From Actinostola sp. cb2023 (lineage: Eukaryota > Cnidaria > Anthozoa > Actiniaria > Actinostolidae), in contig JAUJYZ010000974.1 in assembly GCA_033675265.1 (NCBI GenBank), forward strand, positions 1,120,001-1,184,000: a stretch of 64,000 nt of DNA. The letters are read 5' to 3'. Below are positions 1 to 64,000 of this stretch, piece by piece. Position numbers and translations under genes: made by a program. Position 1 is the stretch's first letter. Each line of letters starts with the position of its first letter. A model generated the notes under the pieces. The model saw only the letters and a program-made list of their open reading frames with translations. It was not told the DNA's origin and made no database searches.

Positions 1-3000
1 AATGATATATTTTATTTTTACCTCAACAGACTCTATCACAGAACATACAGCTCTGCCCTTCACTTCGTACATTATAAGCTAAGCTTTACCATTGGTGGTA
101 CTACACTATATCACCTGTCAACACTATTATGACTTTCGCCGGTTCATTCTCTGCTGCTCTTAGCAGACTAGCGAATAAGGCCAAGCCATTTTTCTCAAAA
201 AGAAATAATGTATAAACAAATGAAAAAACTATTTTATCATTGTACTTTTAAACAAATACCAAATGTTTTTAACCACATATTGATAGTAATAATTTATACA
301 GACTTTATACATACTGCATTTTACTACACATAGATTCTTGTAGAATGTACTGGTATATGTCTACTAAGTAATCCTAATAAAGTATCTATCGCAGCTCCCC
401 AACATGAAAAGAATGACAAAATTTCCTTATATTTCTGTTACGACGAAATTCTGCAATTTGTTTGTCAAAATTCGTGGGTAATTACCAACAATACTTGGTT
501 TTGTCTGTCAGTTTGTCATCTGTGGTGCTTTAGATGGGAACGGATGGGACTCTAGATACTTGCACTCGACGATTGCTATGAATCGTTCGTTGAGTAATGT
601 TCGCTCTTTCGTTGGGATGTTTTAGTTTTATCTCCATGCTTTCACTACTTTCAATAGTAAAGTTCGTCGGACTTCAAACAGCTAGAACGTTGCTATTGTT
701 TTTACATGAACTGAACTAACTGATCTAAGAGTTTCCTGTCGTGCAGTCTTCTGCAGTGCACAGGACGGAAAGATAACAATGCAAGTTTACTGATGTCAGT
801 ACAGATCAGCCCTTAGCGGCCCGAGGCTGTGTTGTTTCATTCAATTCGCCCAGATACAGCTCGATACAGCCGAAAATATTTTCTAATCCGAAGAAAAACA
901 TAAGCAAACATTGGATGGAAACCAGAACATATCCTCCCCAGATCACTCAAACACGAAGAGAAACTTTTTACATCGGCGAAACAACGAACAACAGCAAAAT
1001 GCTGTGCTTTCCGTGTTCAAGTTGACAGACAGTACTTTCTCGTTTACGAGAACTCAAAAACAGAATTTCCATGTTTTTTGAATTACATTGATAGAAATCA
1101 AGTGAATGTTCTATGTACGTATGAAGAGCTCATGGCTCTAGTCGACAACTGATTCTGAACAGGGCATGCATGCATGCACTAGTAACCGCTTACCAGGCCA
1201 AGGGCTATCTATACAACGTAAGCCCTACTCGAGTCTGTTCAGCGTTTTCAGCTAGTCCAACGCCTTTTCCTTTCTGTTCATTGGCTTTCATTCGATGTGC
1301 TAACTTGGTCTCTCCCGCCTTACTGTCTGAGCTCTCAAGGAAACGAGTTCATACACATTTTTTGCTCCCACTATACATAACTGACAACATTCATTTGACA
1401 GTTCTAGCGATGCATACCTGGGAGAGAAAACTAGCCTGAACGATTCAATAAATTATGTTACGTACATAGTAGTTTGGTTTGGATGGTTGACCTTTGCTAT
1501 CTCTCAATTAATTCGATATGGTGGACAAGACAAAAGGAATATACTGCATACACGGATGTACCAAGAATTCGCCAAGTGCGGTTTTGTTGCAACGTATTTT
1601 TTTTGCATGATTCGTACTTGCTTCGTGAATCGTTTCAGTGTTTGGGTTGGTGGTGGTTGTAAAGTATTTTCATTTCTTACACTTGTTTAAAACTCGTTTG
1701 CTTCTTTTTACCAATCATTTACTCATTCAAGTCTCGTTCTTTTCTGTCATGTGTTTGTTGTTATTGTTGAGCTTGATACTTGCCTACAAACACGCCCCAA
1801 AACAACTTTGTCTTCCAACTCAACATTTTCTAAAATTTACATCAGTTCTGTAGTTAATGTTTTCATGTAAAACTTTGTTACAAAACTGAATACCAGCTTG
1901 CAACAAGAACCTTGAGTACTTGATTCTACTTTATACAAATGTCATTTTAAAAGCCGTCGCTAATTAGTTTAACAATTTGCAGTTTCGTCCCACTACATCC
2001 TCCTCTCAGTGACTGCCTGTTAAAGATATCTCGACACCACAATTCCTGCCTTCTTCACCACCATACAAAAGGGTTATCGGTGACGGCTGTTGCGTCAGAA
2101 TTCCGGCTTTCAAAGAATTTCAAGTTTCGGTGACTGCGATAGGAAATCAAGCTATGCAAACAGGATTCAGGGAGACAAACACAAGACATTACTACGAGCG
2201 CGTGTTTCCTGTTATATTCTGTCACTTTACAAATGTTTGGGTTTTCTAATCGGATTCTTCAAAATTCAATCTCAAACGCCAGGTTTGGAAGTAAATGAGC
2301 AATAACACAATGCCTAATACGATTAGCTGACTGATTATCGTGTTTTTGAGACTACTTTTGGGATACGAATTCGATGGCTTTAATTTGACTAATAACAGCG
2401 ATGTGTGTGAGCTCTGGACTTTATGTGGTGAAAGGAAGCTGTCAACATTAACGCTAAACAAAACAAACTTCAGACAGCATCACTCCAAACCCCAGGGGGG
2501 AGGTGTGAGGTAACGATGAACCTAATGCATTCAATATAGACAAGTGCAGTAGTGGCCTGTGTGTAGAGAAAGAGATTCTGTTGTTGCTCTCCTCTGCGGC
2601 TGCCGTGCATTAGATGACAGTACTTTTTCAAATACACATATGATGCCCCAATCCTCTCAACTATCCACTTCAAAGATTAATGGCGGAGGCGTGAACTTGT
2701 GAACGTTTATTGGAGCGCGTGTTTAAACCCCGAAATTTCGTAATAAAATTCCACCAAATTTATAAGAAAAGTATAACGTTACAGAATCCTTCGCCATGTG
2801 CAGAGCAGAAGATGGGATTAAAATATATATCAAACGCTCCTAGAACAGATTTAAATTCACTTTACTGCAGTCAGTAGGCATAAGCTGATACGGTCTGTGA
2901 CGTGAACATGTGGTCTGTAAGACTGCCTTTGCAGCTGCAAAGTATTCTGGTCGGTCGGTACTTCTTTGGGCCACGACTTCGAGGAGAGTTCATGCAGGTA

Positions 3001-4380
3001 ATTACTAACAAACGCGAAACATGCCTTGTTTATCAATTGAACCACGCCTCTGATTTAGAGTTCAGCTGGGAACAGCATGAGCCAAGAGGGTATATTCCTA
3101 TCGAGGGGGAATCGATTCATCTGCTGACCGTCTACTAAAGGCAGTTGGTATGTTCTTGGTTTTCGGTCGATGTGAAGACACAATTCATTTCCAAGTATCT
3201 TAAAACGTTTGCTCTAGTATCGCTGCATAATCCTCGTGTAGGTAGCAGTTAAATTGTCCATGTTATTGATGTAAAAATGGGTGACCTGGTACTTGTATTA
3301 AAAGGCTATTTCCTTAGTGTATTTGCAGTGCAAAACACATCTGGTGAAGCTTAAAACATCTTGTAGAGTCTCTCGTGCAAAGGAGATTGTATTTTCTGTC
3401 TTTATAACTAACTGATAGGAAGTCGTGATATCTGGCAATGGAAGCCAAGAGTATGGACATAGTACATGGAAGTGGTTTTCTTCTGGACATGCAGTGATCC
3501 TATTCAGCCTCGAGGGATTTTGTGACCTGCTACGTTTCCGTTGGCCGTCGACTCACGACTTCAAGATACCAGATGTTGCAGTGCAGTGAAACGAGACAGA
3601 AACACACCAGAACTTCTGTCCACCTTTCTCTAAAGATCCATGCTGTTGCTGCTGGATGCTGATAGATAAAAGAAGGAAGACATATATCCCACGTCTGTTG
3701 TTGTCCCGCGTTCAATTCCATATGTACTGTGTGGCAGGCGACCTGCTATGCTACATATAACACAACAGCATTCTTGACGTGTTCAAGGTGACATCAAAGC
3801 CTCTATTAGTCGATATCCTGCGTACTTGTATATAAAGAACAGCTAACCTTTTAGTACTCATCTGCCAAAAGGCTTGTGAACGATTTAGGACAGTCCTAGC
3901 TACGCTCCCATCCCTGCTCAGGTGTAATTAGTCTGGCCGTACCGCGTAACATGGCCGCAAACTGACCGCACATTCTGATTTGATTTCTCTACGGTTTTCC
4001 GTTCATAAACCTGGATCAACAGAATCATTTTAGGCAGAGATACACTTGTCTTCTCTTAGTGGAGTGTATTAAATGAGTTCATTCATAGGTCTATCAGGAA
4101 GACAGTGCTTGGCGCCAATACGTGCCGATGAGCGTTTTTTGGCGCGTAATTGTTGTGGATGGTATTTGGACGCGTTTGTCACAGGTGCTGACTACCAGTG
4201 TATTGACAGTGTGATTAGAGAATTCCTAATCGATGCTTTAAAAAAATATTAAAACCCAAAATAGCACCATCGCCATTCGCTTGACTATTTCCTAGCTTGT
4301 TTCTGTTTATTGGGTCTTAGTGGGATGTCATTGACACTGCACTCACTACCGTGAGAGTTTGAAAAGTTGTTTGCCAGACG
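1..4380. other. Intergenic stretch, no gene recognised
   Basis: Only short open frames (below about 90 codons) occur on either strand, none with a recognisable domain or a coherent set of splice sites. The base composition is AT-rich with scattered short direct repeats. I see no tRNA, rRNA or clear transposon ends here. It probably includes upstream regulatory DNA of the ID gene that starts at 4521. Confidence 0.5.
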
Positions 4381-4398
4381 GTGACTAGATCGTGCGTG

Positions 4399-4450
4399 AT
4401 TGGTCAAAATATGTCACCAAGTATACACAGCTGCAGTCGAGGATATAAAG
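4399..4450 (+). promoter_or_regulatory. Core promoter of the ID gene
   Basis: TATAAAG lies at 4444-4450, an E-box CAGCTG at 4428-4433 and an inverted CCAAT box (ATTGG) at 4399-4403. A TATA box here places transcription start near 4470-4480, which decides the start codon: the in-frame ATG at 4458 would lie upstream of the transcript, so 4521 is preferred. The E-box is a plausible site for the bHLH factors that ID proteins antagonise. That role is inference. Confidence 0.55.
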
Positions 4451-4520
4451 GACAGATTTGTGCTCGTCACATAAATACCTCAACCGGCTCAGTAAAGTGC
4501 TCAGTCTCGCTCTGTCCGCC

Positions 4521-4967
4521 ATGAAACCACAACCAAACCGAGCTAACTCTAAACTAGGGGAATCTTTGAGGGTTACTTTACGATCTGCTTCGAGTATAGC
4601 TCATCGTAGAGTGTTGGAAGACATGGGAAGAGGCCATCCACAAGACATTCCTATGAGCGTTTACTATGAGATGTTAAAGCATATGGTGCCGTTCATTCCA
4701 ATAGGAAGACAGTTGAGTCGAGTTGAGATACTGCAGTATGTGATTGACTATATTCAAGATCTACAAAACGCTCTCGAGTCTCATTCATCAATACATACGG
4801 CCGTACCGCAGACACTGAACCGAGCCAACAGGCGGCCTCTCTCGTCCATCTCACTCAATCAAACATCAGATAAGGTAGGAGAATCGTTTAGAACTCTTCT
4901 TGAATGTTTAAGCTTGACTTGTGTAGACGAAATTAGTCCTGATTCTGATTTTGAAAACGAACTTTGA
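4521..4967 (+). CDS. ID: ID-type helix-loop-helix protein (inhibitor of DNA binding / extramacrochaetae-like)
   Basis: Single-exon gene of 148 aa. Residues about 44-86 form a helix-loop-helix: a first helix with YYEMLKHMVP, a loop with IPIGRQ, and a second helix LSRVEILQYVIDYIQDLQ, which is the hallmark of ID/Emc proteins. There is no basic region before the first helix (the segment reads GRGHPQDIP), as expected for a dominant-negative HLH that dimerises with bHLH factors in the nucleus and blocks their DNA binding. The C-terminal third (about 87-148) is serine-rich, ends in an acidic tail and resembles nothing I know. The start at 4521 fits the TATA box at 4444 better than the in-frame ATG at 4458. 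Vertebrate ID genes have an intron after the HLH; none is needed here. ID genes are classic BMP targets, but no canonical BMP element was found. Family assignment is firm; orthology to one vertebrate ID paralogue cannot be made. Confidence 0.9.
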   Translation: MKPQPNRANSKLGESLRVTLRSASSIAHRRVLEDMGRGHPQDIPMSVYYEMLKHMVPFIPIGRQLSRVEILQYVIDYIQDLQNALESHSSIHTAVPQTLNRANRRPLSSISLNQTSDKVGESFRTLLECLSLTCVDEISPDSDFENEL

Positions 4968-4986
4968 CCAAACTTCAGCCAAGATA

Positions 4987-4992
4987 AATAAA
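4987..4992 (+). terminator. PolyA signal of the ID gene
   Basis: A canonical AATAAA lies 20 bp after the stop codon. The 3' UTR would be unusually short if it is used. Confidence 0.5.
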
Positions 4993-7687
4993 TGTTTGTT
5001 CAGTAAAACATTGATGAATGTGATTTCTTCAAATGTTTGCCATGGTTCGCTGGGCTCTGTTTTTGATCACCATCAAAAGATCTTTAGTATTTCGAAGTAT
5101 TTGCGAATAATCCGATCTACATTGGCATTCTACAATCTCAATGCAAGTCTTGAAAATAATTGATTTTACATTGTAAAACTAAGCAACCCTTTGAAATGTT
5201 TAAAAGTTGTTTAAACAAACCGAAAAGTCGGCGAATATCAAAGCAGTGATTCGTGAAGCGACAAGACAACGTTTATAGGATTTAGAAATATTAACAAATC
5301 GTCTTGATTCAATCAGAATTGCTAGCTTCGAATGGTATGTGACTTCTGATATTAGAGTACTTACAGACCTGGCCATGGAATGCTTCAAACACGATTCGAG
5401 AAAATGTACATAAGCTTAATGAAATTTGGAAACTTCAGAAATTCAAGCCAACTATCCAAATAGTGAGACCATCCCAACTCACCCAAACAATAACAGCCAA
5501 TTATATAGTTTTGCTAAAAAAGGAATGTATGTTTGTAAAGCTAAAGGTCTTTTCTGAAGGGCTCTTGAGGGAGCGATCCGGGCTTATCTCAAAACAGGAC
5601 AGAAAAAAACACAGGAAACACTCAAAGCAGTTTCTCATGTGTCCAGATGTTAGGAGCATTTTATTTCAATGATAAAGAATTGTCTGTGAAGATGTTGTCT
5701 TTTAGTGATGTAGACCAGCTTGTCAGTGATAAGAATAGGACAAACGGAAGCGTGCAGAGCGACAAGTAACAAGTCTGGCTTATGTGTGTGTTGTTTTGGG
5801 TTTCAGGTATAGTTAGCCAGTCTATCCTGGTTCTCATCTATTGGCGACAACAATCAAGATTTGACCAAATATGCCGCAGCTTGTGTGCATCTTTCATGCC
5901 ACAACAGGAAGACTATATTAATACAACTGATGAAGCAGACTGGTGGCTCAAAGACATCAAATACCAATATGGTTCCATTTATTCTCAATCAATTGTTCAT
6001 CCCTTCCATTGTGAGGACGAAGCGCCGCCCTATGAGTATTTCGTTCTAGAAACACTACCCAGAGTGCTTCAGTTATAGCCAAATGTTTACTGTGCCCCGG
6101 CATTTGCCTGAGCATTTGGTAATGTTATCAACGTGTAAGGTAGTGGATAGATCAGTCAGGATTAGTGCAAACACTCCCTATGGATCTGGCAAGAACTAAA
6201 AAGACTTGATAGTTTAATTACTTACCGTGCACATAATGTAAATACCATTTCAACATGTACTGCGCTTGACATAAATGATTGTATATTTTCTGTCAGTTGT
6301 CAAGCAACTATTCTTGCCCTGTTAACTGTTAAAATACCCACATAAAGGACACAAAAAGCGTATTTTTTTCGAGTTCTGTTCGATCGATCTACTTCAGACG
6401 TCAAAGTGGCAGTAGCTTCTGCTAAAGTACTCTCGATAGACACCCTATTGCTTACTTAAGGACTTAAACAGATTCGCGGGGCGTTTTGCAATTCTGTTTG
6501 ACCAGTTAGCTTGGATCGTTCTTCTATGACGTATTTATCGGACTTTCGTATGATTATATCAACTTTTTCAACGCTGCTAGAAGCCGGCCACTCCTCTGTT
6601 GTTTTCACCTTCCTTCAACTAAAATTCTGTGAGGTCTTTTTTCTAGTTGAACACCGAGTTCACTTTAATCGATTTCTAATTTGAAACTACAGTTACAAGC
6701 TATTAGCTTCATCATTAGCATAATTGATATTTCATCTGTTCAAGTCCGCGCGCACCGCAAGCCCCGTCCGACGTGAGTGGAAAAGACACTGACGAACTTT
6801 TAAAATAACATCAAACGATCAAACCAGTTTAGACAGATCTCTCGTTACGGGTCAGCTTGAGTGTTGATAGGTGAGTCGCTTTGATCAGTGTCTTCTCACT
6901 AAACAAGGAAATCTCGTGGGGTGCATACAGGCGGTGCTGGACACGGACCACGTGGTCCGGAACATCCAATGAGAACGCTCGATTGCCTAGCCGTGTTTTG
7001 AAGATTTTTGTGAACTTTATTTTCCAAGTGTGTGATTTATTTCGTCTATTAGAAAATTATTTTGAATATCTACACAAAACTTTTATATACAATGTGAAGG
7101 TGGATATGTGAACTACGCCTGGATGGATTCTCAAGAGCAGGTAAGGTATTTTAGTACCTAAAATGTGTCCAGTTAGTCTTGTGTCTTTTCATTTTTCGTT
7201 CGTCAAACATTGAATATAAGTAGTAACGCACGAAGTGAATCATACAGCGATCAAAGTAAGAATCCTTCATTTTTTTAGCACAGATACATTCTATAGATAA
7301 TAAACTTGAAGAAAAAGTGAAGGGGCCCCAAAGGGCCTCTTCGTTTTAAAGGAGAAAATCGGCCTTGAAGTTCGCGAATTTCACGAATATTGAGTATTTG
7401 AAGTGACACTTCACACGTCACTATTCATAGCAACATATAGTTTTATTACTGCGTATCTTGAAGTATTCTAGCATTATATCAGCCTGTGGATGTTTGTTAC
7501 TTTAAAACTATAAATATATATACTTTTCTCACTAGGTATGAGTTCAGAAAAGTCAGCCAAGACTCGGCAAGAGCGCAGTCAAGTAAGAGCTGAGAGACTG
7601 CATCTACTTGAGTACTTCTGTATACAGAGAAGGAATATGATAAATTCAGCTTTTGTTTTTAAATGAATATTCTCATTGTACATGTAA
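4993..7687. other. Intergenic stretch, no supported gene
   Basis: The longest frame (5782-6078, +, 98 codons) starts next to an acceptor-like TTTCAG, but it matches no family I know and has no partner exon. A short ATG frame followed by a donor (about 7123-7140) and an acceptor-like site near 7537 also fail to join in frame. I see no transposon ends in this stretch. Confidence 0.4.
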
Positions 7688-7808
7688 TAGAGTGATTCCA
7701 ATAAACCTGGGCACTACTAATTATTAGTTGTCAGTGTTTATTAGATGCAAAGGAACAAAAGAAAACAAAAGAATGAGTGTCTAATAGTGTGTATTGGTGT
7801 AGTTTTAG

Positions 7809-9026
7809 CACAGGGAGCCCAAGCATAAATTCAGTAAAAAAATAAAATTCGAAATAAAGTATTTTTTTCCGCTATACACCTTTGTTGTCTGTTAACTTAA
7901 CCTGCCTGGTGATTTTTTTTCAGAATTTTTTTTTTTTTTCTCGGACCAGTAAGGAAAAATGAAAAGGGTGGACACTCCACTTCGATTATCGATTCGAAAT
8001 GCCCAAACAGCTCGGGGAAATACGATTTTTTTGCTATAAATACTCAACTTATCGGCTGCAAACTCCCACAACATATAATCAGATACCTATTCTTCTATCT
8101 CGTACCCATTGAAGAGCGAATTTCAGATTAGTTGGGAAATAAATCGCCAGCGAATTCGAAACTATTTTCAAAACTAATACGTACCGAGGCGAATCCGTGC
8201 CGTTGGCGCAGCCGGCCCTGGAACCGAGGACAATAAAAGACGCTACGGGGAGCACGAGCGTAGCTGTTGACCTGACAAACCGATTCCTGCTCGGCTGTCA
8301 ACATCGTATAAAAAGGCAAGGAAAAGTAAAGGATTTTGAGTATTACATTATAGAGTGTAAACCATATGTCCGTGAAATAATACTATTACTAAATAGTACT
8401 AAATAGTGTTATATCTATTGTTTTCTATTGTTTCATCAGTGCTATTTAGTACTAATTAGTTAGTATTGTTTCACGGACATATGGTTTGTACTCTAGAACA
8501 TTTGTAGATTGCTGAAGACTGCAATTTTGACGAGAGTGGGAAGGTCGGGGAATCGGTTTGTCAGATCAACAGCTACGCTCGTCCTCCCCGTAGCGTCTTC
8601 TTTTATTGTCCTCGGTTCCAGGGCCGGCTGCGCCAACGGCACGGATTCGCCTCGGTACGCATTAGTTTTGAAAATAGTTTCGAATTCGCTGGCGATTTAT
8701 TTCCCAACTAATCTGAAATTCGCTCTTCAATGGGTACGAGATAGAAGAATAGGTATCTGATTATATGTTGTGGGAGTTTGCAGCCGATAAGTTGAGTATT
8801 TATAGCAAAAAAATCGTATTTCCCCGAGCTGTTTGGGCATTTCGAATCGATAATCGAAGTGGAGTGTCCACCCTTTTCATTTTTCCTTACTGGTCCGAGA
8901 AAAAAAAAATTCTGAAAAAAAATCACCAGGCAGGTTAAGTTAACAGACAACAAAGGTGTATAGCGGAAAAAAATACTTTATTTCGAATTTTATTTTTTTA
9001 CTGAATTTATGCTTGGGCTCCCTGTG
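7809..9026. mobile_element. Foldback element A (CACAGG termini, 7-bp target duplication)
   Basis: Two arms of about 450 bp are inverted copies: the left starts CACAGGGAGCCCAAGC, the right ends GCTTGGGCTCCCTGTG. Flanking GTTTTAG occurs at 7802-7808 and 9027-9033, a perfect 7-bp target duplication. Short frames in the arms mirror each other and are not genes. Its centre holds another MITE (8351-8495). The termini resemble those of foldback B at 57972. Confidence 0.85.
8351..8495. mobile_element. TA-flanked MITE, CATATGTCCGTGAAA family
   Basis: The inverted ends GAGTGTAAACCATATGTCCG and its inverse are bordered by TA, as for Tc1/mariner elements. It sits in the loop of foldback A. A second copy lies at 13802-13941 and one lone end at about 52931-52954. 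Confidence 0.75.
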
Positions 9027-9033
9027 GTTTTAG

Positions 9034-9175
9034 TAGAGTGATTGCAATAAACCTGTGAAACAGTCAGTAGACTAGACACTGGTAGACTTTATTTCCATTG
9101 TTTTCTTTTGTGTTTATTAAACTATTACACACCAGCATCTAATTTTTATTTCACAGGTTTGTTGCAATCACTCTA
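9034..9175. mobile_element. Intact TA-flanked MITE (TAGAGTGATTGCAATAAACC family)
   Basis: The ends TAGAGTGATTGCAATAAACC and GGTTTGTTGCAATCACTCTA are near-perfect inverted repeats. It directly abuts the right target duplication of foldback A. It is the same family as the interrupted outer element at 7688-9205. Confidence 0.7.
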
Positions 9176-9337
9176 AATAACCCAGGTTAATTATTGGAAT
9201 CACTAATAAAAATATATATTTGGTACCACTGATTTATCAGGTTCAGTACATGTAAATGCTCCTGTGAATAAAAAGCCACTACAATGGGAAACCAGTTACT
9301 GGTTGCACTTCTGCAATTTATTGGACTGTACTGCTGA

Positions 9338-9530
9338 GGGTTTGAAACCCTGTCCATGTTATAGGACAACAAAATCTAAAATACCTAGGACAGACTCGCA
9401 TAAAATTATATACCCTGTTCAGGGCAGAGGCCAAAACCATACCCTGTCCTGCTAGCAGCACGTCCCCATACATTTATATGGGAATCAAGTATGTAATACT
9501 TGATCATGAACCCCTGGCTAGGGGGATAAA
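9338..9530 (-). repeat. Dispersed repeat with GTCCT/ACAGGG motifs
   Basis: On the minus strand this shares GTCCTA..., TTTAGATTTT and ACAGGGTTTCAAACCC blocks in the same order with 28185-28330 on the plus strand. The two are diverged copies of one interspersed repeat of unknown class. Confidence 0.45.
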
Positions 9531-9688
9531 AAATTCCCCACCTTAAAATAAAGCATCAGTATTCATTTCTATTGTACACTAGTCTTATTGTACAGCTGTA
9601 ATATTTAATATTATTTCATACTACTACAGATGATAATGATAATACATTATTATATTGTTTAGCAAATTCAGTTTGACGCAAGGTACAG

Positions 9689-9813
9689 TCATCTGACTAC
9701 TTTTAAAACATTCTTAACATCCATTGCACATTGCATTCCTCTTTGATTGGCTTCCTCGACAATCACTTTGGCCTGGTGCAGTCCAATTCCCTTGATTGAT
9801 GTTACCCACCTCC
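9689..9813 (-). CDS. Unidentified terminal coding exon
   Basis: On the minus strand a CATCAG acceptor is followed by two phase bases and 40 sense codons to TGA. The peptide starts RWVTSIKGIGLHQAKVIVEE and ends with NVLKVVR. It has the composition of a folded protein rather than of repeat translation. An upstream 15-nt piece near 9902-9916 would join in phase (TIQTG), but this is weak. I do not recognise the family, and no further exons were found upstream up to 13 kb. It could be the last exon of a gene with distant exons or a retro-fragment. Confidence 0.35.
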
Positions 9814-9913
9814 CTGATGTTACATGGTATACAAACACTACATAGCTTGTGTACATGTAATTAGTAATTCTTAGAGAAATTGTTGATAAGGCCCGCTATT
9901 ACCAGTTTGTATT

Positions 9914-12191
9914 GTACCTGTGTAAATAAAAATAAAACAAATCATGAATGGTAAATGAATATTATAAACTAAATCTTACCATACTAGTACATACATCTGG
10001 AACCATACATCAGTATAACCATTTGTATATTTTATATAAAATTAGGTTTCTTTAGGACACACATTTGTATTATTATTATTATTATCAAACTGAATTGTGA
10101 GTTTTACTATCACAATGTAAATCAGTACGTGGACCAAGTACGTACTGATATATATACATACAAATGGAACTACATGAAAGCTTTACGATCGATTCCAACA
10201 CTACAATACACGTCGATAATTTATATGAGTTGCTCGTAATATTTGGCAGCCTGTCAAACACTACTATGGGCTGAATGTTGTTTGACTTCATAAGTTCAAT
10301 ATAACTCATAAATAGGTCAACATATAAACTAGAGAGAAAGCTAAGAAGTATGTTAAGCTTATATAAAGGAGAAGAATAAGCTATAAGCTTTTTAAAATAC
10401 ATCAAAACTTCACGAGTCTACGGGAAGTTCAACTCACCGTGAAGATAACTGCTCCTTTGTGTATCCAGCAATACCCATTTACTGACGCAGATTTTCCAGA
10501 AAGAGTGGATATGTGTATATCGGAGGTTGTGTGTCGAATATATAGAAGAAGACCGCTATAAACCCATTGAATCACAGAGTCACTTAGTTGTTTACACTTC
10601 GACGTCCAGATGCAAATGAGTAAAAATTTCAATTTGTCCCATCGTGCTTTGCGCTCCGTGTCCACCACCGCCTGGGGTGCATACGCCGTTCCTCGCAAGG
10701 AAATCTTTCAAGATGTTTATTCAGTAAATATAAACCAAAACGACTTGAATAGTGAATGATAAGTAGCACACATGGATTGTATAAACACTCAAATACAGCA
10801 GTAAGCAGCCAAGAGGGCGTGTTTCCATGTGGCATTGTTGATGTTTCGTATTAACTATTGACATGCATGTCATCACACTTGTAGTGTCGGACGTTCAGTC
10901 ATGCAACTTTGTAAGAAAACCTTTGGGGGGGGAGGGGTTGGGATGGAAAACTAGAAAACATGACACGTTAATAAAGTTATTATTATTATGGTATATTATG
11001 CAAATTATTGACAGGATGTCGCGAGGGAATAATTTACATCCTGCCCAAATAAGGATCGTCGTCGGAGCAATATATTGTGCAGTCTGGAACCCAGGTGACT
11101 CGGAATTCGTGACCAATGCGCATAAAGCATGCATCCCACTTATATACTTGCGGCGACCGGCCTAGTCTCCTATGCACCCGTTCTTAGTTTCGGGATCCCT
11201 GTGCTCCCGTGAAATAAGGCCGGCTTGTGCTTGCGTGCTTTAATAGTCAAAACCAGGCTATACAGCCGGTCTTAGTACGCCGTTGATCTCTGACAAAGCT
11301 AAACTGTTGAACATGATTACTGATTCCAAATAATGATTTGGCAGATGTGGGCTTCAATCTCTCCCAACAGCTAACCGAATGGTAAATGTAGTTTCCTTGG
11401 TTATTTATTCTTGTCACTTTCACAGTTTCATCTATCCCCTTTGACTGACCTCCCGTCAATAGCTCACTGGGTACCTCACTATGTTCATACCTCGCGAGAG
11501 AAATGACTTATTTCAAGTCACCGTATCTGGAAAACAGATGTGTTTGAAAGGGCGTTCAAACGATATTGAGATCAATGTAAAGACCATTACATGATAAACT
11601 CATTGCCTTACAATTTGTTCAAGCTGACTTACTTTGAAGGCTGATGAGTTGTTACTGTCACCCCTCACCAGTTTTGAAACACGCAAATTTAAACCAAATG
11701 AATCAAAGCCTCGAAATTGATAAATCTGGCAGCCACATTTTTTCTTCGGATGACGTTCAACTGATTTCAAACCCAGATAGTTTGATCAGTGATCTTAGCA
11801 GGACACAGTATTTTTAAGAATTGGAAATGTTTTGTCGTGGAAGTATAACCTGCCCTGTGAAACATTCACACGAATTTCAAAGCCTGAAAATCCTCATTTT
11901 GCGAAGTCGCTTTAGCTAGAGTTACCTATAAACACTTCAAGATGGTCACCATCTTGAAGGTATTTTCGTGATGTGCAGCAGGCTATGATTGTATGCAGAG
12001 CCCTGCAGAGTACAGACAAACACATCCTGCACAAAGAATTCTCCTGCAACGATTACCAACACCTGCCTTCAATGTAAGTTTAATGTAAAACCCATGCAAC
12101 TTGAATGCAGCTCGCACTATGAACATGTAATAATACTTGGCTTTCACAAGCGGCTTTGCAATCTATGGCCATGATGTGAATGTATTTCAGT
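9914..12191. other. Intergenic stretch, no supported gene
   Basis: It holds ATT microsatellites at 10067-10085 and 10978-10988. An AATAAAGTTATTATTATT-type tail around 10970 resembles those near 21630 and 32870 and may mark old retroposon 3' ends. A stretch at 10640-10690 (-) resembles 6915-6945 (+), sharing CAGGCGGTG.TGGACACGGA. I cannot say what that is. Confidence 0.35.
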
Positions 12192-12739
12192 GCCTTGTGG
12201 ACTGAACAAACACCCTGTAAGTTTGCGCGCAGATTAGGATTACAAGATAGTCTGTAATGCGCGTCAGTGTAAATAGAACAGAGGCCTCGATATCGTCCCT
12301 TGTGGAACAAACACCCTGTAAGTTTGCGCGCAGATTAGGATTACAAGATAGTCTGTAATGCGCGTCAGTGTAAATAGAACATAGGCCTTGGTATCGTCCC
12401 TTGTGGAACAAACACCCTGTAAGTTTGCGCGCAGATTAGGATTACAAGATAGTCTAATGCTCGTCAGTGTAAATAGAACAGAAGCCTCGGTAGCGTCCCT
12501 TGTGGAACAAACACCCTGTAAGTTTGCGCGCAGATTAGGATTACAAGATAGTCTGTAATGCTCGTCAGTGTAAATAGAACAGAGGCCTCGATATCGTCCC
12601 TTGTGGAACAAACACCCTGTAAGTTTGTGCGCAGATTAGGATTAGAAGATAGTCTTTAATGCTCGTCAGTGTAAATAGAACAGAGGCCTCGATATCGTCC
12701 CTTGTGGAACAAACACCCTGTAAGTTTGCGCGCAGATTA
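12192..12739. repeat. Tandem repeat, ~101-bp unit, about 5.3 copies
   Basis: CACCCTGTAAGTTTG recurs at 12211, 12312, 12413, 12512, 12613 and 12714 (spacings 101, 101, 99, 101, 101). Copies differ by single bases and a 2-bp deletion. The minus-strand open frames across it (60-115 codons) shift between copies, so it is non-coding satellite-like DNA. It has no unique spacers, so it is not a CRISPR array. Confidence 0.9.
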
Positions 12740-13212
12740 GTCTTTTCCTTTACATACAGCCCACCTCCGTTATTACGGACCCCTGTCACGACTGGGTATC
12801 TCTGAAGAGGAGTGCATGTCCGTGAAGTTCGACTGTACAAATAGAAATTTAAGTTAAGCAGTCAATAAAACAAAGATTTTTCACATCACCTATCTTTTTA
12901 TTAAATGATGTTACGAGGAAATATCAAAGGCCGTATACATACATGTATGTAGCCGAGGCAAAGAGTTTTCCGGGACGATTTCAAACTGCTCTACAACAAT
13001 TCGCAAGGTAAATGTGCCCCCAACAATACGCACAATATTGCTAGTCATGGCAAGTGTTCAGCATGTGACAACTGCGGCATTTTGTTGCGTGCAATATTGC
13101 AGAAGTTGGATCACCTGGTACTTGAATAACCTTGGACACAATAACGTGTACACATGCTGTATCTAAGCAATATTGAGAGCAAACTTTCACCGTGTGTCTA
13201 CAAATTGAACAT

Positions 13213-16200
13213 TTAATCCACTTCTTCCATATCACTGTGTTTCTTCAATGTTTCTAGCCTTGCTTCTTCTAGTTTCTCGGGGTCTGCTAGATATCCACGA
13301 TGCTCTATACTCGTATAGAATGGCAGTAATTTAGAGGGAGGTTGAGCTCGTCTTGGTACATATTTGCCATCAAATTTCTCAGGTTTCAGTAAAACCCTCA
13401 GTCCTAGTTTATTATAATGAGCACATGTAATCTTGCCACCTTGTTTTTCTATGGCATCAATAGCTGTTTTGGAAGCTTTGCTGACTTCAAGGTCTACTTT
13501 TGCTTTGAACCATGAATCTCCCTGGTAAAATAAAAATGATCCAAAAAGAAATGAAAAAAAAGCAATGTATGCTACTGTAATGCATATTCTGCAACTCTTA
13601 AAACAGGGCCTGCGGAAAGGGAGGGGCCCCACCACTTTTTTGTCTACAGGTAGTAAAATTAAAAAAAATTATATCATCATTGCAACCCTTGTATGGAAGA
13701 AAATGTTTTACGTTTGCTCCACGGGCCCTGTAAACATGCAAGAGAGAATGTATACAAGCAGCTCTGTTTTCATAAATTGATGATGTAAGTTTGATGGCCC
13801 CACCATATGTCCGTGAAACAGTACTATTACTAAATACAATGTAGTACTAAATAGTGTTATCTCTATTGTTTTTATTGTTTCATCAGGCTATTTAGTACTA
13901 ATTAGTTAGTACTGTTTCACGGACATATGGTTTGCACTCTAACTTTCTCAAAAGTGAATGTATGAAAGCAAAATCTTTCTGAAATACTCACAGTTGCCAG
14001 TAGTTTTACACCATCTTGGATTTTCCCAACAGCTCCAGTCTTCCATAAATGGTACATAGTAATAGGTTCAGCTGCATTAAGCCGTTTACTGTCTATTAGA
14101 TATTGTAGTCTGTTTAAATTTAGTGGCTCGTAAACCTTCTCAAATCTGAAGCACAAGGTCGAAAGACACTTGGTGAGCAATCAATCAATCATAACTTTAT
14201 TTATCCACAGGATTCTGTAGGTGACAAATTGATTTCCACAGAAACTGTCTCAAATACAGTAAAATATATACAATATTAAACTAATTAGATTATCAGGGGC
14301 AAATCCAGGAATTTTTGAGAGGGAAGGCATAAAAAACAATCAACAGAAAATAAAATATTAAAACAATCAATTGAACCTCAGGTATGACAGGGGAGTCTGG
14401 ACCCTCCTGGATCCGCCACTGATTATGTATTTATACTAATGCTAAAGATAAATACAGACTAAAAAGCAAATCGTATTGCTGTGTTCTCAGTAGAAGCCAG
14501 CAATTCCAGTAGAAGTCAGCAGAATTCCACTGTCTGTTAAGGTGATTCCCTTGAATTGCATTGCGCACGCTCTACTGCGCACGATTCTGAATAAAATTTT
14601 AGTTGACGAGCGCACGCTAACTTACGCCATCGAGCTCGCGCACATTGGAGACCATTGGAAATTGTTAAATATTTCAAGTGTAACTGAAGTTTTCTCAAAA
14701 TAAATCGAAAACGAGCACGGTGACCCCCATTTTTTATTCAATAACTTTCATCACACTATAGTTCTCTAGTATATAGCAAAGTATTAAAAAAAGTTAGGAT
14801 TTCAAACATTAAAAAAATTGAATGAAAGCATACGGAGTATCGATTTTTAGACCCTCTCGGTGGTTCGAACATCTGTGTTTTGTGTTCTATTTTTCGACAA
14901 CTATGCAAAATTCGAGCATTTTCTTACTATCAGACGGTAGGCTAGAGATACAAAAGCTATAGCAACCACTTTAGTTCATTATTAATAGTTTGTCTTTTAA
15001 GTTGTGGAAAATTATTTACCCGATCCCGATGTCACGCGAGACTCGACTGAAAGACCTAAAATACCATAATTTCAAAGCAGTGTAGCGCAAAAATGAGCGC
15101 GGTGACCCCCTGTTTTTAGTGCATTTTTTGAAACTCCATACCGTAATGTATCACCATGCCAAGTTATAGAAAATTCTAGGATTTGCTTCTATTTCAAGGG
15201 AATCACCTTAAGATGAAAGTAGCTACTTGTCCTGGTTATACAATTTATGTGTCAACTCTACAAAACTGTTCTCACTACACACCTGTTCAACGTTACTTTT
15301 GGGTGGCTGTTTAAAAATCTACTGAGAACCCTGATATTGGACATACAACTGTAGTGAAGTGATCTTCCATGGGGTGGACTCTGCACCTCACTCCTGGGGG
15401 GGGGGGGGGGGGGGGGGGGAGGATGGGGGGGTAGATCTGGGGGACTACTCCCATACTGAAAGGGACAGGGATGATCATCATCTCTTTTAGAGTATTTAAA
15501 TGTTTTTAGCCATCAAGGTATCATGTAGGGTTGACGATCATCCCCATCCTTTTCACATGGGAGTCCCCCCCAGGATCTTAGTCCCTCCCCCCCCCCCCCC
15601 CCCACCCCCCTGGGACCTTACTATTCTTTCATCCATCAGTGAACTATCTATGATAAAGCTACAGCCTTGCTTGCAAGATAGCTGCTAGTTTATACTCCTG
15701 ATTTAGAGCTGCAATAAACTAAACAAGAGATCTTGATTGCTTACTTGTTTTTGAATCCATGTTTTGGTATTCTTATATAAAATGGTGTTTGTCCTCCTTC
15801 AAAGCCAAGTCTTGGTTTTGTACCCCTCTGTCCTTGTCCTTTGTGGCCACGCCCTGCTGTTTTACCTCGACCCGATCCTGGACCCCTTCCTTTACGGCGA
15901 TGCTACAAAAACATCAAAACTGATATTTATACTTGTATTTATAATAAAACAGTTCAGCAGGGATTAATATTATTACACAAAGGCGTGTGTCTTGGAGAGG
16001 TATCCAGCTTAGAGGTAGATCAGAGTGGTGTCTGTCCAGAGACTATAATTTCGTTATTCATTTACATATAAGCTTAAGCCTTATATATTTAAGATTATGT
16101 TCATCCATGTGCCAGTGTCTACAGTGTTACAATACAGAGAGAACAAGCAGTATTTCTGAACCATATAAAAGAGGGAAATATGGCCATGCTTGCATGCCAT

Positions 16201-16445
16201 GATCAGTCAGACACTGTATAAAGTTGTGTACAGTAATTACTGTTGACTTGTTGTACAACGTCTGTACTGGTCTGTATTCCTTCCTATACGAGAATGTAGC
16301 CCGGGAATAGAATTGCTCGAAACTAAGAGAGCTAGCTCAGTCTTACCGTAATAAATGCTTCTGGTATGTCTCTAATATTGTTTAAAGCTACTCGAGGTAA
16401 TTTCTTCAAAGCTGCAAGATTCTTTTGAACATAGCACGTCGCCAT
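13213..16445 (-). CDS. MRPL15: Mitochondrial large-subunit ribosomal protein uL15m
   Basis: Four exons: 16347-16445, 15745-15902, 13992-14145 and 13213-13521; 720 nt, 239 aa, phases 0, 2, 0. Exon 2 carries the glycine/arginine-rich L15 signature ([21 protein letters not shown]) and then [18 protein letters not shown]. Exon 3 has [14 protein letters not shown], and exon 4 has [20 protein letters not shown], all matching animal MRPL15. The protein is imported into mitochondria and builds the large ribosomal subunit. It ends DMEEVD, which is shorter than the roughly 296-aa human protein: the usual C-terminal extension is missing. The start ATG lies in CAAGATGGCGAC, a TISU/YY1-like context. Intron 2 holds a TTAA-flanked MITE, an hAT-like MITE and a G-tract hairpin; intron 3 holds two MITEs. 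Confidence 0.93.
13604..13730. mobile_element. MITE with CAGGGCC...GGGCCCTG ends, in MRPL15 intron 3
   Basis: It begins CAGGGCCTGCGG and ends ACGGGCCCTG. Its interior (CCCCACCACTTTTT, CTACAGGTAGTAAAA, ACCCTTGTA) aligns with 16816-17451, so both are copies of one family. Confidence 0.6.
13802..13941. mobile_element. CATATGTCCGTGAAA MITE, left end truncated
   Basis: It has the same inverted ends and interior (TTTAGTACTAATTAGTTAGTA) as 8351-8495. The outer bases TAGAGTGCAA are kept on the right but missing on the left. It lies in MRPL15 intron 3. Confidence 0.75.
14294..14421. mobile_element. hAT-like MITE (CAGGGGC...GCCACTG)
   Basis: The left end CAGGGGCAAATCCAGGA is the inverse of the right end TCCTGGATCCGCCACTG with few mismatches. 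ATTAT flanks both sides. The termini match those at 16912 and 45805. It lies in MRPL15 intron 2. Confidence 0.55.
14537..15211. mobile_element. TTAA-flanked MITE (piggyBac-like target site)
   Basis: TTAA occurs at 14537-14540 and 15208-15211. Just inside are the perfect inverted repeats GGTGATTCCCTTGAA and TTCAAGGGAATCACC. It encodes no protein. TTAA duplication is typical of piggyBac and Kolobok elements; the superfamily is not settled. Confidence 0.7.
15391..15617. mobile_element. G-tract/C-tract inverted-repeat element
   Basis: A G-run of over 20 on the left and a C-run on the right flank inverted blocks: GGACTACTCCCATACTGAAA... and ...CACATGGGAGTCC, with GATGATCAT mirrored by ATGATC. A related architecture (GACTCCCATATA between G-runs) occurs at 27260-28105. 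It lies in MRPL15 intron 2. Confidence 0.5.
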
Positions 16446-16452
16446 CTTGGAA
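16437..16452 (-). promoter_or_regulatory. TISU/YY1-like start context of MRPL15
   Basis: The minus strand reads CCAAGATGGCGACG across the start codon, against the TISU consensus SAASATGGCGGC (one mismatch) and the YY1 site AAGATGGC. TISU is known to drive initiation on very short 5' UTRs, often in mitochondrial and housekeeping genes. Confidence 0.5.
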
Positions 16453-16815
16453 ATTAGTCTAGTACTGAGTCTCCTCGCAGTGTTATTACAAAGGAAGCCC
16501 ACAGAGAGAGATCCGATTTTTTTTTAACAATATGGGTTAACGAAAAAAGGAGCAATCAAAAGCGAAAAAGAAAATTCGTTGCCACAAGTGTGACTCGAAC
16601 TCATGCCTGCTGGATCCAGGCTCCCTCCCCTCCCATATCAAAAGAAAATAAATTTAAAATAATGAAAAAGAAAATTGAAAAATGGGACAATTTTTCTGAG
16701 ACATACTAAGAAGCTGAGGTATGATGAGAAAATGTCCCAACAGTTTGACAATAATACCGGTAGATTCTTTAAAATTGGGGAAAGCTAGAGCATTCTGCTA
16801 CAATGTGCCAGTATG

Positions 16816-17451
16816 CAGGGGCTGGTGGGGCTACAGTCCCACCACTTTTTGTCCACAGGTAGTAAAAACCCCGATAGTGTGACCCTTGTACGCAAGAACA
16901 ATGTTTAGCCCCAGGGGCGGACCCAGGTTTTTGTCAAACAGGGGGTTGTGTTGCAGCCGTTGTGTTGTGTGAGCGGCAAAGCCGCGAACATCTAGGGGGG
17001 TTTGGGAGCATGCCCCCCCAGAAAATTTTGAAATCTACAAGCTCTAAAATGAAATTTTTGGAGATCTGGAGTTGTTTTACTACAACAAAACTCAATTTTC
17101 AGTAAAATTTTGAGTTTATTGGACATCCAACAAAGATGCTTGGAAGAGTCTTCTTGGGTGAGCTTACAAGTATGAAGGCTTCACATACGTTTTTGACGCT
17201 AAAAACGGCAGGTTCTTTCTGTTATCAGTCAAACCGGCCTCGAAGTCGAACGGTCGTGTAAACAGTATGAATGAATGATATTATTCTTACGAGGGAGAGA
17301 GCTGAAAGTGCAAGAGAGACCTACGGACAGACATATCTATACAAGCGGTATTAAACAAATATCCATAGGGGGGGGTTGCAACCCCCAGAACCCTCCCCCT
17401 GTATCCGCCCCTGAGCCCCACCACTTTTAAGCTTGCTCCGTGGGGCCCTGA
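16816..17451. mobile_element. CAGGGCC-family MITE split by a nested hAT-like insertion
   Basis: Left part 16816-16911 and right part 17415-17451 together match the unbroken copy at 13604-13730. The insertion at 16912-17414 separates them and has duplicated AGCCC. Confidence 0.65.
16912..17414. mobile_element. hAT-like non-autonomous element nested in a MITE
   Basis: The ends are CAGGGGCGGACCCAGG and TATCCGCCCCTG. AGCCC flanks both sides. The interior carries GGGGGGTTTGGGAGCATGCC and a C-rich mirror near the right end. It has no transposase frame. Confidence 0.65.
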
Positions 17452-17469
17452 TGCATGGCACAGCTTTTT

Positions 17470-17718
17470 CAATGCTCCAGTTTCAAGTTGTTTAGACACC
17501 GCTGTACTCCTTGACAAAAGACGCATTTGCTCAGGCTTAGCCTCAATCCAGAGAATAACCAGTGCAATTAAAAATGATTTCTATTGTTGAATGTCAACAC
17601 TTTTTTGCGTTCTCGTCAGTATTTGTGCATAATTTACACTGAATTGAGGCTAAGCCTGAGCAAATATGTCTTGTCAAGGAGTACAGTGGTGTCTAAACAA
17701 CTCGAAACTGGAGTATTG
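17470..17718. mobile_element. Long-hairpin MITE
   Basis: About 80 bp on each side are inverted copies (left AATGCTCCAGTTTCAAGTTG, right CAACTCGAAACTGGAGTATT), with a loop of about 85 bp. It lies between the ends of MRPL15 and COPS5. Confidence 0.65.
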
Positions 17719-18175
17719 GGGATTGAGTATCTCCTTACATGTTATGGTACTTCATAGAGTGAAGTAAACTGAGATTCATCCAACTTCATTTAATATTATT
17801 TTACACCAGTGCATATATAGCTATATACAGGTACGGTAAAGTATCCTTTATAAACTAACAACTTCCAAAGTTTAGATTCTTTACAACTTAGGATAAATTT
17901 GTATTTTGTAGGCCCATTAGAGTGTTGTTCGTATGGGTTGACCAACACATCCAAGGCTGAAAATCGAGCCTCTTTCTTGTTCAAAGCATGATTAATGTAA
18001 CAACACAAACATAAGCGCAAGCAGCTTGTGTTATTTAAAAACGGCTGAGGCAAGCATCAGCAAAATTAAGCACAAGCACAAGAAAATTGTGCTTATGCTT
18101 GCATGCTTGCACAAGGCCATTTGTACTTGCATTTTGTGCTTGCACTTTATGCTTGAGTTGCTAGTAAAACCAGGC

Positions 18176-18181
18176 TTTATT
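18176..18181 (-). terminator. PolyA signal of COPS5
   Basis: AATAAA on the minus strand, about 50 nt after the COPS5 stop codon at 18229. Confidence 0.5.
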
Positions 18182-18228
18182 GTACAAATTGTCTGATAAA
18201 TTTTCTATCTGTTTAAACCATTGCAGTG

Positions 18229-21956
<3,728 letters not shown>

Positions 21957-22209
21957 TTTAGAAAACAAAACTTCAAATTCCCATCAAAATCAAAATGGCG
22001 ACGATTTTTGCCCACTAGTTCCCAGTCTCACGCAGTCGATGATTATTTCCCGTCATGCATTTCGTAGTGGACGAGTAGGCCTGGGTCTAACTCAAAGGGA
22101 CGCCATCTTGCGGTAAACAGTTCGAAGAAGTGGTTTGAAAAGCGGGCACAAAACAACTCTATTTCGACCGCTATTCCATCTCAAATCCAATAGCAAGACT
22201 TCTTCAACT
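21957..22209. promoter_or_regulatory. Bidirectional promoter between COPS5 and NFYC
   Basis: 253 bp separate the two start codons, and both 5' UTRs must lie here. There is an AAATGGCGACG motif at 21993-22003 (+), and its mirror CGCCATCTTG at 22101-22110 reads CAAGATGGCG on the minus strand; both are YY1-like. A CCAAT pentamer, the NF-Y target, lies at 22187-22191, just 19 bp before the NFYC start, though its flanks are not ideal. No TATA box is seen. Confidence 0.6.
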
Positions 22210-25200
22210 ATGGGAGATGTATACGCACAATCAGTAAGTATTTTACCACTATTTTTGAATATATTCTTCGCGTGAAAGTTTTTTTTTGTTGATGAGCAGT
22301 GCAAAGTTCGAATATCGAACTGTGAGATTTTGACAAAGAACGGCCGTGTGTTTTTCTTTGATGCCTTTATTTTACATCTTGCGTGACTTTGTGTGGAAAA
22401 ATCTTCAGTGGTCAAAGTCCTTGTTGTAGCGTTTACTTGTTACCATTTCAAGCTGTGACCTCTGCAGAAAAATTAATGTTCAACTGAAGTACAGAAATTC
22501 TATTTTAAATCGTAAAGATTTTCGACCAAATTTTCGACTAAACTCGATATGACATTTTCGTGACATTGTCAGCGCCGGCCGACAATGAAGCATTACGTGT
22601 ATTCCAAAAATATATTTCATTTGATAACAATATGTTTTAGGTTTTTGTGTGGCTCTTGTGTCTTTATTCCTTGATCTTTATGTTAAAGCCTGGAGGTCAC
22701 AACATACTGATGTTTGCAATAACAGATGTTTGAACAGCACCTGGATACATTTATGACTAAAAGTGTGATCTATGTGTTATACCAGCTCACAATTACTTTA
22801 TTATTAATGCTACATCTTATATATAAGTGGATGTAGAAAAACACTTGGTGCTGTACACATTCTACTTACATTGTTTGTGTACTTGGATGTTAGTTTATAC
22901 TGAGTCAGTTATTTAATAATAACCTTGACTATTGATAAACATATAATTCAAGGTCATATATTGTGTATTATACCATACGTGTCAGTCACTGTCCTTCCTC
23001 TTCATTTGTAAAAATTATCAAAGCCTTTCATGTACCACAACACATATAACTATGCTGTAAACTAAGCATTCCATAACTCTGTTGAGTTATTAAATGACAT
23101 AAATATTATTGATGTTTTTGGAATCAGCTACATGTAGAATAGAGACATCTTGTTCATATTACAGACCCTTTTTACTTTCCCACTATAATGGGTTTCAAAT
23201 AAAGCTACACCAAGGGTGTTAATCAGGAGATTGTAATTCTTGCTGTGTTTTGATTTAACCTTTGTTAGATACAGCGCACTGTTGTCTGCTATCTTATCCG
23301 TAATCAAATTTAAAACCTCATTTCTTTATGAATTTAAATCAAGCTAAATACTGATAAACCAATATGGGTTAGGTAATTGACACTGAAAAGATCTTTCAGG
23401 TGCCATGTTTAATAATTCATCGTGGAATTTACATGATTGTATGAAATTATTGGAAAGTTTCTGAAACTGTAATTTTGCTGACTACTGGATTTTGAAGTTC
23501 ACATGCAATGTGCAGACATGTTACTGGTTACGATATACAAAGAAGCCATGATTGAATGTCTACTGTACTATGTGTTTACACTGTGTATCACTACATAAAC
23601 ATCGATGCATTTATTTCAGAGGCAACTCGATACAACGTATAATACGAATCTAGACTTTTTCATTTCATAATGTCTAAGTACAAGATTTTGGATTGAAGTT
23701 GTGGTACTTTACATTGAAAGAACATATCTGGAGAAAAGTTGTTTGTTAAGCATTTTATTTTCATTCTATTTTGTATGCTACAGCATAGCAATAGGCCTAT
23801 TATGAAAAGACAATGCATTTTATTGTTTTATGTAAAATTAGTACATGATTGATATTCCCTGGGGTCTTACCTTTGTCATAATGTTTTTCTAGCTTCAAGG
23901 GAGGCTGAAGCCACAGGGTGGGTGTTTCTGAAAGGAATCTAAAGGAATTGTAAAATGTTTATAAATGGTATCTATTTTTGAGACTAATTTAAATCGATGT
24001 GTATTTGAAAAAGAGTTGTCTTTGATGCACTACATGATGCTATTGTAATATTTAGGAATGAACAACAAAATGTTAAAATTGCACATTCATCCTTTGCTGA
24101 ACACAGGCAATCTAGGTAGCCTTGCCTTGAATGAACACTGAGGTTTTCTTTGTTCTTTTCTAAAATACATGTATGGTCAGAATGAATTCAGATTAAACAT
24201 TTGATATACACTGTACAGTATTCCTAATTTTCATGCTTCACGGTTGATGTGCATGCTTTTTTTAAACACATGTACATATATATTCATTGCTACTGTCTAT
24301 AATTAAAGGTTAAATTATTCTGAAAATGTTGTGATTTTGCAGGGGTATAGACCTGGCTTACCTCGAGCCTTTGCTACTAATGTTAATAATAACAAGAATA
24401 GTATTTGTATTTGTCGTGTAATAATGATCTTGCTGATATATGTCTACGCAGACACACGTGAAGTGGTCCATTATTTAATTTTAGATTTTTGAATTAACAG
24501 TTGATAATTCTGTTTATGTTAGCAGAGTCAATCAGAAGCAGCTCAGTTACTAGCTACGTTTTGGCCTCGACAAATGCAAGAAATCCGAAGTATGGGCACG
24601 GTAAGCATGGCATGTTCCATGAACTATAGTAGTAACAATGTACTAACATTGCTTTCTGTTTATTGATGGTTGTGATTATATTGTTATTTTTGTTCAATAG
24701 CAAGATTTTAAGATCCAAGAACTCCCTCTTGCGAGAATAAAGAAGATAATGAAGCAAGATGAGGAAGTGAAGGTAGATAATAATTATTGTAAAACATTGA
24801 ATGATATCTCTCTCTCTACAATAATATTTATTTTACTCTGACGAAGGACTAATGTCTGAAATGTCAGTAAATTTAGTGCCTTTTCACACAGTGTCAAAGG
24901 TTCACTCTACACACTTGTAAATTTATATCTCTCATGCTTACTGTATTTGCATTAGTTGTGAATTATACTCATTTGAATTATATGTTCCTTTTATTCACAG
25001 ATGATCAGTGCAGAGGTAAGCTTGATTAATAATCACCACCACCATTGCAGACTGTACAACTCAATAATTCGGTGTAATAATTACAGTGGGGGTCAATATC
25101 AAAATGTTACATCACAAAATACATAAACTATGGATTTTCACTGATAATAGTAACATAATAAATATATTCCTACATGTAAATACCTGGCCCCTGTTGCACG

Positions 25201-26855
25201 AAAGATGAATAGCGCTATCCACTGGATACAAATGTAAGTCCTATCCAATGGATAACATTTATTGGATAACTGCATCAGTTTTATCCATTGGATAAGAGTT
25301 ATCAAGTGGATGTATATAGCGCTATTCACCTTTCGTGCAACCAGGGCCTGATGATAACAAAGCTTACTGTAGCTGATCAGTTTTCCCATGGGATAGATCT
25401 ACTGTTTATAGCAGATCGTAGGCTACATGTATATAACCATTGTGAACTGACACAAGATTCAAGATTCTTAAGTGTAAGGCCGTACAATTATCAAACATCT
25501 GGTGGCAAAAATCACAAAAATGGAATTCGCTCTAACTTTGCATATGGGTAGCCCTTGGTCTGAATATAAACGCTGTGTAGTTTGTTTGGGAAAATATTTA
25601 TTTGTTTTGGAGAAAATCGAAAAAAACTATTTAGGCTTCAGACGCCATGTAATGACTGTCGGCGGAGTGAAAATGCATCAAATTCATTCCATTCGTATAT
25701 CAAAACTAAAAACAACAGAAATATTTCAACACCATCGCTGTATTATATAACTCTTCCTTAGTCTCTAGGCTTAATATCATAAACATTCAGCGAGTTTAAG
25801 AAGTCCAATAAATTCCAAATCAAAGTGCACTATTTGGAAAATCCAACCGGTGGGTCAAAAATAATAGTTTTTTAGTCATGTGCCAGTGATCCAAATTTTA
25901 TAATATTGCAGCTACGTACTAAGAAGATGATATAGTTTTGGAATCTTGAAAGTTTTATTTGGGCAATTGACATTTAGCTTCTGAGAAAACTCTTATTCAC
26001 CACTCGAAAAACATCAAAAACGGTGATTGCGTGACTGCGTGACAATTGGTAAAATAACCGTACAATGTTTCTGTTAACTTCAGAGCCATGTATAACTGTT
26101 AAACAACATATATTTTCTCGTTTCTATGCTTGCAATGCATCGGGATATCTTTGCATGACATATTATGCTGTTATGTGTGCGTTGAATATTTGACATTTGG
26201 ATTCTGAAATACGGTTGAATTATCCAGCCGTCAAAACTGTTCATAACTTGAATATTCCTTTACATTCTTGTTCCTCTACTGTTGTCCTGGCGTAGTCAAT
26301 CGAATAAAACTGAACAAAAAATAAATCGAATCCAATGGAACCCAATCGTTTGATTGTTTTGCGATTGGTTCGGCCATCGAACAGAATCTAACGCCATCCT
26401 CACAATCATTTCGATTAGTTAGATTTTGTTCGGTGAAAATAAAACGCCATAAAAATAAAATATTGATGAGCAGCACTGCAGTCCTAATAAAATCGGAAGA
26501 TTTCTGCCATCTAATAGCCACATAAGCCAAGGCTAAAGAATGCAATGTAAAAAGACTAAAAATCCTGGTACAGTGGAACTCGGTTAATACGGACACCATC
26601 GGGATGAGACGCAGTGTCCTTATTAACCGGGTGTCCATATAAACCGGGTCGGTCAATTTACGTCACTTACATTTTTGGCGGAAACAATGACTGTATGACA
26701 CTGGTGATCTGTATATTTTTAGTGGGGAAACTATAAATGCACGTAATTAGCGATCAGTTTACAAGTTGAACGTGAGAAAGCACAGAACGTGCGTAATTTT
26801 AATTAAAAAGCGATCAATTTACCCATTGTCGTTGTTTTGGGAAAATAAAGTGTCC

Positions 26856-26907
<52 letters not shown>

Positions 26908-29900
26908 GAAAATGGGCATATTGGGACAGGAAAAAATGTCCGTTGTCCGTATTATCCGATCTCCGTATTAAACAGGTATATTTTATAGATATTTGTATGA
27001 GTTTCGGCAGGGACAGAACAACGTGTCCGTAATAACCGGGTGTCCGTATTAATCGGGTGTCCGTAAGGCCGGGGTTCTACTGTACTGAATAAAGATGTGT
27101 ATGTGTGTACGCATGCAATAAATTTAATTTAAACACATTTCAAGGGCAACTCTTAAGGTAATCAGAAACACTATAATAACATCAACAACTGCAAATCAAC
27201 AAGTGCCTTTACAACAGAGAGTTGGGATATTCTTATACGAATATACTGGGTCTACTACGCGGGGGGGGGGGGGGTTGGGGACTCCCATATATAAAGTGGT
27301 TGGGATGCTCGTCGTACCTCACCTTATTATCACTTATTTTCGTGTGTCTTTAATTTCGCGATTTTCACGTTTGAAAAAAACCCGCGAAATTAAAGACTCG
27401 CGAATAATAATTACGACGAAAATTAACGAAGCAAAACTTTGTCACGCAGTGATGTCTTGTATTGAATTGTTACATCATTTACCCAATTCAAAACAATATG
27501 TTTGTATACTGCACCGGATCATAATTTAAAAAAACGTGAAATTAAGTTCCCTTATACACATTTTTTTCTGCAAAATCGCGAAATCAAAGCCTCGTGAAAT
27601 ATGCCTCTGACATGTTCGCGAAATTAAGGACGCGCGAAAATAAGTGATACTAAGGTACCTTTTAGGGGTCCAGATCCGCGATTTGGTACCTCTTAGGGTG
27701 TCACAAATCTAAAAGGACCACAAAAGACTAAGCCGGTACCTTTTAGGGTGATATATTTAAAACGTTAAATATATTTCAAAGATCGCAACGTTTCCGATTA
27801 ATACTGATGAAGGCCATTGATTAATGGCCGAAACGTCTATATAAAAAAAACAGAAGTCAGAGACAAACACTGTATAATCAATAATGTACCTTTTAGGGTG
27901 TTTGTCAGTAAATTTGATACCCGAGACAAGATAATGACAACTGGAATGACAGTTATAGCTTTTGTCACTTTAGAGTTGGTACCTTTTAGGGGTAAAAATT
28001 ATTTGTTGCCACACCCACCTGGACAAGACTCGGATACCTTTTAGGGGTAAATTTCAAAATTTCCGACGAGCATCCCAACCACTTTATATATGGGAGTCCC
28101 ACCGAGACGTTTGCCGGTCTTTAGCAGGTCATCAGTCAACATAAAATGCATTAAAATTGTGTAAAAGAAGACAGTGTGTATTTTGTCCTTTGTCCTAAAC
28201 AGGTTCCTAAAATAGAGGGTGTTGTCCTAGACAGGGTAGGTAATTTAGATTTTTTTGTCCTAAACAGGGTCAGGGTTTCAAACCCTCAGCGGCACCCCTA
28301 TACCCAAACATGGGTCAAGTACCCCCAGGGTGTATATACTGTGTATTTCAATCAATCGCTAGACATCCCGACCCCCACCCCCTTGACCAACATGCTGTTC
28401 AAGGTATTATGCAAATTATATTCACAGTGACCCGAGAACGTGTTTAGAAGATATTTCCAGAAATCTTGCTAACCTATTTCGCTTAACAACAGTAGAGGAA
28501 CAAGAATGTAAAGGAATATTCAAGTTATGAACAGTTTTGACGGCTGGATAATTCAACCGTATTTCAGAATCCAAGTGTCAAATATTCAACGCACACATAA
28601 CAGCATAATATGTCATGCAATGATATCCCGATGCATTGCAAGCATAGAAACGAGAAAATGTATGTTGTTTAACAGTTATACATGGCTCTGAAGTTAACAG
28701 AAACATTGTACGGATATTTTACCAATTGTCACGTGGTCACGCAATCACCGTTTTTGATGTTTTTCGAGTGGTGAATAAAAGAGTTTTCTCAGAAGCAAAA
28801 CGTCAATAATTATTGCCCAAATAAAACTTTCAAGATTCCAAAACTATATCATCTTCTTAGTATGTAGCTGCAATATTATAAAATTTGGATCACTGGCACA
28901 TTTTTGACCCACCGGTTGGATTTTCCAAATAGTGCACTTTGATTTGGAATTTATTGGACTTCTTAAACTCGCTCAATGTTTATGATATTAAGCCTAGAGA
29001 TCAAGGAAGAGTTATACAATACAGCGATGGTGTTGAAATATTTCTGTTAATTTTAGTTTTGATATACGAATGGAATGAATTTGATGCATTTTCACTCCGC
29101 CGACAGTCATTACATGGCGTCTGAAGCCAAAATAGTTTTTTTCGATTTTCTCCAAAACAAATAAATATTTTCCCAAACAAACTACACAGCGTTTATATTC
29201 AGACCAAGGGCTACTCATATGCAAAGTTAGAGCGAATTCCATTTTTGTGATTTTTGCCACCATATTGGGTTTTTGTTTGATAATTGTACGGCCTTACACT
29301 TAAGTAGTTCAATATTTTTAAGTCTTCAGTAAACTTTACAATATGTCAGCAAGTCAGTGCAGTTATTGAAAATATTCTTTATTAGTGTTGTGGAGATTGA
29401 AACCAAATTTGTCACATTTCTTTTTCAATTTGAGAACATTTTCTTTGCTATTTAAAATATAAATATATATTGTGTTGAGCTAAGTGTTCTGACCACGGTT
29501 AATAATAAAACTAGTCGTTTCTAATAGAAAGTGAAGTGCTGCGAGGTGAATTATTTACAGGTTGAATGTAACTGTGCACATTCATTCTACATTTCAGCAA
29601 ATGACATGAGATATTTTAAAGTTCACTTATATGTTTGGGCTTCCTGTGCTTCAAATTGGTGACACGTGACTTCTGTCGAGTGATAAAACATGAATTTATT
29701 TCGCTTGATAATACACATCTTCCTTTACTCATAATACACATCTTCCTTTAATCAAAAGCCAGTCTTAAATATTAGTACATACTACACTGAAGTATATAGG
29801 GTGCTGAATATTATACACAGTAGTATTTTAGTCCAACTGGAAACAGTCAATGTGAGGTAAAATAAAGTATTTGCTGTCATCTTAGAACGAACTTTGACGG

Positions 29901-32900
29901 CTTCTGCTCCATTAAATTACCTTGAACATATACCGGTAGATGAATAAAAATTGAACATATAGATTATAGATGTGTAGACCGATCACGACCAGCTACCGGT
30001 ATTCGTTTGTTTATCAGTTCTAGTACCATTATCAGTCATGGCGAACTTTCGTCATCCCCCGTACACGACTGGTAGACAATCTTGCCAAATATTCACTGTT
30101 TAACATGTTGAGCTTTCGCTTTCTTTTCCGAGTGTAAGTACAATGCAACCAAGGAAAACATATATCACTTTGAGCGGCCATGTTGTTGTTATTACCACTG
30201 CTGATCATAAATACTGCGGGCTCCGAAAATCATCGGGAATGAATGAATGACTAACACAAATCTTGATTTGCAGCCAATATGAAAATCTGCCACAGGAACC
30301 CCATCTCAGCACAGGAAGCCCACCAGATTAGTTTCGCTGCTCGCTTCGCTTGCAGCAAAAATGAACATAAATAAATAAATGAATAAAGCTTTACTTTGTG
30401 TAATATTGTAGGCACCAGTATTGTTTGCCAAAGCAGCACAAATCTTTATCAATGAGCTGTCACTGCGAGCGTGGATTCATACAGAAGACAATAAAAGAAG
30501 AACATTGCAGGTAGGTTATCATATCCATACATTTGTACATGTATATAGAGTAAGCATATGGGTATTTTGTCTGCGCATGCGTGAACACACATTGACCAGT
30601 GACGTCTGGAACCATTTTCCAGCTCGATAGCTCATTTTAAGGATATTTTGTAGGAGATCTACGTGTTTCTAAAGTTTAAACGTCATGAAAATTTACTCAT
30701 TTTTAAAGACGATAAACACTTCTTCCCCTGGGTATATCTTTGGCCGCTGTTATTTCTTTTGATGGCGAGATATTTTATATTGAAATGCGACTGTGTGTTT
30801 GGAGTTGGATGTTCAGCGTCAATTATTTCTACAATCAAGTATTCTACAGCACTGGATTAACGCTTGGTAATTGTGATGCAAGTAAACTTTTAGAATTTTA
30901 ATGAAATGATCTTTCAGGTGAACGCGATTTTGAGCTATGGCCCGGTGAATATGTAGAAGTGTTCAATTTAGGTCGAACTTTAACGAGATATTTCTTGAAA
31001 TTTTTACCGACCCCCAAGTTGGAGATAATTACCACAGCATTCATTCCTTTATATAATTTCAGTTTTTATAGAGAATGGGGCTTCAAAAAATGTATAGCTG
31101 TCAGATTTAATAGATTCTTCTCACCCTATACTCGGTGTAATGGCGGAATTGATGTTTTGTGTTACTTCTCAAAGCCATGGTTCTATCATATCTTCGTCTA
31201 TTTCCTTATTCTAAGTCTTTGAAGGTATAAATGAGAGAACAGACTTTGCAGAAAAATTAGTTGTTAAGAAAATTAAAACTTGTTTCCACTGTTTTGCATT
31301 GCAATAGTTTTGCTTACCATTTACGGGACTCGCGACGAGCAGAAATGTGGACTCCAAGCATTCAAGTCAAATTATCTTTCGATTTCTACCGACCCCCAAG
31401 CTGCTTAATGTTACGGAGGCGAAGATTATTCAATAGTCATTCCATTCATCACAATAAATGACTTTCAAAAAATGCATAGCTCCTGCTATGAATGTTCAAA
31501 GTGCATGTATACGACGAAGACGACAGCCATTGTCAGTTTAGCTTGTCATGTCTGGACCTCCCTCTCCTTGCAATATGCAACTCATAATGCATCGTAAATA
31601 CTGGTTATGACAACTGCAGCATGCCTTCAGCATTGATAAAATAGAATCCATCATTTTAGAGTTGTATATGTTCATATAGACAAGTTAATTAATAAATATT
31701 TGAGATAGAACTTCGCCATCTTGTTTGTTATTCCTGGTATTTAAATTAGCGCGGGATGGCGCGGGATATATGTGCGTGTCAGAGGGTCTTTGTGTTCATG
31801 TTGGCATTTCACGCATGCGCAGACAAAATGCCCATGTGCTTATAGAGTAAAGACACTGTGCAACATAAATAGTGATTTTTCAAAAAAAAAATTATATTGT
31901 TTAATTAGCCAGTGCTATTTGGTACAGTATGTGGTTCTAATTGTGAACACTGTTCAGTTAATGTGTACCCTGGTTACCAGAGGCTATTATTTTATCTCTC
32001 TCGATCAGCCATAGGTGCTCTCGTAGAGTTTAGAGAGAGATAAAATAATAGTCTCTGCTACCCAGGGTACACATTAACTGAACAGTGTTCACAATTAGAA
32101 CCGTTCACAATTAGAACCACATTCTGTACTATTTAGTGCAAAACATTGCACAGTTTTAATAGTGTTTACAAGTGCTCTACATGTATGGATGTTACCTTCC
32201 ATTCGTGAGGGACTTGAGCTGTGAAGAACGAAGAGACAACATAATACCGGCCAGCTCAGAATTTGTATAAACGGCTGGTTAAGACGGTTGAGAGTGCTAG
32301 CAAAATCGAAAAAACATATTTAGATTTATTATTATTAGAATTAGATTTTGGGGAACTACATGTACTTTACGTGAGTTATTTTGACAGCTGAACTTGCCCC
32401 TTGACCTCCGGTGCTTCCTGATTGGTTTGTGATTTGTAATCTCTCGTGGTCAGACTAGTTGTCTCCTTCTCCACATTCTCGACATGGACCAACAAAAAAA
32501 AAATAGTTGTGTTTTCCACCTCGTGCCCGGCCTTAGACCTGGGCACGAGTAATAACTTCTTGAATATTTTGTGTATAGTAACACCCTTTTCCAATTATGG
32601 CGATCTTAAACATGTGTATGTAAATTTGTTACCTCGTCCCAATCAGGGCTTTTCAGAGATAAGAGGAGAAACATACACCTATTCCAAATATCGTTGTCCG
32701 GGCCGAAAGCAACAAGCAAGAAGCTGACGACCGCAAAGGACTTTGGGAATCTCCTAATTAATATATTTATCCGTGGTACTTGAGAAGTTATCCCTACGAG
32801 CGTTGAAAAGCAATCATTTGGAACTATTCAGCCATTCAGCCATTCAGCCACTGTTAAATGTACCCTCGTGAAATAAAGTTTATTATTATTATTATTTGAA

Positions 32901-35900
32901 AATGCATTTGTCAAAATGTCTACGGATGAATAAATAAATAAGGAGAGAGTCCCAATGCCCTTTGCTGTCGTCAGCTTCTTGCTTTAGGCAGGGAAAACAA
33001 TTTTTGGAATAGGTGTATAACATATATAGCACATAGTATTCTTTCATATGGCAGAAGCAATTTCTACTGGGAATGTTTTAGTTTGTCTATCTAAAGGCAT
33101 GAATTCAGTCTATTAATTGTATACATTGATGGGATTAAGATACATGTAGATGTAGTTTAATGTCCACATCATTGCAGTCATATGGCTGAATTACGTTAAA
33201 TGTTACAATATATCAAATATAAAAGGAAAAAAAAACTAGTAATTGTTTAACATTTCAGTTTACAGTACTTGTCACTATTCACCATTCTTTCATTCTGATT
33301 GACAGCGCAATGACATCGCCTGTCACTATTCACCAATACTTTCATTCTGATTGACAGCGCAATGACATTGCCTGTCACTATTCACCAATCTTTCATTCTG
33401 ATTGACAGCGCAATGACATCGCCATGGCAATCACAAAGTTTGATCAGTTTGACTTCTTGATTGACATTGTTCCCAGAGATGAATTAAAGCCACCAAAACG
33501 TCAGGTAACAATAAAAGTACTCATTCCTAGTTGACAACAGTGCAGACAGATCATCATTTCTTCTCATCGTGACACAAGGCGCGTGAGGCCATTGATTTGA
33601 ATAATACTTTAAAATCCATGTAGGAGTAAAGTTCTCACAAAATGTTGTCAAATTTATCCCAAATTGAAGACAAATTATTTTAGAACCTCTGCTTTACATA
33701 CAGTTGAACCCGTATTAAATGATCACCATCAGCAAATTGGCAAGTGGCCACTTTTTGGACTTTATAACTGGCAGGGCTTTCATTAAATTTTAGAGTAGAA
33801 GGTTGTTTCAGAAAAGTAGGCGGCTGTGAGAATGTACATGTATACAGCAAGCAACGACTGGACACCCGATTCCCTGGGAGGGTCTGGAAGCATGCCACCA
33901 ACCCACCTACACCAACCCACCACTACACCAACCCACCTACACCAACCCACCACTACACCAACCCAGCACTACACCAACCCAGCACTACACCAACCCAGCA
34001 CTACACCAACCCAGCACTACACCAACCCACCACTACCCCAACCCACCACTACACCAACCCACCACTACACCAACCCACCTACACCAACCCAGCACTACAC
34101 CAACCCACCACTACACCAACCCACCTACACCAACCCACCACTACACCAACCCACCACTACACCAACCCACCTACACCAACCCACCACTACACCAACCCAC
34201 CACTACAACAACCCACCTACAACAACCCATCACTACACCAACCCACCTACACCAACCCAGCACTACACCAACCCACCACTACACCAACCCACCTATACCA
34301 ACCCACCACTACACCAACCCACCAACCCAGCACTACACCAACCCACCACTACACCAAGCCACCTACACCAACCCATCACTACACCAACCCACCTACACCA
34401 ACCCACCACTACACCAACCCACCACTACACCAACCCACCTACACCAAGCCATCACTACACCAACCCACCTACACCAACCCACCACTACACCAACCCACCA
34501 CTACACCAACCCACCTACACCAACCCACCACTACACCAACCCACCACTACACCAACCCACCACTACACCAACCCATCACTACACCAACCCATCACTACAC
34601 CAACCCACCTACACCAACCCACCACTACACCAACCCACCACTACACCAACCCACCACTACACCAACCCATCACTACACCAACCCATCACTACACCAACCC
34701 ACCACTACACCAACCCACCACTACACCAACCCACCACTACACCATCACTACACCAACCCACCTACACCAACCCACCACTACACCAACCCACCAACCCACC
34801 ACTACACCAAGCCACCTACACCAAGCCACCACTACACCAACCCACCTACACCAACCCAACACTACACCAACCCATCACTACACCAACCCACCACTACACC
34901 AACCCACCACTACCAACCCAGCAGTTGATCACCGGTAGCCACCTTCTATTGAAACCCCTGACAGGGGGTGGCTTCTTAAATGAGGTCTGACTATATACAT
35001 GTACAACTTGATTTGTGTCATATCAGTGAAATAAATCTCTTCCTAAACACAGGAAACCATTCGCCAAACAGTTGTTGCACCTGAGCAGGTTCAGTACTAC
35101 CTACAGTTAGCACAACACCACGCAGTGTCCATGCAACAACAACAACAGGGACAACAATCACAACAAGCACAAGCAATACCTGGACAAGTGCCTCAGCAAC
35201 AACAAGTTGCTGCAGCTGCAGCGGCGGCAGCTGCCAGTGCAACTACTCAAGCACAGGCCATCATTACTAGTGTACCTCAAGGGGTTGCACAGCAGATAGT
35301 TAGTATGACCACGGTGAGTACATGGGACACAGTTAGACCCTTGGGACCAAGCACAGGCCATCATTACTAGTGTACCTCAAGGGGCTGCACAGCAGATACA
35401 GTAGTTAGTATGACCACGGTGAGTACATAGGACACAGTTAGACCCTTGGGACCAAGCACAGGCCATTATTACTAGTGTACCTCAAGGGGTTGCACAGCAG
35501 ATAGTTAGTATGACCACGGTGAGTGCATGGGACACAGTTAGACCCTTGGGACCAAGCACAGGCCATTATTACTAGTGTACCTCAAGGGGTTGCACAACAG
35601 ATAGTTAGTATGACCACGGTGAGTACATGGGATACAGTTAGACCCTTGGGACCAAGCATAGGCCATTATTACTAGTGTACCTCAAGGGGTTAGCAGATAG
35701 TTAGTATGACCACGGTGAGTACATGGGACACAGTTAGACCCTTGGGACCAAGCACAGGCCATCATTACTAGTGTACCTCAAGGGGTTGCACAGCAGATAC
35801 AGTAGTTAGTATGACCACGGTGAATACATGGGACACAGTTAGACCCTTGGGACCAAGCATAGGGTCCTAACAGAAAGTTATAAACATACAGTACAGAGTT

Positions 35901-36583
35901 AAATCCCGAGACGTCTGTGACCGTGTATGGGAAGTTTGACTACTGTATATACATGTCCATACAATACACAAGTCAGAATGAATACAATTCAATGGTGACA
36001 CAATTCAGTGCTGATAGTTTGCTACTATTTTACTCAGAGCCAGCCACAGATGGTGCAGCAAACAGCAACACCAGACCAGGGAGATGTTCAATATACGGTA
36101 AGGAATATACTACGGTAAGGAATAGACTACGGTAAGGAATAGACTACGGTAAGGAATAGACTACGGTAAGGAATAGACTACGGTAAGGAATAGACTACGG
36201 TAAGGAATAGACTACGGTAAGGAATAGACTACGGTAATGAATAGACTACGGTAAGGAATAGACTACGGTAAGGAATATACTACGGTAAGGAATAGACTAC
36301 GGTAAGGAATAGACTACGGTAAGGAATATACTACGGTAAGGAATAGACTACGGTAAGGAATAGACTACGGTAAGGAATAGACTACGGTAAGGAATATACT
36401 ACGGTAAGGAATATACTACGGTAAGGAGACGATTGGCTTTGCGTTTTTCGGTAATTGATTCAGTAACTTTCGTAAAAATAAAAATAAATAATAATCTAAT
36501 GAATTTGATTGAATTTCCAGCAAATCCACTTTAATCCCGCCCAAATGCAATATCTGAGATTGCAGCAGCAGCAACTGCAAATA

Positions 36584-36614
<31 letters not shown>

Positions 36615-37145
36615 AAGTTGTAGTCACCCAACACCAACAAGTTGATCAAACTCAACAACAAGCACAACAAAACACCGCTCAACAACCTACTGAGTTTACC
36701 TTCACGTCAGGAGGACAGGTAAGTCGGTAGTTACCATGGGAACATGTTGCTGGGCAACGACAAGTAAGTCGGTAGTTACCATGGGAACATGTTGCTGGGC
36801 AACGACAGCTTTGGCTTTACACTGCAATTCGCTCACCATTTGATTAGATTTACTCTGTTCCCTAGGTGAAGGTTGTAAAGTAATTTTCTGTGTATTAACC
36901 ACTTTGCACAGATATATCAAATCCAGCAAAACCCGCACTCTGGCACGGCAACAGCAGTCGCTATAGCAACAGCGCCTCAACCGCAACCGCAACCGCAACC
37001 GCAACCGCAGCAGCAACAAGCTTTTATTCAGCAGCAAACTGCAGAGCAGACAACATTACCGACCACCGAAACCCAACAACAACAACAACATCCGCAACAA
37101 CAACAACAACAACAACAACAACAGCAGCAGCAGCAGCAGCAATGA
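22210..37145 (+). CDS. NFYC: Nuclear transcription factor Y subunit gamma
   Basis: Ten exons: 22210-22233, 24526-24600, 24701-24772, 25001-25015, 30412-30510, 33409-33504, 35053-35313, 36038-36097, 36521-36718 and 36912-37145. They total 1134 nt, or 377 aa, with every junction in phase 0. The histone-fold domain spans about residues 41-120 ([66 protein letters not shown]). It pairs with NF-YB, and the dimer recruits NF-YA to bind CCAAT boxes. The C-terminal two thirds are glutamine-rich transactivation sequence with long CAA/CAG runs in exons 9 and 10. Exon 4 is a 15-nt microexon (MISAE). Four exon-intron junctions are tandemly multiplied (see separate entries); only one copy of each keeps the frame. 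The introns are crowded with transposons. No AATAAA precedes the foldback that starts at 37198. Confidence 0.96.
25194..25350. mobile_element. Palindromic MITE (GCACGAAAGATGAATAGCGC)
   Basis: Left GTTGCACGAAAGATGAATAG and right CTATTCACCTTTCGTGCAAC are inverted. The middle holds mirrored ATCCAATGGATAA blocks. It lies in NFYC intron 4, just outside the TTAA foldback. Confidence 0.7.
26571..27082. mobile_element. Pogo/Tigger-like MITE
   Basis: The left CAGTGGAACTCGGTTAATAC and right GGGGTTCTACTG are inverted and flanked by TA on both sides, with further mirrored TACGGACACC blocks near each end. This CAGTRGAAC...GGACACC layout is typical of Tc1/mariner pogo-type elements. An (ATT)n run at 26857-26907 lies inside. 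Confidence 0.7.
26857..26907 (+). repeat. (ATT)n microsatellite
   Basis: About 17 uninterrupted ATT triplets inside the pogo-like MITE. Confidence 0.95.
27260..28105. mobile_element. G-tract foldback with repeated GGTACCTTTTAGGG motif
   Basis: Left GGGGACTCCCATATATAAAG and right CTTTATATATGGGAGTCCCA are inverted over about 40 bp including GGTTGGGATGCTCGTCG. Inside, the motif GGTACCTTTTAGGG or a one-base variant recurs at 27654, 27685, 27735, 27885, 27978 and 28033. A further inverted pair (CACTTATTTTCG at about 27330 and CGAAAATAAGTG at about 27635) suggests another nested MITE. Confidence 0.6.
28185..28330 (+). repeat. Dispersed repeat, second copy
   Basis: GTCCTAAACAGG is repeated with a TTTAGATTTTTTTGTCCTA block and GGGTTTCAAACCCTCAGC, matching 9338-9530 in inverse orientation. 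Confidence 0.45.
31930..32118. mobile_element. Palindromic MITE in NFYC intron 5
   Basis: GGTTCTAATTGTGAACACTG on the left is mirrored by CAGTGTTCACAATTAGAACC on the right. Arms of about 75 bp include mirrored ATTTTATCTCTCTC and GAGAGATAAAAT. The outermost GTTCACAATTAGAACC block is duplicated at the right end. Confidence 0.75.
33254..33421 (+). repeat. Tandem triplication of the NFYC exon 6 splice acceptor
   Basis: A 51-52-bp unit holding CTGTCACTATTCACCA, the pyrimidine-rich tract, TTGACAG and the first bases of the exon occurs three times. The acceptor-exon joins are at 33306, 33358 and 33409. Only 33409 continues into the NFYC frame; the two upstream copies run into an in-frame TGA (TTC TGA; GAT TGA) inside the next copy. 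Confidence 0.9.
33898..34921 (+). repeat. 1-kb minisatellite (CCACCACTACACCAACCCA) in NFYC intron 6
   Basis: About a kilobase built from CACTACACCAACCCA and CCTACACCAACCCA units in irregular order. It yields a spurious 370-codon frame of His/Thr/Pro/Asn repeats. It has no relation to the NFYC frame and no splice context. Confidence 0.95.
35246..35872 (+). repeat. Tandem array of NFYC exon 7 end plus splice donor (6 copies)
   Basis: The last roughly 57 bp of exon 7 and the first roughly 45 bp of the intron form a 96-105-bp unit. ACCACG|GTGAGT donors recur at 35314, 35419, 35519, 35619 and 35715, and a weakened GTGAAT at 35820. Each unit has CACAG or CATAG ahead of the exon-like part. Copies at 35462-35518 and 35562-35618 are intact 57-nt, phase-0 blocks. 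Copies 2, 5 and 6 are broken by small indels. Confidence 0.93.
36091..36427 (+). repeat. 20-fold tandem array of the NFYC exon 8 splice donor (17-bp unit)
   Basis: Units of GGTAAGGAATAGACTAC or GGTAAGGAATATACTAC repeat at an exact 17-bp period. The first GT is the true exon 8 donor at 36098 and the twentieth is at 36421; one copy reads GGTAATG. Use of any later donor brings a frameshift or an in-frame TAA. Confidence 0.95.
36719..36807 (+). repeat. Duplicated segment at the NFYC exon 9 donor
   Basis: AAGTCGGTAGTTACCATGGG and the following ATGTTGCTGGGCAACGACA occur twice in direct succession, starting at the exon 9 donor (36719). The second copy reads CAAGTAAGTCGG, which keeps a donor-like GTAAGT. 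Confidence 0.85.
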
Positions 37146-37197
37146 GGTGAGGCATACCGTCTGCTTGGCTTACGTTGACTCACTAAACAAGTTAGCA

Positions 37198-38622
37198 CTA
37201 AATAGTATCGGTTTAATAGAGTACCGAAGTGAGACGTCACGAAAACAATAATTTTCGCTTTATCAACTTTCGATCCCCGAAAGAACATCAAAAGAAGCTT
37301 ACATGCCAAATTTGACGGCAACCGGTTAAATAGGGGAGTAACTAACTGTCGTGGGTCGTGGGTCGTGGGTACCAAGTCGTGGGTCGTGGGTACCATGTCG
37401 TGGGTCGTGGGTACCAAGTCGTGGGTCGTGGGTACCGATTATTATTATTTTGATAAACAGCAAAGGACCATGAACGAAATATGCTCCTAGTATACACTTG
37501 ATCTGTAAAAGATCTAGTCAGTCAAAGTATAATCATGCCGTATAATATACAACGAAAATATGATGATAAAAGGCCGATACTGCGTAGAAAACTTGACATG
37601 ATGCATCCCAAAAGAGTGAACGGATGCAACACAAATCGGAAAACCGTGATCCGCGGAATTGGAACTCACTTGAGCCACTGGTTCGCGTTGGTTGCTTATA
37701 CTATGTTTTGATGCTTCGCCGTGCTGATGGGGGTATCTTCGTTTTTTATAAAGTATACAGATCATTTGATTACGCTTCTTTATTAAAATAACTGGATAAA
37801 ACGAACAGATCAACCAAACAAAGTCTCGCGTTCTGTTTTGAATAACGCACTCGGCTCCGAAGACTTTATTGTAGTATTGTAGTCTTTTCATCTGGACAAC
37901 CTTTATGAGAATGACTGTATAATAATCGATGTTCGGGATAAAAATAATGATATAATTTTTACGTTCCTGAGCCATTGTGACGGAGACGTGCCTCGTAACG
38001 CTACAAAAATATAAATTCCGCGAAATTTGTATATTGTATATTATTATTATTATGTAAATGTCAAAATAAAAACAAATGTAGTCTTTTAATTACATAGCGC
38101 AATTCCTATGCGGATAGTCCGATTTCGAATGTCAAGACAGAACGCGCTTTGTTTCAGTTGATCTGTTCTTTTCCAGTCATTTAAAGAAGCATAATCAGGT
38201 CAGTTTGACTGACTTGATCTTTTACAGATCAAGTGTATACTAGGAGCATATTTCATTCATGGTCCTTTGCTGTTTATCAAAATAATAATAATCGGTATCC
38301 ACGACCCACGACTTGGTACCCACGACCCACGACATGGTACCCACGACCCACGACTTGGTACCCACGACCCACGACATGGTACCCACGACCCACGACAGTT
38401 AGTTACTCCCGTTAAATAGCAGCTGAGATATGGCGAGTTGAATTTATAATTTCCCCCCACAAATCACTGTAATTTCGGCTTGGTTAGCCGCTATTTAACC
38501 GATTGCTGTCAAATTCAGCGTGTAAGCTTCTTTATTGATGTTCTTTCGAAATCGGGGATCGAAAATTGATAAAGCGAAAATATTATTTTTATGACGTCAT
38601 CACTTTGTTACTCTATTAACGG
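37198..38622. mobile_element. 1.4-kb foldback element directly after the NFYC stop
   Basis: The arms run inward from about 37198 and 38622 with mirrored TTTCGCTTTATCAA, AAGAACATCAA, AAGAAGCTTACA and GGTTAAATAG blocks. These are followed by mirrored GTCGTGGGTCGTGGGTACCA repeats (37350-37434 and 38299-38398) and by ATGGTCCTTTGCTGTTTATC. The right arm has about 80 extra bp. The centre (about 37525-38200) encodes nothing recognisable. AATAAA at 38065 may serve as the NFYC polyA signal. Confidence 0.75.
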
Positions 38623-38645
38623 CGAGTTATTGGGATAAAATGGGG

Positions 38646-38716
38646 CAATCTCGTCCCCAGAGCCCACGTTCCTCTTGGTCTGACCAAGAGGAACGTGGGC
38701 TCTGGGGACGAGATTG
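38646..38716. mobile_element. Perfect 71-bp palindrome (CAATCTCGTCCCCAGAGCCC)
   Basis: Two 35-bp arms are exact inverse copies around a single base. A related but imperfect hairpin (CAATCTCCTTCCCAGAGTCG) lies at 46283-46365, so this looks like a miniature transposable family. Confidence 0.75.
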
Positions 38717-40911
38717 GAAATGGGGAAACTGGTCTCTCGCTCCAACTCGTGGATTACATTCAATGTCTTGTTTATATTTGGCTCCCTATTTCACAAACCA
38801 ATCAGTTCTAATCCACGAGTTTGCCATTGGTCACCTTTGATTGAAACTCACTTTCACTTTCAGAACCCATTTTAACTTCACGACTTTTCCCGCCATCCTT
38901 TGCAAAACTAGCGTACGTAACAAAGTGCTTTTGAAGAGCTAATCGCTTGGGCTATTCCCGCAGTGGTGTGCAAAGCCGGCCTGGTATCGATGCATCTTTA
39001 TATAATCAGCTTGAAGATGCCCAACAGAACAGACGACACAGGCAGCAGTCGTACACGCGTGATTGGTTGAGTACACCACGTGGTATGTCACGTGAGTGTT
39101 GCTATGACAGCTGGTGTTCACAACATTGGAGTGTGTTTGGATATGATGTCATCATGCAAGACATGCTTCTGTTCTAAGAAAAAAAAAGCTCGTAAAAACA
39201 ATGCTTGAAATATTGATAGCGCAAAATCCAGATAAAGTTTTATAATTTTTGTTATCGCGAAACGCGCTTAGGTACTTGTACGAAATATCCCTTAGCAATC
39301 TCGGAAACAACTTTCGCAAGAACTGACTTCAGGAGTCCTGCATAGTGACTGAAACCAGTTTTATTGTACACGCCTATAAAGTCTAATGACTAGTATATAT
39401 ATGCAAAATAAACGTACTGTACACGCCTATAAAGTCTAATGACTAGTATATATATGCAAAATAAACGTACTGTACACGCCTATAAAGTCTAATGACTAGT
39501 ATATATATGCAAAATAAACGTACTGTACACGCCTATAAAGTCTAATGACTATAGTATATATATGCAAAATAAACGCTGAAGAGTATATTGCTATGTATAC
39601 GTGGAATTTGATTTGTAGTATTTCAAAGCCGAGAATAAGGACTATAGACGGGGTCGCCTCGGACTGGAAACCCCGTCTAGTCCGAATTCAAGGCTTTGGA
39701 ACGACTTCTCATACTCATTAATTATTGCATGCAATGGCCTAAAGGCAATAAATAAAGAAGTCCAAGATTTTAGCCCGTAAAAGCAAGAATTTGAGTTTGT
39801 ATATGCTCTGCTCATGTGTAGAGTCGAGGACATCGTATCCCACATGTGTTGGACTCTTGAGTAGCATGGAGTAGAGCCTGCTTTCAGATAAAAACGAATT
39901 CGGACCAGTCGTGAGGGACGATTAGTTGTAATCGTCCCTCATGATAAGTACTGGGGATTTTTCCAATAACTGGAAATATGGTGGAAAAATTTCCAGTTAC
40001 TCTTGCCAGAACTTTCCCTAGTTTCAAAGTACATCACGTGGTATTATTCTGCGCATTTGATTAATGAGTATGAGAAGTGTGTGTTCGAGAGAGCGACATC
40101 TTTATTGAGGGCAAGTAAAATAGTAAATTTTCTCGACGAAGTTTCGCGAAGACTGAGTAGGGCAGGACTGTTTAGCAGTCTAGGCCTCCTCAGTTCAAAT
40201 TCAAAAGACACCTACAATAGCGGTATGCATATACAAGCTAGCCATCGTTTGTTAAAAACAAATATTAATTGTTTCTCCCAGCCTCAGTGCAATGCATGGA
40301 GAAAAGGTTGTGTTGCAGTTCTGTGTTTTTGTATAGCTTGTGTGAAGTGGTTGCGGACTCCAAGCCGGCGAAAAGATTGATGCTGCAAGAATCGTACGTT
40401 CTGATTGTGAATAGCGAAATTACAAATAAACGGTGGGAAAATAAATTGAAGTTTTTATAGCCAATTAACCAAATCAGTTGAAGCAGAAATTCACTGTAAA
40501 TGAACTCGGCTGAGACCTCACAGACGCATGCAAATTCACTGATCAAAACATGAATCAACTTTTGACAGAACTAGCATTTATTGCGCTGTTGACTGCTTTC
40601 TATTTGCGAAGAAAACCTTCAACACGCTACGAAATATGTTTTCGATCCACCTGCAATACCGAGAAACTTTACTGATTTGGGTCCAGTTGTCAAGGATACA
40701 AAGGCTAATCTAAATAGTGAACCCCGTCGCGTGTAGAGCCGAACTCTTTCATAGTCCAAGGTTGTTGTATGTCGAGACTGTCTGCCCAGAGCTTCAATTT
40801 CTAAGCGACTAAACATTGTAAAGGCTGCGTTACGAATTTACCAATACAACTTCTGCTTCCTTGTGAAGTTTAGAAATAATTCAAAGATTTCCGATTGAAA
40901 ACTGAAGAATT
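38717..40911. other. Intergenic stretch upstream of the LamG-like gene
   Basis: Apart from the tandem repeat at 39366-39575 I see no gene. Short hairpins occur at 39648-39684 (GGGGTCGCC...CCCCGTC) and 39913-39943 (GAGGGACGATTA...TCGTCCCTC). The 125-codon frame at 40003-40380 has no recognisable domain. Confidence 0.4.
39366..39575 (+). repeat. 53-bp tandem repeat, 4 copies
   Basis: CGCCTATAAAGTCTAATGAC recurs at 39371, 39424, 39477 and 39530 with almost no divergence. The last copy carries a 2-bp insertion. Confidence 0.95.
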
Positions 40912-43900
40912 ATGGTTCGCCTTACAAACATCCCGGTTGTTGAGTTAGTTTTCCTAATTGCTTTACGATTAGTAACTTCTGCTCCAAATTCAGGTAAGTA
41001 GGAAGCGAACTGTTTCAGTTTGCTCAATGTCTTCATGAGTGATCAATTGTCATCATTGTTTGTGTGTCATATTCGACTTTCGTGAGTTCTGCCGTGTTAC
41101 TAGTTTTCGATCTTCGCGCTCAAGCGCCGACTAATGAATTTCTCTTGCCGCTATATTGTTTTCAAAGTGTTCGTGTAACAGGGCCGTACAGTAGTTACCC
41201 AAAATTCAAGGGGGGGCAGTACGTATATAACAACAAAAAATAAATAAAAATAGTACAGTTCTCAGTACTTTTTGGTATCTTTTTTGCCCTGCTAGGGGGG
41301 GGGGGGGGGATGCTCCCCCCCCCCCCCCCCCCCCCTGCCCCTGTGCTGTGCACGGCGCTGGACAATCTTGATACAATATTGCAATATATTTTTTCTTCTT
41401 GATTTTGGAAAAGAGTTCTTTTAGTCTAACGGAGATGTGATATGTGATACTGAACAAGATATAGTAACTTTTAAACTCTTTACGGTTAAAATCCGTCTTT
41501 TCACTCTTGCATGTATTATTGCTGATTTGATTGCACATTGAGAGCATTAATTAATTAATTAATTAATTAATTGTTGAAATATCCATTTTATTCGTTGGAT
41601 CGAAGTATTAAAGTTATTAATAAAGCTTTTTCATTCTAACGAGACAACATGGAAAGCTGGTCATCCTTACAGTCTAGAACACTCTATAGATGTAGTGAGT
41701 TGTGTATCTCTCTATGACGTCCTGGTGTTTATCAAAAATTATGCATATAAATGAACATTTGCTTTGTGTATCGATCTTTTTCCATCGCGGTTTCAGAATC
41801 AGACGTTAGATTTTAAAACTTGTTTTGACTACGTATTTCGTAGACTATTCCGCCAAAGTAAATACACCTTATTCAATGTATTTTTATTTTAGGATATTCT
41901 CTAGACGAGAACTGTTAGAGGGGGGGGGGGGGGGGGGGGGGGGGGACTCAAAAAGGTTTGATACGGGGAGGTTTCGCTCGGAGGTCCAAACCCTTATATG
42001 ACATAGTTCCCCTTTTATATACCTCCAGCCTGAGAAAGGTACCCATTTCGGGCGGCGCCTCCACGTATAGTCCATTATAGTAACGTTGTCATAGTAGTGC
42101 CCTGGACAAAGAGACAGTCGAATCGAAGGTGTCTAGAGCAAAGGAGCCCCTTCCACCCGCGAGCGAGTAGTACTCATTCTCTTAAAATGTTTGTTTCATT
42201 TTAGGACAAGTTTTTTACTTTCCTCTGAACTCGACAACAATCAAAGGAATCATCAAAAATGGACCTTGTACATATCTTGCCACCAGAACAGTCCAGGGTG
42301 CAACACCTGCTAGCACAGTCCAAGGTCCTAACTCTACTAACGGAGACTGGCAGGTATTGAACCTTGCTGCAGATAATTGGGTGAACCTGGGAGACTTTAA
42401 TGGCACGTGTATCAGTGACCCTGGACTTTGTACCAATGGAATGACGGTTTCGTTTTGGCTTCGTATGAATGCGAGTATTTCTGGTGACAGACATATTATC
42501 ATGACTGGAAAACTAGACACCTCGCGTGGAATACAAGTATTTCACAGGTAAGAAATGTTAGTTCACTATGAAGGCGAATGAATAGCAAGAAAGAATGAAA
42601 ATATTAAAAGAGAAAAAGGATGAGAGAGAAAAACAAGAAAGAAGGAAAGAAAGAAGGTGAGGAATTAAGGAAGGAACAAGAGAGAAAAGAAGGAACGAAC
42701 GAACGAACGAACGAATTAAGGAACCGAGGAAGAAAGAAAGGTGGCATTTCAAAGAATAGAAAGATGTCTCTCTTTTTCTAACCTTTTACCGATAATATTA
42801 CTGACAGTTTTCTGCCATTAATTCAATCTTTATCATTTTGCAGTAACTCCCACACCAACGTTGTAATCTGTGATGGCACCAAGCGTTACCCTGTGGAGAT
42901 CGACTTAACCAGCCAATGGACGCACATCACTGCTATCTACAATCCATCAGGAGGTACTGCAGCAGACAGGTTTTTCGTCTACATCAACGCTATTAAAAAA
43001 GAAACAGCTCTTTATGGCGTGAAGTGTGATCTGAGCGATCAAGACACACACCTATTGATAGGCCATGAGAGCACTACAGGTTCTGTAAGTAGCCGTCCGT
43101 TTGCCATAGCACAGCTTGCGTTCTTCTCCAAGGTACTCAGTAACGCAGAAGTACAAGAAGTTTATAATAACGTGACATCAGGTAAATTGTTCAACCGTAG
43201 CTAACATATACTGCATTAGTGATTAAAACCTGCTTTATTAATCGATTATTTTTCAACTAGTCTGTATAGATTCATTTATTTAATGTAGTACGTACATCAG
43301 TATCAAGAGAGACATATAATCATGACGTTAGTATACAAAGACTATCTCGGCGGGCCCGCACTATATGTTTACAAGTGTCTTACCGTTGAAATTCCTAAAC
43401 TGTGTGTACTCGTATTCGCTGCCATTATGATTGTGAGACCTGCTAATGTTGCGGTTTGATTCAAGGTCTCGTGTCTTCGTAATTTAGTTGCTAAATGTGC
43501 TTAGTTTCTTATCATGACAAACACTTACATTATTCTTCTTCATCTACTAGGAATAGTGTTGAACTGCCCTCGTAAGTATTCCATTTTCAATCAATAAGCC
43601 AATTCGGAGTTTAAGAATAAGGTTCAGCGCGCATGCGATTTTATCCCGATTTTATTTGTAAAAATAACAAAAGAAGGTGATATAATCGGGATAAAATCGC
43701 ATGCGCGCTGAACCTTATTCTTAAACTCCGAACTGGCTTTTCAGTTAGAGTTAATATTAATTTATGAAAATAAAAGTAATTGTTAAAACCAGGAGCCCAT
43801 AAGTAGGAGCCTCCATCTACCGTACTGGGTTTGTGAGACGACCTGTGACCGGATCAGGCTATTTTTAGAACACCTTTTCCCGCGAACTGATCATCAATCA

Positions 43901-45732
43901 ATAGGAATCCCCCATGGGAATTACACAGAGCCAATCAGCATCAATGAGGTAGATGATTTGTGTTTATTTGTGATATATGAACAAAGTGGCGGACGAAGAA
44001 ATTGGCGAAATTGAAGAAACTGAAAGTGAAGAGAGCGATAGCGATAGTTACAGTGACTCTTTTGCAGAATTTAGTAATTCATCGGAAAGTGACCAAGAGT
44101 CTTCAAGTTCGTGTTCTGTTTCTCAAGGAACTAAAAAAACATCAAATAGTAAACCTACCAGGCCAAAAGCTAGAAACTCCGTAACAAAGCCGAAATCAAA
44201 AATCCCTGGTGTTAAAATTTCGCGGCAAAACTGGTGTTCTAAAAATAGCCTGATCCGGTCACAGGTCGTCTCACGAATACATCCCAGATGGAGGCTCCTA
44301 CTTATGGGCTCCTGTTAAAACTTCATATGCTTGCCCGAGTGGAAGTGGAAGGGATTGCCCGAGTGGAAGTGGAAGGGAAAGGAAAGGGAGGGAAGGGAAA
44401 GGGAGGGGAGGGGAGGAGAGGGGGAGGAGAATGCCTTGGACAACTTGAACTCTCTAGGGAGGGGTAAGGTAAGCCGGATGGGAAGAGAGAACAAAATAGT
44501 AAAACTTGCGCGCTTTAGTTTGTAGTACATACGTCTATAATAAATCCTTTCCATATAGGATTGCATACTGACCACCAAGTTATTGCTTTCCTTTGCGCAT
44601 GCACAGTAGCACTGATGTAATCTAACGCAATGTTTTTGATATACAGCTGTGACAACGACTGTGCCTCCAACAACTTCTACTTCCGGCGGAAGTGTAACCA
44701 CCGCACCAGATGGTTCAGGTAGTTTTTATTTCATTTTGTTTCTAGATTTGATTATTGTCCTGCTAACATGAACAGAGGATACAGTCGATCCTATAGAATG
44801 GACGGGCTCTCGGACAGTAAACGTGAAGCCTGTATTGAGACCGCTAAATCAGCGATGGGAGGTGCCCATGCATTTCCTGAGCCGCGACTAATTGATCGAT
44901 ATCGACCTTCAAAAGGTCGCCGCTAAATACATTTTTAACGATTTGATTTTTTCTGAAGATTCCAAGCACTCAGGCAATTATGATAGAAGTAAAGGGCGAT
45001 CACCCGTCGTTCTTATCTTGTTGTCCGTCTCACTGTTTACACTTCTTATCATCGTCATCGCTCTAATCATTGCGTGCTGTATCGTCCTTCCAAAGTAAGT
45101 ACCAAACAAATGTACTCACAACGATTACGTTATTAATATTATACCTGGCTACTACTGAGTGATGGCCCATTTAGAAGATAGAAAATATGCCGCTGTTTGG
45201 CTAACTTAGGTGTTCGAGTGCGTCAGTCAGACTGACTGACTGACTGACTGACTGACTGACTGACTGACTGACTGACTGACTGACTGACTGACTGACTGAC
45301 TGACTGACTGACTGACTGACTGAGTAAATGATTTACTGAATGGATATATGAATACGTGAATGACTAACATTGACAAAAGTTTCATCTTTGATTTACTAAA
45401 ACATGTCATTACGCTCGTGGTTCCACTTGAGTTTTGAACATTTTGTGACGTCAAATCCATTGTCAATAAGAGTACAGACAATGGAAAACCGCTTGCGATT
45501 TCTTTTTTACAATAACAAAGTCAAAAAAACATCCAAAAACAAGGATAAAGTTTGAAAGAAAAACCGTTTCAAGCGCGCGCTGGCTTCGTGCGCGAGCGAT
45601 TCGTCAGTTCTATGTGTCTGTACTCTTATTGACAATGGCTGAGAGCCAATCAGATTGCGAGATTACGCTAGGTTATTGTAAAAATTGTGTTTTATTTTCA
45701 GCGCCAAAGGCAAAGGATACAAATGCATATAA
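40912..45732 (+). CDS. Secreted-type LamG/concanavalin-like domain protein with single TM helix
   Basis: Seven exons: 40912-40993, 42205-42547, 42844-43181, 43551-43571, 44647-44718, 44959-45094 and 45702-45732; 1023 nt, 340 aa, phases 1,2,1,1,1,2. Residues 1-24 form a signal peptide (VVELVFLIALRLVTSA). Residues about 29-253 look like a Laminin G/concanavalin A-like jelly-roll: FYFPLN, MTVSFWLRMN, SQWTHITAIYN, FFVYINA, FAIAQLAFFSKVLSNAEVQEVYN, the usual LamG_3 landmarks. A Thr/Pro/Ser-rich linker (about 262-286) leads to a TM helix (about 302-329) and a tail of about 11 residues, KNAKGKGYKCI. It is a type I surface protein, probably for adhesion or recognition; the ligand is unknown. Exon 4 is a 21-nt microexon. 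Introns hold several MITEs and poly-G/C runs. The domain call is from motif order, not a search. Confidence 0.85.
41184..41362. repeat. G-run/C-run hairpin element in LamG-gene intron 1
   Basis: GGGGGGCAGTAC near the left and a G-run followed by ATGCT and a C-run at 41296-41338 can fold on themselves. The ends AGGGCCGTACAG and GCACGGCGCTGG are only loosely inverted. A separate poly-G run lies at 41920-41945, just upstream of exon 2. Confidence 0.4.
43589..43740. mobile_element. Palindromic MITE in LamG-gene intron 4
   Basis: AAGCCAATTCGGAGTTTAAG on the left is mirrored by CTTAAACTCCGAACTGGCTT on the right. The 55-bp arms include GCGCGCATGCGATTTTATCC and are nearly perfect around a loop of about 40 bp. 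Confidence 0.85.
43790..44315. mobile_element. 526-bp inverted-repeat element with 7-bp duplication and an acidic frame
   Basis: The left end CAGGAGCCCATAAGTAGGAG and right end CTCCTACTTATGGGCTCCTG continue as ~85-bp inverted arms (GTCTCACGA.., GACCGGATCAGGCTATTTTT). TTAAAAC flanks both sides (43783-43789 and 44316-44322). The interior carries an open frame from 43977 of about 100 codons, rich in Glu, Ser and Asp. Its stop lies just past the right end. It may be the first exon of the parent transposon's protein. Confidence 0.8.
45228..45322 (+). repeat. (GACT)n microsatellite in LamG-gene intron 6
   Basis: About 23 uninterrupted GACT units. The SVSQSVSQ-type frame on the other strand is an artefact. 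Confidence 0.95.
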
Positions 45733-45798
45733 CACAGTCACATGAACCACTTGTAGTATAAACCACCACTTCATACGACGCTACACAAGCAATAGATA

Positions 45799-46034
45799 TC
45801 AGCAGGGGCGGATCCAGAGTTTTTGCAATGGGGGGGGGGGGGGGGTGGTCAATAGATATCAGCAGGGACGGATCCAGAGATTTTGCAAAGGGGGGGGGGG
45901 GGGGGGGGGGGACGATCAGATTGGACATTGGTTTCAGCCAAATTTTATGTAAATACTGTTTTTGGCAAAAAAGATATTCGGATTTCCAAAAGGGGGGCGT
46001 GTGCCTCCTTCGCCCCACCCTAAATCCGGCCCTG
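45799..46034. mobile_element. hAT-like MITE with duplicated left end and long G-runs
   Basis: CAGGGGCGGATCCAGAG at 45805 and CAGGGACGGATCCAGAG at about 45863 form a ~61-bp tandem duplication, each followed by TTTTGCAA and a G-run. The right end is AATCCGGCCCTG. The termini match those at 14294 and 16912. Confidence 0.55.
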
Positions 46035-46282
46035 GTCAATTATTTTGCTCATAAAAGGGTATTATATAGTTAAACCCGTATTAATGCTAATTATTATCAG
46101 TTATTATTATTATTAATACTTATTATTATTCTTATTATTAAACCCGACTTGACCTAAAGATATCAGCCGATTCAAGTAGAGCATGCGCAGAGATAACACA
46201 ACTTGTATCGACTAGTAACTCTATATTTAAGTATTTTATTTTAAAATGGAAATAGTTACGTTGTTATTGTTATTTGGGGAAA

Positions 46283-46365
46283 CAATCTCCTTCCCAGAGT
46301 CGCCCGCGTCTTTCTTGTCAAACCGCAAACCATAAAAGCCACGGGCGACTCTGGTAACCAGATTG
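46283..46365. mobile_element. Hairpin MITE related to the 38646 palindrome
   Basis: CAATCTCCTTCCCAGAGTCG and its imperfect inverse CGACTCTGGTAACCAGATTG border a loop of about 25 bp. Confidence 0.6.
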
Positions 46366-46424
46366 GTGGGGATGAAGGGGATAAGGTAAGCACATGCTTG
46401 CAGTAAGTTCTTGCCTGAGTAAGA

Positions 46425-46832
46425 CGCGTAGCCTGCGAGGCGGCCCAAAGAATACGGATCGGAGAGGATCGGAGGGGATCGGAGGGGATCGGAGGGGGGA
46501 CTGAGGAGAGGATGCGAAAAGGAGGGGGGAATGGGGAGAGTGAAGTGAAGTATGTTTGACATACTCAAACGTGATTGGGCAATTCTGATAGATGACACTT
46601 GACTACATGCAGGACTAGGAATGTTTAATTAGGGGGCATTCGGTAAAATCAAGGGTCTTCGCTGCAGGCCCTCCCTCCCCCTCTCTCCCCATTCCCCGTC
46701 CTTTTCCCCCCCTCTCCTCAGTCCCCTTCCCCCTCCGATCCCCTCCGATCCCCTCCGATCCCCTCCGATCCCCTCCGATCCCCTCCGATCCCCTCCGATC
46801 CGTACCCTTTGGGCCGCCACGCAGGCTACGCG
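46425..46832. mobile_element. Hairpin element with mirrored GATCGGAGGG decamers
   Basis: The ends CGCGTAGCCTGCGAGGCGGC and GCCGCCACGCAGGCTACGCG are inverted. Next to them lie about five GATCGGAGGG decamers on the left and about eight CCCCTCCGAT decamers on the right, so the repeat expanded independently on the two arms. Short frames in it are repeat translation. Confidence 0.75.
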
Positions 46833-47175
46833 AGACTAGCCACATGTATTCACGGCATATCAATCTTCGACAAGGACTGATGTGTACAGACATCACAGGT
46901 GGTCAAGTATCGCATTATAAAGACCAAGAGGAAGAGGGTCGAGCAGAGAACACAAACCCCAATTGTTGTATCAAAATCACCTAGGATGTTGTTTTCAGCT
47001 ACTAGTTTAGCTATACCTTCAAGATACATGTCAATCCCTCACTTTCTCATGATTCTTCAACCCGGGTGTTGTTTTCAGTTCGGGCATGCGCACAATCAAA
47101 ACACTCGAGATGTTCTTACAAAACACTCGAAATGTTCTTACAAAAACAAACGGTAAAAAAAAAGAATATTTTTTT

Positions 47176-47258
47176 CGGTGCAGTGAGGAATCGAACCCGC
47201 GCCCGTGTGCTTCTAACGCGCTGTGTTTCCGTGTGCTTAACAGTGCGAGCCACGGGAC
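47176..47258 (-). ncRNA. tRNA-derived segment (unit 1)
   Basis: The minus strand reads GGTCCCGTGGCTCGCACTG (A-box-like) and, about 45 nt later, GGGTTCGATTCC, a perfect pol III B-box inside a T-arm-like hairpin. The acceptor ends pair poorly and no clean anticodon arm forms, so a working tRNA is unlikely. It is a tRNA-derived SINE head or tRNA pseudogene. Copies lie at 48855-48937, 50535-50617, 52218-52300 and 53950-54032. Confidence 0.5.
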
Positions 47259-48854
47259 CATAGTAATTTGCACAACAATAGACAGTCCATTCACAAGATA
47301 CACTAGGTTATTTTGTCCTCCAAATCAATAAGCGTGCACGATAGCCTAGTGGTGCGGGGCAGTTATTTAGTGGGACTAGGATCCGACTGTTCCCTCCCTC
47401 TTTGATCACTAAGCTGATTGGTGTAATGCCCGGATAGCGCGGATGGGGCCGAAATCTTCATCCTATACGTAACATACGGTGACTCGGCATAATGTCCGGG
47501 AGTATGGTCCTTTTGGGGTAAATTACCGGCATTCATCTCTTTTGAACCTGGGGTCTAGGGTTCTAGTCCCAGCCGTATCAAGTTGTTTTTTTCATTCTTT
47601 CTTTTTTTGTTTTGTTTTTGTTTGTTTGTTTTCTTTTTTGGAATTGTCAGTTACATATTTCTTCTTTTTTTTTGTAACAAAAAGGTAACTGAAAAAAAAA
47701 TTGTCCAGTTAAATAATTTAATTATAAATGATTTTATATTTTGTTTAATAATTTTAATATTTAACGTTGTTTTCTTTTGAGCATTTCAACGATATTCATC
47801 AGACACAAGAATTGAGGAATTTATTATACTGGTGGTGTTCAAAGAGTGCATAGCGTAAATAGCGTAAATCAACTTATCTACTAGAATAAGATAATACAAC
47901 TTATTATACATTTTAGCGTGCCGTATTTTGACTAGATGTATGCAGCCGTACGCGTACTGCACACTAAAATGTATAATCACGTTATAAAAACATGTACCTA
48001 ATAATACAACCCAGTGGAAGACTGCGTTCGAATGGTAACCGCAAAGCATCTACGGATTATTGGGATGGACAGCTCCGCCTTATTGAATGTACTCTAGATC
48101 ATTTCAACTGCTGTGTTGGAGCTTTAACACTGAGAGCACGCCATGTAAATATAGAATCCATAGATGTTTTGCAGTCGCTATTCGCACCCAGTCTCACACT
48201 CATTGAAGGCGAATAAAGTTACCTGGACTACCGTAACGAACTACTTGAACACTGTTTCGCACATGGTTTGTTTCGCTCCACTGCTGTGACATTGATGCGG
48301 ATAATTGACTTCTTTAACATAAAACGATGCTAACAAAAATCTATGATTATATATATTATAATTTATGTGTGAGAACTGTTATTACATGCAAAATGGGTCT
48401 TAGTCAGCAAGACCCCTTTTGACAAGACAAACCCCAATTGTTGTATCAAAATCACCTAGGATGTTGTTTTCAGCTGGAAGTTTAGCTATTCCTTCAAGAT
48501 ACATGTCAATCTCTCACTTTCTCATGATTCTTCAACCAGGGTGTTGTTTTGAGTTCGGGCATGCGCACAATCAAAACACTCGAGATAGTTTTTCTTTGTG
48601 AAACTACCAGAACGCTACTTTGGTTCAGTATTTTTCATTTTTGCATGGGTCGATGTGTTGTCTAGGAGCACATCTCAATATGAGAACTGTTATTACAAAA
48701 TGGGTCTTAGTCAACAAGGCCGTTTTGAGAACACAGACTTCATATATATATTAATAACTATTTTAAATGATTAGACATTATTAAAATAATTATTTTCTTG
48801 AGTATAAAATGTTCTTACAAAAACAAACGGTCAGAAAAAAAGAATTTGTTTTCC

Positions 48855-48937
48855 GGTGCAGCGAGGAATCGAACCCGCGCCCGTGTGCTTCTAACGCGCT
48901 GTGTTTCCGTGTGTTTAACAGTGCGAGCCACGGGACC
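48855..48937 (-). ncRNA. tRNA-derived segment (unit 2)
   Basis: Same A-box-like and B-box arrangement as unit 1, with a few base changes (GTGTTTAAC for GTGCTTAAC on the plus strand). Confidence 0.45.
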
Positions 48938-50534
48938 ATAGTAATTTGCACAACAATAGACAGTCCATTCACAAGATACACTAGGTTATTTTGTCCTCCA
49001 AATCAATAAGCGTGCACGATAGCCTAGTGGTGCGGGGCAGTTATTTAGTGGGACTAGGATCCGACTGTTCCCTCCCTCTTTGATCACTAAGCTGATTGGT
49101 GTAATGCCCGGATAGCGCGGATGGGGCCGAAATCTTCATCCTATACGTAACATACGGTGACTCGGCATAATGTCCGGGAGTATGGTCCTTTTGGGGTAAA
49201 TTACCGGCATTCATCTCTTTTGAACCTGGGGTCTAGGGTTCTAGTCCCAGCCGTATCAAGTTGTTTTTTTCATTCTTTCTTTTTTTGTTTTGTTTTTGTT
49301 TGTTTGTTTTCTTTTTTGGAATTGTCAGTTACATATTTCTTCTTTTTTTTTGTAACAAAAAGGTAACTGAAAAAAAAAATTGTCCAGTTAAATAATTTAA
49401 TTATAAATGATTTTATATTTTGTTTAATAATTTTAATATTTAACGTTGTTTTCTTTTGAGCATTTCAACGATATTCATCAGACACAAGAATTGAGGAATT
49501 TATTATACTGGTGGTGTTCAAAGAGTGCATAGCGTAAATAGCGTAAATCAACTTATCTACTAGAATAAGATAATACAACTTATTATACATTTTAGCGTGC
49601 CGTATTTTGACTAGATGTATGCAGCCGTACGCGTACTGCACACTAAAATGTATAATCACGTTATAAAAACATGTACCTAATAATACAACCCAGTGGAAGA
49701 CTGCGTTCGAATGGTAACCGCAAAGCATCTACGGATTATTGGGATGGACAGCTCCGCCTTAGTGAATGTACTCTAGATCATTTCAACTGCTGTGTTGGAG
49801 CTTTAACACTGAGAGCACGCCATGTAAATATAGAATCCATAGATGTTTTGCAGTCGCTATTCGCACCCAGTCTCACACTCATTGAAGGCGAATAAAGTTA
49901 CCTGGACTACCGTAACGAACTACTTGAACACTGTTTCGCAGTGGTTTGTTTCGCTCCACTGCTGTGACATTGATGCGGATAATTGACTTCTTTAACATAA
50001 AACGATGCTAACAAAAATCTATGATTATATATATTATAATTTATGTGTGAGAACTGTTATTACATGCAAAATGGGTCTTAGTCAGCAAGACCCCTTTTGA
50101 CAAGACAAACCCCAATTGTTGTATCAAAATCACCTAGGATGTTGTTTTCAGCTGGAAGTTTAGCTATTCCTTCAAGATACATGTCAATCTCTCACTTTCT
50201 CATGATTCTTCAACCAGGGTGTTGTTTTGAGTTCGGGCATGCGCACAATCAAAACACTCGAGATAGTTTTTCTTCGTGAAACTACCAGAACGCTACTTTG
50301 GTTCAGTATTTTTCATTTTTGCATGGGTCGATGTGTTGTCTAGGAGCACATCTCAATATGAGAACTGTTATTACAAAATGGGTCTTAGTCAACAAGGCCG
50401 TTTTGAGAACACAGACTTCATATATATATTAATAACTATTTTAAATGATTAGACATTATTAAAATAATTATTTTCTTGAGTATAAAATGTCTTCTTACAA
50501 AAACAAACGGCCAGAAAAAAAGAATTTGTTTTCC

Positions 50535-50617
50535 GGTGCAGCGAGGAATCGAACCCGCGCCCGTGTGCTTCTAACGCGCTGTGTTTCCGTGTGTTTAACA
50601 GTGCGAGCCACGGGACC
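50535..50617 (-). ncRNA. tRNA-derived segment (unit 3)
   Basis: Identical in its core to the unit 2 copy. Confidence 0.45.
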
Positions 50618-52217
50618 ATAGTAATTTGCACAACAATAGACAGTCCATTCACAAGATACACTAGGTTATTTTGTCCTCCAAATCAATAAGCGTGCACGAT
50701 AGCCTAGTGGTGCGGGGCAGTTATTTAGTGGGACTAGGATCCGACTGTTCCCTCCCTCTTTGATCACTAAGCTGATTGGTGTAATGCCCGGATAGCGCGG
50801 ATGGGGCCGAAATCTTCATCCTATACGTAACATACGGTGACTCGGCATAATGTCCGGGAGTATGGTCCTTTTGGGGTAAATTACCGGCATTCATCTCTTT
50901 TGAACCTGGGGTCTAGGGTTCTAGTCCCAGCCGTATCAAGTTGTTTTTTTTCATTCTTTTTTTTTTGTTTTGTTTTTGTTTGTTTGTTTTCTTTTTTGGA
51001 ATTGTCAGTTACATATTTCTTCTTTTTTTTTGTAACAAAAAGGTAACTGAAAAAAAAATTGTCCAGTTAAATAATTTAATTATAAATGATTTTATATTTT
51101 GTTTAATAATTTTAATATTTAACGTTGTTTTCTTTTGAGCATTTCAACGATATTCATCAGACACAAGAATTGAGGAATTTATTATACTGGTGGTGTTCAA
51201 AGAGTGCATAGCGTAAATAGCGTAAATCAACTTATCTACTAGAATAAGATAATACAACTTATTATACATTTTAGCGTGCCGTATTTTGACTAGATGTATG
51301 CAGCCGTACGCGTACTGCACACTAAAATGTATAATCACGTTATAAAAACATGTACCTAATAATACAACCCAGTGGAAGACTGCGTTCGAATGGTAACCGC
51401 AAAGCATCTACGGATTATTGGGATGGACAGCTCCGCCTTATTGAATGTACTCTAGATCATTTCAACTGCTGTGTTCCTGTTGGAGCTTTAACACTGAGAG
51501 CACGCCATGTAAATATAGAATCCATAAATGTTTTGCAGTCGCTATTCGCACCCAGTCTCACACTCATTGAAGGCGAATAAAGTTACCTTGACTACCGTAA
51601 CGAACTACTTGAACACTGTTTCGCAGTGGTTTGTTTCGCTCCACTGCTGTGACATTGATGCGGATAATTGACTTCTTTAACATAAAACGATGCTAACAAA
51701 AATCTATGATTATATATATTATAATTTATGTGTGAGAACTGTTATTACATGCAAAATGGGTCTTAGTCAGCAAGACCCCTTTTGACAAGACAAACCCCAA
51801 TTGTTGTATCAAAATCACCTAGGATGTTGTTTTCAGCTGGAAGTTTAGCTATTCCTTCAAGATACATGTCAATCTCTCACTTTCTCATGATTCTTCAACC
51901 AGGGTGTTGTTTTGAGTTCGGGCATGCGCACAATCAAAACACTCGAGATAGTTTTTCTTTGTGAAACTACCAGAACGCTACTTTGGTTCAGTATTTTTCA
52001 TTTTTGCATGGGTCGATGTGTTGTCTAGGAGCACATCTCAATATGAGAACTGTTATTACAAAATGGGTCTTAGTCAACAAGGCCGTTTTGAGAACACAGA
52101 CTTCATATATATATTAATAACTATTTTAAATGATTAGACATTATTAAAATAATTATTTTCTTGAGTATAAAATGTTCTTACAAAAACAAACGGTCAGAAA
52201 AAAAGAATTTGTTTTCC

Positions 52218-52300
52218 GGTGCAGCGAGGAATCGAACCCGCGCCCGTGTGCTTCTAACGCGCTGTGTTTCCGTGTGTTTAACAGTGCGAGCCACGGGACC
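52218..52300 (-). ncRNA. tRNA-derived segment (unit 4)
   Basis: Identical in its core to the unit 2 copy. Confidence 0.45.
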
Positions 52301-53949
52301 ATAGTAATTTGCACAACAATAGACAGTCCATTCACAAGATACACTAGGTTATTTTGTCCTCCAAATCAATAAGCGTGCACGATAGCCTAGTGGTGCGGGG
52401 CAGTTATTTAGTGGGACTAGGATCCGACTGTTCCCTCCCTCTTTGATCACTAAGCTGATTGGTGTAATGCCCGGATAGCGCGGATGGGGCCGAAATCTTC
52501 ATCCTATACGTAACATACGGTGACTCGGCATAATGTCCGGGAGTATGGTCCTTTTGGGGTAAATTACCGGCATTCATCTCTTTTGAACCTGGGGTCTAGG
52601 GTTCTAGTCCCAGCCGTATCAAGTTGTTTTTTTCATTCTTTCTTTTTTTGTTTTGTTTTTGTTTGTTTGTTTTCTTTTTTGGAATTGTCAGTTACATATT
52701 TCTTCTTTTTTTTTGTAACAAAAAGGTAACTGAAAAAAAAATTGTCCAGTTAAATAATTTAATTATAAATGATTTTATATTTTGTTTAATAATTTTAATA
52801 TTTAACGTTGTTTTCTTTTGAGCATTTCAACGATATTCATCAGACACAAGAATTGAGGAATTTATTATACTGGTGGTGTTCAAAGAGTGCATAGCGTAAA
52901 TAGCGTAAATCAACTTATCTACTAGAATAAGAGTGCAAACCATATGTCCGTGAAATAATACAACTAATTATTATACATTTTAGCGTGCCGTATTTTGACT
53001 AGATAGCGTGCCGTATTTTGACTAGATGTATGCAGCCGTACGCGTACTGCACACTAAAATGTATAATCACGTTATAAAAACATGTACCTAATAATACAAC
53101 CCAGTGGAAGACTGCGTTCGAATGGTAACCGCAAAGCATCTACGGATTATTGGGATGGACAGCTCCGCCTTATTGAATGTACTCTAGATCATTTCAACTG
53201 CTGTGTTCCTGTTGGAGCTTTAACACTGAGAGCACGCCATGTAAATATAGAATCCATAAATGTTTTGCAGTCGCTATTCGCACCCAGTCTCACACTCATT
53301 GAAGGCGAATAAAGTTACCTGGACTACCGTAACGAACTACTTGAACACTGTTTCGCAGTGGTTTGTTTCGCTCCACTGCTGTGACATTGATGCGGATAAT
53401 TGACTTCTTTAACATAAAACGATGCTAACAAAAATCTATGATTATATATATTATAATTTATGTGTGAGAACTGTTATTACATGCAAAATGGGTCTTAGTC
53501 CGCAGCAAGACCCCTTTTGACAAGACAAACCCCAATTGTTGTATCAAAATCACCTAGGATGTTGTTTTCAGCTGGAAGTTTAGCTATTCCTTCAAGATAC
53601 ATGTCAATCTCTCACTTTCTCATGATTCTTCAACCCGGATGTTGTTTTGAGTTCGGGCATGCGCACAATCAAAACACTCGAGATAGTTTTTCTTCGTGAA
53701 ACTACCAGAACGCTACTTTGGTTCAGTATTTTTCATTTTTGCATGGGTCGATGTGTTGTCTAGGAGCACATCTCAATATGAGAACTGTTATTACAAAATG
53801 GGTCTTAGTCAACAAGGCCGTTTTGAGAACACAGACTTCATATATATATTAATAACTATTTTAAATGATTTGACATTATTAAAATAATTATTTTCTTGAG
53901 TATAAAATGTTCTTACAAAAACAAACGCTAAAAAAAGAATTTTTTTCTC

Positions 53950-54032
53950 AGTGCATCGAGGAATCGAACCCGCGCCCATGTGCTTCTAACACGCTGTGTT
54001 TCCGTGTGTTTAACAGTGCGAGCCACGGGACC
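53950..54032 (-). ncRNA. tRNA-derived segment (unit 5)
   Basis: The most diverged copy (ATGTGCTTCTAACACGC on the plus strand), but the B-box is unchanged. Confidence 0.45.
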
Positions 54033-55180
54033 ATAGTAATTTGCACAACAATAGACAGTCCATTCACAAGATACACTAGGTTATTTTGTCCTCCAAATCA
54101 ATAAGCGTGCACGATAGCCTAGTGGTGCGGGGCAGTTATTTAGTGGGACTAGGATCCGACTGTTCCCTCCCTCTTTGATCACTAAGCTGATTGGTGTAAT
54201 GCCCGGATAGCGCGGATGGGGCCGAAATCTTCATCCTATACGTAACATACGGTGACTCGGCATAATGTCCGGGAGTATGGTCCTTTTTGGATAAATTACC
54301 GGCATTCATCTCTTTTGAACCTGAGGGTCTAGGGTTCGAGTCCCAGCCGTATCAAGTTGTTTTTTTCATTCTTTCTTTTTTTGTTTTGTTCTTGTTTGTT
54401 TGTTTTCTTTTTTTGGAATTGTTTACATATTTCTTCTTTTTTTTGTAAAAACAAGGTAACTGAAAAAAATATTGTCCAGTTAAATAATTTAATTATAAAT
54501 GATTTTATATTTTGTTTAATAATTTTAATAGTTAACGTTGCTTTCTTTTGAGCAATAAGATTTAAACGATATAATCATTGCAGATTTTCAATCAAGTCAC
54601 CAATAATTTTAGGAAATTTACCTGTCTTTCAGGATATTTGGTCGAAATTGACGTGCGATCGAGATATGTGCTCGAATTTTGGCGAGAAGTAAAGCTAGTT
54701 GAGTTCGGATCGCTCGAACAGTTTCCTCCCTTATCTCCTTCTTACTCTTTCAGGGGTACTTTCGTGAAAAATGCTCTAATGGCGGTGAAACGCCGTCACA
54801 GCATCGAAAGTAGTAAGAACAACACATTAGTGAAATTTTTTTTTATTATTTACGAAAAATCTTGAAATACGTAGGGATGTTTTAAAGCCACATACATTTA
54901 CTGTAAATATGAAAATTAAACAACGGTCTTCACGGTCTTCACAGATAATTCTTCGTTTGCAACCACGTGGTATTTGGCGAATTACGCTGTCGATTTTAAT
55001 TTATACGGCTGTTCTCAAATTGCAAAATATCATTTCCTTTGCCAAATAAAATAAAAAGTTTATGAGCTTGTAGAGCTATCAAAATAACACCTCTGAGCAA
55101 AATTTTGGAGCACAAGAGCATTTCTTTACCGAGCTATTGGCGAACGAATTTCCAAATATTCCAGTGTGTTTGTATAGCGG

Positions 55181-55220
55181 CGCCATGTTGGAAGACAACT
55201 GGATGTCTTCCAACATGGCG
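55181..55220. repeat. Short perfect inverted repeat (CGCCATGTTGGAAGACA)
   Basis: Two 17-bp arms are exact inverses around a 6-bp loop. It could be a tiny MITE remnant. Confidence 0.6.
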
Positions 55221-55694
55221 GCCAAAATTTCAAAAAATTAATTCAAGCTTAGAGTTGATAAACACCACTTAATTTCACTATAAATAGAACTTCTAAACAT
55301 GTATAAAACTAAAGACATTTAATTTGGTACAAATTTGTTGTTTTCCACGACTTTTCAGAGACGTGACTAGCGCTAAGTAAGAGTTGCGTGACAAAAACTC
55401 GGACACAAAACATCGAGCCCATCTGAAAATTTCAACAATAATTCATATCACAATTCTCTAAAATACTGCCAAGAATCAAGTTGATAGAATTCATAACTAA
55501 TTTTAGAATTAATTCTCAAGGGGAGTGACGTCAAGTGCAAACGAAGAATGAGCTTGGGCTCCCTGTGATCAGGGCAGGAATACTTACTTGTATGCAAAGT
55601 TTCAGAGAAATCTATTTTTTCAAGTGGCCAGCTGATGTTAGTATTCTCTAGAAAATGACTCCGTTAAGAATCAACGTATTTAGCGGTGGATTTT

Positions 55695-55750
55695 ATAGGC
55701 TCGTTTTCCAGCCGTAGTGGTTTCGGCGCCCGCCTGAAAACCGAGCCTAT
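55695..55750. mobile_element. 56-bp miniature inverted-repeat insertion with 7-bp duplication
   Basis: ATAGGCTCGTTTTCCAG and CTGAAAACCGAGCCTAT are imperfect inverse ends. GGATTTT stands immediately outside on both sides (55688-55694 and 55751-55757). Confidence 0.65.
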
Positions 55751-56850
55751 GGATTTTACTAATGGAAGTATTTATTCAGCTCACATTTTCCCGTGTTTTA
55801 ACCGTTTACTCTGCTTGTATAGTTGCCAATTAAGGCCGACAGCTTCGAGGCTTCAATTGTTCTTGAATCCTTTCGTAATTCAATCAACTGGTTTTCTCGG
55901 AAACAGCAACGTTTCACAAGAAAGGAAAGTGAATGACTGCTGGACAAATAAAACACAATTACGAAATTTTGTGACGCGCGCGGTGTCTCAAGTTACTAAC
56001 CAACACCTAACACTGTGAGAAGTCAAGCGCTTGCGGCAAGGAAGTTCCTCAGGAAATGTTTTAAAAATGAAGTTTTTTCACTGAGTAATCATTGTCACTC
56101 ATGTGTGTTGGTTCCTGTCGTCAGTTCTTATGTCCGTTCTTCCATTAAATAAAAACAAGTTCAGATTTTTTCCCTCTCACTTTGTGAAGACAACTCGTGC
56201 CTTATCGTTGGTGAATGTGTTGAGGTAGGTGATCAGCCGGTAAGCAAGATAAACTAAGGCTCGGTCCACACGTGCAGAGTTGTCAAATCCCGTTCGCGAA
56301 GATATCTTTTACTCCGATGATTGTGAAAACGCTCTCCAAAGTGGACAGTTTTGAAAATGGCAAACTTAATTGTGGACGCTCGAAAACTGACAAAGTTTTG
56401 AAAACGCGTATCCATGCATGTGGACGTAGCCTTATCAAGCATCTGTGTGCTATACCCTGGTCAAATTAAAAACGATGTATATTTTATTTTATTCATTTCT
56501 CATCCCCCAAGTCAGTCAAGTTAGCATTAAATCCCAAAGGAACGCATACGAATAGAAGCTCAATTTAAAACAAAAAATTATGTTTTGCCGGATTGTGATA
56601 AGGTAACTGAGTATACGTAGTCCAAGGATCGACTCAGGAAAGACCAGAACCGAGTCCTTAGATGTACGACTTGTCTTTGCTGAGTATTGTTATTGACTAT
56701 CCAATGTGTTCTGGCAGAATATTCGTAGACGGGTTTTTACTATTTGACAAGTCTTCATTTGTGATAACCGTTATATACCCACCCTCACTCCCACGGGCGT
56801 GGAGAATCCCTACGGGCATCGTCAAGATACTGATTAAACTATCCAGCCGT

Positions 56851-57053
56851 ATTACACAACAACCCTTGTACGTAATATCGCATATTAGTCGGTATTACAC
56901 AACAACCCTTGTACGTAATATCGCATATTAGTCGGTATTACACAACAACCCTTGTACGTAATATCGCATATTAGTCGGTATTACACAACAACCCTTGTAC
57001 GTAATATCGCATATTAGTCGGTATTACACAACAACCTGGCCTTGTACGTAAAT
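56851..57053 (+). repeat. 43-bp tandem repeat, about 4.5 copies
   Basis: ATTACACAACAACCCTTGTA recurs at 56851, 56894, 56937 and 56980 with a partial fifth at 57023. Copies are identical up to a 3-bp insertion in the last. It has no spacers. Confidence 0.95.
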
Positions 57054-57971
57054 AGTTAGTGTACGTTAGCGCACAGTAATTGGAGACGATAACGAAGCCG
57101 TCCTTTCTCGTAATTTACGGTACTTTTCGCTTTCCATCGTCCTAAAATAATCGAAAGAGCAGAAAGCACTGGATACGAAGGTGAAAGCTAAAAGCTAAGT
57201 CATTGAAGAAACGCACGCTCTTCATCTAGCGCTGTTCTACAGTAGGCTTCGTCCCGTGCAGGATAGATCTATTGGATAACAGCATTATCTGATCATGCAC
57301 AAATGAGGATCTAGAGAGAGAGAATTTACAGTAGCCAAGCGTCTGCATTAGTTTTCAGTGTTAACGGATGATATGAAAAAAAAAGAGGGGAAAAAAAAAA
57401 GAAAGAATAAAAAGTAAGAATGAAAAGAAAAGAAATTAGAAGACGTAAAAATTAAAGAAATAAAAATGCTTTGGATACTATGGATACTAAGTGGGATTTT
57501 CTTTATGAATTATGTTAATATTTGTCTTATCTGAGTTTCATTTGCTCCTAAATGAGATGTCCTTCGCGGCAAATATCCATATCAAATGACGGCAAAGTCT
57601 ATCAACCTTTTGCTCGAAGATTCTCAAATTGTTTTTCGTGAAAACTGGTTGTAGTTGTTTGTTTTAGTTTCAACAGATGCTCATTTACTCCCACGAAGTA
57701 CTATTTACTCGGTTCTTTTACACGATGTTAAAGAGTTCTACATATACTTGTTAAATAGTTAATATATATCCAAATAGAATTTCGATTTCGATTAGAAATT
57801 AGAAATGTGAATTGTAGAAAAATTAATCCAGAAATATTTCTCGTAAGACGGGATTCTTTGCAGCCTGGATAACCGGCTCGAGGGGCTCAGATCACGGCTT
57901 GGTTACTGAGCCGATTGATTAGTGAAGTCGCTTGTGCTATAAAAACAAGTCGTTAAGTTTGTTTGTATTAG

Positions 57972-59296
57972 CACAGGTAGCCCAAGCTCAGTATCAGTGG
58001 CGTAAATACAGTAAATGTATGGGCTTTCTTGTGTACTTGAATAAATAAATAAATAATCGTTTGCCTTTATTCGACTCGTACTTGTTCCTTGTGTTGTCCT
58101 TTACCTCTGTAGGAATTTCTAGGCCATTTCGCTTGAAATTGAGAGAGTTACGGCGGTTTAAAAAATAATTCCCTACCAGTAAGAAAATATAGAAGGTAGG
58201 TCACTCATGGCCGCCAGCGAACTCACATGGTCCCACTCAAATGCTCGTAAATCTCTCGAAACTAGACATAACGCCAAATTTCTTTCGGTAAACTGTAGTC
58301 CAATACAAGTTCGATAAATCACACTACCATTCCCTTCTCTTACTCATCGCTATCTGCATCCATGAGGAAGGTTTTTGTGACTTTCATCGGCAACATGAAC
58401 CTCTGTACCTTCAAGTCTGACACGGATTTTGAACGGCCGTACAAAAATGCACACACCGGGGAGGGACAGAGGTACATTTGACACTTGAATAAAATTTCCG
58501 TACCTTCCCGTGAGGATTGCAACCATATCTTGTCAGAGATTATAACAAAATCTTTTCTTCGAATTCGTGTTGATTTCAATACCCCATTTGGAATTTGCTC
58601 CAAAGGCCTTTTCCTTGAAATCAGAAGCATTAATTTGACAGAAGAAATACTGTAATCTATGATAGAACGAAATTTTATTCAAGTGTCAACTTGATTAGAT
58701 TATTATATACTGCACGTTCGTATTTTGAACGAGCTTCACGCTCCTGGATCGGACGACACGTGTTGAAATAAACTATTGTATTGTATTGTACCTCTGTCCC
58801 TCCCCGGTGTGTGCATTTTTGTACGGCCGTTCAAAATCCGTGTCAGACTTGAAGGTACAGAGGTTCATGTTGCCGATGAAAGTCACAAAAACCTTCCTCA
58901 TGGATGCAGATAGCGATGAGTAAGAGAAGGGAATGGTAGTGTGATTTATCGAACTTGTATTGGACTACAGTTTACCGAAAGAAATTTGGCGTTATGTCTA
59001 GTTTCGAGAGATTTACGAGCATTTGAGTGGGACCATGTGAGTTCGCTGGCGGCCATGAGTGACCTACCTTCTATATTTTCTTACTGATAGGGAATTATTT
59101 TTTAAACCGCCGTAACTCTCTCAATTTCAAGCGAAATGGCCTAGAAATTCCTACAGAGGTAAAGGACAACACAAGGAACAAGTACGAGTCGAATAAAGGC
59201 AAACGATTTTTATTTATTTATTCAAGTACACCAGAACAAGAAAGCCCATACATTTACTGTATTTACGCCACTGATACTGAGCTTGGGCTACCTGTG
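57972..59296. mobile_element. Foldback element B (CACAGG termini, 7-bp target duplication)
   Basis: Arms of about 507 bp (57972-58477 and 58788-59296) are inverted copies starting CACAGGTAGCCCAAGCTCAG. GTATTAG flanks both ends (57965-57971 and 59297-59303). The 310-bp centre includes AATAAACTATTGTATTGTA. A 96-codon minus frame (58340-58630) lies mostly in the left arm and is broken in the right arm. Confidence 0.88.
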
Positions 59297-59303
59297 GTAT
59301 TAG

Positions 59304-60450
59304 AACTGATTTTCATATCAGTGGCGGCGAGATAAAAAACATCACATAAACTTCAGTTTCCCTTGGTTTTCCAAACAAAATACAAAAATTGAAGATAAAT
59401 TAAAGATAAAACTTTGTCGGGTAGTTTACGTCACCGACATGCGCAGTTGTACTCTCAAATTCGAAGTCGCAAAGGCCAATGTAACATAGAAAATGCATTT
59501 TCAAAGAACTTAATTGCCCATGAGAAAGTCAAACAATATTTGTTGTCCAGACCATGTAACCATTCCCTTGAGTATAACTTCTTTTCTTTCTTGTTATTAA
59601 ACACATGAACAAATACATGGAAATACTTTGAACAAAGAACTGTTATTCCCAAGAGAACTGAGATGGAAGAACAATCTAAGTTAACTGGTTATTAACTCAG
59701 TACGTAGTGATTACCCTGAAAGCATAGGAGATCATTAAACTGGATAATGATTGCCGTCAAAGAAAATCGACCTTAATTGTCAGACATTAAAGATGTTGCT
59801 ATCAAAACTCTACCTTCAAACTCACCATGAAGATATTACGACGGATCACGATTTAAGTTGTTAATAGTTGTTGGCATAAGTGGGTTAATGATTGACAGCA
59901 AAGATTGTTATTGTCACAGTGAAATGACAACATCAACTAAACTGGGAATTGATTGAGTGATGTATATTTACCCAACGAATAAACTAAGTTTCATCTCTGT
60001 CGTAACAAGATGCTCAAAGCCGTCAGCATCGAAGTGAAGCTATATCCCCCTCAGCATAATCTAACCAAGCGGAAGCAGTAAATGTCAACTTAGCGAGGCA
60101 AAAACTTATATAAGTGAAACATTCCCATCAGCAAGGTAAAAGCGCATGGCAACAGGGGAAGTGAATGCGTCATTTGCGGACACTTTGAGACGATATTTAT
60201 TCTAGTGATTTCAGGGTCCGATATGGCAAAGATCAATACTGTCTTTTCTAGATGTTTAAGGTAAAATACACTTTTAACACCACTGCATGCCTCCTACTAG
60301 GTCCTTGGGAAGTATCCAGCTGTAATAACGACCAGGCGCAGGACGAAGCTTCCCATGCAACTATAGAACCAGGCAGCTCTCAATCGACTTATATTTCGGC
60401 TACGCAAACTGTGACCTCTTTTCGTAGGAAGTTTCTTCAGCGTGCGTTTG
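59304..60450. other. Upstream region of the astacin gene
   Basis: No gene or transposon ends are seen. It probably contains the astacin promoter and 5' UTR; I could not place a TATA box with confidence. Confidence 0.35.
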
Positions 60451-62170
60451 ATGAAGATGAAGCTTCTGTTAGCTGTATTCTGTGGTATATTTGCCTCCAT
60501 TCACTCCGTTCCATGGAGAGAGACCGCGAAACGCGCAGGTATGTCAAAAACACCACCTTTTAATACATTCATTTTGTGTGTGTCTTTTTTTGTAGGTTTT
60601 TTGTTTTGATACAGATAATTTCAGACAGATTTTAAATCTTTACAATGTAATACACGACCACATCAGCAAGCCAAACAAATCGGGTTAATATAGTATTGTT
60701 AGTTTTTGTAACAATGTAACAATTTGGAATTCAGTATGATGCGCAGTATTCAGTAAGCAATCTCGATAAGTTGTTTTCAGTTCGTTCATGTCCGCAGTGA
60801 TGAGATATTTTGTGGATCTACAAAATGATTATACAAGGCGCTGCTATATACTTTGATAATTAGAGATTTTTTAATTGTCTTTCAGTAATGGTACAATTTG
60901 AGGTGATTAATTAGGTGCTTTTCAAAAAGTTTCGAAAGTAATAATATCCAGAGTATAATTAACACTGCATTTCTAGCCAGTGCAAAGTGATCTATTAGTA
61001 ATTGCACTGCTCTTAGTCAATCAGAACCCAGTATTTGTCATGAATATTATTAGTCCTGTTTCATTTTGACTTGAAAACATTCACTGACAGTGCAACGAGA
61101 AAACATTACTGAACTGTAAATTGAGAAAGACTAGCTGTTCCTGTTGACGCAAATGAGGCAACGTATTCTGTTGACCCCTGGTTTGATGGTCGATCGAGTG
61201 GGGTTTCAGACCCCGGCCACACTACTCCGTTTTCACAGCGTTTCCTATTGTTTTCCATTCCCTTGAGGACGAAGAACAATACAAAAACGTGATACGAATA
61301 CGCATTAGTGTGCTGGGACGCGGCGCCTCAGTTTCCGGAGCCAAACTTTGAGGGTTTAACAACAACAACAAGAACTTAAAGAAATTTACTACAGATTCAG
61401 AGGTTTTAGTGTTAATTAAACGAGAGGTTCTTATTTGTAAATTAATGTCAAAGCCGACATGTAAACATTGTGTTTTTCTGTGTTTATATGTAACAAATTA
61501 GAAAATAATAGATACTGTATTCTTAGTGAGTTTATTCTTGGTTTATTATCTTAATTAAGTTTTTCAAATGTTTTCTAAATTTCCTATTTATGCGTTACGA
61601 ATCAGTACCAGTCTCGAGCGGTCTCAGTCATGAATACCAACGATTTTGCAACTGAAAATCTGTGAAGAACTTCCTTGAAAAGTCTTTGTTACTTTGCCAT
61701 TAGCAAAGTCTACTGTAAACCGAATAATGTGATGCTTATTATGTTAACGTATTTCTCTGTTTTTCTATTCAGATTCTGGTCTACCGTTGGAAGAAAATGT
61801 ACATGAACAAATTTATAAGGTCAACAAAAGTAAGTGTTTTTAAAGCAACCACGCAGCCCTTGCAGCAGTGACTAACACAACAATTCAGCCCCTCCCTCCC
61901 CCTCCAAGATGTTTTAGGGAACACGGGATATTGTTTATCACTCGATTCTTTTAATTTATACCTTTAATTTATGATAATTTATGACAGAGGACGATCTCAA
62001 ATTGTACGAGGGAGACATCATTCTTCCACCACAAGACAAAGGACCAGCTGACCTCAGGAATGATGGAGATGTAGACGGTGAATTACGAAGCAAGCGCAAC
62101 GCTGTTCGAGACAGAAAAAAATTATGGCTTAACAAAGTTGTACCTTACGAATTTGGCTACGGTTTCCCAG
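60451..62170 (+). CDS. Astacin-family zinc metalloprotease, 5' part
   Basis: Three exons: 60451-60538, 61773-61829 and 61988-62170, giving 109 complete codons and one base into the next (phases 1, 1, 1). The first 19 residues form a signal peptide (MKMKLLLAVFCGIFASIHS). A propeptide with KLYEGDIILPP follows; the peptide then reads RSKRNAVRDRKKLWLNKVVPYEFG. RSKR before NAVRD is a likely furin-type activation site, and the RNAVRD...W...VPYEF stretch is the classic start of the astacin catalytic domain. The zinc motif HExxHxxGxxHE is not in the window, so the rest of the gene lies beyond 64000. It would be a secreted, proenzyme-activated peptidase (BMP1/HMP/nas type). ATG 60451 is chosen over the out-of-frame ATG at 60252 because it opens the signal peptide. 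Confidence 0.85.
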
Positions 62171-62689
62171 GTAAAACTAGTGAAACGTTTAAACGACGAC
62201 GACAAAAATCAGTTATATTTGTCATTAAATATCTGGTATTCTAGAAACAACTTCATTTTTAAACCAAAAGCAGTTAATTCAACCCTGTGGAAGTAGGTTC
62301 ATGCATATGCTTCTTTTCTCAACTCAGCTGGGCATTGCACCCAGTCCTCTTGGCCGTAGGGTCAAGTGTGCACTTTTACACTACTGAGATTTGAATTTAG
62401 ACGCATATTGCAATGAAAGCCGATCCATAGAAAACTAAAACAATTCCAAAACACGAAATCCAGATGAATAATAAATCCAATCAAAAGCAAATATTGGGAA
62501 GCCATTCAAAAGCAAATATTGGAAAGCCAATTGAGAGAAAATTGACCAATGCCAGTCAATAAACAAGTCAGATGCCAAGCCAATCGATTAGAAATCGGGA
62601 AAACCAATCGATAAATTAAAAGCCAATCAAGAGCTGAATCGAATCGAAAAATGAAAAAGAAAAAAACCCGTCGAAAAAAAGGGTGTTCA

Positions 62690-63200
62690 GTTGAAAAACC
62701 AAAACTTCTCGTCGAAAAACCAAAAAAGTGTCCAATTGAAAAACCAAAACTTCTCGTCGAAAAACCAAAAAAGAGTTCAGTTGAAAAACCAAAACTTCTC
62801 GTCGAAAAACCAAAAAAGTGTTCAGTTGAAAAACCAAAACTTCTCGTCGAAAAACCAAAAAAGTGTCAGTTGAAAAACCAAAACTTCTCGTCGAAAAACC
62901 AAAAAAGAGTTCAGTTGAAAAACCAAAACTTCTCGTCGAAAAACCAAAAAAGTGTTCAGTTGAAAAACCAAAACTTCTCGTCGAAAAACCAAAAAAGAGT
63001 TCAGTTGAAAAACCAAAACTTCTCGTCGAAAAACCAAAAAAGAGTTCAGTTGAAAAACCAAAACTTCTCGTCGAAAAACCAAAAAAGTGTTCAGTTGAAA
63101 AACCAAAACTTCTCGTCGAAAAACCAAAAAAGTGTCCAGTTGAAAAACCAAAACTTCTCGTCGAAAAACCAAAGAAAGTGTTCAGTTGAAAAACCAAAAC
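62690..63200 (+). repeat. 45-bp tandem repeat, about 11 copies
   Basis: The unit contains GTTGAAAAACCAAAACTTCT and GTCGAAAAACCAAAAAAG and is itself a dimer of a GTYGAAAAACCAAAA half. Since 45 is a multiple of 3, several frames on both strands stay open (VEKPKLLVEKPKK, FRREVLVFQLN). A copy with a 1-bp deletion shifts frame at about 62863, so coding is unlikely. Confidence 0.9.
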
Positions 63201-63202
63201 TC

Positions 63203-63366
63203 ATAGACCGAATGCAATAATGGCGTCCAATTTCAATTGCCATTGTTCTGGACTGACTAGCCTCTCATACAGGTGAAAATGCTTTTGTGTTTCCACATGA
63301 ACACGAGGCTAGTCAGTCCAGAACAATGGCAATTGAAATTGGACGCCATTATTGCATTCGGTCTAT
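63203..63366. mobile_element. Perfect long palindrome MITE (62-bp arms)
   Basis: The arms 63203-63264 (ATAGACCGAATGCAATAATG...) and 63305-63366 are exact inverses around a 40-bp loop. Perfect identity indicates a recent insertion. It directly follows the 45-bp array. Confidence 0.85.
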
Positions 63367-64000
63367 TAGCTGTCCCTTGTACGTCTAAAATGGCAGTAGC
63401 CGGCGATTACTTGCAAACGAGCAATATCTGTTCCCATGCAGGGTCCATAATTAACGTACGTGTTTAATTTTGCAGTGTTTAGGTTTTTGAAGATTTTCTA
63501 AAAAGTCATTTTTTAAATTTAGAAACATTTCCCTTCGTAGTAGGCTATGTTAAAAAACGCCTCAACCGTATTTAATTCGTTTAATTAAAATACGTACGAG
63601 TGGCTTACCATCTGACCTTCGTTGGCTGTCTTCTTAATGTTTATACATCAAAACCAACAATGACTTCAATTACCAGCAGTTTTCCTGTAAAAACGAAGGT
63701 AAAATTATATGAGCGAATAAGAATAAGTATATTCAGATAAAACTAGTTTTTAACTTGGGAAATAGCGAACACACTTTCGCTCTTCGATCGTTCGAGTCAA
63801 ACTTTTTGAGTACAAAATCCTTGAAGAGCGCCTATTTACCATTTAGCACGATGCAAATTCAAAACTCGCTTTAGTTCGAAACGTCGACCAAAACGACTTT
63901 ATTAGCACTGATATTAAAGCTACTAAACTAGTTTTACGACTATTCGGCCATGTTTTTGACGATAAGAGAGCGTAATTCAAATATGCATGCTGAGCACAAA

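Follow-up and report, generated by a model that had tools for sequence, protein, structure and literature searches.

Why should four splice junctions of a single gene each stand within a tandem array of copies of themselves? The question is raised by the 3′ half of an NFYC gene in the window analysed, a 64,000-nucleotide stretch of DNA from the cnidarian Actinostola sp. cb2023. The initial annotation read the junctions of exons 6, 7, 8 and 9 as multiplied three, six, 20 and two times, which Tandem Repeats Finder (TRF) and direct reading of the sequence confirm.

The NFYC gene and its junction arrays

The gene comprises 10 coding exons, separated by introns that are all in phase 0 and bounded by GT and AG. 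A tblastn search with Nematostella NFYC covers exons 1–3, 5–7, 9 and 10. The product contains Pfam histone and NF-Y matches, its best match is Nematostella NFYC (74% identity over 94%), and a 447-bp NFYC probe finds a single place in the assembly. Amphioxus, brought up as a source by the published minisatellites described below, was rejected on the grounds of that best match. The sequence P0007 was dropped as a sign of repeat-derived insertion, being a different NFYC in which the histone-fold part is internally duplicated, away from the four junctions.

22210..37145, plus strand: NFYC gene (tblastn with Nematostella NFYC, Pfam, protein alignment)
22210–22233, plus strand: exon 1 (tblastn match)
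24523–24600, plus strand: exon 2 (tblastn match)
24701–24772, plus strand: exon 3 (tblastn match)
25001–25015, plus strand: exon 4 (15 nt; frame, GT-AG and protein alignment)
30412–30510, plus strand: exon 5 (tblastn match)
33409–33504, plus strand: exon 6 (tblastn match)
35053–35313, plus strand: exon 7 (tblastn match)
36038–36097, plus strand: exon 8 (frame, GT-AG and protein alignment)
36521–36718, plus strand: exon 9 (tblastn match)
36912–37145, plus strand: exon 10 (tblastn match)
33270..33423, plus strand: exon 6 acceptor array, 52 bp, three copies (TRF and direct reading)
35248..35863, plus strand: exon 7 donor array, 100 bp, six copies (TRF and direct reading)
36094..36427, plus strand: exon 8 donor array, 17 bp, 20 copies (TRF and direct reading)
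36714..36807, plus strand: exon 9 donor array, 45 bp, two copies (TRF and direct reading)
33896..34920, plus strand: minisatellite within intron 6 that touches no junction, 16 bp, 66 copies (TRF)

Boundary-spanning arrays thus occur at 4 of the 18 NFYC junctions. The periods given earlier for exons 6–8 (51–52, about 100 and 17 bp) fit, and that of exon 9 is corrected from about 43 to 45 bp. Neither do the arrays begin or end exactly at exon edges, as had been claimed; they reach 15, 66, 4 and 5 nt into exons 6, 7, 8 and 9, respectively. The 66-copy minisatellite of intron 6 provides a counter-example inside the same gene, a large array lying away from the junctions.

In the exon 6 array, the exon starts at 33306 and 33358 are decoys and that at 33409 is the true one. 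The true donor of exon 7 follows 35313, with decoys after 35418, 35518, 35618, 35714 and 35819; five of these donors read GTGAGT and the last GTGAAT. A 5-nt insert is common to copies 2 and 6 of this array and a T to copies 3–5. In exon 8 the true donor follows 36097, and 19 decoys succeed it at an exact 17-nt step up to 36420 (19 donors GTAAGG, one GTAATG). The exon 9 array adds one decoy after 36763 to the true donor after 36718. All 27 extra copies retain their GT or AG. In the protein comparison, Nematostella NFYC reads through each of the four junctions with nothing inserted, and the exon-proximal splice site is therefore presumably the one used in NFYC of this animal, as judged from sequence.

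These decoys bear on the proposal that they tune NFYC output, with array length setting the share of unproductive transcripts passed to nonsense-mediated decay. Regulation by unproductive splicing consists in the regulated use of alternative junctions that lead to a premature stop. Such a stop follows each of the 27 extra sites, in line with the earlier statement that one copy per array keeps the NFYC frame. Furthermore, on a simple splice-site matrix, four of the five exon 7 decoys (10.0) and 18 of the 19 exon 8 decoys (9.1) score exactly like the true donor, only three donor decoys (35819, 36233 and 36763) scoring below it. However, a premature stop is the usual outcome of such extensions and would be expected by default. 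A human donor minisatellite in IFI6 is reported to use downstream repeat units (PMC4526556), but the amphioxus arrays are reported to leave regular splicing undisturbed (PMC3087553). The arrays found in other genes, described below, also speak against tuning.

Placement of the arrays

Whether the NFYC pattern exceeds chance depends on the null model chosen. Five NFYC arrays, including the 66-copy minisatellite, were placed at random and scored for at least four crossing a junction, all tests being post hoc on a selected gene. With whole footprints placed over the whole gene, this was reached in 0.6% of 20000 permutations, and in 0/3000 when exon content was limited to 66 nt per array. Within the exon-dense 3′ part the corresponding values were 14.6% of 5000 and, with the 66-nt limit, 7.4% of 2000. 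When only founding units were permuted, the values fell to 0/20000 for the whole gene and 0.02% of 5000 for the 3′ part.

The 424-Mb genome is rich in minisatellites, with 98 arrays in a 264-kb sample (3.7 per 10 kb, 24% of bases) that includes about 23 kb of satellite at a contig end. Among 234 kb scanned, the 3′ half of NFYC is the densest minisatellite patch and holds all of the 4-kb windows that touch at least five arrays (15 of 648). No excess of strong-donor units is seen among the 98 sampled arrays (four, three of them in NFYC, against 2.7 expected), and none of 22 junctions of other genes, located in the window or elsewhere on its contig, carries an array. Pfam was run on 20 high-scoring coding segments; nine matched, and the 11 unmatched ones were left out. 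Given the lack of a donor-unit excess and the 0/22 junctions, no high general rate of junction arrays is seen in the sampled region. An ab initio search of 234 kb gave 126 arrays and 35 candidate sites, five of them in NFYC; no convincing exon edge was found at the 15 inspected of the 30 candidates outside NFYC.

The permutation of founding units and the dense patch lend weight to the reading that junctions, or this transcribed, exon-dense region, form a true mutational hotspot, where short tandem duplications (via microhomology or R-loops, for instance) would give rise to junction arrays more often than in other places. The proportion of NFYC junctions with an array (4/18) also exceeds that in other genes (3/171; Fisher p 0.0017, post hoc). 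Nevertheless, NFYC was picked after the fact, the 3′-part footprint permutations are not significant, donor-bearing units are not in excess and the neighbouring junctions are free of arrays. The earlier suggestion of slippage hotspots comes near to the best reading, and the hotspot as such is considered rather unlikely.

Junction arrays in other genes of the genome

The comparison rests on 171 junctions (84 donors and 87 acceptors) of CCT and kinesin genes from the same genome, taken from 44 of 55 CCT matches and 46 of 124 kinesin matches picked for compactness. Arrays occur at 3/84 donors and 0/87 acceptors, the junctions having been placed by a simple splice-site matrix rather than by cDNA, so that some are surely misplaced. 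By this rough count, arrays sit at a few per cent of donors:

L023, CCT gene on contig C335: donor array, 91 bp, six copies
L030, CCT gene on contig C746: donor array, 125 bp, two copies
L055, kinesin gene on contig C1450: donor array, 98 bp, two copies

The decoys of L023 have common changes that are missing from the exon copy. Three acceptor candidates (L032, L045 and L050) were rejected, as their true AG lies outside the array, and were retained in the denominator. The acceptor L041 and the donor L025 were likewise rejected; their scores are high by extension, and only 4/18 core bases match, from which it follows that the junction itself is not copied. With NFYC included, arrays are present at 6/93 donors and 1/96 acceptors (p 0.06), which may reflect a preference for donors.

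On contig C364 the C746 CCT gene is present a second time with its 3′ part, and there the donor repeats number at least nine compared to two. The three exons compared are open in the C364 copy and identical at 102/102, 140/141 and 125/132 positions; this copy is either an allele or a partial duplicate of the C746 gene. The difference in repeat number looks like drift in copy number.

The refuting condition named in the initial annotation, junction arrays equally frequent in most genes, applies in part. Three unrelated genes carry like arrays, so the structure is not an NFYC-specific device, but its frequency there falls short of that in NFYC: the survey rate predicts about 0.3 junction arrays for NFYC, where four are found, making this gene a local extreme. 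The CCT and kinesin genes have no known common regulation, and the two copies of a CCT gene differ in repeat number, so the idea of decoy tuning put forward by the initial annotation finds no support here. Overall, regulation through decoy sites is not supported by this evidence and is regarded as improbable.

Tandem arrays are prone to assembly error, and the draft amphioxus genome is reported to contain an aberrant assembly of the BflGb6 array (PMC3087553), so repeats might have been expanded or misjoined here as well. This is very improbable, as copies within the exon 6, 7 and 8 arrays differ from one another, array borders are sharp and coding sequence is intact. Moreover, the same one-sided anatomy recurs in all seven junction arrays, four from NFYC and one from each of three other genes, and six of the seven lie on donors. 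True copy numbers may differ from those of the assembly.

Origin and significance

Most probably, the arrays are near-neutral minisatellites, each arising from a short tandem duplication that straddled a junction and tolerated since the exon-proximal site is intact. The founding duplication would have happened to span an exon-intron edge, followed by growth on the intron side through slippage or unequal exchange. With the exon end, donor and intron start duplicated, the first copy would stay an intact exon with its donor; at an acceptor, the intact copy would be the last one. Such a duplication would be nearly neutral while the spliceosome keeps to the exon-proximal site, whereas duplications within exons would be purged by selection and misspliced RNA would be cleared by nonsense-mediated decay. 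The position of NFYC in an unusually dense array patch would then account for its four arrays.

Tolerated minisatellites agree with the repeat-rich background, the like arrays in CCT and kinesin genes, array turnover, the insert-free Nematostella NFYC and the amphioxus cases. The excess of arrays in NFYC and the near-failure of random founding units to reach four argue against neutrality, and a donor preference is not explained by pure neutrality unless tolerance differs between donors and acceptors. On the whole, the arrays look more like repeats that are largely tolerated than like a switch peculiar to NFYC. It would be a long shot to extend the pattern to the whole genome of this anthozoan, with a few per cent of donors bearing hypervariable, donor-biased arrays, individuals differing in decoy number across many genes, and the output of NFYC (27 decoys, 4/18 junctions) drifting or being tuned with array length.

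These observations extend junction-spanning minisatellites of the kind known from lancelets to a cnidarian and give their rough rate in the surveyed genes. Such arrays offer natural experiments on how the spliceosome settles on one donor where as many as 20 nearly identical ones follow at 17-nt spacing, and on how duplicated splice sites may lead to intron gain.

Comparison with known systems

A literature search by title and opening of the abstract, with subscription papers largely outside it, found no cnidarian junction arrays, which does not imply their absence from print. PMC3039753 was set aside as a related case, as its available part is not about splice-site arrays.

The donor minisatellite of human IFI6, whose unit is short, makes several donors available at an exon end and comes closest to the 20-copy, 17-bp array of exon 8. 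In IFI6 (6-16), two downstream repeat units are reported to serve as donors, yielding three mRNAs (Turri 1995, as cited in PMC4526556), whereas in NFYC each decoy leads to a stop and the decoys are putative donors. Lancelet PGBD5 is described as having 60- and 108-bp repeats over its splice sites (PMC3902484); it shares with NFYC junction repeats at both 5′ and 3′ splice sites of one gene, but its repeats are described as imperfect and belong to another phylum.

The amphioxus 'mirage' minisatellites of Adh3 and the globins BflGb6 and BflGb9 are described as repeats across the exon-intron boundary on either side of an exon, with units of 10–160 bp (PMC3087553). The likeness lies in a minisatellite-like unit that spans the boundary and carries splice signals in many copies, and the NFYC units of 17, 45, 52 and 100 bp fall within the cited range. 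The BflGb6 mirage is reported with six and three copies in different haplotypes (PMC3087553), a difference that the two CCT gene copies would parallel if they are alleles. Mirages are nevertheless known from a cephalochordate, while the NFYC case is cnidarian, involves four junctions of one gene and is known from genomic sequence alone.

NFYC gene model and junction arrays

The gene lies in a genome assembly of 424 Mb and 1594 contigs and was identified as NFYC by tblastn with the Nematostella protein as query, which matched exons 1–3, 5–7, 9 and 10; exon 4 (15 nt) and exon 8 were placed via reading frame, GT-AG borders and protein alignment. The spliced model comprises 10 coding exons, with every intron in phase 0, and yields a 378-residue protein containing the NF-Y/histone fold (Pfam), for which the top protein-database match, among the best 120 of 1203, is from Nematostella (74% identity over 94%), making an anthozoan source most likely. 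The stop codon TGA at 37143–37145 was read directly from the sequence, the computed last exon having ended 1 base before it. Intron 4 contains a long inverted repeat (25497–26285 and 28486–29265) made up of three pairs of arms (366, 303 and 90 nt) with 97–99% complementarity. Directly 3' of the gene lies another inverted pair (37355–37526 and 38204–38375; arms of 172 nt, 98% complementary, spacing 677 nt), which carries 21-bp minisatellites.

The initial annotation described four NFYC junctions as tandemly multiplied, each with a single frame-keeping copy. The arrays are confirmed with small corrections, as they extend 15, 66, 4 and 5 nt into exons 6, 7, 8 and 9, respectively.

Junction arrays of NFYC
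33270–33423, + strand, exon 6 acceptor array: 3 copies of 51–52 bp, same AG in each
35248–35863, + strand, exon 7 donor array: 6 copies of ~100 bp
36094–36427, + strand, exon 8 donor array: 20 donors spaced exactly 17 nt apart
36714–36807, + strand, exon 9 donor array: 2 copies of 45 bp

The coding sequence is continuous only with the exon-proximal copy, and the Nematostella NFYC protein aligns without an insert at all four junctions. All 27 additional splice sites (decoys) lead to a premature stop, which bears out the single frame-keeping copy. Scored with a donor matrix, 4/5 decoys of exon 7 and 18/19 of exon 8 equal the true donor in strength, and the exon 9 decoy scores 9.5 against 12.7 for the true site.

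Chance and minisatellite background

Whether the repeats fall on exon edges more often than by chance depends on the null model. In post hoc permutations, NFYC's five large arrays were placed randomly and trials with at least four crossing a junction were scored. Across the whole gene, array footprints reached this score in 0.6% of 20000 trials, and in 0/3000 when exon content was limited; founding units alone gave 0/20000, and 0.02% of 5000 trials in the exon-dense 3' part. Footprints placed in the 3' part reached it in 14.6% of 5000 trials, and in 7.4% of 2000 with limited exon content.

Minisatellites are also packed more densely in the 3' half of NFYC than anywhere else in the 234 kb scanned (the window and 17 stretches, with three satellite stretches excluded). 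Among 648 overlapping segments of 4 kb, the 15 that touch five or six arrays all fall there. The 264 kb formed by the window and 20 stretches of its contig, C274, hold 98 arrays of period ≥10 that occupy 24% of bases, part of which is a ~23 kb satellite at the contig end. This satellite, of 52-bp units, fills ~1,211,300–1,234,000 (stretches L016:7287–10000, L017 and L018). A strong donor occurs in the units of 4/98 arrays (period 12–250), three of the four in NFYC, against 2.7 expected from random non-array sequence; minisatellites as a class are therefore not drawn to donors in this sample. Elsewhere in the window, 47125–54214 holds five head-to-tail copies of a ~1680-bp unit. In comparisons of 300-nt stretches the copies are mostly >90% alike, and one 87-residue frame is identical in three of them.

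Junction arrays in other genes

A survey of this genome drew on exon matches to two conserved families, CCT (44 of 55 matches used) and kinesin (46 of 124). These provided 171 junctions (84 donors, 87 acceptors), of which three, all donors, are spanned by arrays.

Junction arrays in the survey
CCT gene, contig C335: donor array, 91 bp x6, GTAAGT in every copy
CCT gene, contig C746: donor array, 125 bp x2
Kinesin gene, contig C1450: donor array, 98 bp x2

Stops follow the decoys here too (5/5, 1/1 and 1/1, respectively). An earlier, stricter CCT pass over 74 junctions gave the same two CCT cases after inspection. Three flagged acceptors failed closer inspection as junction arrays. No junction array was found at 22 junctions of 13 other coding segments of the window and C274, comprising nine with a Pfam match above the cut-off, two below it and two of CSN5 assigned by eye. 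The minus-strand gene with a JAB domain (Pfam), which we take to be CSN5-like, has an intronic CTGA-rich 23-bp array at 19715–20045 that is open in several frames.

NFYC, with 4/18 junctions, exceeds the survey's 3/171 (Fisher p 0.0017), and the binomial chance of at least 4/18 at the survey rate is 0.00024. At this chance, multi-exon genes numbering on the order of ten thousand would still yield a few such cases, and more if array density is patchy. The suggestion that NFYC in particular is regulated through decoy sites is unsupported, as CCT and kinesin genes carry the same structure. Arrays occur at 6/93 donors versus 1/96 acceptors with NFYC included (p 0.06) and at 3/84 versus 0/87 without it (p 0.12).

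Array length change in a CCT gene

Contig C364 carries a second copy of the 3' part of the C746 CCT gene. In both copies the three compared exons have open frames (102/102, 140/141 and 125/132 bases identical), two being almost unchanged and the third, adjoining the array, having diverged about like introns; the partly exonic flanks are ~86–94% identical and intronic arrays less. The donor repeat unit occurs twice in C746 and at least 9 times in C364, where the array reaches the end of the stretch examined. Between the C746 stretch (L030) and stretches L041, L062 and L063, three separate arrays, the donor array and two nearby, differ in length. The likeness ends upstream, and the C364 copy is either a rearranged allele or a recent partial duplicate. 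In either case, the donor array changed length while the CCT coding sequence stayed open.

Proposed origin and known relatives

Junction arrays most probably arise by tandem duplication across an exon end, which would leave an intact junction beside the exon and send the spare into the intron. Because the intact junction stays next to the exon, such a duplication would be tolerated, unlike most within-exon duplications, and the array could then grow and shrink as any minisatellite does. Spare donors would be skipped, presumably via exon definition, and occasional decoy misuse removed by nonsense-mediated decay. Spare upstream acceptors, met first by the spliceosome, are perhaps less tolerated, which would fit the possible donor bias.

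In human IFI6, a donor minisatellite is reported to have downstream units in use (PMC4526556). In amphioxus, 'mirage' minisatellites occur in Adh3, globin and other genes; splicing is described as undisturbed there and copy number as differing among haplotypes (PMC3087553), and a comparison has been drawn with lancelet PGBD5 (PMC3902484). No report of cnidarian junction minisatellites was found in the titles and abstract openings searched. The NFYC junction arrays are of the same type as the amphioxus mirages and, as far as the searched literature shows, represent this known structure in a new phylum.
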